From Falsiruegeria mediterranea M17 (GTDB lineage Bacteria; Pseudomonadota; Alphaproteobacteria; Rhodobacterales; Rhodobacteraceae): a stretch of 64,000 nucleotides of DNA. Below the pieces are notes generated by a model that saw only the letters and a program-made list of their open reading frames with translations, was not told where the DNA came from and did not search any database. The stretch lies in assembly GCF_900302455.1 (NCBI RefSeq), contig NZ_ONZG01000003.1:434001-498000 (forward strand). Reading direction: 5' to 3'. Positions 1-64,000 of this stretch are shown here, one piece after another (within the stretch, counting starts at the first letter, position 1; every line of letters begins with the position of its first letter). A program made the translations under genes and the position numbers.

Positions 1-21
1 TACGTCAATCGGTTCGTCTGA

Positions 22-960
22 ATGACGCAGATCCGGCGGCACGTCCTGAACGATGGCGATGTCTCGGTCGCCATCCTGTCGCTTGGATGCATAACGCAGG
101 ACTGGCTGGTTCCGGTTCGAGGCAAGCAGGTGTCCGCCGTTCTGGGCTACCGTGATCCGCAGTCCTACGTGCACAACCCGTACTACCTGGGCGCCATTGT
201 GGGACGCGTGGCAAATCGGACCTCGGGGGCTGTGTTCGAGTTGAATGGTGAGCGGTTTGCCTTGGACACGAACGAGCCACCGCACCATCTGCATGGCGGG
301 ACGCGTGGCTTGCACACCCAAAATTGGACGATGGAAGCGGACGGAAACCGAGCGGTGCAATTGCAGACAACGTCACCTGATGGCGAGGGGGGCTATCCGG
401 GGCAGCTGGAGTTGACCGTAACAATCGCGTTGCAGGGGCATCGGCTGACCTATGATATGGTGGCCCGCTGCGACCGGCCCACGCCTGTCAACTTGGCGCA
501 GCATTCCTATTACGCTTTTGGGCAAGCAACGGTTCAGATCCCCGCCAAGACCTACACCCCGTTGGATGAGCAAATGATACCGCTGGGGACGGTCGAGCCG
601 CTGTTGGGCAAACCGTTTGACTTTGGTGATGCCAAACCTCTGTCCGAGGCGGTTTCAGAGGGCAAAGGGTTGGACATGAACTTTGTACTGGATGGCACTC
701 GGGTCGAGGCCAGGGGAGGCGGATTGCATCTGCGCATGAAAACGGATCAAACCTGTTTGCAACTCTACACTGCCCAGCACCTGCGGCGCGTGGCCGAGCC
801 GCTTGCGGGGCAGACTCACACGCCGTTCTCGGGGTTTTGCCTTGAGCCGCAGGGCTTTCCCAACGCAATCAACACGCCTGGGTTTCCCCTGTCCCTGGCA
901 ACCCCTGAACAGTCTTATCGACAACGCCTGACCGTCTCGATCCACGAGGAGGTCGCATGA
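22..960 (+). CDS. galM: Aldose 1-epimerase (galactose mutarotase)
   Basis: A 312-residue protein of normal length for the family, which interconverts alpha and beta anomers of aldoses in the cytoplasm. Visible landmarks are the His cluster HHLHGG at residues 88-93, the conserved His161 in LAQHSYY, and Glu275 in CLEPQG, which matches the catalytic base of known mutarotases. The reading frame opens only 22 bases into the window, so upstream context is unknown. Its stop overlaps the ATG of the next gene by four bases, so the two are probably translationally coupled. It lies beside a sugar ABC transporter and glucokinase, which suggests it prepares imported hexose or pentose anomers. The family call is firm; the natural sugar is inferred. 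Confidence 0.9.
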   Translation: MTQIRRHVLNDGDVSVAILSLGCITQDWLVPVRGKQVSAVLGYRDPQSYVHNPYYLGAIVGRVANRTSGAVFELNGERFALDTNEPPHHLHGGTRGLHTQNWTMEADGNRAVQLQTTSPDGEGGYPGQLELTVTIALQGHRLTYDMVARCDRPTPVNLAQHSYYAFGQATVQIPAKTYTPLDEQMIPLGTVEPLLGKPFDFGDAKPLSEAVSEGKGLDMNFVLDGTRVEARGGGLHLRMKTDQTCLQLYTAQHLRRVAEPLAGQTHTPFSGFCLEPQGFPNAINTPGFPLSLATPEQSYRQRLTVSIHEEVA

Positions 961-2252
961 TCCGCTATTTGATTGCCCTCTGTTTGGGAACCTCTGCATG
1001 GGCCGACGGCCTCCCGTTGGCCGAGCCCGTGTTTCCACCGCTCGACATGGCCGAGGTCGAATTGGGGCATCTGTTGTTCTACGATCCAGTCCTCAGTGGC
1101 AGTCGCACGGTGTCATGCGCCACCTGCCACCACCCGCGTTTTGCGACATCTGATGGGGTGTCGCTTGGGATCGGGGACGGCGGCGTCGGTCTGGGGCCGG
1201 ACCGGGTGTTCGACGCGAAAAACCGCCCCGAACAGCGCATCCCCCGCAACTCGCCCGCGTTGTTCAATCTGGGCGCGACCGAGTTCACATCGTTCTTTCA
1301 CGACGGGCGGCTTGAGGTCGATGAGACCCGCCCCTCGGGCATCCGCACGCCACTTGGGACCGAGATGGAGCATGGGTTTGCTTCGGTCCTGAGCGCCCAG
1401 ACGATGTTCCCGGTGCTTTCGGGCGACGAGATGGCTGGACACTATTCGGAAAACGACGTGGCACAGGCCGTGCGGCAAGGGTTCCTGACCGGACCCGGTG
1501 GCGCTTGGGATATCCTGTCGAACCGTGTCGAGGCGCTGCCGGAGTACCGCGACCGGTTCGATCAGGTGATCGGGGAGCGCCCCATCGCATTCACCGACAT
1601 CTCAAACATGATCGCTGCCTTCATCGCGTTTGAATGGCGCGCCGATGACAGCCCGTTTGACCGGCATCTGCGTGGAAAGGACGTCCTGAGTACTGACGAA
1701 CTACGCGGAATGACGCTGTTTTATGGCGAGGCGGGCTGCGCGTCCTGCCATTCTGGATGGTTCCAGACCGATCACGGGTTCCACGCCATTGCCATGCCGC
1801 AGATCGGACCGGGCAAGGCCGCCCGTTTTGAGCGCCACAACCGCGACGTTGGCCGGATGCGAGTGACGGGCAGGTCCGAGGATGCGTTTGCCTTTCGCAC
1901 GCCGTCCCTGCGCAACGTGACCCAGACCGCGCCTTATGGGCATTCGGGGGCCTATGCGACGCTGGACGCGTTGATCCGGCATCATCTGGATCCGGTCCAA
2001 AGCTTGCAAAGCTACACGCCGGACCACGCAGTTCTACCGGCGGAGCCGTTCGAAACGGATTTTGTTCTGCTGACCCAGGGTCGTGAGGTTGATGACATCG
2101 CGCGGGCCAACGCTCTGCCTGTACGACAACTGACAGACGATCAGATCGCGGATCTTTTGGCCTTTCTGGGGGCCTTGTCCGACGAAACTGCGCTCAAAGG
2201 GCGGTTAGGCGTGCCCGACGCCGTGCCCAGTGGGTTGACCGTCGAGAAGTAA
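957..2252 (+). CDS. Di-haem cytochrome c peroxidase / MauG-family protein
   Basis: A 431-residue secreted protein with an N-terminal signal peptide (about residues 1-16) and two CxxCH haem c sites: CATCH at residues 54-58 and CASCH near residues 261-265. Two c-type haems in one chain of about 400 residues is the hallmark of the bacterial CcP/MauG family, which either reduces hydrogen peroxide in the periplasm or oxidises a partner protein. The ATG overlaps the galM stop. The gene ends two bases before the convergent stop of the CRTAC1-like gene, with no room for a separate terminator. Whether this is a true peroxidase or a MauG-like maturase cannot be told from sequence alone. The substrate is unknown. 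Confidence 0.85.
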   Translation: MIRYLIALCLGTSAWADGLPLAEPVFPPLDMAEVELGHLLFYDPVLSGSRTVSCATCHHPRFATSDGVSLGIGDGGVGLGPDRVFDAKNRPEQRIPRNSPALFNLGATEFTSFFHDGRLEVDETRPSGIRTPLGTEMEHGFASVLSAQTMFPVLSGDEMAGHYSENDVAQAVRQGFLTGPGGAWDILSNRVEALPEYRDRFDQVIGERPIAFTDISNMIAAFIAFEWRADDSPFDRHLRGKDVLSTDELRGMTLFYGEAGCASCHSGWFQTDHGFHAIAMPQIGPGKAARFERHNRDVGRMRVTGRSEDAFAFRTPSLRNVTQTAPYGHSGAYATLDALIRHHLDPVQSLQSYTPDHAVLPAEPFETDFVLLTQGREVDDIARANALPVRQLTDDQIADLLAFLGALSDETALKGRLGVPDAVPSGLTVEK

Positions 2253-2254
2253 GC

Positions 2255-3793
2255 TCAGTCTGAGATCTCGAACCCGTTGCCGATGCGATTGAGAATGACA
2301 GCTTGATTTGGCGTCATTTTTACGGCCTCGCTTACGGCCCCGTCCGGCCAAGTCACGCGGACAAAGGCGGTATCCGCTGCACCCAACCCGAAATGCTCGA
2401 ACCCCGCGCTGCCGCCTGCGTGTCCGCCCCCCCGCGTGATCTCGCGTGACATCCAGGGGCCTTTGACGGGGTCGGTTGCTACCTCGATCCAACCGCCAAC
2501 GCCGTTGCGGTTTGGGCCGGGTTGAACAATCGACAGTGCCACCCAAGCACCGGTGCCTGGGGTCACGTTGTGCCAGATTTCCAGCGGGGCGCGTCGGTTG
2601 ACGACTGCGATGTCCAGCATGCCGTCGGCGTTCAGATCGGCCATGACAGCGCCGCGTCCGCGATGCAGGCTGGCCAGACCTGCGGTTTCGCCAACTTCGG
2701 CAAAAGTCCCGTCCTTGGTTTGGATCAGCAGGTTGTTGGGATCATCCATGGCGCTGCCCGGCATCTGCTCGACATTGCCCTTGGCGATGAACACATCATC
2801 CAATCCATCGTTCTGAACGTCCCCAAAGGCTACGTGCCATCCAGTCGAGGGACGGCCATCGCCACCGCTGTAGGGGCGATGCGCCGTCGTGCCCAGATCA
2901 TAGGGAACATCCTCGAACTTCGGGCCCGGCCCTGTCAGCCGTTGCAGCCGCTGGTCGCCCATCGAGGTCAGAAAAACCTCTTGCCGTCCGTCATGGTCCA
3001 GATCGCGCGCTGCAATGCCCATGCCCCAAAGCTTGTGGTCCTGCCAGCCGTCTTCCTGGTCATAAAGGCGCAAGTCCGGCGCCAGTTGCCACAACTGCTC
3101 TGCCCCGCCATCGACATAGTAGTGCCGGTCGTTGCTGACGCGCAGATCGGCTTGCCCGGTCCCGCTCCAATCGCTGAACAGCATCGAGAGCGGGCAATGA
3201 CCGGGCTCCAATGCAACCGGCGCGCCGTAGCTGTCCCCGTCTGGGCGGTAGAGCAGATTGATGTCACAGGCCCGAAAGGGCCCGTCGGGGTTGGCGCGGT
3301 CGACATAGTTGCCAAAGGCCAACGTGGGCAGGTTTTGCCCGCCCTCCCACGTCGCAGCAAAGGCGGTCGTCCAGCGGTCATTGCTGGCAAAATCCAGATC
3401 AAAGGGGGCAAAGCTGCAGTCCGGTCCGCCCTTGAGCAACCCGTTCTCACCCACCCGAAGGATGGCAAGGTCCAAGTGCCCATCCGCATCAATATCCAGT
3501 GGGTAGGCTCCGATCACACCTGTCTGGGCCAAAACGTCGGGGGTGTCTGCATCGAACCGGACGGGACCACCGGGCTCAGAGGTGTTGCGCAACAGGAGGG
3601 CCGGGGTCTCTCCACCAGCTGCGAACAGCTCGGGCAGGGTGTCGCCGTTGCAATCGAAACTGGCCAGCCCGCCACCGACAAAATGCTCCCAGCCACCGGT
3701 GTAGCGGTGTTCGGGGACGTCGATCGGCCTAAAGGTAACGTCGGCCACAACAGGTGTTGCCATGAGGGTCAAAACCAGAACTTCAGGCCGCAT
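2255..3793 (-). CDS. CRTAC1-like VCBS/FG-GAP repeat protein with ASPIC/UnbV C-terminus
   Basis: A 512-residue secreted protein (signal peptide about residues 1-17, ending VVADV). Several calcium-binding FG-GAP/VCBS-type motifs are visible, such as DCNGDTLPE, DIDADGHLD, DLDHDGRQE, VQNDGLDD and DLNADGMLD, predicting a seven-bladed beta-propeller. The C-terminal part (GVGGWIEV to VRVTWPDG) resembles the ASPIC/UnbV module. Proteins of this type are periplasmic or extracellular and poorly characterised. Its start overlaps the end of the ROK regulator gene by 11 bases on the same strand, so it is probably co-transcribed with that regulator. It converges on the di-haem peroxidase gene. Function is not known. 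Confidence 0.85.
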   Translation of the reverse strand: MRPEVLVLTLMATPVVADVTFRPIDVPEHRYTGGWEHFVGGGLASFDCNGDTLPELFAAGGETPALLLRNTSEPGGPVRFDADTPDVLAQTGVIGAYPLDIDADGHLDLAILRVGENGLLKGGPDCSFAPFDLDFASNDRWTTAFAATWEGGQNLPTLAFGNYVDRANPDGPFRACDINLLYRPDGDSYGAPVALEPGHCPLSMLFSDWSGTGQADLRVSNDRHYYVDGGAEQLWQLAPDLRLYDQEDGWQDHKLWGMGIAARDLDHDGRQEVFLTSMGDQRLQRLTGPGPKFEDVPYDLGTTAHRPYSGGDGRPSTGWHVAFGDVQNDGLDDVFIAKGNVEQMPGSAMDDPNNLLIQTKDGTFAEVGETAGLASLHRGRGAVMADLNADGMLDIAVVNRRAPLEIWHNVTPGTGAWVALSIVQPGPNRNGVGGWIEVATDPVKGPWMSREITRGGGHAGGSAGFEHFGLGAADTAFVRVTWPDGAVSEAVKMTPNQAVILNRIGNGFEISD

Positions 3794-4988
3794 TGTCGCT
3801 CATCTCATCCAGGGCAAGGTCCGAAACGCGATCGAGCGCATAGGCGGCCCCGCCCTTGGCCCACATCAGGTTGCCCCATTTGTGTACCACCACCTCGGGC
3901 GGGTCGCGGTCGACGCGGATGATCGATTTGCGCATCGCCTCGATCACCGCGTCCTCGTACAGATGGTCGAACTGCATCTGCTCACCCGCCAGAATGATCA
4001 GAGCGGGGTCAAAGATGTTGGCCAGGTTGGCAAGGCCCATGGCAAAATACTGCCCGGCCCGGTCCACGACGCTGCGCGCCGTCGGATCACCGTTCCGCCC
4101 AGCATTCAAGAGCGCCTCGATCCGATGACTGGGATCGGCCGAAGTGTCAGCATCCGATGTCAGCGTTGCTTCGCGCAGCAGTGCGTAATCGGCGACATAA
4201 GCCTCAAGACAGCCGCGCTGGCCGCAGCGGCACAGCGCGCCGTTCAGATGCACCTTGGTGTGACCGAACTCGGCCCCGCATCCGCGCGTGCCGCGATAAA
4301 GCTCGCCGTCGATCATCAGGCCAAGGCCGACCCCGCTTTCAATTGTGACCACCAAAAAATCGGGCACCCCGCGTGCCAAACCAAAGCTGTATTCGGCAAA
4401 GGCCACCAGATTGGCGTCATTGTCGACGAAAGCGGGTAGGCCCAGGTGCTGACTGGCCAGCTGGCTGAACTCGACATTGCGTGCGTCCAGAGACGGTGAC
4501 CAGTAGACGAACCCGTTCTCGGCGTCGACAACACCCGCGATGCCGATACCCACACCTGAAACATCGTGCAGCGTGTGACCTGCGGTCTCGGCCAATTCGC
4601 GAACGGCTTGGGTGACCTGTACGGCCAAGGCGTCGGGGGCGTGCACGCTCTGATCCAGATCGCGTTCAATGCACTCCAACTGCTGGCCTTCGAAATCCAG
4701 CAACACCAAAGACAGTTTTAGATGCGAGATTTTCACCCCTGCCACCAACCGTGCTGCACCGCGAATCTTGAGGTCGACACGGGGCCTGCCACGGCGGGAA
4801 TCCGTGCTGCCATCTTCGCGGGCGACCTCTTCGATCAGCCCGTGTTGCAGCAGCTCGGCCGTGATCGTGGTGACCGTTGCGCGGCTGATACCGGTACGCT
4901 CGGACAGTTCGATGCGTGGAATGCGTCCCGCTTTCCGGATTTCGGACATTAGGGCACGGCGGCCATATTCTCTTTGCAAAACAGCCAT
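3783..4988 (-). CDS. ROK-family transcriptional repressor (NagC/XylR type)
   Basis: A 401-residue regulator with an N-terminal winged helix-turn-helix (IPRIELSERTGISRATVTTI, about residues 20-45) followed by a ROK sugar-kinase-like domain. The zinc motif CRCGQRGC is visible near residues 260-270. A longer reading frame opens at 5057, but the ATG at 4986-4988 is preferred: it has a GGAGG ribosome site just upstream and begins exactly where the HTH region starts. It is divergent from the xylF-like gene. The intergenic region carries a perfect palindrome at 5097-5119 that suits a ROK operator. ROK repressors of this kind normally leave DNA when the transported sugar binds, so it probably controls the ABC transporter operon. 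The inducing sugar is inferred, not shown. Confidence 0.9.
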   Translation of the reverse strand: MAVLQREYGRRALMSEIRKAGRIPRIELSERTGISRATVTTITAELLQHGLIEEVAREDGSTDSRRGRPRVDLKIRGAARLVAGVKISHLKLSLVLLDFEGQQLECIERDLDQSVHAPDALAVQVTQAVRELAETAGHTLHDVSGVGIGIAGVVDAENGFVYWSPSLDARNVEFSQLASQHLGLPAFVDNDANLVAFAEYSFGLARGVPDFLVVTIESGVGLGLMIDGELYRGTRGCGAEFGHTKVHLNGALCRCGQRGCLEAYVADYALLREATLTSDADTSADPSHRIEALLNAGRNGDPTARSVVDRAGQYFAMGLANLANIFDPALIILAGEQMQFDHLYEDAVIEAMRKSIIRVDRDPPEVVVHKWGNLMWAKGGAAYALDRVSDLALDEMSDNAA

Positions 4989-5096
4989 TTGTTTGCCGCC
5001 TCCTTGATCTTGCGCCAACCGGTGCTCAGGCGAAAACCCGTCGGTATTCCTGAACAAACCGTGCCAGCTTTGGAAGATTTTTCCCAGCCTATTCGA

Positions 5097-5119
5097 TTTA
5101 ATTTGATTTTCAAATTAAA
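5097..5119. promoter_or_regulatory. Perfect palindrome, probable ROK operator
   Basis: TTTAATTTGA (5097-5106) and TCAAATTAAA (5110-5119) form a perfect 10-bp inverted repeat around a TTT spacer. It sits between the divergent ROK regulator and the xylF-like gene, about 77 bp before the latter's ATG, in an AT-rich patch that stands out from the GC-rich surroundings. Size and symmetry suit a dimeric ROK repressor. Binding is inferred. Confidence 0.65.
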
Positions 5120-5195
5120 ATAGATCACGATTGCGGGACAGGCCACGCACGAGGACCAAGAATTGCGCAGGGCCATCTTTGTTTGGGAGGACAAC

Positions 5196-6224
5196 ATGAA
5201 ATTCTTTGCAACCGCGACGGCCATCGTCGCCGGCGCAATCATCAGCACCGCGGCCTGGGCCGATGACATCATCATTGGCGTCAGCTGGTCAAATTTCCAG
5301 GAAGAACGTTGGAAGACCGATGAGGCGGCGATCAAAGCCGAACTGGAATCCAAGGGCGCGCAATACATTTCGGCGGACGCTCAAAGTTCTTCCGCCAAGC
5401 AACTGTCGGATGTCGAAAGCTTGATCGCGCAGGGCGCGGACGCTCTGATCATTCTGGCCCAGGACGCGCAGGCCATCGGCCCGGCCGTTCAAGCAGCGGC
5501 AGACGAGGGCATTCCGGTCGTAGGCTATGACCGCTTGATCGAAGACCCGCGGGCCTTTTACCTGACCTTCGACAACGTAGAAGTGGGTCGGATGCAGGCG
5601 CGTGCCGTGCTCGAAGCGATGCCCAAGGGCCGCTATGTCATGATCAAAGGCTCGCCCACCGACCCGAACGCGGATTTCTTGCGTGGTGGTCAGCAAGAAG
5701 TGCTGCAAGACGCCATCGACGCCGGTGATATCACCATCGTGGCCGAGGCCTATACCGATGGCTGGCTGCCCGCCAACGCGCAGCGCAACATGGAGCAGAT
5801 CCTGACCGCGCAAGATAACGGTGTGGATGCCGTCGTGGCATCGAACGACGGGACAGCTGGCGGCGTTGTTGCTGCGCTGACCGCGCAGGGCATGGAAGGC
5901 ATCCCGGTTTCGGGTCAGGATGGCGATCACGCTGCGCTGAACCGGGTCGCCAAGGGCACGCAGACCGTATCCGTCTGGAAAGACGCCCGTGATCTGGGCA
6001 AGGCTGCAGCAAGCATCGCAGTTTCGCTGGCCGACGGCGTCAAGATGAACGCCATTGGCGGTGCAGATGACTGGACCTCGCCCGGTGGCACCAAGATGAG
6101 CGCCATGTTCCTGGCCCCGCTGCCGGTGACCAAAGAGAACTTGTCGGACGTTGTCGACGCTCAGTGGATCACCCAGGAAGCATTGTGTCAGGGCGTGACC
6201 GCTGGTCCGACGCCTTGTAACTAA
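5196..6224 (+). CDS. xylF: Xylose-type sugar ABC transporter, periplasmic binding protein
   Basis: A 342-residue periplasmic sugar-binding protein with a clear signal peptide (cleavage after STAAWA, about residue 22). The mature part follows the XylF pattern, including ERWKTD, GYDRLI, GSPTDPNADF, DGWLPANAQ, VVASNDGTAGG and SGQDGD. An in-frame ATG exists at 5163, but the ATG at 5196 has a GGGAGG ribosome site and starts directly on the signal peptide. It is the first gene of a binding protein-permease-ATPase operon and is divergent from a ROK repressor. A stem-loop follows the gene at 6244-6274. XylF family membership is clear. With glucokinase in the same operon, glucose as well as xylose is a plausible ligand. 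Confidence 0.88.
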   Translation: MKFFATATAIVAGAIISTAAWADDIIIGVSWSNFQEERWKTDEAAIKAELESKGAQYISADAQSSSAKQLSDVESLIAQGADALIILAQDAQAIGPAVQAAADEGIPVVGYDRLIEDPRAFYLTFDNVEVGRMQARAVLEAMPKGRYVMIKGSPTDPNADFLRGGQQEVLQDAIDAGDITIVAEAYTDGWLPANAQRNMEQILTAQDNGVDAVVASNDGTAGGVVAALTAQGMEGIPVSGQDGDHAALNRVAKGTQTVSVWKDARDLGKAAASIAVSLADGVKMNAIGGADDWTSPGGTKMSAMFLAPLPVTKENLSDVVDAQWITQEALCQGVTAGPTPCN

Positions 6225-6243
6225 GCTGACGACAAAAGAAACT

Positions 6244-6274
6244 GCCTTGCCCCGGTTCTAACCCCGGGGGAGGC
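6244..6274 (+). other. Intercistronic stem-loop between binding protein and permease genes
   Basis: CCCCGG and CCGGGG, extended outwards by GCC/GGC pairing with a bulge, make a strong GC stem with a short TTCTAA-type loop. No T-run follows. It lies between the stop of the xylF-like gene and the start of the permease gene. Such hairpins commonly protect the upstream message so that the binding protein is made in excess. That role is inferred from position. Confidence 0.6.
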
Positions 6275-6296
6275 ACCAAAATCTGCAGGACATCCC

Positions 6297-7595
6297 ATGA
6301 CTCATTCTGATGCGGATCTGTCCCCGGCAACCCCCAAGAAAAACATCGTGCAAACGCTCGAGCTGGATTTGCGGCTCTTGGGCATGATCGGCGCATTTGC
6401 CGTGCTGTGCATCGGGTTTGATTTGGTCACCGGCGGGCGGTTCCTGACACCGCGAAACATCTTTAACCTGACAATCCAGACCGTGTCTGTTGCCATCATG
6501 GCCACCGGTATGGTGTTCGTGATCGTCACCCGCCACATTGATCTCAGTGTTGGCGCGCTGCTGGCGACCTGCTCGGCGGTCATGGCGATGACGCAGACGC
6601 AGTTCCTGCCCAACGTTTTGGGGCTTGGGCTGGGGCATCCGCTGATCCCATGGATCTCGATCGCGGTCGGCTTGCTCGTCGGGACCCTGATCGGTGCCTT
6701 TCAAGGCTGGATGGTCGGTTACCTGACGATCCCTGCGTTTATCGTCACCCTTGGCGGTTTGTTGGTCTGGCGCAATGTTGGCTGGTACCTGACCAGCGGC
6801 AAGACCATCGGCCCGTTGGACCCGACCTTTCAGAAATTCGGTGGCATCAACGGAACCCTGGGTGCGACTGGCTCTTGGATCCTGGGCCTGTTGGCTGTGG
6901 CTGGCGCCTTGTACGGCCTGTGGAACAGCCGCCGGAACAAGATCAAACACGGGTTCACCGTGAAACCCCTATGGGCCGAAGGCGTCCTGGCCGGCATCAT
7001 CACCGCCGCGATCCTGGGCTTTGTTGCGATCCTGAACGCTTATGAGGTTCCGACCCGCAAGTTGCAGCGCATGTTCGAGGCGCGTGGAGAGGTCATGCCC
7101 GAAGGGTTCACGCAATCCTATGGTATCCCGATCTCGGTTCTTTTGCTGATCTTCATCGCCATCGTCATGACCATCCTGGCCAAGCGCACCCGCCTGGGTC
7201 GCTATATCTTTGCCACCGGTGGGAACCCTGATGCGGCAGAGCTGTCGGGGATCAACACCCGCTGGCTGACGGTCAAGATCTTTGCCCTAATGGGAGCTTT
7301 GTGCGCGATTTCCGCCGTGGTGGCCTCGGCCCGTCTGACCAACCACTCCAATGACATCGGCACGCTGGACGAACTGCGCGTGATTGCGGCAGCCGTTATC
7401 GGCGGCACCGCGCTGGCCGGTGGTCTGGGTACCATCCACGGCGCCATCCTGGGGGCGCTGATCATGCAGTCGCTGCAATCAGGTATGGCGATGGTCGGCG
7501 TCGACGCGCCGCTGCAGAACATCGTCGTAGGCGCGGTTCTGGTGCTGGCTGTTCTGATCGACATCATCTATCGCAAAAAGACGGGAGAGAGCTGA
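6297..7595 (+). CDS. xylH: Xylose-type sugar ABC transporter, permease
   Basis: A 432-residue integral inner-membrane protein with about ten or more hydrophobic segments. It carries the conserved ribose/xylose permease pattern [16 protein letters not shown] near residues 75-90 and the region [18 protein letters not shown]. The length is typical of XylH, longer than RbsC-type permeases because of a central soluble loop (around residues 220-275). It lies 72 bases after the xylF-like gene, beyond a stem-loop, and its TGA overlaps the ATG of the ATPase gene by one base. It forms the membrane channel of the importer. Confidence 0.88.
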
Positions 7596-8374
7596 TGGCC
7601 AAATTCGACATCAACCGCGATCAAACCCCGCTGGTCGAAATGCGCGACATCTGCATCTCATTCGGTGGTGTCCATGCCGTCGATCACGTCAGCGTCGACC
7701 TGTATCCGGGCGAGGTCGTGGGCCTCTTGGGTCACAACGGCGCGGGCAAATCCACGCTGATCAAAATCCTGTCGGGCGCGTATCAAGGCGACAGTGGCGA
7801 GATTCTGATCAATGGCCAAAAGGTCGAGATCAACAACCCCCGCGATGCCCGCGCTCACAAGATCGAGACGATCTATCAGACGCTGGCTCTGGCCGACAAT
7901 CTGGATGCCGCCAGCAACCTGTTTCTGGGGCGTGAATTGGTCACCTCATTCGGGTTGGTCGATGATGATGCGATGGAGTCTGAGTGTCGCAAAATCATGG
8001 GGCGGCTCAACCCGAACTTCAAAAAGTTCGCGGAACCCGTCTCGGCCTTGTCCGGCGGGCAGCGTCAGTCGGTCGCCATCGCGCGGGCCGTATATTTTGA
8101 CGCTCGCATCCTGATCATGGACGAACCCACAGCCGCCCTTGGACCGCATGAAACGCAAATGGTGTCCGAACTGATCCAGCAGCTCAAGGCCGAAGGGATC
8201 GGCATTTTTCTGATCAGCCATGACATTCACGATGTGATGGAGCTGTGCGACCGGGCCAGCGTGATGAAAAACGGAAAGCTGGTGGGGACTGTGGATGTCG
8301 ATGACGTCACCGACGACGACCTGCTGGGAATGATCATCCTGGGCAAGCAACCCGGTTCCAGCGGGGCGGAATGA
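7595..8374 (+). CDS. xylG: Sugar ABC transporter, ATP-binding protein (single ABC domain)
   Basis: A 259-residue ATPase with Walker [10 protein letters not shown] (about residues 48-56), signature [13 protein letters not shown], Walker [13 protein letters not shown] and the switch His in LISHD. Classical XylG proteins have two fused ABC domains (about 500 residues). This one has a single domain and would have to act as a homodimer, as in some alphaproteobacterial carbohydrate importers such as FrcA. The one-base overlap with the permease gene supports coupled translation. It energises uptake of the sugar bound by the upstream XylF-like protein. Confidence 0.87.
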
Positions 8375-8384
8375 GGGGCCTGTC

Positions 8385-9299
8385 ATGACCGTTCTTGTGG
8401 CAGATGTCGGTGGCACGAACACGCGGATCGGCATGTCCGATGGGGGTGTGGTGACGCAGATCAGCCGGTACGAGAATGACGCTTACCCTTCGTTCGACGC
8501 TGTGGTGGCGAAGTATCTGTCAGACGTAGCCAAGGCCTCATTGACCGGCGCCGTGATCGCGGTTGCGGGGCCGGTGACCTCGACACGGGCAAAGTTGACG
8601 AACCGGGATTGGTCGTTTGACAGTGCGCAATTGAGGGCTGCCCTGCCGGGGGCACCCAAGGTTTTCTTGATCAACGATCTTGTCGCCTTGGGCCACGCCC
8701 TGCCACATCTGGCAGAGGGGCAGCACTCGACGCTGCTGTCTGGTGCGGAGCAACCGCTGAACTCGCAAAGGGTGGTGGCAGGGGTCGGCACAGGCTTCAA
8801 CGTGTGCCTGCTGCGCGACGGTGCGGTGATGGAAGCTGAGTTGGGCCACGCCAGCCTGCCATCCAGCGTCGGATCGGTGCTGCATGATGCATTGGGGGAT
8901 GGAGCTGCGCAATTCACCACCAACGAGGCGGTCCTGTCCGGGCGGGGGCTGTCGCGGCTCTATCAGGTGATGACAGGGCGGTCGCTTGCGGGGGCGCAGA
9001 TCATAGCGGCGGCTGACGCCGGAGACTGCCAGTCTGCCCGCGAGGCCGTGATGCTATTTGCCCGCCTGCTCGGCTGTTTCTCACGCGAGTTGGTGTTCCA
9101 GTACCTGCCCTTTGGCGGCATCCATTTCGCAGGCGGCGCTGCACGAGGGGTGCTTGGCTCGGACGCGCGGGATGCCTTTGTCGCGGCGTTTCTGAATGAT
9201 GGCCCGTTTCACGAGCAGGTCGCTCAGGTCCCGGTGCATGTGATTGCGGACGATCTGGCAGCGTTGATCGGGGCCGCACGGTTTTTCGAGAGGGGTTAG
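8385..9299 (+). CDS. glk: Glucokinase
   Basis: A 304-residue cytoplasmic hexokinase-fold enzyme of the proteobacterial Glk family, phosphorylating glucose with ATP to glucose 6-phosphate. The phosphate-binding motif DVGGTNTRIG is at residues 6-15, the catalytic region LINDLVALGHALP is near residue 90, and a second glycine-rich phosphate loop GVGTGFNVC is near residue 130. It starts ten bases after the ATPase gene and is probably part of the same transcript. A glucokinase beside an XylF-type importer suggests that glucose is one of the imported sugars. Confidence 0.9.
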   Translation: MTVLVADVGGTNTRIGMSDGGVVTQISRYENDAYPSFDAVVAKYLSDVAKASLTGAVIAVAGPVTSTRAKLTNRDWSFDSAQLRAALPGAPKVFLINDLVALGHALPHLAEGQHSTLLSGAEQPLNSQRVVAGVGTGFNVCLLRDGAVMEAELGHASLPSSVGSVLHDALGDGAAQFTTNEAVLSGRGLSRLYQVMTGRSLAGAQIIAAADAGDCQSAREAVMLFARLLGCFSRELVFQYLPFGGIHFAGGAARGVLGSDARDAFVAAFLNDGPFHEQVAQVPVHVIADDLAALIGAARFFERG

Positions 9300-9302
9300 A
9301 TC

Positions 9303-10301
9303 ATGTCCAGGCCGTTTCGATGGGGCTGTCTGTCGACCGCCAAAATCGCGCGAGAGCATGTTTTGCCTGCAATTGCCCGGTCGGAAACCGGCGTGTTGCA
9401 CGCAATCTCAAGCCGGGACGCGGGCCGGGCGCAAGTCGCGGCAACCCGCTTTGGCGCGGCGCGGTGGTACGACAGTCACGATGCACTGCTGGCCGACAGG
9501 GACGTGGATGGCGTCTATATCCCGCTGCCCACGTCGCATCACACGGAATGGGCCATTCGCGCGGCTCAGGCGGGCAAACACGTCCTCTGTGAAAAGCCGA
9601 TTGCGCTAAAGGCTTCCGATATCGACCGGATCGCGGCGGCGGGGCGGGACAACAATGTCCTGATTTCGGAGGCCTACATGGTCTGGTACCACCCGCAATG
9701 GCACAAGGTCCGTGAGCTGATCCAGATCGGCTCCATCGGGCGCTTGCGTCAGGTGACGGGTGGGTTTTCGTTTCATAACGTCGATCCCGCCAACACGCGC
9801 AATCAGCTAGAGGCCGGAGGCGGCGCGTTGCCTGACATCGGCGTCTATCCGGTGATCACAACCTTGATGAGCACCGGATCCGTGCCGCTGAGTGTCGAGG
9901 CGCAGGTCGAGTACTCGCCAGAATTCAAGACCGACATCTATGCCCACGCGGTTGTCCGGTTCGAGGGCTTCAATCTGAGCTTTCATGTCTCGACCCAAAT
10001 GGCGCTGCATCAATCCATGCGGTTCATGGGAGAGACCGGCTGGATCGACGTACGCGCGCCATTCAACGCAGGCGACTATGGCGCCGCCGAGGTGGTTCTC
10101 TACGATCAGGCGAACACGCAACAACAGGTTTTTCGGTTCACCAGTGCCCGTCAGTACGAGGTGCAAGTGGATGCCTTTGCCAACGCCTGTGCAGGCAATG
10201 GATCGGGGGTGGTGCCTTTGTCCTTGTCCCGTCAAGTGCAAGAGATCATAGACCAGATCTATGCCGCGGGTCGGTCGGAAAACCGACAGGTTCTCCAGTA
10301 A
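9303..10301 (+). CDS. Gfo/Idh/MocA-family NAD(P)-dependent oxidoreductase
   Basis: A 332-residue oxidoreductase. The N-terminal Rossmann region begins GCLSTAKIAREHVLPAI, and the family motif CEKPIAL (about residues 97-103) contains the catalytic-type Lys of the EKP motif. The C-terminal half is the substrate-binding alpha/beta domain, with GGGALPDIGVYP near residue 175. Relatives oxidise sugars or sugar derivatives such as xylose, glucose or inositol. It starts three bases after the glk stop and closes the sugar operon. The substrate cannot be read from sequence; a role in oxidising the transported sugar is inferred. A structured repeat begins about nine bases after its stop. Confidence 0.85.
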   Translation: MSRPFRWGCLSTAKIAREHVLPAIARSETGVLHAISSRDAGRAQVAATRFGAARWYDSHDALLADRDVDGVYIPLPTSHHTEWAIRAAQAGKHVLCEKPIALKASDIDRIAAAGRDNNVLISEAYMVWYHPQWHKVRELIQIGSIGRLRQVTGGFSFHNVDPANTRNQLEAGGGALPDIGVYPVITTLMSTGSVPLSVEAQVEYSPEFKTDIYAHAVVRFEGFNLSFHVSTQMALHQSMRFMGETGWIDVRAPFNAGDYGAAEVVLYDQANTQQQVFRFTSARQYEVQVDAFANACAGNGSGVVPLSLSRQVQEIIDQIYAAGRSENRQVLQ

Positions 10302-10446
10302 CCTCGAAGCGCTCCCGCCCGTCGTCGATGCCCCTTGCGGGACATCTCCTCCCGTTGGGCCAGGCTCATGCGGGCTTTGCCCGCATGAGCCTGGCCCGCC
10401 CCCTCTAAGGGCCGTCCGCAGGACGCAAGGCCGATGGGCCGCGCAG
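10302..10446 (+). repeat. Dispersed structured repeat, copy A
   Basis: The copy begins CCTCGAA, then has GCTCCCGCCC (10311-10320), a small hairpin (CCC/GGG with ATG/CAT), the block CTCCTCCCGTTGGGCC, and a perfect 19-bp hairpin with arms at 10357-10375 and 10379-10397 around a TTT loop. A tail GCCGTCCGCAGGACGC follows. It is nearly identical, as the reverse complement, to the copy at 33198-33333. It lies between the convergent oxidoreductase and gamma-glutamyltransferase genes. The strong hairpin may stop or stabilise transcripts. Confidence 0.85.
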
Positions 10447-10450
10447 GGCG

Positions 10451-12241
10451 TTAGCGCCCCACAGCGTAGGCCTGCATCAATCGCGGGGTCGCCGCGGCAC
10501 GCAACAAGCCGTCGGGTGCTCGGCTGGCAGCCGTTAACCGACCCACGGTCCAGGGCTCGGCCACCTCTATTGCATGCCCTTTGGCGCGCAGAGTTTCGAT
10601 GACCTCTGCCCCAAATCCGGGTTCGACCATCAAGTGGCCGGGGGTCACCTCGCGCGGGTAGAACGAGCTTTGGAAATGGCCGGTGTGAAACAGCGGTGCA
10701 TCGATGCCCTCTTGCAGGTTCAAGCCCCCATGCACCAGACGCAGCAGGTAGATCAGTTGCCATTGGTCCTGTTGGTCGCCCCCAGGTGTGCCAAAAGCCA
10801 GCTCAGCACCGTCAGGCGCCCGGGCCATCGAGGGCGATAACGTGGTGCGAGGGCGACGGCCAGGCGCCAGCGAGGTCGGCAGCCCGTCTTCCAGCCAGAA
10901 CATCTGCGCCCGCGAATTCAGCGGCATGCCCAATCCAGGCACCACGGGAGAGGATTGCAGCCATCCGCCCGAAGGCGTGGCCGACACCATGTTGCCCCAG
11001 CGATCGATCACATCCAGATGTACGGTATCCCCGCGCTTTTCGGTCAGGTGCGACATGGTCGGCTCGCCCGCGCCGATGGCGTGGCCCGGCTGGTGGGACA
11101 GGGCGGCATGGGACAGCATTGCCTCGACCCAGGCGTCGTGCCCGGGCAGGCGGCCCGGGCGTTGATCGGTTGAAGCCATCGCCCCGATCAACATGCGGCG
11201 GTCCGCTGCGTATCCATCCGACAGCAGCAGATCCATCGGGATTTCAGTGAAATCCGGATCGCCGTAGTATGTCTCGCGGTCGGCAAAGGCGAGCTTCATT
11301 GCTTCTGTCACATGATGGACAAATTCGGCCCCGTTCAGATCCATCTGATCGAGCGGCAGCCCTTCGAGCAGCTTGAGCGATTGCAACAACGTCGGCCCTT
11401 GGGTCCAGGGCCCACCCTTCCAAACGGTCCAACCGTGGTAGTCCACCTGCAAGGGCGCCTCGTAACTGGCCCGCCAGTTGGCCATGTCCTGCCCGTTCAG
11501 AACACCCTTGTGTGGAGCGCCGCTGGCATCCATGAGGCAGGCGTCAGCAACGAACCCGTCAATCGCTTCGGCAATGAACCCGCAATAGAACGCTTTGCGC
11601 GCCGCCTCGATCTGCGCCTCGCGACCCGAAACGGTTTCCGCCTCTGACAGCACGCGTTCCCAAGTGTCCGCCAGTTGCGGGTTGCGAAAGAGCGCGCCCG
11701 CCTGAGGGAGGGCGCCGCCCGGAGCCCAAGTGGCATAGGATGTGGGCCACTCGGCCGCAAAGAAATCGGCCAACCCTGCAATCGTGTTGGCCACGCGTGG
11801 CAACAGGGGATGGCCGGTGCGAGCATAATGAATGGCTGGTTCCAGAATGTCGCGCAGGGGGAGCGAGCCGTGATCGCGCAGAGTGATCATCCAGGCGTCG
11901 AACGCACCAGGCACCACTGTGGCCAGCAGGCCAGAACCGGGGATCAACTCCAGCCCCTGGTTCTTGAAATGGGCAATCGTGGCGCCCGCCGGGGCGACGC
12001 CCTGCCCGCAGACCATGGTGGGTTCTGTATCGCCGGCAGGTTTGATCAGCATCGGCATGTCGCCGAGCGGGCCGTTCAGATGCGGTTCGACCACGTGCAG
12101 CACAAACCCCATCGCAGCGGCAGCGTCAAAGGCATTGCCGCCCCGTTCCAGTACGCCCATGCCAACCGCCGAGGCGATCCAATGGGTTGAAGTTGCAACA
12201 CCAAAGGTGCCCGTGATCTCGGGGCGGGTGGTGAAGGTCAT
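10451..12241 (-). CDS. ggt: Gamma-glutamyltransferase-family protein (Ntn hydrolase)
   Basis: A 596-residue member of the gamma-glutamyltranspeptidase family, which self-cleaves before a Thr nucleophile. The likely cleavage and nucleophile site is Thr in GDTVHLDVIDRWGNMVS. The family pattern PRTTLSPSMA and the glycine-rich substrate loop are also present. No secretion signal is obvious at the chosen start (MTFTTRPEITG), so it may be cytoplasmic, unlike E. coli Ggt. Members of this branch may be acylases or hydrolases rather than glutathione-degrading enzymes, so the exact reaction is open. Its stop lies in a GGGCG/CGCCC mini-hairpin next to repeat copy A. Confidence 0.85.
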   Translation of the reverse strand: MTFTTRPEITGTFGVATSTHWIASAVGMGVLERGGNAFDAAAAMGFVLHVVEPHLNGPLGDMPMLIKPAGDTEPTMVCGQGVAPAGATIAHFKNQGLELIPGSGLLATVVPGAFDAWMITLRDHGSLPLRDILEPAIHYARTGHPLLPRVANTIAGLADFFAAEWPTSYATWAPGGALPQAGALFRNPQLADTWERVLSEAETVSGREAQIEAARKAFYCGFIAEAIDGFVADACLMDASGAPHKGVLNGQDMANWRASYEAPLQVDYHGWTVWKGGPWTQGPTLLQSLKLLEGLPLDQMDLNGAEFVHHVTEAMKLAFADRETYYGDPDFTEIPMDLLLSDGYAADRRMLIGAMASTDQRPGRLPGHDAWVEAMLSHAALSHQPGHAIGAGEPTMSHLTEKRGDTVHLDVIDRWGNMVSATPSGGWLQSSPVVPGLGMPLNSRAQMFWLEDGLPTSLAPGRRPRTTLSPSMARAPDGAELAFGTPGGDQQDQWQLIYLLRLVHGGLNLQEGIDAPLFHTGHFQSSFYPREVTPGHLMVEPGFGAEVIETLRAKGHAIEVAEPWTVGRLTAASRAPDGLLRAAATPRLMQAYAVGR

Positions 12242-12314
12242 GGGGCTCTCCGATTTGCTCGGACAGGATCAGGCCACGATGCAGAGGTGAGGTCAACCGC
12301 CGGGGCTGCACACC

Positions 12315-15300
12315 TCAGTAATCGCGTTCAAAGAACACACCGACCGAGGTTTCGCCCTGATTGTCCACAGTCCCCTTGAGCGTGAAACTCTCAGTCACAT
12401 CCAGGTTAAGGTTCAACTCGGTCTCGCCCTTGGTGTTGACGGTGAAATCGGTATAGAGCCCGTCAGCCAGATACGCCCCTGCACCAAACTGCGCTGCACC
12501 GCTGTCATCGGTTCCCACCTCGACAGTATCGGCACCTGTGGCTTCGCGGATGCCTTTGGTGGAATCCCCGCCAGCGCCGCTGAGCTGCGCGAGTGAGGCG
12601 GCCATCTGGGCAATCACAATGGGAGAAAGCTCCGAGAACCGGTTGCCAAAGAGCAGCATGGCCAGCGCCTCTTCGCTGGGGCGTTCAGGGTCGGCATAGA
12701 CCTTGATTTCCGGGCCATCCAGCGGGCCGGAAATCTCAAGCGTTGCAGAACCGTCCGAGGTCGTCGTGGTCGAGGCAAACTCCAGATAGGGGGTCAGGTT
12801 GCCCTGTAAGGTGACGATGCCCTTGGTCAGTTTCAGGCGACGGCCCAGAATGTCGAAGTTGCCGCGGATCAGCTCGATCTGACCCGATGGCGCGATGGCC
12901 GCCGTGGTGCCACCCACATGGATGCGGCCTCCCAGTTCCGCCTGCAAGCCGCGTCCGCGGGCGTAGACCTTGGAGGGAGCCAGAAGACTTACATCCAGCG
13001 AGATGACCGGGCCTGAACCGCCGCTTGAGGTTTGCACCAATTTGGCCCGCTTTCGGGTCGTGAACGTCGCACTGGTTTCCCCTACATGACGGATCTCGGG
13101 GATGGGGGCAGCCCCAACGGCGCCCGAGGCGGCTGAGAGGTCGATGTTTGTTTCGCCAAAGACGATTTGCCCGGCAATGGCGCTGTTACCCGCAAGCGGG
13201 CCGGACATGGTGATCTGGCCATTGGCCGAGGTTTCAAAGAACACGTTGTCGGTCAGGATCAATTCGTTGAGTTGCAGCGCAATCCGTCCATTGAAAGGGG
13301 GCGCCAATTCAACAGGGCCGCTGACGTTGAACGTGCCGCCGGCCCGCAGCCCACCGGTGATCCCGATGGTGGCGCTGCCGTTTGCCAGGGCAACGCGCCC
13401 GCTGATGTTGGTCAAGGTCTGACCGGCGGCGGGAACAGCAACTGTTGTGCCAGAGGTGGTGATCGTGCCGGTGATGGCCTCGACGCTTGGCGTGCCTTTC
13501 AGCGCCAGGTCGTATTGCGCGGAGCCGTCGATGGAATTGGGCGATATGAACAGGTTGGCGATGCCCAGACCGATGGTGCCCTTGGCTGTGACATCCGCTT
13601 GCCCGGACCCTTCGTCAAAGCTGCCTGCGACTTTGCTGGTCAGACCCGAGGGGCCGGTGGCATCTGCGTCGATCTCCCACACGCCATTGTCGCGTTTGGC
13701 GTTGCCCTTGGCGGTGAGCGCTCCGACCAACTCGGGAACGATACGCTCCAAACGCTGCAAGCTGGCGTCAAAGTTCAGATCAGCAGAGCCGTCGGTTCCC
13801 ACGGTCCCGTTCAGCGCCACGGTTGAGGCTTCGGGGCCGTCGATTTCAACAGTGCCGGTCAGGCCACTGCCGGTAGGTTTCACATCCCCGTTCACGGTCA
13901 AGGGGCCCGACAGGGTGGGGATGACACGCTTGAGCTCATCAAGAGCGGCCTTGAACTGGATCGAGCCATTCGTGTCTTGCAGATTGCCGCTCGCCTGGGC
14001 GCTGAGGGCCGAGCCGTTCAGATCAAAGTTCCGGATGTGCAGGCCCGCATCGGCATTGGCCGCATCCAGCGCCAATGTGGTGCGGCCTTGGATCAACGCG
14101 TCGACCTGCTCGATTCCGCTGGTGACATCGCGCGCGGTGGCGTTCAGTTGCACATCAAAATGACGGCTTGCCAGATCCCCGGACCCGGCAGCCTTGGCTT
14201 GCAGATTTCCGGTCAGGTCTTGCCCGGCGAGGCCCGAGAACAACGACAAGTCAGGCGCGTTGACCGAGGCATTGCCGCTGAGTGCATAGGCGCCTTCGGT
14301 ACCGGTCAGCTTGGCAACGGCCTCGGCGTTGACGGCTTTACCATCAAGCGAGAACTGGCGCACGTCCAGCCCTGTGTCATCCCGCTTGGCGTCCAGAACA
14401 ATGGTGGTGCGGCCGGTGATCAGGGGGTCGATCTCGGGCATGCCGCTCTTCAGATCTTGCGCATTGGCGTTTAGTTTCACATCGAAATGCTGGCTTGCCA
14501 TGTCACCTTTGCCGGTGACATTTGCTTGTACTTGGCCCGCCAATTCCCGCCCGGCCAGAGCAGAAAAGACTGACAGATCCTCTGCCTCAACCTGCGCCGT
14601 GCCATCCAGCGCAAAGGCCCCATCTGTCCCGGTGAGCTTTGCCGCAGCCTCGGCCCGTAGGGTCCGTCCCACGACCGTCAGGTTGCGCACCTCAAGCCCT
14701 TGCTGGTCGCGCACGGCGTCCAAGGCGATGGTTGTACGCCCGGCGATGATCGGGTCGATCTCGGGCATTCCGGATTTCAGCCCGTTTCCTTCAACATCAA
14801 GCTGGAAGTCAAAGCTGCCACCCAAGGGCGCGCCTTTGCCTGTCAGATCGGCTGTGACTGTTCCTGCCAGATCGCGCTGCGCCACGCCGGAAAAGCGCGA
14901 CAGGTCACTGGCTTTAAGATTGACGGTTCCGTCCACTTCGAACCCGCTTTGCAGGCCGCTGATCTCGGCGTTTGCCGTCGCGGTGTAGTCAGATCCACGG
15001 ACCACAACATCGCTGAGGTTCAAATTGTCACCGCTCACCAGGTCAAAGAACCCATCCAGCGTGATGGACCGGCCAACTGCCTGGTTCAACGCAGGGTCGG
15101 AAAACGCCAACCCATTCAGCACAGCCTGCACATCGCCGCGCAGGTCCATAGCTTCACCCTGATCCAACGTGCCTTGGCCCGTGATACGGGCCTGTTTTAC
15201 CACAACGTCGGGGGTTTCCAGTGTATCCGCCGTTACACTCAGATCCCAGTGGTTGCCCAATTCGCGGTTCAGCAGGGCGGAAAACTGCGCCGCCTCAAGC

Positions 15301-16409
15301 GTGATGCGTGGATCAGCAACTGGCAACACAACCCGGTCGCCCGTTGGCGGTGTGATACGGCCCTGCAGCGCCACCTTGCTCAATATCCCGCCAGCTGCCA
15401 TGTCCAGCTCACCCTTGAGCTTGAGCGCATCAGACGAAACGTCAAGCTGCGAGATCGCCAGATGCCCGTCCGGGTCACTGATGCCCTCGACTTGCAGCTG
15501 TGTGTCGGTGCCAAAGAAGGTGTCGAATTCTTCTTCCAGGAACGGCGTGACATCGCCGCCCAGATCGGCGCTGAAGGCGATGCTGTTTTGTGTCTCGTCC
15601 GCGCCAAAGGGTACGCCCCGCAAACGCACTTGGCCCGCTACACGCTCGGCATCGTCGCTGGCCAGGGACAGATCGGCGGTGAAGTCCGTCAGCGGGCCTT
15701 CGCCCTTGACGGTCAGCAGCAGGGGCGGTTGCCCGGGCATTTGCAGCGCGGTCGAAATCAAGCCGCCCGCATCCTCGATCACCTGCAAGTCCAGCGCGAT
15801 CTGGCTGGTTTCGTTCTGGAACCCGGCCTTGAGTTCAATGGCATCGCCTGGCCGGTCCAGACGGGTAATGGCCAGATTTGTGTCCAGCGTCCCGTCGGCG
15901 AGGGTCATGTTACCCTGTACCTTGAGCTCGGCCGCCAGTCCGATCAGCGGCTCGCCCAGGCCCAAGGTGTCCACGCGAATTTCGCCGATTTCAATGGCCA
16001 CCGGCAGTTCCGGCAATTGAAACGGCTGTGTTCCCGCATCCGGCAGGGGCTCGGCCTGCGTCGTTGGGGCGGGGGGGCGGTCCACGCGGATTTCACGCGC
16101 CGTCAGCTCGTTGACCGAAAACCGCCCCCTAATCAGAGCCAAACGGTTCCAGTCCAGCACTGCGTCATTGATCGTCAGCCAGGGGCCATCGTCGTCGGAC
16201 ACCACGATCTGTTCGATGGTGGCCTTGGCGCTCAGCGCGCCTTCGATGCCACGCACCTGAATCTGGCGACCTTCGCCAGACAGGGTGTCCTCAAGGAAAT
16301 CGACCAGCATGCCGCCCGATTCCTCATCCTCTTGTGCCCAAAGCGGCGCTGTTAAGGTCAGGGCGACGCATGTGCTGGCGGTCAGGAGGTAACTAGAGGA
16401 ACGTTTCAT
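12315..16409 (-). CDS. tamB: Translocation and assembly module subunit TamB (DUF490)
   Basis: A 1364-residue protein with an N-terminal signal/anchor (MKRSSSYLLTAST) and the long repetitive beta-rich body typical of TamB, ending in the DUF490 domain (residues about 1000-1364). TamB spans the periplasm from the inner membrane to the TamA barrel and helps insert outer-membrane proteins or move phospholipid. Residues about 487-813 contain three tandem units of about 108 residues, each with the pattern (D/S)L-S-FS, a (L)TGKG-like turn, GMPEIDP or a variant, and GRTT(I/L). The ATG overlaps the TGA of tamA by one base, so the two are translationally coupled. Confidence 0.93.
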   Translation of the reverse strand: MKRSSSYLLTASTCVALTLTAPLWAQEDEESGGMLVDFLEDTLSGEGRQIQVRGIEGALSAKATIEQIVVSDDDGPWLTINDAVLDWNRLALIRGRFSVNELTAREIRVDRPPAPTTQAEPLPDAGTQPFQLPELPVAIEIGEIRVDTLGLGEPLIGLAAELKVQGNMTLADGTLDTNLAITRLDRPGDAIELKAGFQNETSQIALDLQVIEDAGGLISTALQMPGQPPLLLTVKGEGPLTDFTADLSLASDDAERVAGQVRLRGVPFGADETQNSIAFSADLGGDVTPFLEEEFDTFFGTDTQLQVEGISDPDGHLAISQLDVSSDALKLKGELDMAAGGILSKVALQGRITPPTGDRVVLPVADPRITLEAAQFSALLNRELGNHWDLSVTADTLETPDVVVKQARITGQGTLDQGEAMDLRGDVQAVLNGLAFSDPALNQAVGRSITLDGFFDLVSGDNLNLSDVVVRGSDYTATANAEISGLQSGFEVDGTVNLKASDLSRFSGVAQRDLAGTVTADLTGKGAPLGGSFDFQLDVEGNGLKSGMPEIDPIIAGRTTIALDAVRDQQGLEVRNLTVVGRTLRAEAAAKLTGTDGAFALDGTAQVEAEDLSVFSALAGRELAGQVQANVTGKGDMASQHFDVKLNANAQDLKSGMPEIDPLITGRTTIVLDAKRDDTGLDVRQFSLDGKAVNAEAVAKLTGTEGAYALSGNASVNAPDLSLFSGLAGQDLTGNLQAKAAGSGDLASRHFDVQLNATARDVTSGIEQVDALIQGRTTLALDAANADAGLHIRNFDLNGSALSAQASGNLQDTNGSIQFKAALDELKRVIPTLSGPLTVNGDVKPTGSGLTGTVEIDGPEASTVALNGTVGTDGSADLNFDASLQRLERIVPELVGALTAKGNAKRDNGVWEIDADATGPSGLTSKVAGSFDEGSGQADVTAKGTIGLGIANLFISPNSIDGSAQYDLALKGTPSVEAITGTITTSGTTVAVPAAGQTLTNISGRVALANGSATIGITGGLRAGGTFNVSGPVELAPPFNGRIALQLNELILTDNVFFETSANGQITMSGPLAGNSAIAGQIVFGETNIDLSAASGAVGAAPIPEIRHVGETSATFTTRKRAKLVQTSSGGSGPVISLDVSLLAPSKVYARGRGLQAELGGRIHVGGTTAAIAPSGQIELIRGNFDILGRRLKLTKGIVTLQGNLTPYLEFASTTTTSDGSATLEISGPLDGPEIKVYADPERPSEEALAMLLFGNRFSELSPIVIAQMAASLAQLSGAGGDSTKGIREATGADTVEVGTDDSGAAQFGAGAYLADGLYTDFTVNTKGETELNLNLDVTESFTLKGTVDNQGETSVGVFFERDY

Positions 16410-18214
16410 CAGAAGGCCTGCCCGATACCAATGTAAAACTGCAATCCGTCGCCCGTGGACCCTTCAACCGGCAAGGCCAAGTCCACCCGCAATGGGCCAA
16501 ACCCACCCAGATCATAGCGCACACCCAGACCCGCGCCCGCATGGCGGGACGAAGCGGAAGTGACAAAGGATTTGGCGTCGATCAGGCCGATGTCATAAAA
16601 CCCGACGAGCGAGATCTTTTCGGTCACGCGCCCGCGCACCTCGGCTGACACACCCAGAAACGAGCGTCCGCCTGCAATTCCGGTGCCAACCGGAGTGCCT
16701 AGCGATTCATAAGGTTGGCCGCGTACGGTTCCGGCACCGCCCGAGTAGAACAGAAGCTCAGGCGACGTTCCGGCTTGCGAAGACCCCACGATGGACCCCA
16801 ACTGCAACCGGCCAGCCAGGATAATGCCGCCGTTCGATGTCACGTCCCAATATCCGCGCCCATCCACAAAAAACTGCGCACCGCTCTCGGTGCCGCTCAG
16901 CCCGGCGTAGGGTGTGAACCGCGCGTCGAGATAGAATCCTTTGGTCGCGCTGACCGGATTGTCGCGCTTGTCCCATTCGGACCGCACAGGCAGGATCAGA
17001 TAGCGGAATCGGCGGTCTGTACCAAAGGCGTCGTCGGATGACGCGTAGTTGAACCCAAACCAGGCCTCTGCATAGAGCTGTTCCGAGAACGTGCGCCGGG
17101 CACCAACGCCCAAATGAGCACTTGTGACCTTGTAGTGGGTCCGATTTCGGCGTTCGAGGTTGCCGATGTAAAAAATACTGTCATCGGGCCCCAATTTCTC
17201 AGGTTGATCCAGACGAAAGCCGATGCGACCGTCGATATCTTCTGTGCCGCCGATGTTTCGAATGTTGGCCTCGAACCGGAAGCGATTGGCGTTGTTGAAT
17301 ACGTTGCGGTGCATCCAGGTTGCGGTCAGATCCAGACCGGCGGTCGATTTGACTTCGACCCCGAAGGTCAGGCGGCGCTTGGGCAGGTCTTCGAATTCTG
17401 CATCAAAATCAAGCGTGCCATCCGGGTTTGGAACATCGCGTTCCCGCAAGGTGACGGAATTGAAGGTGCCGGTGCGGCGCAGGCGCGTCCCGACCTTTTG
17501 CACGCCCGCCGGGCTGTACACCTCGCCGGTGGGGAAACCTGCGATCCGCCGCAACGCCTCGTGACGAACGTCCGAGGTGCCCGAGATGTGCATTTTGCCG
17601 AACTTCAGCTTGGGTCCGGGCAACAGATCGATGTCCGAATCAAGCTGCGCGTCGCGGTGGCGGGCAGTGATGCGTTGATCGCCGACCTTGGCCTTGGCGT
17701 ATCCTGCGTCGCGCCATCCGACGATCCCGGCTGATGCCGCATCGCGGATGGTTCCGGTGGTGGCCGTCTGGCCCGGCGCATAACCTTCGGGCAGCTCGGT
17801 GTCGGGTGTGATGGGCGAGATCTCGGTCTTGCCGAATTTGAATTGAGGGCCGGTTTGAACGGTGATGTCGATCCGGTTGATCTGGCTCGGGATGCGCAGA
17901 GGGTCTATTTTCGCAGCTTCGCGCCCGTCTAGTTTGACACTGACAACGGGGCTGAAAAACCCTTCGTCGTAAAGCACCTGCACCAGGGTGCGATAATCCG
18001 ACAGCGCGGCGGACAACACCTCAATCGGTTCGGTCAATCCGTGCCGCTCGGCCCCCAACGCCAGAGAACTGGCAGTCAGGCGTTCAGTCAGGTCTTCCGA
18101 GGCACCCGGCGCTACGAGTGCTGTTTCCACGGCCAACGCCATAGATGGCAGGCAAAGCCCACACGCAAGTGTCATACCGCGCAACACGGCGCCGAAACGG
18201 CCGCTTGATCTCAT
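16409..18214 (-). CDS. tamA: Translocation and assembly module subunit TamA (Omp85 family)
   Basis: A 601-residue outer-membrane Omp85-family protein with a signal peptide ending SMALA (about residue 28), POTRA-like domains (about residues 40-270) and a C-terminal 16-strand beta-barrel. The barrel ends in a terminal Phe (IGIGQAF) as expected for outer-membrane insertion, and a VRGQPYE motif (the RGY/F-type L6 loop) is visible near residue 520. A longer frame opens at 18295. The ATG at 18212-18214, preceded by GGAG at suitable spacing, starts directly at the signal sequence and is preferred. It works with TamB encoded immediately downstream. Confidence 0.92.
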   Translation of the reverse strand: MRSSGRFGAVLRGMTLACGLCLPSMALAVETALVAPGASEDLTERLTASSLALGAERHGLTEPIEVLSAALSDYRTLVQVLYDEGFFSPVVSVKLDGREAAKIDPLRIPSQINRIDITVQTGPQFKFGKTEISPITPDTELPEGYAPGQTATTGTIRDAASAGIVGWRDAGYAKAKVGDQRITARHRDAQLDSDIDLLPGPKLKFGKMHISGTSDVRHEALRRIAGFPTGEVYSPAGVQKVGTRLRRTGTFNSVTLRERDVPNPDGTLDFDAEFEDLPKRRLTFGVEVKSTAGLDLTATWMHRNVFNNANRFRFEANIRNIGGTEDIDGRIGFRLDQPEKLGPDDSIFYIGNLERRNRTHYKVTSAHLGVGARRTFSEQLYAEAWFGFNYASSDDAFGTDRRFRYLILPVRSEWDKRDNPVSATKGFYLDARFTPYAGLSGTESGAQFFVDGRGYWDVTSNGGIILAGRLQLGSIVGSSQAGTSPELLFYSGGAGTVRGQPYESLGTPVGTGIAGGRSFLGVSAEVRGRVTEKISLVGFYDIGLIDAKSFVTSASSRHAGAGLGVRYDLGGFGPLRVDLALPVEGSTGDGLQFYIGIGQAF

Positions 18215-18385
18215 CCCCGTGGCTCCAGACTGCCCGAACTCGCACCGGCACGCCGGTTCTACGGCGTTGCCTTCAGTATTTTGAATAGCACACAAGATGC
18301 GGGGGGAGGAGGGGGAAATTGCGCCACATATCCTCTATAGATTGTGGTTTATGCAAAATTGGGCTGGCGTCGAAACGGGCCGCTT

Positions 18386-19612
18386 TCAGTTGACGCTGTT
18401 GAACCACGTCACGATCGCCATCCGATCTTCGTCTTCCATGTAGGTGATGTTTGCGGGTGGCATCGCATGTGTGATCCCGGCCTGCAGATAGATGGCTTGC
18501 GCATTGCGCGCGATATCAGCCTCGGTTTCCAGCAGAACGCCCTTGGGTGCCCACAGGATACCATCCCAGAACGGCTCGCGGGCGTGACACATCGAGCACC
18601 GACCGAGCACGATCTCATGGGCCTCTTCAAACCCGTCGGCCTCTGCAAACTTCTGCTCGTAGGGGGTCAAGGGTTTGGCCTCGGCCTCCTCGAGTGTTTG
18701 GTGCATCGGGGCGGTCGAGAGCCAGATGATCGCAATGAACAGCAGCGCAGTCACCATCCAGGTCCAATTTGGCTTCCCGTTACCAGCGTGCATCGAATTG
18801 AAATAGTGCCGGATGGTCACGCCCATCAGGAAAACCAGGCTGGCGATGATCCAGTTGTACTCGGTGGCAAAAGCCAGCGGATAGTGGTTGCTGAGCATCA
18901 GGAACACGACCGGCAGCGTCAGATAGTTGTTGTGGGTTGAGCGCAGCTTGGCGATCTTGCCGTATTTCGGATCGGGTGTGCGTCCATTCTTCAGGTCGTC
19001 CACCACAATGCGTTGGTTCGGCATGATGATGAAGAAAACGTTGGCCGTCATGATGGTCGCCGTAAAGGCCCCCAGATGCAGCATCATCGCTCGACCGGTG
19101 AAGATCTGATTGTACCCCCAACCCATGATCACCAGCAGGACAAACAGCAGGACCATCAACAGGGTGGGACGTTCTCCCAGACCGGATTTGCACAGGAAAT
19201 CATAGATCAGCCAACCAATGGTCAGCGAAGCAGCCGAGATCGCGATCCCCTGCCACAAGGCCAGATCTGCTTTGTTGGCGTCGATCAGATAGAGCTCACC
19301 GCCAACCCAATAGACGATCATCAACAGTGCCGCGCCGCTCAACCAGGTCGTATAGCTTTCCCATTTGAACCAGGTCAGATGCTCGGGCATCTGTTCAGGG
19401 GCCACCAGGTATTTGCGGATGTGATAAAACCCGCCGCCGTGCACCTGCCATTCCTCACCATGGGCGCCGGGGGGCAAGTCGGGTGCTTTGCGCAGGCCCA
19501 GGTCCAATGCGATAAAGTAGAAGGACGAGCCGATCCAGGCCATCGCCGTGATCACGTGCAACCAGCGCACCGCAAAGGCGGCCCAGTCCCAGAAGGCAGC
19601 AAAATCATACAT
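18386..19612 (-). CDS. puuD: Membrane urate hydroxylase PuuD with C-terminal cytochrome c domain
   Basis: A 408-residue protein that oxidises urate to 5-hydroxyisourate. The N-terminal part has about eight or nine membrane spans (starting MYDFAAFWDWAAFAVRWLHV) and matches the bacterial membrane urate oxidase family. The C-terminal 70 residues form a class I cytochrome c with CSMCH at residues 339-343 and an axial-Met candidate in HAMPPAN. Electrons therefore probably enter the respiratory chain rather than making hydrogen peroxide. It is divergent from the LysR regulator gene and belongs to the purine degradation cluster that follows. Confidence 0.93.
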   Translation of the reverse strand: MYDFAAFWDWAAFAVRWLHVITAMAWIGSSFYFIALDLGLRKAPDLPPGAHGEEWQVHGGGFYHIRKYLVAPEQMPEHLTWFKWESYTTWLSGAALLMIVYWVGGELYLIDANKADLALWQGIAISAASLTIGWLIYDFLCKSGLGERPTLLMVLLFVLLVIMGWGYNQIFTGRAMMLHLGAFTATIMTANVFFIIMPNQRIVVDDLKNGRTPDPKYGKIAKLRSTHNNYLTLPVVFLMLSNHYPLAFATEYNWIIASLVFLMGVTIRHYFNSMHAGNGKPNWTWMVTALLFIAIIWLSTAPMHQTLEEAEAKPLTPYEQKFAEADGFEEAHEIVLGRCSMCHAREPFWDGILWAPKGVLLETEADIARNAQAIYLQAGITHAMPPANITYMEDEDRMAIVTWFNSVN

Positions 19613-19708
19613 GAAAGGTCACTCCGGTCTTTTTCAGGCAGACTAGGCAAAGCGGCGTTTATTCGGTATTCCCATATAGTATCAAGCTGTATCAAAAAAT
19701 CTGAGAAA

Positions 19709-20632
19709 ATGTCCTATCTCGACAACATTCGCACGTTCGTCCGGGTCTATGAACTAGGCAGCATGTCAGCTGCGGGGCGCGACCTTCGCATTTCACCTGC
19801 GGTAACCTCGGCGCGCATCTCGCAGCTCGAGGATCACCTGAACGTTCGGCTGTTCCAGCGGACGACGCGCAACCTGACACCGACAGAGCATGGCAAGGCG
19901 TTCTATTCCGGGGCTGTGACAGTGTTGGATAGCGTCGAGGCGGCCGAGGCGACAGTGATGAACCTGACGGACAATCCGCGCGGTTCGCTCTTTGTGGCCG
20001 CGCCATTGGGGGTGGGGCGCAGGCTGTTGGCACCTGAGGTTCCTGAGTTTCTGCAAGGTTATCCTGAGATTGACGTGCGCCTGCGCTTGACGGATCGATC
20101 TGTTGATCTGACGACCGAAGGTTTGGATCTTGCGTTCTTCCTGGGCCAACCTGAAGACAGCAATCTGCGAATTCGCAAGATTGCGGATTGCCAAAGGGTG
20201 CTGTGTGCCGCGCCTGAGTATGTCGAACGACGTGGTCATCCTGTGTCCGGCGAGGACCTGTTGTCTGACGGGCATGAGTGTCTGAATCTGCGATTCCCCG
20301 GGGCAACAGAGTTCCAATGGCTGTTGAAAACACCCGAAGGACCAAAACGGTTCGCGGTGTCGGGCCGCTATGAATGCGATGACGGGGACGTGCTGACTGA
20401 TTGGGCCTTAGCGGGCGAAGGGATCGCGATGAAACCGGTGTTCGAAGTGGCCGATCACCTGGTGTCGGGCCGGTTGGTCCGGGTTGGACAGGACACGCCG
20501 CCGACACCGGTGCAGATGGCATGCCTCTATACACATCGTCGCCACCAGGACCCCAAGACACGGCTGTTCATGGACTTCATGACTGAACGCGTCGGCAAGG
20601 CGGTGCGCTCTGCAGAGGCCAAAGCGGTCTAG
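19709..20632 (+). CDS. LysR-type transcriptional regulator of the purine cluster
   Basis: A 307-residue LysR-family regulator. It has an N-terminal winged HTH (MSAAGRDLRISPAVTSARI, about residues 18-36, then LFQRTTRNLTPTEHG) and a substrate-binding-like effector domain. The reading frame extends upstream to 19013 through the puuD antisense, but the ATG at 19709 is the only start that begins at the conserved LysR N-terminus. It is divergent from puuD with 96 bp between the starts, the usual arrangement for a LysR regulator and its target. Urate or a catabolite as inducer is inferred. A structured repeat follows its stop. Confidence 0.87.
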   Translation: MSYLDNIRTFVRVYELGSMSAAGRDLRISPAVTSARISQLEDHLNVRLFQRTTRNLTPTEHGKAFYSGAVTVLDSVEAAEATVMNLTDNPRGSLFVAAPLGVGRRLLAPEVPEFLQGYPEIDVRLRLTDRSVDLTTEGLDLAFFLGQPEDSNLRIRKIADCQRVLCAAPEYVERRGHPVSGEDLLSDGHECLNLRFPGATEFQWLLKTPEGPKRFAVSGRYECDDGDVLTDWALAGEGIAMKPVFEVADHLVSGRLVRVGQDTPPTPVQMACLYTHRRHQDPKTRLFMDFMTERVGKAVRSAEAKAV

Positions 20633-20640
20633 GGAAGTGG

Positions 20641-20831
20641 GGGCGCTCCCGCCCTCGCATCATGCCCTGACGGGCCCTTGCTCCGTTGGGCCTGGCGCCT
20701 CGCCTGCGGCTCGGCGCGGTCCCGTTTGGGGCGTCTGGCTTGCTACAAGCGCCGACCGCCGAGCGCAGCGAGGCCGGGCCCAACGGGAGGAGGTTTTTCG
20801 TCAGAAAAATTGACGACGGGCGGGAGCCCCC
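20641..20831. repeat. Dispersed structured repeat, copy C (two half-units facing each other)
   Basis: The left half reads GCTCCCGCCC (20645-20654), hairpin GCCC-TGAC-GGGC, then CTCCGTTGGGCC. The right half is the inverse: GGGCCCAACGGGAGG (20776-20790), hairpin TTTTTC-GTCA-GAAAAA, then GGGCGGGAGCCCC ending at 20830. Between them CCTCGC.. pairs with ..GCGAGG, so the whole region is one large imperfect palindrome. It lies between the convergent lysR and uraH genes, with each half-unit starting 12-16 nt after the stop of its gene. Confidence 0.8.
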
Positions 20832-20845
20832 CTGGGTTTTTGGTG

Positions 20846-21202
20846 TCAGCTGCCCCGATAGGTCGAGAACCCGAATGGCGACAGCAGCAGCGGCACGTGA
20901 TAGTGCGCGTCACCGTCCGACATGCCAAACCGAATTGGCACTTGGTCCAAGAACAAGGGCTCTTCTGCCGCTTGGCCTGAAGCTCGCAGATAGTCACCCG
21001 CGTGAAAGATCAACTCGTAGGTCCCTGTCTCGAACGTCCTCGTTGGCAGGATTGGGCTGTCCGTGCGACCATCCTCATTGGTGATCATCTCGACAAGTTC
21101 CTGCCGCGTGTCTCCGTCGACTCGGGACAATGTGATCTTCAATCCGGCCGCAGGGCAGCCCTTTGCCGTGTCCAGAACATGTGTTGTTAGATAGCCGCTC
21201 AT
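20846..21202 (-). CDS. uraH: 5-Hydroxyisourate hydrolase (transthyretin-like)
   Basis: A 118-residue protein with the two HIUase signatures: N-terminal [13 protein letters not shown] (about residues 5-17, containing the catalytic His) and the C-terminal tetrapeptide YRGS. It opens the 5-hydroxyisourate ring made by PuuD to give OHCU. A longer frame opens at 21253, but the ATG at 21200-21202 gives the canonical MSGYLTTHV start. It is divergent from the puuE-uraD gene. Repeat copy C follows immediately after its stop. Confidence 0.94.
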
Positions 21203-21329
21203 CGCTTCGTCTCCATTCTTCTGCCGTTGGGTGTGCCGCAGCCGCCAAGGCAATGCAAACGTCGCACCTGTGACAGTGTGTTCAGGTTTTTTTGAAGGTT
21301 AGCTGGGAAAACCTTTCTGTGGACGATGA

Positions 21330-21358
21330 AAATGCTGAAACACTATCAATCAGCATTT
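21330..21358. promoter_or_regulatory. Inverted repeat upstream of puuE-uraD
   Basis: AAATGCTGA (21330-21338) and TCAGCATTT (21350-21358) are perfect 9-bp arms with an 11-nt spacer, 69 bp before the puuE-uraD ATG and 128 bp before uraH. The location between divergent purine genes suits an operator shared by both. Which regulator binds is unknown; the LysR product at 19709 is a candidate. Confidence 0.5.
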
Positions 21359-21426
21359 GATAAACGATCCAGGCTTTCTGCGCTATTCAGGGTTGAGCGC
21401 TTCAGAAACAACACCGGAATTCCCCC

Positions 21427-22842
21427 ATGTCTGCCCCTCGTTACCCTCGAAACATGATTGGCTATGGCGCAACGCCCCCCAAGGCTCAGTGGCCGGGCGG
21501 GGCCAAGATCGCCGTTCAGATCGTCCTGAATTACGAGGAGGGGGGCGAGAACTGCCTGCTGCACGGGGATGAGGCGTCCGAGGCGTTCCTGTCCGAGATC
21601 GTGGGGGCGGCGCAGTGGCCGGGGCAGCGGCATTGGAACATGGAATCCATCTATGAATACGGTGCGCGGTCCGGCTTCTGGCGGTTGCATCGGTTGATGA
21701 AGGATCTGCCTGTCACCGTTTACGGTGTGGCGTCAGCTTTGGCGCGTTCACCTGACCAGGTGGCAGCGATGACGTCGGCGGGTTGGGAAATCGCCAGCCA
21801 TGGCCTGAAATGGGTCGAGCACAAGGACATGCCCGAAGAGGATGAGCGCGCGCAGATCGCCGAAGCCGTTCGCCTGCATACCGAAGTGGTGGGCGAGCCG
21901 CCGCGCGGTTGGTACACGGGGCGCTGTTCGATGAACACCGTGCGCCTCGCAGCGGAAGCAGGTATGGACTATATCTCGGACACCTATGACGACGATCTGC
22001 CCTATTGGGCTGAAATCGACGGGCGGGACCAGTTGATCATCCCCTACACGCTTGATTGTAACGACATGCGTTTTGCCACCCCGCAGGGGTTCAATTCGGG
22101 TGATCAGTTCTTTGCGTATCTCAAGGACAGCTTTGATGCGCTCTATGCCGAAGGGGAAGAGGGCGCCCCCAAGATGATGTCGATTGGCCTGCATTGTCGT
22201 CTGATCGGGCGGCCCGGACGGGTCGTGGCGCTCAAACGGTTCCTGGATTATGCCCAAGGCCACCAAGATGTCTGGTTCGCCACGCGGCTGCAGATTGCCG
22301 AACATTGGGCGGCGATACATCCGCCGGTGAAACACCCGCGCCCATCGCAGATGGAACGCGCAGAGTTTGTCGACGCTTTTGGTGGTATTTTTGAACACTC
22401 GGCATGGATCGCTGAACGGGCCCATGATCTGGAATTGGGACTGGCGCATGACACGGCGGGCGGGCTGCACAACGCGCTGGCGCGGATGTTCCGCTCGGCC
22501 AGCGACGAAGAACGTCTGGGCGTGCTGACGGCGCACCCGGATCTGGCTGGGAAGCTGGCGCAGGCTAAACGGCTGACAGCGGAAAGCACGTCCGAGCAGG
22601 CCTCGGCTGGGCTTGATGCGCTGACGGATGACGAGCGCGCATCATTCACTGAACTAAATCAAACTTACGTGGATAAGTTTGGCTTTCCCTTCATCATTGC
22701 AGTGCGCGATCACAACAAGACCTCGATCCTTGAGGCGTTCCAGCGCAGGATCGACCATGATCGCGACACCGAGTTTGCCGAGGCATGCCGACAGGTTGAA
22801 CGCATTGCCGAATTCCGCCTGCGGGACATCCTGCCGTCATGA
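21427..22842 (+). CDS. puuE-uraD: Allantoinase PuuE fused to OHCU decarboxylase UraD
   Basis: A 471-residue bifunctional protein. Residues about 1-300 are a cofactor-independent, polysaccharide-deacetylase-fold allantoinase (PuuE type, with NMESIYEYG and ASHGLKWVEH). Residues about 309-470 are an OHCU decarboxylase, with GGIFEHSAW holding His324, then AHPDLAGK, FGFPFIIAVRDHNK and EFRLRDIL. The fusion joins OHCU decarboxylation to (S)-allantoin with allantoin hydrolysis to allantoate, two consecutive steps after UraH. The UraD half lies in the same frame with no stop or frameshift. The gene overlaps allA by four bases (ATGA). Confidence 0.92.
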   Translation: MSAPRYPRNMIGYGATPPKAQWPGGAKIAVQIVLNYEEGGENCLLHGDEASEAFLSEIVGAAQWPGQRHWNMESIYEYGARSGFWRLHRLMKDLPVTVYGVASALARSPDQVAAMTSAGWEIASHGLKWVEHKDMPEEDERAQIAEAVRLHTEVVGEPPRGWYTGRCSMNTVRLAAEAGMDYISDTYDDDLPYWAEIDGRDQLIIPYTLDCNDMRFATPQGFNSGDQFFAYLKDSFDALYAEGEEGAPKMMSIGLHCRLIGRPGRVVALKRFLDYAQGHQDVWFATRLQIAEHWAAIHPPVKHPRPSQMERAEFVDAFGGIFEHSAWIAERAHDLELGLAHDTAGGLHNALARMFRSASDEERLGVLTAHPDLAGKLAQAKRLTAESTSEQASAGLDALTDDERASFTELNQTYVDKFGFPFIIAVRDHNKTSILEAFQRRIDHDRDTEFAEACRQVERIAEFRLRDILPS

Positions 22843-23330
22843 GCCAGCAGATAGCCATTCAGCCGATCTCGGCCCAAGCCTTTGCACCCTTTGGCGAGGT
22901 GATCGAGGTTGCGGGAGAGCCCGACAAGATCATCAACCAGGGACAATGCGGGCGCTATCACGACCGGGCCTCGCTGGACTTTATCGAAGGACGCGCCGGG
23001 GTGAGCCTGTTCAATGCTAACCCGCGGTCGCTGCCTTACACGCTGGAACTGGTCGAACGGCACCCCGAAGGCAGCCAGCTGTTCATCCCGATGACGGAAC
23101 ATCCCTTTCTGGTGATCGTCGCCAAGGATGAACTCGGCACGCCGGGGCGCCCGCTGGCCTTTGAGACAAAAGCAGGGCAGGCGATCAATTTTCACCGGGG
23201 CACATGGCACGGGGTTTTGACCCCGCTGCTTGCGCCGGGACTGTTTGCGGTCGTCGACCGCATCGGGGAAGGGGCCAATCTAGAAGAGCATTGGTTCGAC
23301 ACCCCATTCGTGGTGGCACGGCCCGGATAA
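22839..23330 (+). CDS. allA: Ureidoglycolate lyase
   Basis: A 163-residue protein of the ureidoglycolate lyase family (AllA), which splits (S)-ureidoglycolate into glyoxylate and urea. It opens with the typical IQPISAQAFAPFGEVIE, and LFNANPRSLPYTLELVERHPEGSQ (residues about 55-80) and the cupin-like region FHRGTWHG match the family. The ATG overlaps the stop of puuE-uraD. The glyoxylate product is the substrate of the bhc-encoded cycle a few kilobases downstream. The step between allantoate and ureidoglycolate is only partly covered in this window (see allE). Confidence 0.93.
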   Translation: MSQQIAIQPISAQAFAPFGEVIEVAGEPDKIINQGQCGRYHDRASLDFIEGRAGVSLFNANPRSLPYTLELVERHPEGSQLFIPMTEHPFLVIVAKDELGTPGRPLAFETKAGQAINFHRGTWHGVLTPLLAPGLFAVVDRIGEGANLEEHWFDTPFVVARPG

Positions 23331-23410
23331 GGGCGGCCACCAAATCAGAAGCCGCCAGACAAAGAAGCGGCAAGACCCCCATGAGACCCACAAGGGAGGA
23401 CAGTGAGATC

Positions 23411-24874
23411 ATGGCTGACACTTCGATAGGAACCGCGGCACAGCTGCGCGATCCGAATTACACACCTGCATTGCACAAGGCGGTGCCCCTGGGCATTCAG
23501 CATGTGCTGGCGATGTTTGTGTCAAACATCACACCCGCCATCATCATCTCGGGCGCGGCCGGTTTTGGATTTGGTTCGGACGCAGGGGCGCAGGGCTTTC
23601 CTGACATGACCTATCTGATCCAAATGTCGATGCTCTTTGCGGGCGTCGCAACGCTGTTTCAGACCATCGGCATGGGACCGGTGGGTGCGCGCCTGCCCAT
23701 TGTGCAGGGCACAAGTTTCGCCTTCATCCCGATCATGATCCCGTTGGTTGCGGGCAAAGGGGTCGAGGCGCTGCCAGCGCTCTTTGGCGGCGTTTTGATC
23801 GGTGGGCTGTTTCATACGCTGCTTGGAACCGTGATCGGCCGCATCCGATTTGCTCTGCCGCCATTGGTGACAGGCCTCGTCGTGACAATGATCGGTCTGT
23901 ACCTGGTGCGCGTGGGTATCGAATACGCGGCCGGTGGTGTGCCTGCCAAGGCGTTCAACAACCCAGAATACGGAAGTCTGCTGAACTGGTCAGTGGCGCT
24001 GGTGGTGATCTTTGTCACGTTGGGGATGAAGTTCTTTGCGCGTGGGATGTTGTCTGTGTCGGCGGTGCTGATCGGGATCGTCGCGGGCTACATCTATTCC
24101 ATGTTCTTTGGTTTGGTGAGCCTGGACGGGATCGGCCAGAGCTGGAACCGCGCTGCTGCTTTTGGTTTGCCGATACCGTTCAAATACGGGATCGATTTTA
24201 GCCTGGCGGCGGTCATCGGCTTCTGCCTGATGTCATTCGTCAGCGCGGTGGAAACTGTGGGTGACGTTAGCGGCATCACCAAAGGGGGCGCAGGGCGCGA
24301 GGCGACCGACAAGGAGATCCAGGGCGCGACCTTTGCCGATGGTATCGGTTCGGCGATTGCGGGTCTGTTTGGTGGGTTCCCGAATACATCGTTCAGCCAG
24401 AACGTGGGCCTGATCGCCATGACAGGTGTGATGAGCCGCCATGTGGTGACTATCGGTGCGATCTTCCTGATCGTCTGCGGTTTGATCCCCAAGGTGGGCG
24501 CGCTGATCCGCACCATTCCCATCGAGGTTCTGGGCGGCGGCGTGATCGTGATGTTCGGGATGGTTGTGTCGGCTGGTGTTTCGATGCTGTCGGACGTGAA
24601 CTGGAACCGCCGCAACATGGTGATCTTTGCGATTGCACTGTCGATCGGCTTCGGGTTGCAGTTGGAGGTGATGAACCTTGCGCCGGGATCGCCGAACGCG
24701 CTGCAATATTTGCCGGACACGCTGCGCATCTTGGCGGCCTCGGGCATTCTGCCAGCAGCGTTGATCGCCATCGTGCTGAACCTGATCCTGCCCGAAGAAC
24801 TGGCGGATGAGGCGACCGAAGAAGTGTCAGGCGGCATGTCCGGTCACGGCTCAGGCAGCTTGTCTGGCGAGTAA
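23411..24874 (+). CDS. NCS2-family purine (urate/xanthine) permease
   Basis: A 487-residue inner-membrane transporter with about 14 hydrophobic segments. The NAT/NCS2 signature SQNVGLIAMTGVMSRHV lies around residues 330-345 and an upstream QGTSFAFIP motif near residue 100, as in UacT/PucJ/XanQ-type carriers. It probably imports urate or xanthine with a proton. A longer frame runs through allA. The ATG at 23411, preceded by GGGAGG, is chosen because it starts the family-typical cytoplasmic N-terminus. It is 80 bases after allA and probably in the same operon. Exact specificity is inferred from the neighbouring urate genes. Confidence 0.88.
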   Translation: MADTSIGTAAQLRDPNYTPALHKAVPLGIQHVLAMFVSNITPAIIISGAAGFGFGSDAGAQGFPDMTYLIQMSMLFAGVATLFQTIGMGPVGARLPIVQGTSFAFIPIMIPLVAGKGVEALPALFGGVLIGGLFHTLLGTVIGRIRFALPPLVTGLVVTMIGLYLVRVGIEYAAGGVPAKAFNNPEYGSLLNWSVALVVIFVTLGMKFFARGMLSVSAVLIGIVAGYIYSMFFGLVSLDGIGQSWNRAAAFGLPIPFKYGIDFSLAAVIGFCLMSFVSAVETVGDVSGITKGGAGREATDKEIQGATFADGIGSAIAGLFGGFPNTSFSQNVGLIAMTGVMSRHVVTIGAIFLIVCGLIPKVGALIRTIPIEVLGGGVIVMFGMVVSAGVSMLSDVNWNRRNMVIFAIALSIGFGLQLEVMNLAPGSPNALQYLPDTLRILAASGILPAALIAIVLNLILPEELADEATEEVSGGMSGHGSGSLSGE

Positions 24875-24880
24875 AGGAGA

Positions 24881-24976
24881 GCTCCCGCCCGGTCGGGACG
24901 CATCAAAGATGCGCCCACCGACCAGTTGGGCCGGGCGCCACGCCGCACCAAGCTGAAGCTCGGTGTGGCGTGGCGC
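24881..24976 (+). repeat. Dispersed structured repeat, copy E
   Basis: GCTCCCGCCC (24881-24890) starts seven bases after the permease stop. A first hairpin follows (GGTCGG/CCGACC outside, GCATC-AAA-GATGC inside), then AGTTGGGCC, then a second long stem with arms at 24935-24949 and 24962-24976 (15 bp including one G-T pair). It lies between convergent permease and GAPDH-like genes. This copy lacks the CTCCC part of the second conserved block. Confidence 0.78.
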
Positions 24977-24995
24977 GGTTTCGAGATACTGAGAG

Positions 24996-25979
24996 TTAGC
25001 TGGCCATCCGCATTGCCACATCAAGCATCCGCGCAGAGAACCCCCATTCGTTGTCATACCAACCGAAGACACGCACTTGCCGTGTGCCAGTCATGCGGGT
25101 TTCCGGTTCGGCGATGATCAGCGATTCGGGCCGGTTGCGCAGGTCCGAGGACACCAGCGGCATATCGGTCCAGCCCAGGACGGGCGAGTCCAGAACCTGC
25201 CGATGCAGGTGGTCCCTGAAGGTTGCCTCGTCCATATCCGTTGACAGTTGCACCACGAGATCCACCGCCGATACGCTCGCCGTTGGCACCCGCACTGCGG
25301 CACCGCTGATCTTGCCAGCCAGATGGGGTAGCACAGTGTCGATCAGATGCGTTGCGGACGAGGTTGTGGGCACCATCGAAAGCGCCGCCGCCCGCGAGCG
25401 GGCCAAATCGCCGCGCGGGGCATCCACCAGCGGTTGGCTGTTGGTGTAGCAGTGGATCGTTGTCATATGCGCGGTCTCAACCCCGGCGATGTCGTCGATC
25501 ACCTTGACCAGCGGGGCCAGCCCGTTGGTCGTGCACGACGCGTTCGAGACAATCCGGGCGTTGCCCAACTCATCCTCGTTTGCGCCAAGAACGATGGTCA
25601 CTTCAGCAGCTGGAGAGGGTCCCGAGATCAGCACCTTGCCCGCGCCCGCGGTCAGACCGCGCGCCGCCACGTCAGACGTGCGCGCGATCCCGGTGCAATC
25701 GAGCAGCACGTCAACGCCGCTCAGGTCGACACGGGTCAGGTCGGGGCTGTGGGTGATCGGGATGGCACGGCCATCGACCACCAGAGCTTCGTCCCCGGCC
25801 AGCACCGCGCCGGGATAGGGGCCAAATGTGCTGTCGTATTTGAACAGATATGCGCAAGTTTCGAGCGGGGCGATGTCATTGATTTGCACCACCTCGACGT
25901 CGGAATCCTGCGGCAGGGCAAGCACCTGTCGCAGGATCGTGCGGCCGATGCGGCCGAATCCGTTGATCGCCAGTTTCAT
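24996..25979 (-). CDS. Glyceraldehyde-3-phosphate dehydrogenase-like protein
   Basis: A 327-residue member of the GAPDH/erythrose-4-phosphate dehydrogenase family. It has the N-terminal nucleotide-binding INGFGRIGR, the catalytic Cys in SNASCTTN, the partner His in TTIHCYT and the C-terminal WYDNEWGFSARMLD. Two usually invariant phosphate-site regions differ: SGPSP replaces the usual SAPAK-type loop and TSSATHL replaces the TTGAAKA-type loop. It is probably a paralogue rather than the main glycolytic enzyme. The start at 25977-25979 gives the standard MKLAINGFGRIG; a longer frame to 26096 is not needed. It begins 19 bases after bhcD on the same strand, so it may be the last gene of the bhc operon. 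Confidence 0.85.
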   Translation of the reverse strand: MKLAINGFGRIGRTILRQVLALPQDSDVEVVQINDIAPLETCAYLFKYDSTFGPYPGAVLAGDEALVVDGRAIPITHSPDLTRVDLSGVDVLLDCTGIARTSDVAARGLTAGAGKVLISGPSPAAEVTIVLGANEDELGNARIVSNASCTTNGLAPLVKVIDDIAGVETAHMTTIHCYTNSQPLVDAPRGDLARSRAAALSMVPTTSSATHLIDTVLPHLAGKISGAAVRVPTASVSAVDLVVQLSTDMDEATFRDHLHRQVLDSPVLGWTDMPLVSSDLRNRPESLIIAEPETRMTGTRQVRVFGWYDNEWGFSARMLDVAMRMAS

Positions 25980-25998
25980 GGGCGAAGATATGGCAGGG

Positions 25999-26964
25999 CT
26001 AGAAATCGACCTCAATGGCTGTTCCGCGCTGGATGGCAAGTTCCAGTGCGGCGGAAGCCACCGCGAGGTCCTGCAATCCGACACCGGTGCCGTCAAAAAG
26101 CGTGATGTCGTCGGCGGAGGTGCGACCGGGATGGGTGCCGTTGATGACAGCGCCCAATTCAGAGATCGTGTCGGCCCTAATCAGCCCGTCTTTGATGGCG
26201 TGCTGCGCCTCTCCCAATGTCACGGATTGCGCGATCTCGTCGGTAAAGACCTGCGCGCGCCTCAAAAGCGTCGCCTCGACCTCTTGTTTGCCAATGGTGT
26301 CGGTGCCCATGCAGGCGATGTGGGTGCCCGGGCGCACCTGGGCGTCCATCAGGATCGGATCAAAGCTTGAGGTGATCGAGATGATGACATCGGCCTCGGC
26401 ACCCAACTGATCCAGATCGACGGCCTCAAACGGCAGGCCAAGTTCTGCTGCCGTGTCGGCAAGGCGCGACAGCATCTCGGGGTGCAGGTTCCAGCCGATC
26501 ACCTTCTCGAAATCGCGGTGTTTGACGGCGGCCCGCATTTGAAACGCTGACTGATGCCCAGCTCCAATCATCCCTAGGACCTTGGCATCGGCTCGCGACA
26601 AATGGTGGATCGAAACAGCGCTGGCCGCAGCCGTGCGCAGGGCTGTCAGCAGGTTGCCCCCCACCACAGCGCGGCATTGGCCGGTGTCGGCGTCAAACAG
26701 AAAGACCGACGACTGGTGGTTGGTCAGCCCCTTGTCCATGTTGCCCGGCCAATAGCCGCCGGATTTGAGGCCCAGGTTCAGGCCTGCCCGGTCAAACCCG
26801 GACTTGAAGCCATAGAGCGCGTCTGCATGGCCAATGGCCTCGCGGATGACCGGGAAATTCACAGCGTCCCCGCGCGACATGGCGGCAAAGACCGACTCGA
26901 CAGCGGCAAAGCTTGCCTCTTCGGTCATGAGATCGGCAATCGCTGCCTCAGGTACGATCCACAT
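25999..26964 (-). CDS. bhcD: Iminosuccinate reductase BhcD (ornithine cyclodeaminase family)
   Basis: A 321-residue protein of the ornithine cyclodeaminase / mu-crystallin fold. It has the NAD(P)-binding LGMIGAGHQSAFQMRA near residues 130-145, GGYWPGN and the conserved lysine in YGFKSG (about residue 54). In the beta-hydroxyaspartate cycle BhcD reduces iminosuccinate to L-aspartate. The family alone would allow ornithine or alanine chemistry. The call rests on its position after BhcA, BhcB and BhcC homologues with a divergent IclR regulator, exactly the known bhc order. The ATG has an AAGGAG ribosome site. A stem-loop precedes it. Confidence 0.88.
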   Translation of the reverse strand: MWIVPEAAIADLMTEEASFAAVESVFAAMSRGDAVNFPVIREAIGHADALYGFKSGFDRAGLNLGLKSGGYWPGNMDKGLTNHQSSVFLFDADTGQCRAVVGGNLLTALRTAAASAVSIHHLSRADAKVLGMIGAGHQSAFQMRAAVKHRDFEKVIGWNLHPEMLSRLADTAAELGLPFEAVDLDQLGAEADVIISITSSFDPILMDAQVRPGTHIACMGTDTIGKQEVEATLLRRAQVFTDEIAQSVTLGEAQHAIKDGLIRADTISELGAVINGTHPGRTSADDITLFDGTGVGLQDLAVASAALELAIQRGTAIEVDF

Positions 26965-26984
26965 GGGCCGCTCCTTGTGTATGC

Positions 26985-27009
26985 GGGGCAGTGGATAAAG
27001 CCACGCCCC
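26985..27009 (-). other. Intercistronic stem-loop between bhcC and bhcD
   Basis: GGGGC-A-GTGG (26985-26994) pairs with CCAC-GCCCC (27001-27009) around an ATAAAG loop, with one bulged A. It fills the 69-base gap between bhcC and bhcD. No T-run follows in the direction of transcription, so mRNA processing or stability control is more likely than termination. Confidence 0.5.
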
Positions 27010-27033
27010 TGTGTTGTTTTGTTTGGGGGAAGA

Positions 27034-28197
27034 TCAGAACGCCTTGCCGCGCGCCGAGATCGGCCAGACCACCTCGACCTTGCCGCCACGCACGCCCACG
27101 TACCAATCGTGTACGTTGCAGGTGGGGTCACAGTGGCCGGGCACCAAGCGCAGCTTGTCGTTGACTTGCAAAACCGCGTTGGGGTCCGAGATCACACCGT
27201 GCTCGTCCGAACATTTGGCATAGGTCACATCATCGCGGCCAAAGACGACCGGCAACCCGCTGTCCACAGACTGCGCCTTAAGACCCGCATCAACGACCGC
27301 CAGATCGGCTTTGGCGTGGCTCATGACCGAGGTCAGGATGAACAACGCGTTCTCCCACTCGCCGTCATCAATCCGTTTGCCGTCCTTGTCGAGGATGCGG
27401 CCATAGTCGGCGTCCATAAAGGCGTATGAGCCGCACTGAAGTTCGTTGTAGACGCCCGATGCGCCCTCGAAATAGTAGCTGCCCGTGCCGCCACCGCCGA
27501 CGATGTCGCAGTCCAGTCCAAGTGCGGCAAGCGTGTCCACAGCGTCGCGGACCATAGCCACGGCGATGTCGATCTTTTCACGGCGATCGTCATAGCTGTC
27601 CATGTGCTGCATCGCGCCTTGATAGGCCTGGATGCCGGAAAACTTCAGCCCCGATGCTGCGTCGATGGCCTGGGCGATCTCGACAACCTCTGGAGTGGTC
27701 GTCACACCGCAGCGGCCCGCACCACAGTCGATTTCCACAAGGCATTCGATTTCGGTGCCGTGACGGGTCGCGGCCTCGCTGAGGTCAGCGACATTGGCCA
27801 GATCATCGACGCAAACCAAAGTACGTGCACCGAGCTTGGGTAGGCGCGCCAGACGGTCGATCTTGGCCGGGTCGCGGACTTGGTTCGAAACCAGCACGTC
27901 CTTGATGCCGCCGCGGGCAAAGACCTCGGCCTCGCTCACCTTTTGGCAACAGACGCCGCAGGAGTTGCCCAGCTTTTCCTGCAACAGGGCCACATCGACC
28001 GATTTGTGCATCTTGCCGTGGACGCGGTGGCGCACGCCCATCTGTGCGGCCAGATCGCCCATCTTGGTGATGTTGCGTTCCAAGGCGTCCAGGTCCAGCA
28101 CAAGGGCAGGGGTCTGAATGTCTGCCTCGGCCATGCCGGGCAGGGCGGGGATGTCATAGCCCACTTCAAGGCCTTCGAATTTTGCGGGTGCGTTCAT
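27034..28197 (-). CDS. bhcC: beta-Hydroxyaspartate aldolase BhcC (D-threonine aldolase family)
   Basis: A 387-residue PLP enzyme of the D-threonine aldolase / alanine racemase N-terminal fold. The PLP lysine is in RVHGKMHKS (Lys62 by family comparison). A C-terminal metal-site region VPGHCDPTCN matches the His/Cys metal ligands of D-threonine aldolases. In the BHA cycle it joins glycine and glyoxylate to (2R,3S)-beta-hydroxyaspartate. The ATG at 28195-28197 has GAGGATC upstream and is preferred over the frame opening at 28221. It lies 14 bases after bhcB in the order bhcA-bhcB-bhcC-bhcD. Confidence 0.9.
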   Translation of the reverse strand: MNAPAKFEGLEVGYDIPALPGMAEADIQTPALVLDLDALERNITKMGDLAAQMGVRHRVHGKMHKSVDVALLQEKLGNSCGVCCQKVSEAEVFARGGIKDVLVSNQVRDPAKIDRLARLPKLGARTLVCVDDLANVADLSEAATRHGTEIECLVEIDCGAGRCGVTTTPEVVEIAQAIDAASGLKFSGIQAYQGAMQHMDSYDDRREKIDIAVAMVRDAVDTLAALGLDCDIVGGGGTGSYYFEGASGVYNELQCGSYAFMDADYGRILDKDGKRIDDGEWENALFILTSVMSHAKADLAVVDAGLKAQSVDSGLPVVFGRDDVTYAKCSDEHGVISDPNAVLQVNDKLRLVPGHCDPTCNVHDWYVGVRGGKVEVVWPISARGKAF

Positions 28198-28211
28198 TAT
28201 CTTGATCCTCA

Positions 28212-29159
28212 TTACGTCCAAGGCAGGCGGTCCATGTCGACGTTGCCGCCGGTGATGATCACGCCCACGCGTTTGCCGGCAAAGACGCCGGGGTTTTTCA
28301 GGATGGTGGCCAGCGGCACGGCGCTGGAGGGTTCCAGCACTATCTTCATTCGCTGCCAGGCGAGTTTCATGGCCGCCACGATTTCATCTTCGCTGGCGGT
28401 CAAGATGTCGGTCACGTGGTTCTGGACGAAATGCCAGGTGTTCTCTTTCAGAGGCACTTTCAGGCCGTCGGCCACCGTCTGGGGGGCATCGTCCGCGATG
28501 ATGTGTCCGGCCTTGAAGCTGCGATAGGCGTCGTCGGCCTGCTCTGGCTCGGCGGCGTAGATCGCCGTTTCGGGGGCCGCATGGCTCATCCACAGGCAGG
28601 TGCCCGAGACCATGCCGCCGCCACCGATCGGAGCAATCACGGCGTCCAGCCCGTCGGTCTGCTCCATCAACTCCCGCGAGCAGGTGCCTTGTCCGGCGAT
28701 TACGCGCGGGTCGTTGTAAGGGTGCACAAAGTCGGCACCGGTTTCGGCGTGGACGCGGGCAAACACCTCTTCGCGGCTGCTGGTACACGGTTCGCATTCG
28801 GTAATCACCCCGCCATAGCCTCGCACGGCGGCCTTTTTGGCGTCGGGCGCAGTGCGGGGCATGACCACGTGGCAGGGGATGCCGCGCCGCCCGGCCGCAT
28901 AAGACAGTGACAACGCGTGATTGCCCGAGCTGTGCGTGGCAACACCACGTTTGGCGGCCTCGTCGTCCAGGCCAAACACAGCGTTTGACGCGCCGCGCAC
29001 CTTGAAGGCACCCGCCTTTTGCAGGTTCTCGCATTTGAAAAACAGCTGCGCGCCGGTCAAGTCGTCAAAGTAGGTCGAAGTCAGAACCGGTGTTCGATGG
29101 ATGTAGGGCGCGATGCGCTCATGCGCTTCGATCACGTCCCGGTAAGTTGGCAAGGTCAT
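28212..29159 (-). CDS. bhcB: beta-Hydroxyaspartate dehydratase BhcB (serine racemase/threonine dehydratase family)
   Basis: A 315-residue fold-type II PLP enzyme. The PLP lysine is Lys53 in NLQKAGAFKVRGA, followed by the phosphate-side loop SSGNHALSLSYAAG and a C-terminal VIITGGNVD. In the BHA cycle it dehydrates beta-hydroxyaspartate to iminosuccinate. Two starts are possible. The ATG at 29174 overlaps the bhcA stop (TGATG) but lacks a good ribosome site. The ATG at 29159 has AAGGA seven to eight bases upstream and gives the family-like MTLPTYRDV start, and is used here. Threonine dehydratase would be the naive call; the gene context argues for BhcB. Confidence 0.88.
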   Translation of the reverse strand: MTLPTYRDVIEAHERIAPYIHRTPVLTSTYFDDLTGAQLFFKCENLQKAGAFKVRGASNAVFGLDDEAAKRGVATHSSGNHALSLSYAAGRRGIPCHVVMPRTAPDAKKAAVRGYGGVITECEPCTSSREEVFARVHAETGADFVHPYNDPRVIAGQGTCSRELMEQTDGLDAVIAPIGGGGMVSGTCLWMSHAAPETAIYAAEPEQADDAYRSFKAGHIIADDAPQTVADGLKVPLKENTWHFVQNHVTDILTASEDEIVAAMKLAWQRMKIVLEPSSAVPLATILKNPGVFAGKRVGVIITGGNVDMDRLPWT

Positions 29160-29173
29160 GTTCAGGTCCTTCA

Positions 29174-30361
29174 TCACGCGGCATCCTGCTGTGGGTGGGC
29201 ATGCGACTGGCGATAGAATTCCTGCGCAGCGGCCACACCCGAACCCAGGCGGATGTTCATTCCCAGATCGGCCATGCACATTTCGGCCGTGGCAATTCCG
29301 GACAGGGCCATGACGTCGGTCATCGAGCCAAGGTGCCCGATACGGAACAGCTTGCCCGCGACCTCACCCAGCCCTACACCAAAGGCGGTGCCATAGGATT
29401 CGGCCGCATGAGCGACGATATCGGTGCCATTGATGCCCGGTGTCAGAACCGCGCTGACGGTATCGGATGCAACATCCGGCGAGGCGGCGCAGAGCTCCAG
29501 CCCCCAGGCACGGATCGCACGGCGGACACCTTCGGCGATGCGGTGATGGCGGGCAAAGACATTCTCCAGCCCTTCGTCCAGCAGCATCTGCGTGGTCAGC
29601 TTCAACCCGTTCATCAGCCCGACGGCGGGCGTGTAGGGGTAGGCGTTGTTGGCGTAACCGGCGGCCATGTCGCGCACGTCAAAGAAGGTGCGCGGAAGGG
29701 TGGCGGTTTCGGTCGCGGCCAATGCCTTGGCGCTGAAACCCACGATGGCGAGACCAGCGGGCAGCATGAACCCCTTTTGCGACCCGGTGACGGCGACATC
29801 GACGCCCCAATCGTCAAACCGGAAGTCCATCGACCCGATGGAACTGACCCCATCAACAAAGAACAGGGCCGGGTGGCCTGCGCTGTTGATGGCGCGACGG
29901 ATGGCGCCGATGTCCGAACGAACGCCGGTTGCGGTCTCGTTATGCGTCGCCAGCACCGCCTTGATCCGGTGATGGGTGTCGGCGGTTAGGATTTCTTCAT
30001 AGCGGGCCGCATCAATACCGTCTCCCCAGCGGGTTTCAACGATCTGCACGTCCAGCCCATGGCGCTGGCACATGTCGATCCAGCGGTGTGAGAACATGCC
30101 GTTGCGCGCGACCAGAACCGCGTCACCGGGAGACAGCGTATTGCAGATCGCCGTCTCCCAGCCGCCGGTGCCCGAGGCTGGGAAGAGAAACACCTCGGCC
30201 GAATTGCTTTTCAAAACCTGACGCACGCCCTCGCGGGCGGGATGCAGGATGTCACCAAACAGCGACGAGCGGTGGTCGATGCTGGGCATGTCGCAGGCCT
30301 TGCGCACCACTTCGGGGATATTGGTGGGGCCTGGAATGAACAGAGGATTTTGATGGCTCAT
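29174..30361 (-). CDS. bhcA: Aspartate-glyoxylate aminotransferase BhcA
   Basis: A 395-residue fold-type I PLP aminotransferase of the alanine/serine-glyoxylate class. It opens with the substrate motif FIPGPTNIPE and has SGTGGWE near residues 63-69, Asp170 in FFVDGVSSIGS and the PLP lysine Lys196 in GSQKGFMLP. In the BHA cycle it transfers the amino group of aspartate to glyoxylate, giving oxaloacetate and glycine. The ATG at 30359-30361 has AAGGAG upstream; the frame that opens at 30439 is rejected. It is the first gene of bhcABCD and is divergent from bhcR. Confidence 0.92.
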   Translation of the reverse strand: MSHQNPLFIPGPTNIPEVVRKACDMPSIDHRSSLFGDILHPAREGVRQVLKSNSAEVFLFPASGTGGWETAICNTLSPGDAVLVARNGMFSHRWIDMCQRHGLDVQIVETRWGDGIDAARYEEILTADTHHRIKAVLATHNETATGVRSDIGAIRRAINSAGHPALFFVDGVSSIGSMDFRFDDWGVDVAVTGSQKGFMLPAGLAIVGFSAKALAATETATLPRTFFDVRDMAAGYANNAYPYTPAVGLMNGLKLTTQMLLDEGLENVFARHHRIAEGVRRAIRAWGLELCAASPDVASDTVSAVLTPGINGTDIVAHAAESYGTAFGVGLGEVAGKLFRIGHLGSMTDVMALSGIATAEMCMADLGMNIRLGSGVAAAQEFYRQSHAHPQQDAA

Positions 30362-30419
30362 GGCCGTCTCCTTGATTGCTTGGGAACCAGCGTATAAGAG
30401 GGCACACGCGTCAGCAATT

Positions 30420-30442
30420 TTTTTGAAAAAATATTTCAAAAA
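30420..30442. promoter_or_regulatory. Perfect inverted repeat in the bhcA-bhcR intergenic region
   Basis: TTTTTGAAA (30420-30428) and TTTCAAAAA (30434-30442) are perfect 9-bp arms with a 5-nt spacer, 59 bp before the bhcA ATG in an AT-rich patch. Symmetry and place fit an operator for the divergent IclR regulator BhcR. Binding is inferred, not shown. Confidence 0.6.
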
Positions 30443-30448
30443 CAGAGA

Positions 30449-30492
30449 TTGTGGAAAAATTGTTTCTTGTCAGATGGTTGAATTTTTCACAA
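30449..30492. promoter_or_regulatory. Second, wider inverted repeat in the bhcA-bhcR intergenic region
   Basis: TTGTGGAAAAATT (30449-30461) and AATTTTTCACAA (30481-30492) form an inverted repeat interrupted by one extra G, with a 19-nt spacer. The right arm is 33 bp before bhcR. With the neighbouring palindrome it gives the intergenic region two candidate sites, as expected when a regulator controls both its own gene and the divergent operon. Confidence 0.45.
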
Positions 30493-30525
30493 TATGAAAT
30501 CTATTTTCGTTCTTGAGGTGGCGCA

Positions 30526-31353
30526 ATGAATGACCCTGTGGAATCGACCGACAAACGCTCGCGTGGACGCCCGCGCGGATGGCACGACAAGACCGAGCAG
30601 AACACGATCAAATCGCTGGACCGCGCCATCGTCGTGCTGCAGCGATTGGGGGAGCTAGGCGCTGTCACCCTGACCGACCTGGCATCTGATCTCGGCCAAT
30701 CTCCGGCGACAGTCTATCGTGTGCTGGTGACGTTCCAAAACCGCGAGCTTGTGGATTTCGACGACCGCGCGCAGCTGTGGAGCGTTGGACCAGGTGCGTT
30801 CCTGATCGGCGCAACCTTCCTGCGCCGAACCAGCCTTGTGGAGCGGGCGCGGCCCATCCTGCGCGCGTTGATGCAAGAGACCGGAGAGACCGCCAACCTT
30901 GGCATCGAACGCAACGGTGAGGTGCTGTTTGTCAGCCAGGTTGAGACACATTCCAACATACGGGCCTTTTTCCCGCCCGGTACGGTGTCGGAGATGCATG
31001 CCTCGGGCATAGGCAAGGCGCTGCTGGCCTTCATGGCTGAGGATCGGCGCGACGCGATCTTGTCGGTGCAGCCGCTGACAACCTACACGGCACAGACGCT
31101 GACCCAGCTTGACGCGCTGATCGAGGATTTGCGGATCAGTCAGGGTCGTGGCTATGCCTTTGACGCGGATGAGAAAACAGACGGTATGCGTTGCATCGCT
31201 GCCCCCGTGTTCGACGCCTTTGGCGAGCCGGTCGCGGGCATATCGGTCTCAGGCCCGACCGTTCGGGTCACGGATGAAGACATCGAAGGCTTGGCGCAAG
31301 CGGTCAAATCCGCTGCGCGCAGTTTGTCGATTGCGATGGGGGCGTCGGTTTAG
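30526..31353 (+). CDS. bhcR: IclR-family regulator of the beta-hydroxyaspartate cycle, BhcR
   Basis: A 275-residue IclR-type regulator. A basic N-terminal stretch (KRSRGRPRGWHDK) precedes a winged HTH (about residues 28-85, TLTDLASDLGQSPATVYRVL) and a C-terminal effector domain with the conserved MHASGIGKALLAF and GMRCIAAPVFD. In known bhc loci the divergent IclR protein senses glyoxylate and controls bhcABCD, and the arrangement here is the same. The ATG follows GAGGTGGCGCA. Its stop overlaps the convergent stop of the next gene by four bases. Confidence 0.9.
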   Translation: MNDPVESTDKRSRGRPRGWHDKTEQNTIKSLDRAIVVLQRLGELGAVTLTDLASDLGQSPATVYRVLVTFQNRELVDFDDRAQLWSVGPGAFLIGATFLRRTSLVERARPILRALMQETGETANLGIERNGEVLFVSQVETHSNIRAFFPPGTVSEMHASGIGKALLAFMAEDRRDAILSVQPLTTYTAQTLTQLDALIEDLRISQGRGYAFDADEKTDGMRCIAAPVFDAFGEPVAGISVSGPTVRVTDEDIEGLAQAVKSAARSLSIAMGASV

Positions 31354-31697
31354 CTGCCCGAGGCGACGCTCGGCGGGCAGCTGACCTGTGAATAGAACTG
31401 GCCCGAGATGTTTTCATACATGCTCGACCAGATCACCCGGCACCCGGTGGCCTGCTGAATGGCTGTCGCCGCTTGAACGCTGCGGCGACGCGGGGGCGGG
31501 CCGTAAGGGTTGAGGTTGTTCCAATCGCGGGTCGCCCGGTAGGTGACCGGCGTGTCCGCGACCTGAACCACTTCCCAGGTGCGGCTCATGACGCCAACGG
31601 ATTTGGTGGGGTATTCCGGCTTGGTCAAAGTGGTGGCCTCGCAGCCTGCGACAGCAAGAGCTGCGAGCAGAACAGGAACTGTTGCGCGGATTTTCAT
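31350..31697 (-). CDS. Small predicted lipoprotein, unknown function
   Basis: A 115-residue protein with a lipoprotein signal (MKIRATVPVLLAALAVAGC, lipid-modified Cys19). The mature part contains TWEVVQVADTPVTYRATRDWNNLNPYGPPPRRR and two further Cys residues. I do not recognise the family. The start at 31695-31697 gives the lipobox directly; the longer frame to 31898 is not supported. Its stop (TAA) overlaps the bhcR stop (TAG) by three bases in the convergent direction. Expected location is the outer or inner membrane, facing the periplasm. Confidence 0.7.
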   Translation of the reverse strand: MKIRATVPVLLAALAVAGCEATTLTKPEYPTKSVGVMSRTWEVVQVADTPVTYRATRDWNNLNPYGPPPRRRSVQAATAIQQATGCRVIWSSMYENISGQFYSQVSCPPSVASGS

Positions 31698-31776
31698 CGA
31701 CCAAACTCCGTCATTTTGAATGCTATGACTCTGTTTGACCAAATTTCGCGCGGCCTGTGAACCCCCGACGCCTGTA

Positions 31777-32607
31777 TTAGCGTGGCGGGGACAGAGGCAT
31801 GTGGCGATTGACGTCTTTGTACAACAGGTAGCGGAACCGACCGGGACCGCCCGCATAACAGGCCTGCGGGCAGAAGGCGCGCAGCCACATGTAATCACCG
31901 GCCTCGACCTCGACCCAGTCCTGGTTCAGCCGATAGACGGCCTTGCCTTCGAGCACGTAGAGTCCGTGTTCCATCACATGGGTTTCCGCAAAGGGGATCA
32001 CGCCACCTGGCAGGAAGTTGACGATATTGACGTGCATGTCGTGGCGCAGGTCTTCAGGTTCCACAAAGCGGGTGGTGGACCAGCGCCCCTCGGTTCCCGG
32101 CATCTCGTTCGGGGCAACGTCCTGCTCGCGAGTGACAAAAGGCTCTGGCAAGTCAATTCCGTCAACCGCTTGGTATGCCTTGCGGATCCAGTGAAACCGC
32201 GCTGCCGGTCCGGCGTGGTTCTTCAAACGCCAGGCGCATCCTGCGGGCAGATAGGCATAGCCGCCCGCTTCGAGCACATGATCGGTTTGGTCTATGGTCA
32301 GCGTCACCGCTCCCTCGACAACGAACAGCACCCCTTGGGCGTTTGGGTCGGTTTCCGGGCGTTCGCTGCCGCCACCGGGCTGAACCTCCATGATGTAATG
32401 CGAAAAGGTCTCGGCAAAGCCGCTCATCGGGCGGGCCAGAACCCAAACGCGCGTCTTGTCCCAGAAGGGCAAAAAGCTGGTAACGATGTCGCGCATCGTG
32501 CCTTTGGGGATGACGGCATAGGCGGTGGTGAACATGGCGCGGTCGGTCAAAAGCTGCTCTTGTCCGGGGTGGCCGCCGGTTGGGGCGTAGTAGGTGGGAT
32601 GTGCCAT
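31777..32607 (-). CDS. allE: (S)-Ureidoglycine aminohydrolase
   Basis: A 276-residue bicupin matching (S)-ureidoglycine aminohydrolase (AllE/YlbA). It starts MAHPTYYAPTGGHPGQ and has LPFWDKTRVWVLARPMSGFAETFSHYIMEV-like sequence and metal-site residues in FAETHVMEHGLYVLEG (about residues 200-215). It hydrolyses ureidoglycine to ureidoglycolate and ammonia, the step just before AllA. It lies about 8 kb from allA on the other side of the bhc operon. Allantoate amidohydrolase, which would feed it, is not in the window. The call is firm. Confidence 0.9.
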   Translation of the reverse strand: MAHPTYYAPTGGHPGQEQLLTDRAMFTTAYAVIPKGTMRDIVTSFLPFWDKTRVWVLARPMSGFAETFSHYIMEVQPGGGSERPETDPNAQGVLFVVEGAVTLTIDQTDHVLEAGGYAYLPAGCAWRLKNHAGPAARFHWIRKAYQAVDGIDLPEPFVTREQDVAPNEMPGTEGRWSTTRFVEPEDLRHDMHVNIVNFLPGGVIPFAETHVMEHGLYVLEGKAVYRLNQDWVEVEAGDYMWLRAFCPQACYAGGPGRFRYLLYKDVNRHMPLSPPR

Positions 32608-32819
32608 GAATGCCTCGTATCCTGAGAGTTGAGGGCACTATGCGGGGATGATGATTGGCTGGAAAGGCGGGTTAATCGGATAGCTTTCTTCTGGATATTT
32701 TGAAGATTTGCATTTGGGGGTTTGGACAAGCCGACGCGGGCCGTGTAACGATGGGACAAAGACTGTGTTCGATGCGCTGGTGCTGTGTGATCGAACCATC
32801 AGGAGCATTTGAGGCAGCA

Positions 32820-33167
32820 ATGAAGCATTTGATTTCGGTCGTTTTTCTGTCGGCGGTGTTGGCCGTTGCAGCACAAGCCAAACCCTTGTCGCGGATCATC
32901 AGCGAGATCGGGCTTACACCGGGCGACTATAAGGTGATGCAGGCCACGGTGGATCAGTTGTTTGTCAACGGCATTCCCAGCGTTGGTCGGCAACTGTCGT
33001 GGAACAATCCGGATTCGGGTTCGAAGGGGACGGTGAGGCTCCGGGCACGGCAGGGCAACTGCGTTTTCATGCAGCATTTCGTGTATCCCAAAGGGGCGCC
33101 GCAGTCGCGGGAGATCCGCACGCGATGGTGCCAGGATGCAAATGGCACCTGGTTGTTGACCCCTTAA
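32820..33167 (+). CDS. Small secreted protein, unknown function
   Basis: A 115-residue protein with a signal peptide (MKHLISVVFLSAVLAVAAQA, cleavage about residue 20). The mature part has two Cys residues spaced about 26 apart (GNCVF, RWCQD) that could form a disulfide, and ends CQDANGTWLLTP. The ending resembles the C-terminal region of some 17-kDa surface-antigen-like proteins, but the similarity is weak. The ATG follows GAGGCAGCA and is preferred to the upstream start at 32700. It stands alone, followed by repeat copy B. Confidence 0.65.
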   Translation: MKHLISVVFLSAVLAVAAQAKPLSRIISEIGLTPGDYKVMQATVDQLFVNGIPSVGRQLSWNNPDSGSKGTVRLRARQGNCVFMQHFVYPKGAPQSREIRTRWCQDANGTWLLTP

Positions 33168-33472
33168 GTTACCGAATTAAGAGCACCAGCTTGCCAACTG
33201 CGCGGCCTGTCGGCCTTGCGTCCTGCGGACGGCGGGGGGCCAGGCTCATGCGGGCAAAGCCCGCATGAGCCTGGCCCAACGGGAGGAGATGTCCCGCAAG
33301 GGGCATTGACGACGGGCGGGAGCATTTCGAGGTGGGGCAGTAGGGTCTTGTCGCTGAGATTTGCGGTAAGTACGGTGCGGATGGGTTTGTGGGATAGAAG
33401 GGGGATCGCTTGACCCACAGGCGGCCCTCGCAAGACACCCCCGAACCCAGGGGACAAACAGGGAAAACGAAA
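33168..33472. other. Gene-free stretch before gcvH, holding repeat copy B
   Basis: About 305 bases without a convincing gene. The first two thirds are repeat copy B (33198-33333). The rest (33334-33472) is the probable gcvH leader. I looked there for a glycine riboswitch and did not see its conserved GGAGAG / CCGAAGGGGCAA-like parts. The gcvH ribosome site is weak (GGGAAAACGAAA). Confidence 0.6.
33198..33333 (-). repeat. Dispersed structured repeat, copy B (inverse of copy A)
   Basis: Read on the minus strand it begins CCTCGAA, then GCTCCCGCCC (33314-33323 on the plus strand), CTCCCGTTGGGCC, and the same perfect 19-bp hairpin as copy A (arms 33237-33255 and 33259-33277, three-base loop). The tail GTCCGCAGGACGC is shared. 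It differs from copy A by a few substitutions and a short length change after the hairpin. Unlike most copies it does not follow the stop of a gene in its own orientation. Confidence 0.85.
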
Positions 33473-33832
33473 ATGAAGTATACCGAAGAACATGAATGGT
33501 TGCTGCCCGAGGGCGATTTGATCGTGGTTGGCATCACTGCGCATGCGGCCGAGCAGTTGGGGGACGTGGTGTTCATCGAACTGCCGGAAGAAGGCACCGA
33601 AGTGTCCAAGGATGATGAGATTGTTGTTATCGAAAGCGTCAAAGCGGCCTCGGACATCTTGGCCCCGCTAGACGGCGAGATCGTCGAGGTCAACGAGGCG
33701 CTGGTTGACGCACCCGGACGCGTCAACGAAGACCCGATGGGCGAGGCGTGGTTCTTCAAGATGAAGCCATCCGATCTGTCGCCCATGGACGATTACATGG
33801 ACGAAGCCGGGTACAAGGATTTCATAAGCTGA
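33473..33832 (+). CDS. gcvH: Glycine cleavage system H protein
   Basis: A 119-residue lipoyl-carrier protein of normal length. It starts MKYTEEHEW; the lipoylated lysine is Lys57 in VVIESVKAASD, and the C-terminal part (NEDPMGEAWFFKM) is standard. It shuttles the aminomethyl group between P and T proteins in glycine cleavage. The frame opens upstream at 33410, but the ATG at 33473 gives the exact family N-terminus. No gcvT or gcvP is adjacent; both flanks hold structured repeats. Glycine metabolism links it to the neighbouring bhc genes, which consume glycine with glyoxylate. Confidence 0.93.
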   Translation: MKYTEEHEWLLPEGDLIVVGITAHAAEQLGDVVFIELPEEGTEVSKDDEIVVIESVKAASDILAPLDGEIVEVNEALVDAPGRVNEDPMGEAWFFKMKPSDLSPMDDYMDEAGYKDFIS

Positions 33833-33848
33833 TTCCGAGCTCCGGAGC

Positions 33849-33936
33849 GGCTCCCGCCCGTCGGTTCAGCCCTGACGGGCCGACCTCCCGTTGGGCCGGG
33901 CAGCGCCGCGCTAAACGCGGCGCTGCGGTTGCGCCA
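33849..33936 (+). repeat. Dispersed structured repeat, copy D
   Basis: GGCTCCCGCCC (33849-33859) begins 17 bases after the gcvH stop. A first hairpin follows (GTCGG/CCGAC outside, GCCC-TGAC-GGGC inside), then CCTCCCGTTGGGCC (33884-33897) and a second hairpin with perfect 10-bp arms (33901-33910, 33916-33925) around CTAAA. It is in the same orientation as gcvH and could act as its 3' end. Confidence 0.82.
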
Positions 33937-34047
33937 AGTCTCTAGGCTCTTGCGCAGGCAAACCCGTTCTTAAGTGGGCACAGGATTGATTTTCGAGAGA
34001 TCTAGCCTAGGCTGATTTGCGACAAGCCGCGAAACGGGAGGGGCGAC

Positions 34048-34671
34048 ATGAAATCTTGGTATCTGGCCACGTTATCGGCTCTTTGTGGCACTTGGGCTTT
34101 GGCCGCTGATCCGTCTTTTGACTGTGCCAAGGCACAGAGCGATGCGGAGATCGCTGTGTGCAGTTCGGACGCATTGGCCGAGCTCGATGTCGAAGTGACG
34201 CGCCTCTACCGATTGGCAGCGTCGGATGTATCCGGTGAGCGGCTGAATGAATTGAAGGCGATGCAACGCGGCTGGATCAAGGGCCGTGACGAGTGCTGGA
34301 AGTCGTCGCTGGGCTTGGACACATGCGTTGCCAACGAATACGCGTTTCGCATCATGGATTTGAGAACCGGTTACGCCAACGCGCGGACCGAAGATGCAGC
34401 CGGGGTCAGTAACGGCCCGAAAGTTCTGGCGTGTGATGGGTTCGACGCGGCCATCGGTGTGGTGTTTGTCAACTCCCGCGCTCCGATGGCAGTGCTGAAA
34501 TGGCGGGATATGGCCGTCGCCCTTCCGTCTGTTCCCACCGGCTCTGGTGCAAAATATGAAAGTGACGCCTTCTTGGACGGAGCGTCCTCTCTTTTCACCA
34601 AGGGAGACGAGGCGCTGTTCATGCCCCCCGGTGGGGCAGAGCTGAAATGCCGTATCGAAGAGGTCGGGTAG
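34048..34671 (+). CDS. LprI-like plus MliC-like secreted protein (probable lysozyme inhibitor)
   Basis: A 207-residue secreted protein with a signal peptide ending WALAA (about residue 20). Residues about 24-110 form an LprI/DUF1311-type domain with paired Cys (FDCAKAQSDAEIAVCSS, RDECW, DTCVANEY). Residues about 130-205 resemble MliC inhibitors of c-type lysozyme, with SDAFLDGASSLFTKGDEALF and a final Cys in ELKCRIE. Both families are linked with resisting lysozyme, so the fusion predicts a periplasmic lysozyme inhibitor. The activity is inferred. The ATG has GGGAGGGGCGAC upstream. Confidence 0.75.
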   Translation: MKSWYLATLSALCGTWALAADPSFDCAKAQSDAEIAVCSSDALAELDVEVTRLYRLAASDVSGERLNELKAMQRGWIKGRDECWKSSLGLDTCVANEYAFRIMDLRTGYANARTEDAAGVSNGPKVLACDGFDAAIGVVFVNSRAPMAVLKWRDMAVALPSVPTGSGAKYESDAFLDGASSLFTKGDEALFMPPGGAELKCRIEEVG

Positions 34672-34695
34672 GCCCCGACCTCTCAACCGATCACG

Positions 34696-35631
34696 TCAAT
34701 AGCCGCGGTCGCGGTCAACTTCATGCAACAGTTGCTCGCCCGCGCTCAGCCGACGATAATTTTCGGCCACATCCTTGAGCGCGTCGCCCAAGTGCCAGCC
34801 GGACACATGCGGCGTGATCACAACCTTTGTATGCGTCCAAAGCGGATTATCTGACGGCAGAGGTTCTTCGCTGACCACATCCAGGATGGCGCGGTCTAAC
34901 TGGCCTGCATCCAACGCCGCCATCAGGGCGGCCTCGTCAATCAGGTCTCCGCGCCCCGCATTCAGCAGTTGTGCGCCAGGCTTCAGTGCCGCCAGCAAAT
35001 CGGTATCAAACAGGCCAACCGTTTCCGGCGTCGACGGTAGGATGCAGCAGACAAAGTCGCACTCGCTCAGAAGCCCGGGCAAAGCGTCATAGCCGTGACG
35101 GCAATCCACGCCTTCGATCTGTTTCGACGAACGGCTCCAGCCTTTGACCTGAAAGCCCACGTCCCGCAGCATGCCCGCCGACCGGCTGCCGATATGGCCC
35201 AGGCCCAGAACACCAACCGCGGTGTCGGGGGTGTAACGGGGCTCAATCGGTCCCCAGGCGCTGATTGCCTGATCCGAATCGTGCTTGTCCATGTTGCGCT
35301 GCGCCCTCAGGATGTAGGCGAGGAACCATTCCGCGATCTCTCGCGCCGGGGCGTCGGGCTTCAGGCGCGTCACGCGGACATGATCGGGCAGGCCGGGGTG
35401 TTTGACGATGGTTTCCACCCCTGCGCCCAGCTTTTGCACCAGTTGCAGGTTCGGAAATTCGGTCGGGCGATCGCCATTCAGGCTGACCACAGCCATCATG
35501 GTGACGTCCGCAGGATCGCCCACATCGGCACTTGTGCGGACATCGGCTTCGGGCATCGCGGCGCGGACCTGCTCGGCCAGCTCCTCTTCGGTCATCCACC
35601 CGCTGATACCGATATCGATCAACAAAGCCAT
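34696..35631 (-). CDS. ghrA: Glyoxylate/hydroxypyruvate reductase A-type D-2-hydroxyacid dehydrogenase
   Basis: A 311-residue D-isomer-specific 2-hydroxyacid dehydrogenase. The NAD(P) motif GVLGLGHIGSRSAG is near residues 140-153. Active-site elements are LLNAGRGDLID (catalytic Arg), the Glu in VVSEEPLP, and the His in TPHVSGWH. The architecture is closest to GhrA, which reduces glyoxylate to glycolate or hydroxypyruvate to glycerate. The frame reaches back to 36009, but the ATG at 35629-35631 has GGAAGGG upstream and gives a family-length protein. Proximity to glyoxylate-forming genes supports the substrate but does not prove it. Confidence 0.83.
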   Translation of the reverse strand: MALLIDIGISGWMTEEELAEQVRAAMPEADVRTSADVGDPADVTMMAVVSLNGDRPTEFPNLQLVQKLGAGVETIVKHPGLPDHVRVTRLKPDAPAREIAEWFLAYILRAQRNMDKHDSDQAISAWGPIEPRYTPDTAVGVLGLGHIGSRSAGMLRDVGFQVKGWSRSSKQIEGVDCRHGYDALPGLLSECDFVCCILPSTPETVGLFDTDLLAALKPGAQLLNAGRGDLIDEAALMAALDAGQLDRAILDVVSEEPLPSDNPLWTHTKVVITPHVSGWHLGDALKDVAENYRRLSAGEQLLHEVDRDRGY

Positions 35632-35785
35632 TTCGTTCCCTTCCTGACAAACTTTTGGATGACGTGCCGTCACACCGCTGGACTTACCCGGCGCAGCTAA
35701 GCCACACTTTGACCAGACGTAAAGACTAGAGTTTAGCGCAGGTATCGATCGGGTGGTCGACCAGAGGGCGCCAGGGGAGGATTTC

Positions 35786-37021
35786 ATGGATATGAGTTTC
35801 ACAATGCGGGAAGAAAACCGCGCACTGCTGGATCGGGTTACAGCGATGATCCGCGACGAGATCATGCCGCTCGAGCAGGAATACCATGACGAGATCGCCA
35901 AGGAAGACCGCTGGCAGTACACCGCGCGCCAGACCGAGATCCTTGAAGGGCTCAAGGCCAAGGCCAAGGCCGAGGGGCTGTGGAACTTCTGGCTGACCGA
36001 CAGCGACAAGGGCTTTGGCCTGTCGACTGTTGAATATGCCTACTTCGCCGAACAGATGGGCAAAACGCCCCTTGGGGCCGAGGTATTCAACTGTTCCGCG
36101 CCAGATACCGGCAACATGGAAGTGTTCGAACGCTACGGCAATGATGCCATGAAAGAGCAATGGCTCAAGCCGCTGCTCGCGGGCGAGATTCGCTCGGCAT
36201 ACCTGATGACCGAACCGGATGTGGCCAGCTCGGACGCGACGAACATTTCGATGTCCTGTGTGCGGGACGGTGATGACTACGTCTTGAATGGCGAGAAATG
36301 GTGGTCTTCGGGTGCGGGTGATCCGCGCTGCAAGGTCTATATTGTCATGGTCAAGACTGGCGGAGACGAGCTGCCCAAGCACAAACGCCAATCGATGATC
36401 GTGGTGCCTGCCGATGCCCCTGGCATCGAGATCCTGCGCCCGATGGAGGTCTATGGCCACGATGATGCGCCCCATGGCCACATGCACATCAGATTCACCA
36501 ATGTGCGCGTGCCCGCCGACAGCATCCTGCTGGGCGAAGGGCGCGGGTTCGAAATTGCCCAGGGCCGCCTAGGGCCGGGCCGCATCCACCACTGCATGCG
36601 GGCCATCGGTCAGGCCGAGATTGCCCTGGAGCGCATGTGCAAACGCTCGTTGCAGCGTGAGGCGTTTGGCAAGAAGCTGGCCCAGTTGGGTGCCAACTAT
36701 GACATCATCGCCGAATGTCGGATGGAGATCGAAATGGCTCGCCTGCTGTGTCTCAAGGCGGCGTGGTACATGGATCAGGGTGATGCGCGTGCCGCTGCGC
36801 CGTGGATCAGCCAGATCAAGGTTGTGGCGCCTCGCGTCGCGCTCAAGGTGATCGACGAGGCCGTGCAGATGTTTGGTGGTCAGGGCGTCAGCCAGGATAC
36901 ACCGCTGGCGATTGCCTGGACCCATGTGCGGACCCTGCGTCTGGCCGATGGTCCGGATGCGGTGCACCGCCGTCAGGTGGCGCGGACCGAGCTGCGCCAG
37001 TACACGCAGGAGAAAGTCTGA
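35786..37021 (+). CDS. Acyl-CoA dehydrogenase
   Basis: A 411-residue flavoprotein of the ACAD10/11-like branch of acyl-CoA dehydrogenases. FAD and substrate contacts include YLMTEPDVASSDATN (about residues 135-150), NGEKWWSSGAGDPRC, MFGGQGVSQDTPLA and the C-terminal RLADGPDAVHRRQVA. It would introduce a trans-2 double bond into an acyl-CoA in beta-oxidation or in catabolism of a specific acyl chain. The ATG at 35786 has a strong GGGGAGG. A thioesterase gene starts six bases after its stop, suggesting an operon. The chain specificity is not evident. Confidence 0.9.
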   Translation: MDMSFTMREENRALLDRVTAMIRDEIMPLEQEYHDEIAKEDRWQYTARQTEILEGLKAKAKAEGLWNFWLTDSDKGFGLSTVEYAYFAEQMGKTPLGAEVFNCSAPDTGNMEVFERYGNDAMKEQWLKPLLAGEIRSAYLMTEPDVASSDATNISMSCVRDGDDYVLNGEKWWSSGAGDPRCKVYIVMVKTGGDELPKHKRQSMIVVPADAPGIEILRPMEVYGHDDAPHGHMHIRFTNVRVPADSILLGEGRGFEIAQGRLGPGRIHHCMRAIGQAEIALERMCKRSLQREAFGKKLAQLGANYDIIAECRMEIEMARLLCLKAAWYMDQGDARAAAPWISQIKVVAPRVALKVIDEAVQMFGGQGVSQDTPLAIAWTHVRTLRLADGPDAVHRRQVARTELRQYTQEKV

Positions 37022-37027
37022 CATCTG

Positions 37028-37819
37028 ATGCGAGATCTCTCGTATTTCAGGATCGGTACGGACGGGGCGTTTCACGGAAACGATCCCGCCCGTGGCCCCT
37101 GGTCACCGGATCATTGTCACGCTGGGCCTGTAACGGGCCTGGTCGTGCGCGCAGCCGAGGCGGCGGCGGGCTCTGCCAAAATACTCACCCGCCTGACGAT
37201 CGATGTGCTGCGTCCGGTGCCGTTGCAGGGGCTGCGTGTGAACACCGATGTCCAACGCGACTCGCGCACGCTGACCACGACGCGGATCGAGGTTGTTGCC
37301 GAGGACAGCACCATCTGCGCCGTCGCCACGACCATGCATCTGGTGCGCAAAGAGCTGTCGGATGTGCCAACGGCGCAGGTTCAAAGCCCTCGGTTCGAGG
37401 ATACGGAGCAGGGCGAGCCGATCCTGATCGCGGGTATTCATGACAAGCCGATGTTCGGCAACTTCACCGAAATGGCCTTTCCCAAAGGGCAATCCCGCGA
37501 ACCTGGCCCCAAAATCGTTTGGGCCCGCGTGCCTAATCTGATTGAAGGCGAGGAACAATCGCCGATCCAGTCAATATGTGCGCTGGCAGATTGCGGGAAC
37601 GGTCTGTCCATGAATGAAGTGCCAAACCACATTGGCTTCATGAACACAGATTTGACCCTGCAAATTCACCGGGAACCGGAAAGCGATTGGTTGGCCTCAG
37701 ACTCGGTGTCGCATTGGCACGACAACGGTGTGGGGATGTCTCAGGCGACTCTATACGACACCAAAGGGCCGGTAGGTGTAGCTTTGCAAACGCTCGTGCT
37801 GCATCCGATCAAGAAGTGA
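37028..37819 (+). CDS. Acyl-CoA thioesterase-family (double hotdog) protein
   Basis: A 263-residue protein of the thioesterase-like superfamily related to TesB. The N-terminal hotdog holds [14 protein letters not shown] and [14 protein letters not shown]; the second half contains [16 protein letters not shown] and a C-terminal [28 protein letters not shown], typical of the family. It may hydrolyse the product of, or relieve CoA trapping by, the dehydrogenase encoded just upstream. Its 3' end overlaps the convergent truA gene by 11 bases. Confidence 0.82.
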
Positions 37820-38579
37820 ACGGATCGTCCGGGTAGCCCACGCGCGCCAGATAGAGGCCCTGTGGTGGGCAGACCGGACCACAGGCGGCGCGGTCGCAGG
37901 CCTCCAAAGCCGTCTTAACGTCGTCAGGGGACCATCCAACCGCACCAACACGTTCCAAAGTCCCAACAAAACTGCGCACCTGATTGTGCAGGAAGGACCG
38001 CGCGCGCACATGAAAGTGTATCTCCGGACCTGAGAAGCCTTGAACTCTTTCGATGCGCAACTCGTCCAGCGTTTTGACCGGACTTGCCGCCTGGCAGATG
38101 GACGAGCGGAACGTGGTGAAGTCGTGCAGTCCGATCAGATGGGCTGCTCCTTCGCGCATGGCATCCACATCCAGACTGTTGTTGACCCGCCAGACCTGCC
38201 CCTTGTCATGGGTCGCGGGCGCACGGCGTTGCAGGATACGGAACAGATACTGCCGTTCCACTGCCGAAAACCGCGCGTGCCAGTCATCATCCACGCGCGC
38301 TGCCGCCACGATTGCGACGGGCGCGGGCTTCAGGTGGTGGTTCAGCGCCTCGGACAGGCGGAAGGGATCCCAATCCTTGCTCAGATCACAATGGGCCACC
38401 TGTCCCAGCCCGTGCACGCCCGCATCGGTGCGCCCTGCGGCGGCAATCGTGTGGGGACCGGGTTCAAGACGTGCAAGCGCTGCCTCGATCGCGCCCTGGA
38501 CCGACGGCTGATCCTTTTGCCGCTGCCATCCGGCAAATGGCGCGCCCTGATATTCGACTTTCAATGCGTAACGTGACAT
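37809..38579 (-). CDS. truA: tRNA pseudouridine synthase A
   Basis: A 256-residue enzyme that makes pseudouridine at positions 38-40 of the tRNA anticodon stem-loop. The catalytic Asp52 is in the invariant GRTDAGVHG, and the C-terminal half has [17 protein letters not shown]. Length is normal. It overlaps the preceding convergent gene by 11 bases at its 3' end and is divergent from the ycjX-like gene. Confidence 0.95.
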
Positions 38580-38673
38580 GGCGTCGGGCAGTAGCGCGCC
38601 TTGTGCGACAAGTCTAGTCAGGGCGGGGGCGGCTCCCTATCTTGGGGCAAAGCAATTTGGGCAGGACATAAGT

Positions 38674-40089
38674 TTGGTCATCTCATCTCTGGCGGATCGC
38701 GTGGTGCGCAGCGTCGAAAATGTCGGCGACACGGTGTCCGAGGCGCTGTTTGAACCGGTCATTCGCTTGGGCGTTACCGGCCTCGCGCGCTCAGGAAAAA
38801 CGGTGTTCATTACCTCGCTGGTTGCCAACCTGCTGGATCGGGGCCGGATGCCGGGTCTGGTCGCCGCGCAAGAGGGCCGGATCGAAGCCGCTTATCTGCA
38901 ACCCCAACCAGACGACACCGTTCCACGGTTCGACTATGAAACCCATCTGGGCGCGCTAACCGGCCCGTCCCCCCATTGGCCGGACAGCACCCGCGCAATC
39001 TCTGAGCTGCGCCTGTCGCTGAGGGTGCGACCCACCGGCTTGCTGTCGGGCTTGCAGGGGCCGCGTACCGTGCATTTGGACATCGTGGATTACCCCGGTG
39101 AATGGCTGCTGGATCTGGCCCTGCTGGACCGCAGCTTTGACGATTGGTCGCGCGAGACGTTGGAGCGGATCGCGGATCGGCGCTGTGCTGCGGATTACAT
39201 GAGCGCGCTGGCGGGGATCGACGCTGAGGCGGCGCATGACGAACCTTTGGCGCAATCCCTGGCGCAAAGCTTTGCCGCCTACCTGAACGCCGCGCGCGAC
39301 ACAGGGTACTACGATTGCACACCGGGACGTTTCCTGTTGCCGGGGGATCTGGCGGGCTCTCCGGTGCTGACCTTCGCGCCGCTGACCGTGCAGGGATCAT
39401 CCGTTCGCCGCAGCCTGCACCGTGAAATGGAACGCCGGTTCGAGGCGTACAAGGCGCAAGTGGTCAAACCCTTCTTCCGCGATCATTTCTCGCGCATCGA
39501 CCGACAGGTTGTGCTGGTCGACACGCTCGGGGCCATCAGCAAAGGGCCAAAGGCGGTCGAAGACATGCGCCATGCCCTGGCGGATATCCTCAAGAGCTTT
39601 CGGCCTGGGCGCAATGCCTGGCTCACCAGCCTGCTGATGGGCAAGCGGGTCGAAAAGATCCTGTTTGCGGCGACCAAGGCCGATCATCTGCACCACCTGC
39701 AGCACCCGCAACTCACCGGCATCATGGAGGCGCTGACCCGCGATGCCCGCGATCGCGCGCAGTTTGCAGGGGCCGAGACGGCGGCGCTATCGCTGGCCGC
39801 GCTGCGGGCCACAACCGAAGAGATGCACACCCACAACGGGCAAGATCTGCCGTGTGTGCGAGGCACGCTGCTGGAGACCGGCAAGCAAGCCGCGCTGTAT
39901 CCGGGTGCTTTGCCCGACGATCCGGCGCATCTGCTGAAACCTGCGCGCGATGGGGCCGAGGGCTGGTTGGATGGCGATTATCAGGCGATGGCCTTTGCAC
40001 CGGCAGCACTGACACTGAAACCCGGCGACGGACCGCCACACATCCGCCTGGATCGCGCCGCGCAGTTCCTGTTCGGGGACAGGTTGTGA
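38674..40089 (+). CDS. ycjX: YcjX-family GTPase/ATPase-like protein
   Basis: A 471-residue protein of the YcjX/DUF463 family with a P-loop GLARSGKT (residues 36-43) and a second nucleotide-site motif VLVDTLGA. E. coli YcjX is encoded with YcjF and is linked to envelope stress, but its role is not settled. The chosen start is TTG at 38674, with AGGA upstream, giving (M)VISSLADRV. A frame-matching ATG at 38578 overlaps the truA start and would add an unlikely 32 residues. The stop overlaps the next ATG by one base. Confidence 0.83.
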   Translation: MVISSLADRVVRSVENVGDTVSEALFEPVIRLGVTGLARSGKTVFITSLVANLLDRGRMPGLVAAQEGRIEAAYLQPQPDDTVPRFDYETHLGALTGPSPHWPDSTRAISELRLSLRVRPTGLLSGLQGPRTVHLDIVDYPGEWLLDLALLDRSFDDWSRETLERIADRRCAADYMSALAGIDAEAAHDEPLAQSLAQSFAAYLNAARDTGYYDCTPGRFLLPGDLAGSPVLTFAPLTVQGSSVRRSLHREMERRFEAYKAQVVKPFFRDHFSRIDRQVVLVDTLGAISKGPKAVEDMRHALADILKSFRPGRNAWLTSLLMGKRVEKILFAATKADHLHHLQHPQLTGIMEALTRDARDRAQFAGAETAALSLAALRATTEEMHTHNGQDLPCVRGTLLETGKQAALYPGALPDDPAHLLKPARDGAEGWLDGDYQAMAFAPAALTLKPGDGPPHIRLDRAAQFLFGDRL

Positions 40090-40547
40090 TGGTCACACTC
40101 CGCCCCGCCAGACCCACGGACGCAGGCACGACCGGACAAATCCTGCATCAGTTTTCGCAGGACAATGACTGGATGCCCGATTTGCATTCGCTGGCCGAGA
40201 CCATCAGCTTCTGTGGCACGATGATCGACCGGGGATGGGTCACCGTGGCCGAGGTTGACGGGCAGGTCGAAGGGTTCATGGCGCGCGATGGAGAGGAAAT
40301 CTGCTCGCTCTACATGTCCCGTCGCGGGCGCCGTCGTGGGATCGGACCGCAACTCTTGGCCACCGCCAAATCCGTCTGTGACCGATTGGAGCTGAAAACC
40401 TTCGAGGCCAACCGGGGTGCGCAACGGTTCTATCGGCGCGAGGGGTTTGTGGAAACCGCGCGCAGCGATGGGTCGGACAATGATGAAAACCTGCCCGATG
40501 TTACCTACCTATGGACCAAGGCAGACAAGAAAGAACCAAGCGTATGA
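40089..40547 (+). CDS. GNAT-family N-acetyltransferase
   Basis: A 152-residue GNAT protein. It starts MVTLRPARPTDAGTTGQIL; the acetyl-CoA loop is RRGRRRGIGPQLL (about residues 77-89), followed by FEANRGAQRFYRREGF, the classic C-terminal GNAT block. The substrate (small molecule or protein N-terminus) cannot be told. It is nested between ycjX and ycjF with a one-base overlap upstream and a four-base overlap downstream, so all three are likely translated together. Confidence 0.85.
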   Translation: MVTLRPARPTDAGTTGQILHQFSQDNDWMPDLHSLAETISFCGTMIDRGWVTVAEVDGQVEGFMARDGEEICSLYMSRRGRRRGIGPQLLATAKSVCDRLELKTFEANRGAQRFYRREGFVETARSDGSDNDENLPDVTYLWTKADKKEPSV

Positions 40548-41536
40548 CCAAGGGCCCGGTCGTCATCGACCTTGAACAAGAACCTGCCGCGTCCGTGACG
40601 GATGCGCCGCCAGTGCCGGATATCGCAGCACCGACAGGGCAGGCCATGCAGATGGCCGCCAAAGTGGCAACGCGTAAACCCTCGCGTTTGGCCAAATGGT
40701 TTTGGGCCTTGGCCTTATCGGTTCTGGGCGCGGTGGTTTCCGTCGCGGCCTGGGATTTCGTGACCTCTTTGATCGCGCGAGTGCCGGTTTTGGGGTGGGC
40801 GGTGACCGGGCTGATGGGCGCGCTGGTTCTGGTCACCTTGGTGATTGTCATCAAGGAATTGGCCGCCATTGGCCGTCTGTCCCGCGTCGATGGCTTGCGC
40901 CGCGCTGCGGATGAGGCCCTCGCGAGTGGTGAGTTGAACCAGGCCAAGGACCTATCGAAACGGCTCTTGGCCTTTTATCGAGATCGGGATGATGTGCGGT
41001 GGGGCCGGGACCGCGTGATCGAGCGGATGGACGAACAATTCGATGCCTCTGGCCTTTTGGCTCTGGTCGAGGAAGAGATGCTGGCGCCGCTGGATGCTGC
41101 GGCAAAGGCCGAGGTCGAGGCCGCCGCGCGTCAGGTCGCCACCGTCACGGCGCTGGTTCCCTTGGCATTGGCAGATGTGCTCACCGCGCTGGCCGCCTCG
41201 CTGCGCATGATCCGGCGTGTGGCCGAGATCTATGGCGGGCAGGCCGGGTTCTTTGGCAGCTGGCGCCTGACTCGCGCGGTGTTCTCTCACCTGGTGGCTA
41301 CAGGGGCGGTTGCTGTTGGCGATGATCTGTTAGAACCCATTTTGGGTGGCTCGATCCTGAGCAAGCTGTCCCGCCGCTTTGGCGAGGGGCTGGTCAACGG
41401 AGCGTTGAGCGCTCGCGTCGGCGTCGCCGCGATGGAAGTCTGCCGCCCGCTACCCTTCTCGGGCCGCCACCGCCCGTCGGTGCGGGGCATCATCAAAGGC
41501 GCGCTGAGTGGGTTGTTTGCCAAATCCGACGCCTGA
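40544..41536 (+). CDS. ycjF: YcjF-family (DUF697) inner-membrane protein
   Basis: A 330-residue protein with two adjacent membrane spans (FWALALSVLGAVVSVAAW and a second at about residues 85-110) and a C-terminal DUF697/TIGR01620 domain. It is the usual partner of YcjX. The ATG overlaps the stop of the acetyltransferase gene (ATGA) and is preferred to a start 33 bases upstream. A terminator hairpin follows at 41552-41575. Confidence 0.83.
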   Translation: MTKGPVVIDLEQEPAASVTDAPPVPDIAAPTGQAMQMAAKVATRKPSRLAKWFWALALSVLGAVVSVAAWDFVTSLIARVPVLGWAVTGLMGALVLVTLVIVIKELAAIGRLSRVDGLRRAADEALASGELNQAKDLSKRLLAFYRDRDDVRWGRDRVIERMDEQFDASGLLALVEEEMLAPLDAAAKAEVEAAARQVATVTALVPLALADVLTALAASLRMIRRVAEIYGGQAGFFGSWRLTRAVFSHLVATGAVAVGDDLLEPILGGSILSKLSRRFGEGLVNGALSARVGVAAMEVCRPLPFSGRHRPSVRGIIKGALSGLFAKSDA

Positions 41537-41551
41537 TATCGTCAAAGAAGT

Positions 41552-41580
41552 TGGCAAGCGTAATATCGCTTGCCAGCTTT
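41552..41580. terminator. Rho-independent terminator after ycjF
   Basis: TGGCAAGCG (41552-41560) and CGCTTGCCA (41567-41575) form a 9-bp stem around TAATAT, followed by GCTTTTA. It sits between the convergent ycjF-like and lipoprotein genes. It may work in both directions, although the T-run on the minus side is weaker. Confidence 0.8.
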
Positions 41581-41584
41581 TACA

Positions 41585-42106
41585 TCAGTATTGGATCTGA
41601 ATGACGTTGGAATACCCCCAAACGTCTTTCGATTTGTCCCGATTGGCGGACTGGGCACCGCTGACGGCGGCGCCGACAAGCCCGAACCCAACGAGCATAT
41701 GGCCCGCTGCCTGTGCCTGATAGGCTTGAACAGTCAGGTTCACAGGCTTTACTTTCTGTGTGACGGTGTCACCATCAATATCGCAGGTGATGGTCATCTC
41801 AGGGGTGGATTTGCCGTAGGATGGCAGGCTCAGCTTTGCCGGAATTTTTGTCTGAGCCGTGAATGCCGAACTGGCAAGTGCACAGTTCGCTGATTTACGG
41901 TTTGCTTCAGTGTCGTTGAGTTCACCGCTCGACAATTTGATCTCGGTGGGAAGAAATGCCAATGGTTCTTTGGTCTTGCCTTCGGCCGTCATCGTGAGGC
42001 CCGAGGACGGCCCCCCGCCGCCGATGCCGCCTGTTTGAGGCACCGAGCATCCGCCAATGCTCAGCACAAGAGCGGCCGTTACAGGTAAAGAAATTAAGTT
42101 ATTCAT
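41585..42106 (-). CDS. Predicted lipoprotein, unknown function
   Basis: A 173-residue protein with a lipoprotein signal (MNNLISLPVTAALVLSIGGC, lipid-modified Cys20) followed by a Gly-rich linker (GGIGGGG). The mature part has two Cys residues and a C-terminal hydrophobic Gly/Ala-rich segment (MLVGFGLVGAAVSGAQS). I do not recognise the family. An upstream in-frame ATG at 42151 is not needed for the signal. Confidence 0.7.
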   Translation of the reverse strand: MNNLISLPVTAALVLSIGGCSVPQTGGIGGGGPSSGLTMTAEGKTKEPLAFLPTEIKLSSGELNDTEANRKSANCALASSAFTAQTKIPAKLSLPSYGKSTPEMTITCDIDGDTVTQKVKPVNLTVQAYQAQAAGHMLVGFGLVGAAVSGAQSANRDKSKDVWGYSNVIQIQY

Positions 42107-42222
42107 TATGTCTCTCAGTTTGTTGTCGGTGCTGACTATCTTTAGCGTCACTCGCCTGCAAGCTGAATCGGCAAGGCCTGCGTCGATCCTTCACATGTCG
42201 GCGCTTTACGGCGCTGGAACTG

Positions 42223-42309
42223 GGGCCTATAAGGCCCTCATGAGCCATCTGAGCCTCATCATTATTCGAATTATATCCCCGGCGCTCTGACCCTTTGAGA
42301 CGCCGGGCA
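42223..42309 (+). other. Leader region of ileS with two stem-loops
   Basis: GGGCC-TATAA-GGCCC (42223-42237) and CCCGGCG/CGCCGGG (42278-42284 with 42301-42307, plus inner CTC/GAG pairing) lie in the 271-base gap between the lipoprotein gene and ileS. I see no T-box consensus. Whether these act in attenuation or only shape the 5' UTR is unknown. Confidence 0.45.
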
Positions 42310-42377
42310 AAGGTGCTTGAGAATTCGCACCGACCGCTTCGACACAAACGCCAGACGACATCCAAAGGACGCCACAC

Positions 42378-45299
<2,922 letters not shown>

Positions 45300-45300
45300 G

Positions 45301-46272
45301 ATGCCGCGCGCCCGTGATCTAGGGCTGACGATCGGGCGATTTCCGCCCGGTCCGCTGAACGCGATCACGGACATTGGGCAGGTGGCTGTTGGTCACGTCA
45401 CCTTGAACGAAGGCGCGCGCACCCGAACCGGTGCGACCGCCATCCTGCCGCACCCCGGCAATGTGTTCGCGGAACGCCCCCGCGCCGGGCTTTCGGTCTT
45501 GAACGGCTTCGGCAAGTTCGCGGGTGCCACGCAGGTGCAGGAGTTGGGCGAGCTGGAAACGCCCATTCTTTTGACCAATACACTGGCCGTTGGTCGCGGG
45601 GTCGAGGCGCTGGTGCAGCGCACATTGGCGCAGCCCGGCAACGAACTGGTCACTTCGATCAACGCCGTTGTGGGCGAAACCAACGATGGTCGCCTGAACG
45701 ACATCCGCGCCGCTCGTCCCACCATTGGTGAAATGCGCCAGGCGCTCGACACGGCAACCGGCGGGCCGGTGGCGGAAGGCTGCGTTGGGGCCGGGACCGG
45801 TACAATCTCGTTTGGTTTGAAGGGGGGAATTGGCAACTCATCACGTGTTGTGGGCGATCATCGCCTGGGCGTGCTGGTGCAGTCCAACTTTGGCGGAACC
45901 CTGCGCGTGGACGGCTGCGATTTGTCCGAAACGTCCGAGGCTGATGCCGACGGTTCCATCGTCTTGATCATCGCGACGGACGCGCCGCTGTGCGCTCGCA
46001 ACCTGACCCGCTTGGCGACCCGCAGCTTTGCGGGGCTCGCCCGCATCGGATCGGCCCTGTCGAACGGATCGGGCGACTATGCCCTGGCGTTTTCGGTGAG
46101 CAGCGGCGAGGTTTTGTCCAACGATGCCTGCTCGCCGCTGTTCGAGGCGGTGATCGAAGCGGCAGAAGAAGCGATCCTCAATGCGCTGTTGATGGCCGAA
46201 GATACAACCGGCTATGACGCTCTTATGGATCGCCCAAACACGGTGCGGGCCTTGCGTCTGAAACAAAAGTGA
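45301..46272 (+). CDS. S58-family (DmpA-type) aminopeptidase/amidase
   Basis: A 323-residue member of the DmpA/P1 peptidase family, N-terminal nucleophile enzymes that self-cleave. The likely processing site is Gly218-Ser219 in DADGSIVLIIATDAPL, making Ser219 the nucleophile. Other family marks are GCVGAGTGTISFGLKGGIGNSS and ILTNTLAVGRG-like sequence. Substrates of relatives include D- and L-amino acid amides, esters and beta-peptides. It starts two bases after ileS and is probably co-transcribed with it. Function in this organism is unknown. Confidence 0.87.
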   Translation: MPRARDLGLTIGRFPPGPLNAITDIGQVAVGHVTLNEGARTRTGATAILPHPGNVFAERPRAGLSVLNGFGKFAGATQVQELGELETPILLTNTLAVGRGVEALVQRTLAQPGNELVTSINAVVGETNDGRLNDIRAARPTIGEMRQALDTATGGPVAEGCVGAGTGTISFGLKGGIGNSSRVVGDHRLGVLVQSNFGGTLRVDGCDLSETSEADADGSIVLIIATDAPLCARNLTRLATRSFAGLARIGSALSNGSGDYALAFSVSSGEVLSNDACSPLFEAVIEAAEEAILNALLMAEDTTGYDALMDRPNTVRALRLKQK

Positions 46273-46308
46273 CTTGTGTCCGGCCTGAGCTTCTGGAACC
46301 CTGTCGCC

Positions 46309-46764
46309 ATGCCGATGATAGCCGTTGATACACAATTTGGACGCCTTGGGATCGTCGAGGAGGATGGTGCCATTACCAAGCTGGATTGGGATGGCGAGGA
46401 TCAGGGCGAGATTACCCCGCTTCTGACCGAGGCGGCGAAGCAGATGGCTGCCTATGACTCAGGCCAGTTGGAAACCTTTGATTTGCCGCTCAGGGTGGAA
46501 GGCTCGCAAATGCAGCGCGATGTCTGTGACGCAATGCTGGCCATCCCGTTCGGCTATACCCGCACCTATGGCGAGTTGGCCAAGGACCTGGGCTATTCGG
46601 CGCAATCCGTTGGGCAGGGCTGCGGCGGCAACCCGATCCCGGTTATCATTCCCTGCCACCGCGTGATGGGTGCCAGGGGTCTGACCGGGTTTTCCGGCAA
46701 GGGCGGGGTCGAGATGAAGGTGGCCCTGCTCAGACACGAGGGCGCCGCGGGCTTGCTCATCTGA
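46309..46764 (+). CDS. ogt: Methylated-DNA--[protein]-cysteine S-methyltransferase
   Basis: A 151-residue DNA repair protein that removes O6-methyl from guanine by transfer to its own cysteine. The acceptor is Cys116 in the invariant IPCHRV, preceded by the HTH region QSVGQGCGGNPIP. A GTG start at 46276 would add 11 residues, but the ATG at 46309 (MPMIAVDTQFGRL) matches the usual N-terminus. It lies directly after the S58 peptidase gene. Confidence 0.9.
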   Translation: MPMIAVDTQFGRLGIVEEDGAITKLDWDGEDQGEITPLLTEAAKQMAAYDSGQLETFDLPLRVEGSQMQRDVCDAMLAIPFGYTRTYGELAKDLGYSAQSVGQGCGGNPIPVIIPCHRVMGARGLTGFSGKGGVEMKVALLRHEGAAGLLI

Positions 46765-46832
46765 TTTGGATCAAGGCAAGATAGGGTTGGAATACAGCAC
46801 ATTATGCCCGAACAAATCTCAAGGAGACCGCC

Positions 46833-47294
46833 ATGACCACGGATCGCGCTGCGTTGAAACAGGCCGTTCACGACAAACTTCTGTCGATGGAAGAGGCCGA
46901 GCTGGCCACAGCTATCGCGCATTACGAGGCGTTCCTGCAAGACAGTCAGATGGATGAGCGTGAAACCCACGACAAGGACGATCAAGTGGCCGCGCGGGAA
47001 AACGCGGATCTGGCCGCGGCCTTTGATACGCCGGTGCAGACCCATCATGCCAAGGTCGATGTGATCGAGAACATGGATTTTTCGCTGACCGACACGGTTG
47101 GGCCGGGATCGCTGGTGTCGTTCAACAGGCGCAACTTCATCGTCGCCGTATCCACTGCGCGGTTCGAGGTGGACGGGGTGACCTATATGGGTATTTCCCC
47201 GCAAAGCCCGATCTACAAAGCGATGGTTGGCGCCAAGGCAGGTGAAAGCTTTGAGCACAACGGCCGCAGCTTTGTCATCGACGATGTACTTTGA
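46833..47294 (+). CDS. GreA/GreB C-terminal-domain-like protein
   Basis: A 153-residue protein. The N-terminal half (residues 1-65) is predicted helical or coiled-coil and acidic (MEEAELATAIAHYEAF, DERETHDKDDQ). The C-terminal half (about 85-153) resembles the FKBP-like domain of Gre factors and Rnk, with VGPGSLVSFNRRNFIVAVS, ISPQSPIYKAMVGAKAGESF and a final FVIDDVL. It may bind RNA polymerase through this domain. The helical part is too divergent to call it GreA. The ribosome site AAGGAGACC is strong. Its stop is three bases from the convergent pcs stop. Confidence 0.7.
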   Translation: MTTDRAALKQAVHDKLLSMEEAELATAIAHYEAFLQDSQMDERETHDKDDQVAARENADLAAAFDTPVQTHHAKVDVIENMDFSLTDTVGPGSLVSFNRRNFIVAVSTARFEVDGVTYMGISPQSPIYKAMVGAKAGESFEHNGRSFVIDDVL

Positions 47295-47297
47295 GGA

Positions 47298-47993
47298 TCA
47301 GGCGTTGCGTACGGGGATCAGCTGTTGCGCAATGCCAGCCACCAGCAAATAACAACTGGTGACAATCAGACCCCAATGAGCCCAGCTTTCAGGGTGGAAA
47401 TCGACCCAAGCTGCCCAACCGGCAAAGAACGTCCACGCCAGCGCCATCGACAGGCTTAATGGACGCCAGCGTTCGGTGCGCACCGGGTGGATGAATTTGA
47501 GGGGCAGGAACATCGCGATGGCCAGGGTCGTCACCAGGCCGAGGCTGACCCAGAAATTGGGTTCCAGCGCAAAGATCACCAGCACCAGCATGTTCCAGCA
47601 GCCGGGAAAACCGGAAAAGGAATTGTCCTTGGTCTTCATTCGCGTGTCGGCGAAATACATCGCACTGGCAAAGGTGATGACGATGATCGCAAACCAGCCC
47701 GTCCAGCCATCCATGAGGCCGGATTTGAACAGGGCAAATGCTGGGATGAAGACATAAGTGAGATAGTCGATGATCAGATCAAGCAGCACGCCATCGAACT
47801 CGGGTGCATTGGTTTTGACGTTGTACTTTCGGGCCAACGGACCATCAATGCCATCGACAAAGAAGGCGACGACCAACCATAGGAACATCAGGTCCCATTT
47901 GAGGTCAACGGCGGCCAACATGGCCAGCATCGCAAAGACGGCGCCGGTGGCTGTCAGCAGGTGGACGGAGAGAGCTTTGAACTGCGGTGTCAT
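47298..47993 (-). CDS. pcs: Phosphatidylcholine synthase
   Basis: A 231-residue inner-membrane enzyme that condenses CDP-diacylglycerol with choline. The CDP-alcohol phosphotransferase signature is present as DGIDGPLARKYN followed by FDGVLLDLIIDYLTY (residues about 48-80), and about six to eight membrane spans follow. Length and the LLDLIIDY variant match bacterial Pcs rather than Pgs or Pss. Phosphatidylcholine is common in host-associated and marine alphaproteobacteria. Confidence 0.9.
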   Translation of the reverse strand: MTPQFKALSVHLLTATGAVFAMLAMLAAVDLKWDLMFLWLVVAFFVDGIDGPLARKYNVKTNAPEFDGVLLDLIIDYLTYVFIPAFALFKSGLMDGWTGWFAIIVITFASAMYFADTRMKTKDNSFSGFPGCWNMLVLVIFALEPNFWVSLGLVTTLAIAMFLPLKFIHPVRTERWRPLSLSMALAWTFFAGWAAWVDFHPESWAHWGLIVTSCYLLVAGIAQQLIPVRNA

Positions 47994-48087
47994 GTGTCTC
48001 TCATGGCGGAAAACGCGTCGGACTGCAAACGTTTGGTCCCTGAGAATGGCTGCAAGGGAAGGAATCCCTGACCATCGGTAAAACGTG

Positions 48088-49008
48088 TCACGCCTTGGGG
48101 TGTGTGCGGTTGTAGATGTCCATCAGATGCTTCGTATCCACGGCGGTATAGGCTTGCGTGGTGGACAGCGAAGCATGCCCCAACAGCTCTTGGATTGCGC
48201 GCAGGTCACCGCCTGCTTCCAGCAGATGGGTGGCAAAGCTGTGGCGCATGGCGTGCGGCGTCGCCGTTGCAGGCAGGCCCAACTGCATCCGCGCCTTGGC
48301 CATGGCGCCTTGAATGGCGCGCGGCGACAGTGCCCCACCCCGCACGCCGCGAAACAAAGGTGCGTCCGGGTCCTTGGCGTGCGGACATAAGCGCAGATAT
48401 GTCTCGACCGCGTCGCGGGCGGCGTCGATCACCGGCACCACACGTTCCTTGTTGCCCTTGCCGAAGATGCGCAAGCTCCTGGGCAGGGGGGCGTCCTTGC
48501 CTTGCAGCGACAGCGCCTCGGAAATGCGCAGGCCGCAGCCATAAAGCAGCGTGACGACAGCGACATCGCGCGCTGCGACCCAATCGGACATCGACTGGAG
48601 CTCGACCGTTTCGATCATCGCCTTGGCTGCCTCCTGCGGCAATGGGCGGGGCAACTTGCGCTGGAATTTGGGGGCGCGGGTCGACAAAACGGCGGTAGGT
48701 TCAAACCCTTCACGCTCGGCAAGCCACTTGTAGAAGCTTTTGACCGCCGACAGTTTGCGGGCCAGCGACCGGGCCCCTACGCCATCACTGCGCACATGCG
48801 CCATCCACGAGCGCATGTCGCTGACCGTGATCTTTTCCAATGGCTTGAGGCCCTGGGGTTCGCCGTGGTGCAACGTCATGAACGACAGGAACTCGGTGAC
48901 GTCCCCCTGATAGGCCGTAATCGTGTTCTCGGACCGGCCCATCAGCGATTTCTGCGCATCCAGCCAAGACTGGAGCGCATCGCGGCAAGCCGGAGAGATG
49001 AGGCTCAT
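48088..49008 (-). CDS. xerC: Tyrosine recombinase XerC
   Basis: A 306-residue site-specific recombinase with an N-terminal SAM-like core-binding domain and the catalytic set: Arg in YGCGLRISEAL, His-x-x-Arg in HAMRHSFATHLL, His in LGHASLSTT and the nucleophile Tyr in QAYTAV. With XerD it resolves chromosome dimers at dif. It overlaps the DUF484 gene by four bases, the common arrangement for cellular XerC rather than a phage integrase. Confidence 0.92.
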   Translation of the reverse strand: MSLISPACRDALQSWLDAQKSLMGRSENTITAYQGDVTEFLSFMTLHHGEPQGLKPLEKITVSDMRSWMAHVRSDGVGARSLARKLSAVKSFYKWLAEREGFEPTAVLSTRAPKFQRKLPRPLPQEAAKAMIETVELQSMSDWVAARDVAVVTLLYGCGLRISEALSLQGKDAPLPRSLRIFGKGNKERVVPVIDAARDAVETYLRLCPHAKDPDAPLFRGVRGGALSPRAIQGAMAKARMQLGLPATATPHAMRHSFATHLLEAGGDLRAIQELLGHASLSTTQAYTAVDTKHLMDIYNRTHPKA

Positions 49009-49712
49009 GACAGCCAGTGGCGCATCGACCGCTCAAACACGCCCGCAAAGAACGAGAGCAGATCGGTGCCCTGCTGCGGGGTAAACTGGTGCGGGTCCTC
49101 GGCCCCCATGGCCAACATGCCGGGCAGGCGGCCATTGCCGAAGTCGAGTTTGAGGCAAGCCTCGGACCGGATCCAGTCGGCGCGGGGGCCGTAGATCTGG
49201 GTCGAGGCACTTTGCAACTGCCGCAGAGTGACCTGACGCGCGCTGGTGTTGCGCCCGTTGGTCAGATAGTTTTCGATGAAACCGGGTTCAGCAATGCTCA
49301 GGACGTCCCCTAAACGATGGATCGCAGGATCGTTGTCGTTCTGCACAGATTCCAGCACCAAGGTGATCGCATCCACGCGCAGGATCTCGGCAACTTCTCC
49401 ACCCAGGTCCTTGAGGAAGGTTTCAAAGTCGGTGGGATCCATCATGCGCAGGATAGCCCGGTGAACCTGATTTGTGCCCGCCAGATTTTCGTAGGCTGCG
49501 GCGATGACAGAGCGGTGGGTGTCCTCCAGCCGGTCCAACCGTGCCTCGAGCCGTTCCATGGCGATGCCACGCAGATCGACAATATTGCCCCCCATCGCGC
49601 GCTCGTTGGCGGCGACAAGCGCATGCATCAGGTCCTTGTCGTCAAGCACGGTATCGGGCTTGGCGATGATCACCTCGCGCAGGGCGTTTTCCAGTTTCGG
49701 GCTGCTGCTCAT
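49005..49712 (-). CDS. DUF484 family (GAF-like) protein
   Basis: A 235-residue protein of the DUF484 family, predicted to contain a coiled-coil (about residues 40-75) and a GAF-like domain. Typical words include RMMDPTDFETFLKDLGGEVAEILRVD-like sequence and LDFGNGRLPGMLAMGAEDPHQFTPQQGTDLL. The molecular role is unknown. It is regularly found next to xerC, here with a four-base overlap. The ATG at 49710-49712 lacks a strong ribosome site. Confidence 0.83.
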   Translation of the reverse strand: MSSSPKLENALREVIIAKPDTVLDDKDLMHALVAANERAMGGNIVDLRGIAMERLEARLDRLEDTHRSVIAAAYENLAGTNQVHRAILRMMDPTDFETFLKDLGGEVAEILRVDAITLVLESVQNDNDPAIHRLGDVLSIAEPGFIENYLTNGRNTSARQVTLRQLQSASTQIYGPRADWIRSEACLKLDFGNGRLPGMLAMGAEDPHQFTPQQGTDLLSFFAGVFERSMRHWLS

Positions 49713-49832
49713 TCTAGCCTCGTTTATGTGTTGGGCCGGTTTATAGCATGTGAATGCGGGTTTGGTGCGGAAAAATCAACTGGCCTGTCAAAATGTCGAG
49801 ACTTGTGCGCGGTTTACCACCGGAGCGGCAAA

Positions 49833-49910
49833 GGGGGGCTCCCGCCCGGTGGCACCAGATCCAAGATCTGGCCCCTCCCGTTGGGCCCGGCGCCGCGCTT
49901 TGCGCGGCGC
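49833..49910 (+). repeat. Dispersed structured repeat, half-unit F-left
   Basis: GGGGGGCTCCCGCCC (49833-49847), hairpin CCAGATC-CAA-GATCTGG (49855-49871), CCTCCCGTTGGGCC, then hairpin GCGCCGCGC-TTT-GCGCGGCGC (49890-49910). It is complete in all four parts. It does not follow a gene in its own orientation. Confidence 0.82.
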
Positions 49911-49951
49911 GGTAGGAGTTTTGATCGATCCAGTAGTGACTTGGCGCAACC

Positions 49952-50035
49952 GCAGCGCGCCGCAGGCGCGCTGCCCGGCCCAACCGGAGGCGCTAGATCT
50001 TTGATCGAGCAACAGAGGGCGGGAGTGCCCCGCCC
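49952..50035 (-). repeat. Dispersed structured repeat, half-unit F-right
   Basis: On the minus strand it starts with CTCCCGCCC about 16 nt after the fsa stop, then hairpin GATC-AAA-GATC, CCTCCGGTTGGGCC, then hairpin GCAGCGCGCC/GGCGCGCTGC (49952-49961 with 49965-49974). An extra GGGCGGG/CCCGCCC stem (50017-50023 with 50029-50035) overlaps the first block. Confidence 0.8.
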
Positions 50036-50042
50036 GCCGAAG

Positions 50043-50696
50043 TCAGAGGATCTTGATGTCGGCGGCTTTGATGTCCGCCAGGAAGGCATCGAGGCCTTTG
50101 TCGGTCAGCGGGTGGTTCACCATCGCCTTGATCACGGCAGGCGGGGCGGTGATCACGTCGGCGCCGATGCGGGCGCTGTCTAGGATGTGGTTCACCGAAC
50201 GGATCGACGCCGCCAGGATTTCGGTCTCAAACCCGAAGTTGTCATAGATGGTGCGGATGTCCTCGATGATCTCCATGCCGTCGAGGTTGATGTCATCCAG
50301 CCGACCGATGAACGGCGAGATGAAGCTCGCGCCCGCCTTGGCCGCCAGCAGCGCCTGGTTGGCCGAGAAGCAGAGCGTCACGTTGACCATGTGACCATCG
50401 TCGGTCAGCGTTTTACAGGCCTTCAGACCGTCCCAGGTCAGCGGCACTTTGACGGCGATGTTTTCAGCAATCTCGACCAGCTTGCGGCCTTCGGCGATCA
50501 TCGTCTCGGCGTCTGTTGCGGTGACCTCGGCCGATACGGGGCCGTCGACCAGATCACAGATTTCTTTGGTGACCTCGATAATATCGCGACCGGATTTCTT
50601 GATCAGCGAGGGGTTGGTGGTCACACCGTCCACCATGCCCAGGTCGTTCAGCTCGGCAATGGCGTCGATCTCGGCGGTATCAACGAAGAATTTCAT
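50043..50696 (-). CDS. fsa: Transaldolase / fructose-6-phosphate aldolase-like (TalC/Fsa family)
   Basis: A 217-residue enzyme of the small transaldolase subfamily. It starts [22 protein letters not shown] is at residues 24-32; the Schiff-base lysine is Lys83 in NIAVKVPLT, and [11 protein letters not shown] follows. Family members transfer dihydroxyacetone units (transaldolase) or cleave fructose 6-phosphate. Sequence alone does not settle which activity applies. The gene is divergent from priA with about 90 bp between. Confidence 0.92.
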
Positions 50697-50788
50697 GGGG
50701 GCAGTCCTTTGATGGGTTGGCCTCTGTCCCGGATGCCTTTACCTCATGAAGGGACCCACTGAAACCCCTGGCCCACGAAAGGTGATCC

Positions 50789-52984
50789 GTGCACGATCCA
50801 GAGTATTTCGACCAAGGTGATCTGGTTGCTGTTCTGACCACGCAACCCCTTGATCGGCTTCTGGATTACAAGGCGCCCGAAGGCGGCTGTTTTCGGGGCG
50901 CCTTTGTCGAGGTCCCGCTTGGTCCCCGCAAGGTGATGGGCGTTGTCTGGGGGCCGGGACAGGGAGATTTCGACCGGTCCAGGATTCGCTCTGTCATCCG
51001 GGTGCTCGACGTGGCCCCCATGCGGGACGAGATGCGGGTGTTTCTGGGCCGTGCTGCGGATTACACGCTGACGCCCATGTCGATGATGCTGCGGCTGGCC
51101 ACCCGCACGCCGGGCTTGGGTGATCCGCAATCCATGCGCAAGGTTTATCGCCTGGGTGAAGGAGAGCCAGATCGTCAGACCGACGCCCGCCGCCGCGTGC
51201 TCGAGGTGCTGCGCGAATACGGCGGCTTGTCGTTCACGCTCAGGGAACTGGCGGATATGGCCGGGGTGACTCCGACAGTTGTCAAGGGGCTGGTCAAACA
51301 AGGTGTGGTCCGAGAGGAGGACAGTCCTCGCGATCTTCCCTATCCGCATCTGGACCCCGACCTGCCAAGCAAGGACTTGAGCGACGACCAAGCCACTGCC
51401 GCCGAAACCCTGCGTGCTGGACTGCAATCCCAGAAGTACGGCACAACGCTGCTCAAGGGCGTGACCGGTTCTGGCAAGACAGAGGTCTATCTTGAGGCCG
51501 TCGCCGAATGTCTGCGCCTTGGCAAACAAGCCCTCGTGCTGCTGCCCGAGATCGCTTTGACCGCCGAATTCCTGACCCGGATCGAGGCTCGGTTTGGCGC
51601 GCGGCCAGCCGAATGGCACTCGGGCGTTACGATGACGGAACGTCGCCGGGTCTGGCGCATGGTGGGGCAGGGGGACGCGCAGGTGGTGGTTGGCGCGCGC
51701 TCGTCGCTGTTTCTGCCGTTCCGCCACCTTGGCCTGATCATCGTGGATGAAGAACACGACACGTCTTACAAACAAGAAGATGGAGTCACGTACAACGCCC
51801 GCGACATGGCAGTGCTGCGCGCGGCCATGTGCGGCGCGCGGGTGGTGCTGGCCAGTGCCACGCCGTCGCTGGAAAGCTGGGCCAATGCGGACGCAGGCAA
51901 ATACGACAAGATCGAGCTGACCTCGCGGTTTGGCCCTTCGGTCATGCCTGAGATGCGCACCATCGACATGCGGGCCGAAAGCATGCCTGCCAGCACCTGG
52001 ATCTCTCCCACCTTGCGGCAGGCCGTCGAGGACCGGCGCGCCAAGGGCGAGCAGTCGCTCTTGTTCATCAATCGTCGAGGTTATGCGCCGGTGACAATCT
52101 GCCGGGCCTGCGGCCATCAGATTGGCTGCGACAACTGCGATGCACGCATGGTTGAACATCGCTTTCTCAAGCGCCTGATGTGCCACCAGTGCGGCGAGAC
52201 CAAACCGATGCCGGACAAATGCCCCTCGTGTGAGGTCGAAGGCAAACTCGCCCCAGTGGGACCAGGCATCGAACGGCTGGCTGAAGAAGCACTGGAGGCG
52301 TTCCCAGATGCCAGGATTGTAACGCTCAGTTCGGACATGTTCGGCTCGGCCCGTGCACTCAAGGCCAAGATTGAAGAGATTGCCGAGGGCGAGGCCGACA
52401 TCATCATCGGAACGCAGCTGGTGGCCAAGGGGCACAACTTCCCCAACCTGACCTTGGTGGGCGTGATCGACGCTGATCTGGGCCTACAGGGCTCGGATCT
52501 GCGTGCCGCCGAGCGCACCTTCCAACTGATGCGGCAGGTCGCGGGGCGTGCGGGTCGGGCCGAAAAGCCGGGTCAGGCGCTGCTGCAGACGTTCCAGCCC
52601 GAGCATCCGGTGATCCGCGCGATCCTGTCGGGGGACGAGAACGGGTTCTGGTCAGCCGAGGCGGCGGAACGGCAGGCCGCTGGTGTGCCGCCTTATGGCC
52701 GTATGGCAGGGATTGTGCTGTCGGGGCCAGATGTGGCGGCAGTCTTTGACCTGGGAAACGCCCTGGCGCGCAACGACGGTCCTCTTCGCCAGATTGGCGC
52801 GCAGGTGTTTGGGCCCGCGCCAGCCCCTATCGCGCGCATTCGCGGACGCCACCGGGTGCGGCTCTTGGTCAAGGCGGACAAGGGCGCGCCCATTCAGGAT
52901 GCCATTGCCCGCTGGATCGCACCTCTGCGCCTGACAGGGGACTTGCGCCTGAGCGTCGACATCGATCCGCAGAGCTTTCTCTGA
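50789..52984 (+). CDS. priA: Primosomal protein N' (replication restart helicase)
   Basis: A 731-residue superfamily-2 helicase that reloads the replisome at stalled forks. Walker A GVTGSGKTE lies at residues 224-232; the Walker B DEEH is in DEEHDTSYKQED. The zinc-binding region has four CxxC pairs (CRACGHQIGCDNC, CHQCGETKPMPDKCPSC), followed by GTQLVAKGHNFPNL. The start is GTG at 50789 with AAGGTGATCC upstream; no ATG fits better. It is divergent from fsa. Confidence 0.94.
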   Translation: MHDPEYFDQGDLVAVLTTQPLDRLLDYKAPEGGCFRGAFVEVPLGPRKVMGVVWGPGQGDFDRSRIRSVIRVLDVAPMRDEMRVFLGRAADYTLTPMSMMLRLATRTPGLGDPQSMRKVYRLGEGEPDRQTDARRRVLEVLREYGGLSFTLRELADMAGVTPTVVKGLVKQGVVREEDSPRDLPYPHLDPDLPSKDLSDDQATAAETLRAGLQSQKYGTTLLKGVTGSGKTEVYLEAVAECLRLGKQALVLLPEIALTAEFLTRIEARFGARPAEWHSGVTMTERRRVWRMVGQGDAQVVVGARSSLFLPFRHLGLIIVDEEHDTSYKQEDGVTYNARDMAVLRAAMCGARVVLASATPSLESWANADAGKYDKIELTSRFGPSVMPEMRTIDMRAESMPASTWISPTLRQAVEDRRAKGEQSLLFINRRGYAPVTICRACGHQIGCDNCDARMVEHRFLKRLMCHQCGETKPMPDKCPSCEVEGKLAPVGPGIERLAEEALEAFPDARIVTLSSDMFGSARALKAKIEEIAEGEADIIIGTQLVAKGHNFPNLTLVGVIDADLGLQGSDLRAAERTFQLMRQVAGRAGRAEKPGQALLQTFQPEHPVIRAILSGDENGFWSAEAAERQAAGVPPYGRMAGIVLSGPDVAAVFDLGNALARNDGPLRQIGAQVFGPAPAPIARIRGRHRVRLLVKADKGAPIQDAIARWIAPLRLTGDLRLSVDIDPQSFL

Positions 52985-53058
52985 TTGTCGCCTGACACGC
53001 TGCCTAGCCAGAACGCTTGATACTCCAAAATATCTGCGCGCTGACGCAGACGAGATGT

Positions 53059-53086
53059 GCGCTGGTCGCTTTGCGCTCGCCAGCGC
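53059..53086 (+). other. Stem-loop upstream of the MFS gene
   Basis: GCGCTGG (53059-53065) pairs with CCAGCGC (53080-53086) in the 127-base gap between priA and the MFS gene. No T-run follows. It may shape the 5' UTR of the downstream operon. Confidence 0.4.
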
Positions 53087-53111
53087 CCACCAATCGGCGT
53101 AGAGAAATCTC

Positions 53112-54344
53112 ATGATGAAACCGATCCCCCTTGCCGAGGCGCACTCCCTTCCGTTCTGGCGGCGGCCCTTTACCCTACTGTTTGTCACCGCAATGGCCAT
53201 GCCGATTGCGTTTTATGCTTGGTATGCGCTGCTGAACAATTTCGTCATCGAGGTCGCAGATTTTGATGGTGCGGACATCGGATTGCTGCACACCGTGCGC
53301 GAGATTCCGGGATTTCTGGCCGTTGGGGTCATCGCTATCATCATCTTCGTGCGCGAGCAGGTGCTCGGGCTGATCTCGCTTTTCATGTTGGGGGTCGCCA
53401 CGGCCTTTACCGCTTGGTTTCCCAGCTTGCAGGGCCTGCTGTTTCTGACCCTGCTTAGCTCGATTGGGTTTCATTATTATGAGACTGTGAACCAATCTCT
53501 ACAGTTGCAATGGCTGCCCAAGGAGCGGGCACCGCAAATGCTGGGCTGGCTGATGGCAGCCGGGTCTGCCACAACGACCGTGGTTTTTGTCCTGATCGTG
53601 ATGATGTGGGACACTCTCAACCTGACGTATAACATCGTCTTCATGCTTTCGGGCGGGGTGACGGCGGCCATCGCGGTCTTCTGTCTGCTGGCCTATCCTC
53701 AATTCGAGGCGCCGACGCCGCAGGTCAAGAAGATGGTGCTGCGGAAACGATACTGGCTCTATTACGCGCTGCAGTTCATGTCCGGCGCGCGGCGGCAGAT
53801 CTTCATGGTTTTTGCCGGCTTCATGATGGTCGAACGCTTTGGGTTCGAGGTGCACGAGCTGACCGGCCTTTATCTGATCAACCTGGTGATCAACATGTTT
53901 GCGGCCCCCTTTTTGGGCAAGGCCGTCGCCAAGTTCGGTGAGCGCCGGACGCTGATGTTTGAGTACATTGGTTTGGCGCTGGTCTTTGGGGCCTATGGGG
54001 GGCTCTACTGGTTTGGCTGGGGCTTCATGCTGGCGGCGTTCCTCTATGTGATCGATCACATCCTGTTTGGTCTGGCGATGGCGCTGAAGACCTATTTCCA
54101 GAAGATCGCCGATCCCGGTGATATCGCGCCAACGGCAGCCGTGGCCTTTACCATCAACCACATCGCGGCGGTCTTCCTGCCAGTGTTGCTTGGCCTCTTG
54201 TGGGTAGTCTCTCCGGCGGCGGTCTTTGTTCTGGCGTCCTGTATGGCGATGATATCGTTGGCCTTGTCGATGCTGATCCCACGCCATCCGGAACCCGGAC
54301 ACGAGACAATCTTTGCTCGGCCCCAACCGGCGCCTGCGGAATGA
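53112..54344 (+). CDS. MFS transporter
   Basis: A 410-residue integral membrane protein with about 12 hydrophobic segments in two halves separated by a central cytoplasmic loop (about residues 195-215, containing PTPQVKKMVLRKRYW). Repeated Gly/Ala-rich helices and GERRTLMFEY-type loops indicate a major facilitator. I cannot assign a substrate. The MATE transporter gene begins within six bases of its stop, and prmA follows, suggesting a shared transcript. Confidence 0.82.
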   Translation: MMKPIPLAEAHSLPFWRRPFTLLFVTAMAMPIAFYAWYALLNNFVIEVADFDGADIGLLHTVREIPGFLAVGVIAIIIFVREQVLGLISLFMLGVATAFTAWFPSLQGLLFLTLLSSIGFHYYETVNQSLQLQWLPKERAPQMLGWLMAAGSATTTVVFVLIVMMWDTLNLTYNIVFMLSGGVTAAIAVFCLLAYPQFEAPTPQVKKMVLRKRYWLYYALQFMSGARRQIFMVFAGFMMVERFGFEVHELTGLYLINLVINMFAAPFLGKAVAKFGERRTLMFEYIGLALVFGAYGGLYWFGWGFMLAAFLYVIDHILFGLAMALKTYFQKIADPGDIAPTAAVAFTINHIAAVFLPVLLGLLWVVSPAAVFVLASCMAMISLALSMLIPRHPEPGHETIFARPQPAPAE

Positions 54345-54350
54345 GTGCGG

Positions 54351-55745
54351 ATGGCTGACAAAGGGCGGTTCGTGACCGGCTCCACCATGGGGCATGTGGT
54401 GCGCATGACCATGACGGGGGCCATGGGGATCACCTTTGTCTTTCTCGTGGATGCCGCCAACCTTTTTTGGATTTCACAGCTGGGCGACCCCAAGTTGATG
54501 GCCGCCATCGGCTTTGCTTTTGCGATCCAGTATTTCTCGGTCTCGGCCGGGATCGGCCTGATGATCGCCTCCACCGCTCTTGTTTCGCGCCGCATTGGTG
54601 AAGACAACCGACCGCTGGCGCGCCGCAATGCCACAAGTGCAGCGATGATCGCCTTCACGATCCAAAGCTCGGTGGCCGCGATGATTTTCATCTTCCGGCA
54701 CGACATTATCGCGCTGTCTGGCGCGACCGGAGAGACGGCGGCGCTTGCAGCGCGCTATCTGGCAATGTCGGTGCCCAGCCTCGGTGTCATGGCCGTGTCG
54801 ATGATTGCCAATGGCACACTCAGGGCCGAAGGCGACGGAATGCGGTCGATGATGGTCACTTTGACCTCGGGCGTGGTTGCCATGGTGATCGACCCGATCA
54901 TGATCGTGGGCTTTGGCTGGGGCTTGGATGGTGCGGCCGTGGGGCTGAACATCTCGCGCGTTGTGATGCTGGTGGTGGCGCTGCGCTTTGCCATCGGCAC
55001 GCATGACTTGCTGGCGCGGCCCAGCCTGAATGGGTTGCGCGAAACTGCGGCGCCTTATTTCGCCATCGCCCTGCCAGCGATTGCAGCGCAGATGGCAACA
55101 CCCGTAGGCAACTACCTGTTGACCGCCGTCATGGCGGGCTTCGGGGATGAGGCGATGGCCGGCTGGGCCGTCGTGGGTCGCCTGACCGTTGTGGCTTTTG
55201 GTGGGATCTTTTCGCTTTCAGGGGCCATCGGTGGCATTTTTGGCCAGAACTTTGGTGCGCAGCGCCACGACCGTCTGTGCCGCACCTATCGTGATGCGCT
55301 GATCTTTGGTCTAATCTACACCGCTGTCACCTGGTCTCTGCTGGCCTTGCTTGGTCCGTGGATCGTCGAGGCATTTGCCGTCACTGGCGCCGGTGTCGAG
55401 GTGGTGCTGAGCTTTGTCTATATCGGCGCGGGCGGCTTTGTCTTTGCTGCCGCACTCTATGTGGCCTCGGCTGCCTTCAACGCGCTGGCAAAGCCCGGTT
55501 GGGCCACGTTGGTGTCATGGATCCGGGACGGGATGCTCACGCTGCCCTTCGCCTGGGTCCTGGCAGGTTGGTACGGTGCGCCCGGCGTCATCTATGCGCA
55601 AGCGGTCGTCACCATACTGGTTGGGGCAGGGGCGGCCTGGTGGGGCTGGCTCTATGTGCAATCCCTCGGCCGCACCATGGTATCCGAGCTTGACCTTGAG
55701 CCGCCACGGCCCTACGCGCATGCGGACAGATTCAGGAGACGCTGA
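54351..55745 (+). CDS. MATE-family efflux transporter
   Basis: A 464-residue membrane protein with 12 predicted spans, organised as two six-helix bundles typical of MATE exporters. Recognisable motifs include LRAEGDGMRSMMVTLTSGVVAMVIDPIMIVGFGWGL-like sequence near residue 160 and SGAIGGIFGQNFGAQR in the second half. It probably exports cations or metabolites using a sodium or proton gradient. A GTG at 54345 is an alternative start; the ATG at 54351 is used. The stop overlaps the prmA ATG by one base. Confidence 0.85.
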   Translation: MADKGRFVTGSTMGHVVRMTMTGAMGITFVFLVDAANLFWISQLGDPKLMAAIGFAFAIQYFSVSAGIGLMIASTALVSRRIGEDNRPLARRNATSAAMIAFTIQSSVAAMIFIFRHDIIALSGATGETAALAARYLAMSVPSLGVMAVSMIANGTLRAEGDGMRSMMVTLTSGVVAMVIDPIMIVGFGWGLDGAAVGLNISRVVMLVVALRFAIGTHDLLARPSLNGLRETAAPYFAIALPAIAAQMATPVGNYLLTAVMAGFGDEAMAGWAVVGRLTVVAFGGIFSLSGAIGGIFGQNFGAQRHDRLCRTYRDALIFGLIYTAVTWSLLALLGPWIVEAFAVTGAGVEVVLSFVYIGAGGFVFAAALYVASAAFNALAKPGWATLVSWIRDGMLTLPFAWVLAGWYGAPGVIYAQAVVTILVGAGAAWWGWLYVQSLGRTMVSELDLEPPRPYAHADRFRRR

Positions 55746-56623
55746 TGCCGACCTTTACCGCACTTACCACGTTGATGGGCAAAGCCCCCGCCGAAGCCCT
55801 GGGCGAGGCGATGGAACGCCTGACCCCCGAACCCACCGGCATCGGTGTATTCGAAGTCGAGGACGGCTCGGGCCTGTGGGAAGTCGGTGGCTACTTTACG
55901 GAATCCCCGGACGAGGCAGGGCTGGCACTGTTGGCTGCAACGTTCAAGGCCAAGCCGTTCGTCATCTCGGAACTGCCCGAAACCGACTGGGTCGCCCATG
56001 TGCGTCGTGAACTGGCCCCGGTCGAAGCAGGCCGCTTCTTTGTCTACGGCAGCCATGACGCCGACAAGGTGCCCGAGGGCAGCATCCCGCTGCTGATCGA
56101 GGCGGCGATGGCGTTTGGCACAGGTCACCACGGCACCACGCTGGGGTGCCTGCGTGCGCTGGACCGGCTGATTTCAGACGGGTTTGAAGGCGCCAAAGTG
56201 GCCGACATCGGCTGCGGCACCGCCGTTCTGGCCATGGCGGCGGCGCGGGTCTGGACCGGCGATATCCTAGCCAGCGACATCGACGAGGTCGCGGTGGATG
56301 TGGCCGAAGCCAACCTCAAGGCCAACGGCATGGAAGGTACTGTCAAATGTCTGGAGGCTGCGGGCTTTGATCACCCCGATCTGGCGGCCCATGCGCCCTA
56401 TGATCTGGTCTTTGCCAATATCCTCAAAGGTCCGCTGGTGGCCCTGTCTCCGGATGTGACATCGCACCTGCGCCCCGGCGGATACGCGATTCTGTCGGGC
56501 ATTTTGAACGACCAGGCCGACGAAGTGGTCGAGGTCTATGCGCAGAACGGAAACAATCTGGTTCATCGCGACGAGATTGGTGAGTGGACAACGCTCACAA
56601 TTCAAAGAAATGCCGCAATTTAG
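55745..56623 (+). CDS. prmA: Ribosomal protein L11 methyltransferase
   Basis: A 292-residue SAM-dependent methyltransferase that trimethylates lysines and the N-terminus of ribosomal protein L11. The SAM motif I is VADIGCGTAVLAMAAA (about residues 155-170), preceded by MAFGTGHHGTTLGCLRAL and followed by the NPPY-like DLVFANILKGPLV, both diagnostic for PrmA. Its ATG overlaps the stop of the MATE gene. Confidence 0.92.
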   Translation: MPTFTALTTLMGKAPAEALGEAMERLTPEPTGIGVFEVEDGSGLWEVGGYFTESPDEAGLALLAATFKAKPFVISELPETDWVAHVRRELAPVEAGRFFVYGSHDADKVPEGSIPLLIEAAMAFGTGHHGTTLGCLRALDRLISDGFEGAKVADIGCGTAVLAMAAARVWTGDILASDIDEVAVDVAEANLKANGMEGTVKCLEAAGFDHPDLAAHAPYDLVFANILKGPLVALSPDVTSHLRPGGYAILSGILNDQADEVVEVYAQNGNNLVHRDEIGEWTTLTIQRNAAI

Positions 56624-56723
56624 ACCAGTTTTAGGGGCATTTTAGACGTGGGCCTTGGTTCGGACACATTTTGGCCGTAGGTTGTCTCAATCGCTGGTGG
56701 GGGCCGGTGAGACGGAGGCTGCC

Positions 56724-57068
56724 ATGGTTGAGGACCATCTCCACTTTAATCGTCGTGTCAGTAAACTGACGCGGAAACATCAGGCCATGTCGCGCGGGTA
56801 CACACACCGCCTGCGCTCTGACGGGCTGATCGAGGTGAAACCACGACGGGCCCGGCCCGGCGTATCCCTGCGTGCATTGGCACTCTTTGTGTTTGGCTTT
56901 CTTGCGTTCAAGGGCTTCCTGCTGGCCAACCTGGGCCCTGCGGGATACGAGGATCGGCTTGCGCGGTTGAGCGAGGGAACTGTTGTCGAGCAGGGCGGTG
57001 CTGCCTTGATGGCTGTCGATCCTGTTTCGGAATTCATCGCATCAAAGATCGGTCCAGTCCTGCGCTAG
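56724..57068 (+). CDS. Small membrane protein, unknown function
   Basis: A 114-residue protein with a basic N-terminal region (LTRKHQAMSRGYTHRLRSDGLIEVKPRRARPG), one membrane span (LRALALFVFGFLAFKGFLLA, about residues 50-70) and a short periplasmic tail. I do not recognise it; similar small proteins are common in Rhodobacterales. The ATG at 56724 has GGAGG at good spacing and is preferred to the ATG at 56655. A strong bidirectional terminator follows. Confidence 0.65.
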   Translation: MVEDHLHFNRRVSKLTRKHQAMSRGYTHRLRSDGLIEVKPRRARPGVSLRALALFVFGFLAFKGFLLANLGPAGYEDRLARLSEGTVVEQGGAALMAVDPVSEFIASKIGPVLR

Positions 57069-57115
57069 GGCAGGATTGATCGCCGGTTCGACTTGTCGGC
57101 CATTCCGACAAAAGA

Positions 57116-57150
57116 AAACGCCGCATGACAGGGGTCATGCGGCGTTTCTT
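57116..57150. terminator. Bidirectional Rho-independent terminator
   Basis: AAACGCCGCATGAC (57116-57129) and GTCATGCGGCGTTT (57134-57147) form a perfect 14-bp stem with an AGGG loop. A T-rich tail lies on the plus side and an A-rich run on the left, which reads as T-rich on the minus strand. It separates the convergent small membrane protein and DUF1127 genes and can end transcripts from both. Confidence 0.92.
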
Positions 57151-57183
57151 GTGATCCCCGAGGGAGAGACGGGGAAGAGAGGC

Positions 57184-57399
57184 TCAGAAGCGGTGCGACC
57201 CTTCTGCAACGCCGTCGATGTCGCCGCGGATCAGACCGATGTCTTCCAGTTCGCGGTCGGACAGTTCCGACAGGGTGTTGCGGGTGACGCGGGCGTCGTT
57301 CCACAGGGCGATTGCGTTCACTGCGGATGCGAATGTTGCGCCGATACGGCCAACGAGGCCGGTCGAGCCATAGGTGCGGGTGGTGTCCAGTGCAGCCAT
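57184..57399 (-). CDS. DUF1127 (YjiS-like) small protein
   Basis: A 71-residue protein whose C-terminal half carries the DUF1127 pattern (WNDARVTRNTLSELSDRELEDIGLIRGDID). Such short proteins are abundant in alphaproteobacteria and in some species affect RNA turnover or phosphate and stress responses. Two ATGs are close together (57405 and 57399); AAGGA is well spaced only for the second, which is used. A perfect inverted repeat lies about 90 bp upstream. Confidence 0.83.
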   Translation of the reverse strand: MAALDTTRTYGSTGLVGRIGATFASAVNAIALWNDARVTRNTLSELSDRELEDIGLIRGDIDGVAEGSHRF

Positions 57400-57487
57400 A
57401 TCCATGTTCCTTCTGGTTTGTGTGAGTAGTCACTGTGTTCGTTCTGAGCCGCACTTATGGCGGGCAAATCACCGGCACAAGAGATCA

Positions 57488-57512
57488 AAATTGCATGTGT
57501 CCTATGCAATTT
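57488..57512. promoter_or_regulatory. Perfect inverted repeat upstream of the DUF1127 gene
   Basis: AAATTGCAT (57488-57496) and ATGCAATTT (57504-57512) are perfect 9-bp arms around GTGTCCT, 89 bp before the DUF1127 start. This is operator-like, and the dimeric regulator that would bind it is unknown. Confidence 0.5.
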
Positions 57513-57672
57513 CTGCAAGGGTCGAAATGGCTGAAACAGTCATGAAATAAAGGGTGATCAGGTGTCGAAAAAGTGTCGCTTTCTGCATTGCAGCATGTCG
57601 TTTTCAGACTGAAAGTCGCGTGCGGAACAGGCGGCGTCGTTTTTTTCTGTGAACGCAAAGCGCTTGGAAAAT

Positions 57673-57687
57673 GTTCTCCTTTCGTGC
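57673..57687 (+). promoter_or_regulatory. Possible degenerate LexA site before ruvCAB
   Basis: GTTC-N7-GTGC differs at one base from the alphaproteobacterial LexA consensus GTTC-N7-GTTC and lies 48 bp before the ruvC ATG. SOS control of ruv genes is known in many bacteria. With one mismatch this is only a candidate. Confidence 0.35.
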
Positions 57688-57734
57688 TAGTCCGTGAGAA
57701 ACGTTACAAAAACGAGCAGGGCGTGGGCGGATTT

Positions 57735-58232
57735 ATGCGAATTCTGGGCATCGACCCCGGATTGCGGACCATGGGATGGGGCGTAATCGAATCAAACGGC
57801 AGCCGGTTGAGCCACGTTGCCAACGGTCATTGCACCTCTGGTTCGGGCGATCTGGCAGAGCGGCTCTTGTCGTTGCATGAGCAGCTCACCGACGTGGTCG
57901 CCCGGCACGCTCCAGATCAGGCGGCCATCGAACAGACATTCGTGAATAAGGATGGCGCGGGCACGCTGAAACTGGGCCAAGCGCGCGGGGTGGCATTGCT
58001 GACCCTGGCGCAGGCGGGCATCCCAATCGGCGAATATGCCCCCAACAAGGTCAAGAAAACGATCGTTGGCGCAGGTCACGCCGACAAGCAGCAGATCCTT
58101 TACATGGTGAAACTGCAATTGCCCGGCTGTCAGCCTGCGGGCGCCGACGCGGCGGATGCTCTGGCCATCGCCATGTGCCACGCGCATTATGGCGGCAAGG
58201 GTGATATCCGGCTGCGAGAGGTACAGGCATGA
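57735..58232 (+). CDS. ruvC: Crossover junction endodeoxyribonuclease RuvC
   Basis: A 165-residue Holliday-junction resolvase. The four acidic catalytic residues are visible: Asp7 (GIDPG), Glu66 (AAIEQTF), Asp138 and Asp141 (GADAADALA). It starts at the ATG of MRILGIDPG; the upstream frame adds nothing conserved. It overlaps ruvA by four bases and heads the ruvCAB operon. Confidence 0.96.
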
Positions 58233-58912
58233 TTGGCAAGCTAACAGGGCGGCTGGATTATCGGGCCGCCGATCACATCCTGATCGACGTGCGGGGGGTG
58301 GGGTATATCGTGTATTGCTCGGACCGGACGCTGGCGTCGTTGCCCGGCGTGGGTGAAGCGGTCTCGCTTTATACCGACATGGTGGTGCGCGAAGATCTGA
58401 TGCAGCTTTATGGCTTCACTTCGCTGATCGAGAAAGAGTGGCATCGTCTGCTGTGTTCCGTGCAAGGGATCGGCGCCAAGGTCTCGTTGGCCATTCTGGG
58501 CACGCTGGGGCCGGATGGGGTCAGCCGCGCCATTGCGCTTGGCGATTGGGCTTCGGTCAAGGCGGCCAAAGGTGTCGGTCCCAAAACCGCACAGCGTGTC
58601 GTGCTCGACCTCAAGGACAAGGCGCCGGGTGTCATGGCCTTGGGCGGCACGGTGACCGAGGCGATGGACGGCCCCGAGTTGGACGTGATCGAAGCAGCAG
58701 ATCCAGCACCCAAACCCAAGCCGCGCAAGAAACCGGCGGCCCCCTCTGGAGCGGCAGCCGCCTCGGCGGGCGCTTTGTCGGCGCTCTCAAACCTTGGATA
58801 TGGCCCCTCTGATGCGGCGTCGGCGGTGGCTGAGGCCGCGGTGTCCAACCCCGATGCGGGTGAGGCGGAACTGATCCGCGCGGCGCTGAAACTGCTGGCA
58901 CCCAAGGGGTGA
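58229..58912 (+). CDS. ruvA: Holliday junction branch migration protein RuvA
   Basis: A 227-residue junction-binding protein. It has an N-terminal OB domain ([11 protein letters not shown]), two helix-hairpin-helix motifs ([13 protein letters not shown] and [16 protein letters not shown]) and a C-terminal RuvB-contact domain ([18 protein letters not shown] to the end), joined by a Pro/Ala/Lys-rich linker that is rather long (about residues 150-180). It overlaps the ruvC stop. Confidence 0.96.
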
Positions 58913-58917
58913 GATGA

Positions 58918-59937
58918 ATGATCGACGCTGACCCCGCCTTGCGCCCCGACCCGCTGCCAGAGGACAACGACCGCGCCCTGCGTCCGCAAGGCTTGGGTGA
59001 ATTCATCGGCCAAGCCGAGGCGCGGGCCAACCTGCGCGTGTTCATCCAGTCCGCCAAACAACGCGGCGAGGCAATGGACCATACGCTGTTCCACGGTCCC
59101 CCCGGCCTGGGCAAAACTACGCTGGCGCAGATCGTGGCGCGCGAGTTGGGCGTGAACTTTCGCATGACCTCCGGGCCTGTCTTGGCCAAGGCGGGCGATC
59201 TGGCGGCGATCCTGACAAATCTGGAAAGCCGCGACGTGCTGTTCATCGACGAGATCCACCGTCTGAATCCGGCTGTCGAAGAGGTGCTGTATCCCGCGAT
59301 GGAGGATTTCGAGCTCGATCTGGTGATCGGTGAAGGACCCGCCGCACGCACGGTGCGGATCGAATTGCAGCCTTTCACGCTGGTGGGGGCGACAACGCGC
59401 ATGGGTCTGCTGACGACGCCGCTGCGCGACCGCTTTGGCATCCCGACGCGGCTGCAGTTCTACACGGTGGATGAACTGCACGAAATCGTCACCCGCAACG
59501 CCCGCAAGCTGGGCGCGCCTGCAGATGACGAAGGCGCGCGCGAGATTGCGCGTCGCGCCCGCGGCACCCCTCGGATCGCTGGCCGATTGCTGCGCCGGGT
59601 GGTGGATTTTGCCGTGGTCGAGGGCGACGGGCACATCACCCGCGAGTTGGCTGATGGCGCGCTTACGCGTCTTGGCGTGGATCAACTGGGCTTGGATGGC
59701 GCGGACCGACGGTATTTGAAGCTGATTGCCGAAAACTACAGCGGCGGTCCCGTGGGGATCGAGACGTTGTCGGCAGCCCTGTCGGAAAGCCGTGATGCGC
59801 TGGAAGAGGTGATCGAGCCCTATCTGTTGCAACAGGGCCTGATCCAGCGCACGCCGCGCGGGCGGATGCTGGCGCAAAAGGCCTGGGCGCATCTGGGTTT
59901 GCCCATGCCCAAAAGTCAGAGTGATTTGTTTGGTTAG
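58918..59937 (+). CDS. ruvB: Holliday junction ATP-dependent helicase RuvB
   Basis: A 339-residue AAA+ motor. Walker A GPPGLGKT is at residues 60-67, Walker [10 protein letters not shown] near residue 108, sensor 1 [18 protein letters not shown], and arginine finger and sensor 2 in [17 protein letters not shown]-like sequence. The C-terminal winged helix ends [16 protein letters not shown]. It starts five bases after ruvA and completes the resolvasome genes. Confidence 0.97.
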
Positions 59938-59976
59938 GGACGCCTCCGGCGGCCGTATTTGGAACACGAAGAAACC

Positions 59977-60285
59977 ATGGATGAGCGACTTTCAGACCTG
60001 ACCGCTTTGGCGCGCCGGATTTCAGAACTCTATGCAGAGCGTTTCGATGTAGAGCGCGACGCCACCTGGTATCTGGGCAAAATGACCGAGGAGTTGGGCG
60101 AGGTGACGTCGGCCTATCTGAAACTCTCGGGGCAGGGGCGCGGCACGGGATCGCGCCGGAATCTGGAAGATGAGGTCGCCGATCTCTTGGGCTTTGTGTT
60201 GCTGTTTGCGGATTGGCAGGGCATAGATCCCGCTGAGGCCCTGCAGCGAAAGTGGGGCCGGTATCTGGAGGCGCAAGACGCATGA
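59977..60285 (+). CDS. MazG-like nucleotide pyrophosphohydrolase
   Basis: A 102-residue protein with the all-alpha NTP pyrophosphohydrolase pattern: MTEELGEVTSAYLKL (Glu pair, about residues 33-47) and LEDEVADLLGFVLLFA (Glu/Asp pair, about residues 62-77), which would bind magnesium. It likely hydrolyses a nucleoside triphosphate; the actual base is unknown. A TTG at 59959 is an alternative start. It overlaps the next gene by four bases. Confidence 0.8.
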   Translation: MDERLSDLTALARRISELYAERFDVERDATWYLGKMTEELGEVTSAYLKLSGQGRGTGSRRNLEDEVADLLGFVLLFADWQGIDPAEALQRKWGRYLEAQDA

Positions 60286-60905
60286 CACCGCAAGAGATCG
60301 AGGCTCTGTTCACCCGTGACGGTGGCGATTTCGTGTTTGCCCGTTGGTCGCGCCCGATCGTGCCAATTGTTTTTGGGGTCGAGGAACAGACGCTGGAAAC
60401 CGTCAAAGGCGCGTTTGAGGCGGTTGTGACGCTTGCGGGGCACAAGATGGCCGAAACGGACCCTGAACTGGGCGCCAATTGCATGGTGTTCTTTTTCCGC
60501 GATTGGGCCGAACTGCTCGAGGTGCCGGACCTGGACCGTCTGGTGCCCGATCTGGCCCCCTTGGTGGCGCGGCTGACCGAAATGGACGCCAACCAGTACC
60601 GCTCGTTCCGGTTCGAGCAGGACGGGGCGATCAAGGCCGCTTTTGTCTTTCTTCGCATGGATGCTGAGCTGTCCAAGGTCTCGGCCGAAACACTGTCGCT
60701 TAGCCAGGTGGTGCAGACCATTTTGTTGTGGTCCGATCTGGCCTTTCGCGACCGATCACCGTTGGCTGTGGCCGGTGAGACCACCATTCTGCGCCCCGAC
60801 ATCGCCGAGGTGATCCGGGCGGCTTATGAGCCGGTGCTGCCTGCCGCCGCGCAGGATGCATCGCACGCCCTGCGGATCTTTGCTCGGATGGGGGCAGCGC
60901 AGTGA
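60282..60905 (+). CDS. Conserved protein of unknown function
   Basis: A 207-residue, probably soluble protein without signal peptide or membrane span. Notable stretches are FTRDGGDFVFARWSRPIVP, ETDPELGANCMVFFFRDW and RFEQDGAIKAAFVFLRMD. I do not recognise the family. The position between a MazG-like gene and ybgC, with four-base overlaps on both sides, shows it is translated as part of this operon, between ruv and tol. Confidence 0.7.
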   Translation: MTPQEIEALFTRDGGDFVFARWSRPIVPIVFGVEEQTLETVKGAFEAVVTLAGHKMAETDPELGANCMVFFFRDWAELLEVPDLDRLVPDLAPLVARLTEMDANQYRSFRFEQDGAIKAAFVFLRMDAELSKVSAETLSLSQVVQTILLWSDLAFRDRSPLAVAGETTILRPDIAEVIRAAYEPVLPAAAQDASHALRIFARMGAAQ

Positions 60906-61288
60906 CACATCTCTTTCCCATTCGCGTCTATTACGAAGACACCGACATGGGCGGGATCGTCTATCACGCCAATTACTTGCGTTACATCGAACGGGCGCGC
61001 TCTGACTACGTGCGCAACATAGGCAATGATCAAAACGCGATGAAGGACGCAGGCCTGGTCTGGGTCGTGCGCAAGATCGAGGCCGAATACCTGAATACAG
61101 CCAAGTTTGATGACGAGCTGCAGGTCGAGACGGTGATTGCCGATCTGACCGGTGTGCGTCTGACCATGAACCAACTGATCACGCGCGGTGACACGGAAAT
61201 TTTCCGCGCTTCCGTCACCGCCGTCTGCATGACGACCGAGGGCCGCCCCACGCGCCTTCCGGCAGAGATTCGCGCATTGATGCGATAA
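60902..61288 (+). CDS. ybgC: Tol-Pal-associated acyl-CoA thioesterase YbgC
   Basis: A 128-residue hotdog-fold thioesterase with the 4HBT active-site pattern YYEDTDMGGIVYHANYLRYIERAR (catalytic Asp15 by family comparison). It is the conserved first gene of tol-pal loci and hydrolyses short-chain or phospholipid-related acyl-CoAs. The start is GTG at 60902, overlapping the previous stop (GTGA). Confidence 0.92.
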   Translation: MTHLFPIRVYYEDTDMGGIVYHANYLRYIERARSDYVRNIGNDQNAMKDAGLVWVVRKIEAEYLNTAKFDDELQVETVIADLTGVRLTMNQLITRGDTEIFRASVTAVCMTTEGRPTRLPAEIRALMR

Positions 61289-61297
61289 ATCGTGTGC

Positions 61298-61360
61298 TCG
61301 GGGTGGTTATGTTGGCATTTCACCCCGATCTGAGGTAGCGTCGGCCGAAACAAGGCCGAC
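61298..61360 (+). other. Two stem-loops in the ybgC-tolQ gap
   Basis: TCGGGGTG/CACCCCGA (61298-61305 with 61321-61328) and GTCGGCC/GGCCGAC (61340-61346 with 61354-61360, followed by AAAA) fill the 106-base spacer before tolQ. Neither is a T-run terminator. They may modulate read-through or message stability between ybgC and tolQ. Confidence 0.45.
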
Positions 61361-61394
61361 AAAACCGGTCGCAAGGCAAAGAACGAGCAGGTTC

Positions 61395-62090
61395 ATGGAA
61401 GCAGAAACTCTGGCGCTGGCGCAGGAGATCGATTTCTCGTTTTGGGGATTGTTTGCGCGCGCGACGCTCACCGTCAAACTGGTGATGCTGATCTTGATGG
61501 TGGCGTCATTCTGGGCGTGGTCTATCATCATTCAAAAGCTGATCATGTATCGTACCGCCCGGCGTGAGGCGGCTGTGTTTGATCAGTCGTTCTGGTCAGG
61601 CGAGCCTCTGGATGGTCTTTTTGAACAGATCGGACCAGAGCCCAAGGGCAGTTCGCAGAAGATATTTGCCGCCGGCATGATCGAATGGCGCCGCTCGCAT
61701 CGGACCGATGGCGGTTTGATCGCGGGTGCTCAGGCGCGCATCGACCGGTCGATGGACGTGGCCATCAACAAAGAGGCCGAAGCTCTGCAGAAAGGCCTGC
61801 CAGTGCTGGCTACTGTGGGTTCCACCGCGCCGTTCATTGGTCTTTTCGGCACCGTCTGGGGCATCATGAACGCTTTCATCGAGATTGCCGAGCAACAAAA
61901 CACCAATCTGGCTGTTGTGGCGCCGGGCATTGCCGAGGCTTTGCTCGCGACGGGCCTGGGCCTGCTTGCGGCGATCCCAGCGGTAATCTTTTACAACAAA
62001 CTCAGCGCAGACAGCGACCGCATCGTGGCAGGGTACGAGGCCTTTGCCGACGAGTTCGCGACCATCCTGTCGCGCCAACTGGACAGCTGA
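61395..62090 (+). CDS. tolQ: Tol-Pal proton-channel protein TolQ
   Basis: A 231-residue inner-membrane protein of the ExbB/TolQ/MotA family with three membrane spans (about residues 20-40, 135-160 and 170-195). The conserved third-helix region ATVGSTAPFIGLFGTVWGIMNAF and GIAEALLATGLGLLAAIPAVIFYN are present. With TolR it uses the proton gradient to energise TolA for envelope constriction at division. Confidence 0.96.
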   Translation: MEAETLALAQEIDFSFWGLFARATLTVKLVMLILMVASFWAWSIIIQKLIMYRTARREAAVFDQSFWSGEPLDGLFEQIGPEPKGSSQKIFAAGMIEWRRSHRTDGGLIAGAQARIDRSMDVAINKEAEALQKGLPVLATVGSTAPFIGLFGTVWGIMNAFIEIAEQQNTNLAVVAPGIAEALLATGLGLLAAIPAVIFYNKLSADSDRIVAGYEAFADEFATILSRQLDS

Positions 62091-62093
62091 TCC

Positions 62094-62570
62094 ATGGGGG
62101 CGGGTGTACAGCAACCAGCCGAGGCCAGCGGGCGTCGGCGTGGGCGCAGGCGCGGTCGTGCGCGCCCCATGGCCGAGATCAACGTGACGCCCTTTGTCGA
62201 CGTCATGTTGGTGCTGCTGATCATCTTTATGGTGGCCGCACCCCTGTTGACCGTGGGCGTTCCAGTGGAACTGCCCAAGACCGCTGCGGGTGCGTTGCCA
62301 TCTGAAGGCGAAGAGCCGCTGACCGTGACCATCACCGCCGAGGGGGCGGTGGAGATCCAGACCACTGGCGTTCCCCGAAATGAGCTGGTGCCCAAGCTGC
62401 GTGCCATCGCTGCCGAACGCTCCAGCGACCGGGTGTTCCTGCGCGCGGATGGGGCGGTGCCTTATGCGCTGGTGATGCAGGTCATGGGCGCGCTCAACGC
62501 GGGCGGGTTTACCAACGTGGGCCTTGTGACCGACACGGGCGGGCCTACGTTTGATGAAGGCGGAGAGTGA
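62094..62570 (+). CDS. tolR: Tol-Pal protein TolR
   Basis: A 158-residue ExbD/TolR-family protein. A basic N-terminus (GRRRGRRRGRARP) precedes one membrane span containing the proton-path Asp in INVTPFVDVMLVLLIIFMV, then a periplasmic domain ending in TDTGGPTFDEGGE. It starts three bases after tolQ. Confidence 0.95.
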   Translation: MGAGVQQPAEASGRRRGRRRGRARPMAEINVTPFVDVMLVLLIIFMVAAPLLTVGVPVELPKTAAGALPSEGEEPLTVTITAEGAVEIQTTGVPRNELVPKLRAIAAERSSDRVFLRADGAVPYALVMQVMGALNAGGFTNVGLVTDTGGPTFDEGGE

Positions 62571-62579
62571 GGCAGCGGT

Positions 62580-63668
62580 TTGCAGACCGGCACCAAGATC
62601 TCGGCAATTGCCCATGTGACCCTGGTCGGATGGGCGTTTCTCGGCGGAGCCTTCCGGTCCGAGCCCTTGCCGTTTGACGTGCAGGACGTCTCGGTGATTT
62701 CGTCCGAGGAATTCGCAGCCCTCAGCGCGCCAGTGCAAACGCCCGAGGTGGCGCAGCAGCCCGATGCCTTGCAACAACCCGAGACGCCCGAGGTTGAGGT
62801 CGCCGTACCCGAAGCTCCGCAGCCTGAGTCCGAGCCGGAGCAACAACAACCCGAACCCGTGGTCGAGCCAACACCAGAGCCGCTCCCCGAACCGGTGGTC
62901 GAAGTGCCTGACCCGCAGGTCAGCGAGGACACAGCTGTTCTGGTGCAGCCGGACCCCGAGCCTGCAATCGACCTGAACCCGCCGGGCAAGCGTCCCAAGC
63001 CGCGCCCGGTAGAGCGAGTGGCCCCGCAGCCCGTGGCTCTACCCCCGCCCGATGCACAGCCTGATGAGGTAGAAACCCCGCCTGTCGTGGCTGAGGAGGG
63101 CGCAGAAGAGCCGCAGCCGGAACAGGAGCAGACCGCCCCCGAAGAGGCCACGGATCAGATCGTGACCGAGGCCGAGGAAAGCGATGAACTGGCTCCGCTG
63201 CGCTCACCACGTCCGCCTGCGCGTCGTCCGTCGCGACCCACGCAGACGGCCGAGCAATCGACGCCGCAACCGGCCTCTCCCAGCGGGGTTCAGGATGCGT
63301 TGGCCGAGGCTTTGGCGGGCAGCCAGGAGGACATCCCGCTTGGACCGCCGCTCACCGGTGGTGAAAAGGACGGGCTGCGCTTGGCGATGTCCCGGTGCTG
63401 GAACGTCGGTGCGTTGTCGTCTGAGGCGCTGCAAACCACGGTCATTGTCGCCTTTTCGATGCAAAGGGATGGCAAACCCGATGCGGGCTCGATCCGCATG
63501 TTGGACAGTTCGGGCGGCTCTGCGTCCTCGGCGCAACAGGCGTATCAGGCGGCAAGACGTGCTATTATCCGATGTGGCGCAAAAGGCTATGATCTGCCGG
63601 CCGAGAAGTACGGCCAGTGGCGTGACATCGAAGTGACATTCAATCCCGAGAGGATGCGGATCAAATGA
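62580..63668 (+). CDS. tolA: TolA-like protein, TonB-type C-terminal domain
   Basis: A 362-residue protein with one N-terminal membrane anchor (about residues 8-25). A long linker (about 45-230) is rich in Pro, Glu and Gln (many PEP/PEV/EPEQ-type steps) instead of the Ala/Lys-rich helix of enteric TolA. A C-terminal TolA/TonB domain follows ([18 protein letters not shown] to [12 protein letters not shown]). The start is TTG at 62580 preceded by GAGG. Position between tolR and tolB fixes the assignment. Confidence 0.88.
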
Positions 63669-64000
63669 TGAAGTTTTTGGTAAGCCTTTTTCTGGGCCTT
63701 TCACTGATGGTGACAGTGGCCCATGCTCAGAATCAGCCGCTGCGGATCGAAATCACCGAGGGTGTGATCGAGCCGCTGCCCTTTGCAGTACCAAACTTTG
63801 TTCCCGACAGCGGGGCGGCCTCGGAATTGGCCGACGATCTGGCCCGAGTGGTGGCCGCCGACCTTTCTGGTACTGGCCTGTTCCGCGAAATCCCCGCCAG
63901 CGCTTACATCAGCCAGGTCACGGGCTTTGACGATCCGATCAAATTTGCGGATTGGAAAGCGATCAATGCTCAGGCCCTGGTCACCGGCGCGGTCAACGTC
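63665..64000 (+). CDS. tolB: Tol-Pal periplasmic beta-propeller protein TolB (5' part, cut by window end)
   Basis: The first 112 codons of TolB are open to the end of the window. A signal peptide ([21 protein letters not shown], cleavage after about residue 21) is followed by the TolB N-terminal domain: [39 protein letters not shown] and [11 protein letters not shown]. Two adjacent ATGs exist; the first overlaps the tolA stop (ATGA). TolB binds Pal and TolA in the periplasm. Its beta-propeller lies beyond the window. Confidence 0.92.

Follow-up and report, generated by a model that had tools for sequence, protein, structure and literature searches.

The beta-hydroxyaspartate cycle has been described as four enzymes and a regulator. 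The main text of the paper on the Paracoccus denitrificans bhcR/bhcABCD cluster presents BhcR as a glyoxylate-responsive activator of bhc, and the words 'glyceraldehyde' and 'gap' are absent from that main text (PMC11323563). The literature searched gave no account of a gap gene paired with bhc. The gene reported here bears comparison with type I glyceraldehyde-3-phosphate dehydrogenase (GAPDH; GapA, TIGR01534), with erythrose-4-phosphate dehydrogenase (Epd), and with GapB of Bacillus, an NADP-type gluconeogenic isozyme (PMC9145139).

The window (the whole 64,000-nucleotide stretch of Falsiruegeria mediterranea M17 that was analysed) resembles the P. denitrificans cluster in that bhcA, B, C, D, and bhcR adjoin, each above its curated NCBIfam cut-off, with bhcR divergent, but it differs in having a fifth structural gene, gapX, after bhcD. 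The features are, in order:

18386..19612, minus strand: puuD-type membrane urate oxidase (PF06181, 452.5 bits at G000:C22:452716-453597)
20846..21253, minus strand: uraH, hydroxyisourate hydrolase (TIGR02962, 129.7 bits, cut-off 87.45)
21427..22842, plus strand: puuE allantoinase fused to OHCU decarboxylase (TIGR03212, 519.8 bits; TIGR03164, 218.2 bits; above cut-offs)
22839..23330, plus strand: allA, ureidoglycolate lyase, which releases glyoxylate (NF002952, 281.8 bits, cut-off 260)
23204..24874, plus strand: NCS2-family nucleobase permease, convergent with gapX (TIGR00801, 318 bits, cut-off 291.8; xanthine model 406.3, slightly below 414.15); the true start is probably further in
24996..25979, minus strand: gapX, divergent GAPDH-family gene of 327 aa, with Cys149/His176, Asp33 (NAD type), Ser209, and Cys177
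25999..26964, minus strand: bhcD, iminosuccinate reductase (NF045643, 598.5 bits, cut-off 500)
27034..28197, minus strand: bhcC, 3-hydroxy-D-aspartate aldolase (NF045642, 746.4 bits, cut-off 690); frame open to 28221, start placed at the model's beginning
28212..29174, minus strand: bhcB, beta-hydroxyaspartate dehydratase (NF045641, 601.3 bits, cut-off 550); start uncertain by a few codons
29174..30361, minus strand: bhcA, L-aspartate--glyoxylate aminotransferase (NF045640, 730.9 bits, cut-off 650); start placed at the model's beginning, the frame extending further open
30415..30429, minus strand: 15-bp box WTTTCRAAAAAATTG upstream of bhcA, conserved in bhcR-bhcA spacers
30526..31353, plus strand: bhcR, IclR-type regulator, divergent from bhcA (NF045644, 385.5 bits, cut-off 350)
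31350..31697, minus strand: small lipoprotein-like gene, so called from its signal-peptide pattern; no NCBIfam match
31777..32607, minus strand: allE, (S)-ureidoglycine aminohydrolase of purine breakdown (NF008376, 535.1 bits, cut-off 338)

An intact third GAPDH gene

The gapX reading frame is intact, running on the minus strand from an ATG at 25979 to a stop ending at 24996, and it starts 19 bases after bhcD on the same strand, as the sequence-only reading had placed it. (GapX is our own label for the subfamily, and residues are numbered as in E. coli GapA without Met.) Inspection of the window by eye gave no clear ribosome-binding site ahead of the gene, and neither pgk nor fba was seen beside it. 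The product passes the Pfam Gp_dh_C model (PF02800; 139.5 bits, gathering cut-off 24.4), which makes it a member of the GAPDH superfamily. It is not the sole gap of the genome: a search for others recovered two, both canonical, on contigs C14 and C31, to which GapX, the third GAPDH version, is 46% and 45% identical, respectively. Because the open frame has 46% identity to canonical gaps and evolves under purifying selection (against Tropicibacter sp. R16_0, dN 0.011 / dS 0.332; against three Ruegeria, dN 0.13–0.17 / dS 1.2–1.3), gapX is not a chance reading frame. Tropicibacter sp. R16_0 holds the nearest named relative among the matches listed (98% identity), and Paracoccus denitrificans DSM 413 carries a homologue, L075, with 60% identity, located away from bhc.

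A scan of positions 24800-30700 gave no promoter-like site (shuffles averaged 1.3) and four terminator-like sites (shuffles averaged 4.7), none of them between bhcD and gapX. Since the gap between the two genes is 19 nt and no terminator-like site intervenes, gapX is likely co-transcribed with bhcD.

GapX forms its own clade

In a quick tree of 161 Gap rows the window gene falls within a 93-row clade, GapX (SH-aLRT 100, stem 0.66), and not in a firm group with glycolytic GapA. The other clades bear labels of our own: A, with the C14 gene of this genome; B, canonical and absent from it; C, with its C31 gene; and E, two representatives of which pass the ArsJ-associated model. Mixture-model trees recover GapX with 100/100 support and join it first to a single odd gene, L022 (99/95 and 97/94), and the GapX stem is long across trees (0.66–1.03). 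L022 (also L248; G004:C6:90559-91533) is intermediate between canonical gap and GapX: it already has Gly120, Cys177, Ser181, Ser196, Ser209, and Leu213, and is ordinary at positions 42, 44, 50, 52, 84, 108, 133, 153, 204, 235, 236, 284, 296, and 308. Because it combines the pocket changes with mostly ordinary outer residues, the GapX pocket must have changed before the rest of the protein.

The free trees separate GapX from Epd, and AU tests, on long branches, do not reject a deep tie between them: a clade of GapX and E. coli Epd has p 0.125, one with eleven Epd rows has p 0.374, and forcing GapX, L022, and Epd into one clade improves on the free tree by 4.42 log units (p 0.608). Uniting GapX with E. 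coli GapA gives a borderline result (p 0.0498), and uniting it with clade C is rejected (p 0.014), a rejection that may be explained by L022 having been left outside.

Judged by model scores, GapX is in the GAPDH superfamily but outside the GAPDH-I, Epd, GapB, and ArsJ-associated models, since it misses all their cut-offs. The TIGR01534 equivalog cut-off of 367.2 is missed by the window protein (336.9), L075 (366.1), and L098 (332.7). On the two Epd models GapX scores 268.2 of 530.55 and 262.2 of 539, about half the cut-offs; on the GapB model PRK07729 it reaches 302 of 546 bits, with neither loss of Asp33 nor Lys/Arg188; and on ArsJ-associated GAPDH (NF033735) it reaches 265.4 of 450.

Catalytic and phosphate-ligand residues are kept in an altered pocket

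The catalytic cysteine and histidine, rightly recognized from the sequence at the outset, are present in 93 of 93 GapX rows (Cys149, His176), as are Thr179, Arg231, Ser148, and Thr150. Position 181 is Ser in 92 rows and Ala in one, position 208 is Thr in 72 and Ser in 21, and the window gene has Ser at both. The side-chain ligands of the two GAPDH phosphate sites, as listed in PMC8615399 (where residue numbers are one higher than ours, and where Gly209 is listed for its backbone), are therefore kept. Ser209, which replaces that glycine whose backbone contacts phosphate, is fixed in all 93 rows, as are Cys177 and Ser236; positions 120, 196, 213, 153, 99, and 50 are mostly changed, and Gly120, Ser181, Ser196, and Leu213 are the prevailing residues. 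GapX is thus like type I GAPDH in fold, catalytic Cys/His, phosphate-ligand side chains, and NAD-type Asp, and unlike it in its separate clade, its fixed Ser209, Cys177, and Ser236, and its loss of Cys153. The claim that two phosphate-contact loops differ from ordinary GAPDH stands against the canonical paralogues of the family (Ala to Gly at 120, Gly to Ser at 209) but not fully against E. coli GapA, which also has Gly120.

Position 33 is Asp in 88 of the 93 rows and Glu in five, and Pro188 occurs in 98%; in clade A, all 19 rows have Ala33 and most have Arg188. According to PMC9145139, the D34A change confers NADP activity on the E. coli enzyme, and enzymes of the NADP type have Lys or Arg at the position numbered 189 there. 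Given Ala33 and Arg188 on the one side and Asp33 and Pro188 on the other, clade A looks NADP-type and GapX NAD-type. GapX differs in this from GapB: it keeps Asp33 and Pro188, and it is the C14 gap of the same genome that has the NADP-like signature.

The predicted fold is that of ordinary GAPDH (pLDDT 87, Z up to 39.8), with pLDDT below 50 in the S-loop (180-189, 194-201). Fold comparison cannot tell GAPDH from Epd, as the best 50 matches listed run from Z 39.8 to 38.4 and Epd 2x5k, at 38.7, is tied with them. At 21 columns that distinguish Epd from clades A–C, GapX shares the Epd state at three (20, 35, 244), none of them catalytic or a phosphate ligand, has the GAPDH state at nine, and has its own at nine. 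Position 179 is Met in 11 of 11 Epd rows and Thr in all 93 GapX rows, and Met179, Val206, Asp207, Leu210, and Gly213 are not the majority residue of GapX at any of these positions. The 'MPLVSSDL' region, which the sequence-only reading had considered closer to Epd, is not: over 33 residues it has 12 matches to E. coli Epd, 16 to the C14 gap, 12 to the C31 gap, and 6 to E. coli GapA, and the ordinary Phe-Asn of columns 283-284, present in Epd, is Leu-Arg in the window protein.

Linkage to bhc and purine genes recurs across the family

Recurrence was assessed across 149 genomes of the family, sampled evenly, with GapX scored at E<=1e-95; the association p values take each genome, one per genus, as an independent observation. 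Of these genomes, 64 have a scored GapX, 60 have bhcC above cut-off, and 35 have both (odds ratio 2.9, p 0.0024), so that 29 of the 64 GapX genomes have no bhcC above cut-off and 25 bhcC genomes have no scored GapX. Contig-broken GapX copies in G015 and G024 fall outside the 64 because of this threshold; the one in G024 follows bhcD. In genomes with both genes, bhcC lies within 5 kb of GapX in 20 of 35, always upstream and on the same strand. Two sub-cut-off cases (G061, with only a sub-cut-off bhcC-like gene, and G025, with a partial bhcC match) bring the bhcC-adjacent genes to 22 of 64, and order and strand are the same in all 22. By contrast, of the 44 canonical clade B genes found in genomes with bhcC, only 1 lies within 6 kb of it (Fisher p 1.9e-8), under a distance rule slightly unequal to the 5 kb used for GapX.

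The spacing between bhcD and gapX is at most 202 nt in 18 of 22 measured sample loci, the window included, and the Tateyamaria omphalii plasmid NZ_CP019313.1 has the order bhcR / bhcA-B-C-D-gap, with 22 nt from bhcD to gap. Mapped on the 64-row GapX tree, the bhc-adjacent state changes 12 times, and at least 10 of these changes, whether gains or losses, which are not distinguishable, are forced by supported branches. Within the 17-row clade that holds the window gene, bhc adjacency is confined to its own genus (2 of 17). Several bhc loci are plasmid-borne or move as blocks.

Purine genes form the other chief context, and both contexts make or use glyoxylate. Within 10 kb of GapX, allA or puuD occurs in 28 of 64 cases, and bhcC, allA, or puuD in 36; the other 28 have none of the three, and the neighbours are mixed in the loci sampled. 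Among named relatives, taken as the best 80 by similarity of at least 465 confirmed, bhcA/B/D occur in 7 of 80 loci and allE, allA, puuE, or uraH (>50% identity) in 43; bhc (including bhcC) or purine genes are found in 46, and neither in 34. The separate clade and the recurrent linkage support the proposal that gapX encodes a divergent GAPDH connected with the bhc operon and with glyoxylate metabolism.

Ruegeria loci carry allE, then the small lipoprotein-like gene, then gapX, and have allA and puuE opposite them. In the window, bhcR-bhcABCD separates the lipoprotein-like gene from gapX, directly adjacent in Ruegeria; the bhc block therefore probably entered the purine cluster exactly next to gapX.

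The Ruegeria-type purine cluster (allE, lipoprotein-like gene, gapX; L035-L045 and others) was seen in 20 of the 80 loci, and the L038 copy of the small gene has no Pfam match at E<=1e-10. Elsewhere a lone bhcC-like gene stands directly before gapX without bhcA, B, or D (L079 and L081, both Shimia, and L188, in G061); the one in L079 reaches 668 of 690 on the BhcC model and is preceded by allE and followed by gapX and then malic enzyme.

GapX also tends to exclude clade B, which was found in 101 genomes, taken from matches listed down to 472 bits, with clade B above that, and set by a line of about 535 bits derived from the 161 known rows (the best clade C row scores 531.7). Both are present in 36 genomes, GapX only in 28, clade B only in 65, and neither in 20 (odds ratio 0.40, p 0.013). 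Eleven of the 28 GapX genomes lacking clade B, two of which are less than 80% complete (G122, G145), have a single canonical gap, from clade A with Ala33 in ten and from clade C in G032; at least two of those ten (G019, G030) also have a clade E gap. Where the single canonical gap is an Ala33 clade A gene, GapX may be the main NAD-type GAPDH.

BhcR-type regulators beside GapX

A BhcR-type regulator stands beside GapX or a GapX-like gene, without bhcABCD there, in three genomes. G004 has a single BhcR match at E<=1e-60 (363.3 bits, cut-off 350), transcribed divergently from the GapX-like L022; its bhcABCD lies on another contig, without bhcR in the stretch read. The only BhcR-type matches of G117 and G147 (346.6 and about 306 bits, both below the cut-off of 350) adjoin gapX. 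Overall, such a regulator was found within 2.5 kb in 5 of 93 loci without bhcA/B/D.

The 15-bp box upstream of bhcA was aligned in 21 of 21 bhcR-bhcA spacers (13 exact, four with one mismatch, three with two, and one with three), in an alignment that by design selects the best site per spacer and in which the window, L034, and L217 are near-copies. It has no other match with up to two mismatches in the window, is also found in the bhc cluster of G004, and is a candidate BhcR operator or promoter element. The spacers of two BhcR-adjacent genes hold no convincing copy: L248 has none, and the best score in L201 (-1.4) is above the shuffled 95% point (-4.9) but below the shuffled maximum (9.3). 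With up to three mismatches allowed, the box has no match in L251 and a single one in L248, which lies outside the spacer. An operator shared by bhcA and BhcR-adjacent gapX is disfavoured because the box is not convincing before the two genes tested.

Possible roles of GapX

The reading we favour, at somewhat better than an even chance, is that GapX is a GAPDH isozyme of the NAD-type, phosphorylating kind, recruited to carry triose-phosphate flux, chiefly in the gluconeogenic direction, while glyoxylate is being assimilated. It starts from an intact gene under purifying selection, whose product has the GAPDH fold, the catalytic and phosphate-ligand residues, and an NAD-type site, and from the recurrence of bhc and purine genes beside it. 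The BhcR-type regulators next to GapX, its tendency to exclude clade B, and the Ala33 gaps of genomes lacking clade B also count in favour. Glyoxylate derived from glycolate or purines would induce a BhcR-controlled bhcABCD-gapX unit; the beta-hydroxyaspartate cycle would yield oxaloacetate; and in the ensuing gluconeogenesis GapX would use NADH to convert 1,3-bisphosphoglycerate into glyceraldehyde-3-phosphate. We infer co-transcription and glyoxylate control, together with glyceraldehyde-3-phosphate as substrate and the gluconeogenic direction, the last two from the kept ligands and from pathway logic. Counted against this reading are the 28 of 64 GapX genes without bhcC, allA, or puuD nearby, the missed GAPDH-I cut-off, and the two other gaps, which could serve. 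Also on that side are the position of L075 apart from bhc, the genomes that have only one of GapX and bhcC, the Ser209 substitution, the lack of a convincing box before BhcR-adjacent genes, the absence of a clear ribosome-binding site and of pgk or fba, and the Epd grouping that the AU tests do not reject. Recurrence of the bhc-GapX pairing in many related bacteria suggests a helper enzyme in building sugars from glyoxylate. GapX would then, like GapB (PMC9145139), be a second, gluconeogenic isozyme. If true, the recurrent fifth gene would mean that C2 assimilation in bacteria is coupled to a triose-phosphate isozyme of its own, and gapX would be an extra part to consider in transplanting the beta-hydroxyaspartate cycle.

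A bolder proposal, possible but on the doubtful side, is that GapX is a new functional class in the GAPDH superfamily, its pocket remodelled first for glyoxylate-loaded cells: a glyoxylate-tolerant GAPDH or another phosphorylated-aldehyde dehydrogenase, under BhcR-type control and forming the fifth enzyme of the bhc operon. We also consider it unlikely that the substrate of GapX is simply a different phosphorylated aldehyde, or that the enzyme is a GAPDH adapted to cells loaded with glyoxylate, for instance through insensitivity to this reactive compound. The fixed and prevailing pocket changes, their presence in L022 ahead of many outer positions, and the long stem argue for such a shift, but GapX retains the side chains by which E. 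coli GAPDH binds its two phosphates, and the neighbours point to no candidate substrate. The suggestion of an aldehyde tied to glyoxylate fits the genomic context; the retained phosphate ligands make a phosphate-free substrate less likely.

Less probable still, GapX would be a spare GAPDH isozyme without any particular connection to glyoxylate, found beside bhc since bhc and purine genes gather in the same islands. The GapX genes that lack bhcC, allA, and puuD within 10 kb would fit, as would the plasmid-borne or mobile bhc blocks and the window itself, where bhc and purine genes form one block and gapX may follow the purine cluster. Such drift sits poorly with an order and strand identical in every adjacent case, in an arrangement arisen or lost at least ten times on the tree, and with BhcR-type regulators beside GapX where bhcABCD is lacking.

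We regard as very unlikely the idea, raised from the sequence, that GapX is an erythrose-4-phosphate dehydrogenase feeding PLP synthesis for BhcA, BhcB, and BhcC, all three of them PLP enzymes. Their presence in the operon and the AU tests, which do not reject GapX with Epd, leave the idea weakened rather than refuted. GapX scores far under the Epd cut-offs, shares 3 of 21 diagnostic columns, has Thr179 in place of Met179, and often stands beside purine genes where no bhc gene is seen; moreover, pdxJ occurs in 144 of 149 genomes and GapX in 64. The glycerate pathway as partner of GapX is rejected, since glyoxylate carboligase was found in 0 of 149 genomes at E<=1e-150 (at most eight candidates scored in the genomes listed), in a search that detected the E. 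coli control.

The canonical C31 gap of the window's own genome outscores GapX on the Epd models (374.3 and 391.7), as does canonical clade B. This gene (50205-51176, minus strand) adjoins a second, divergent pdxJ-like gene (51552-52295, plus strand; PF03740, 244 bits), an arrangement also noted for L115; the pairing is not kept in the genus, as the two genes lie about 17 kb apart in G003.
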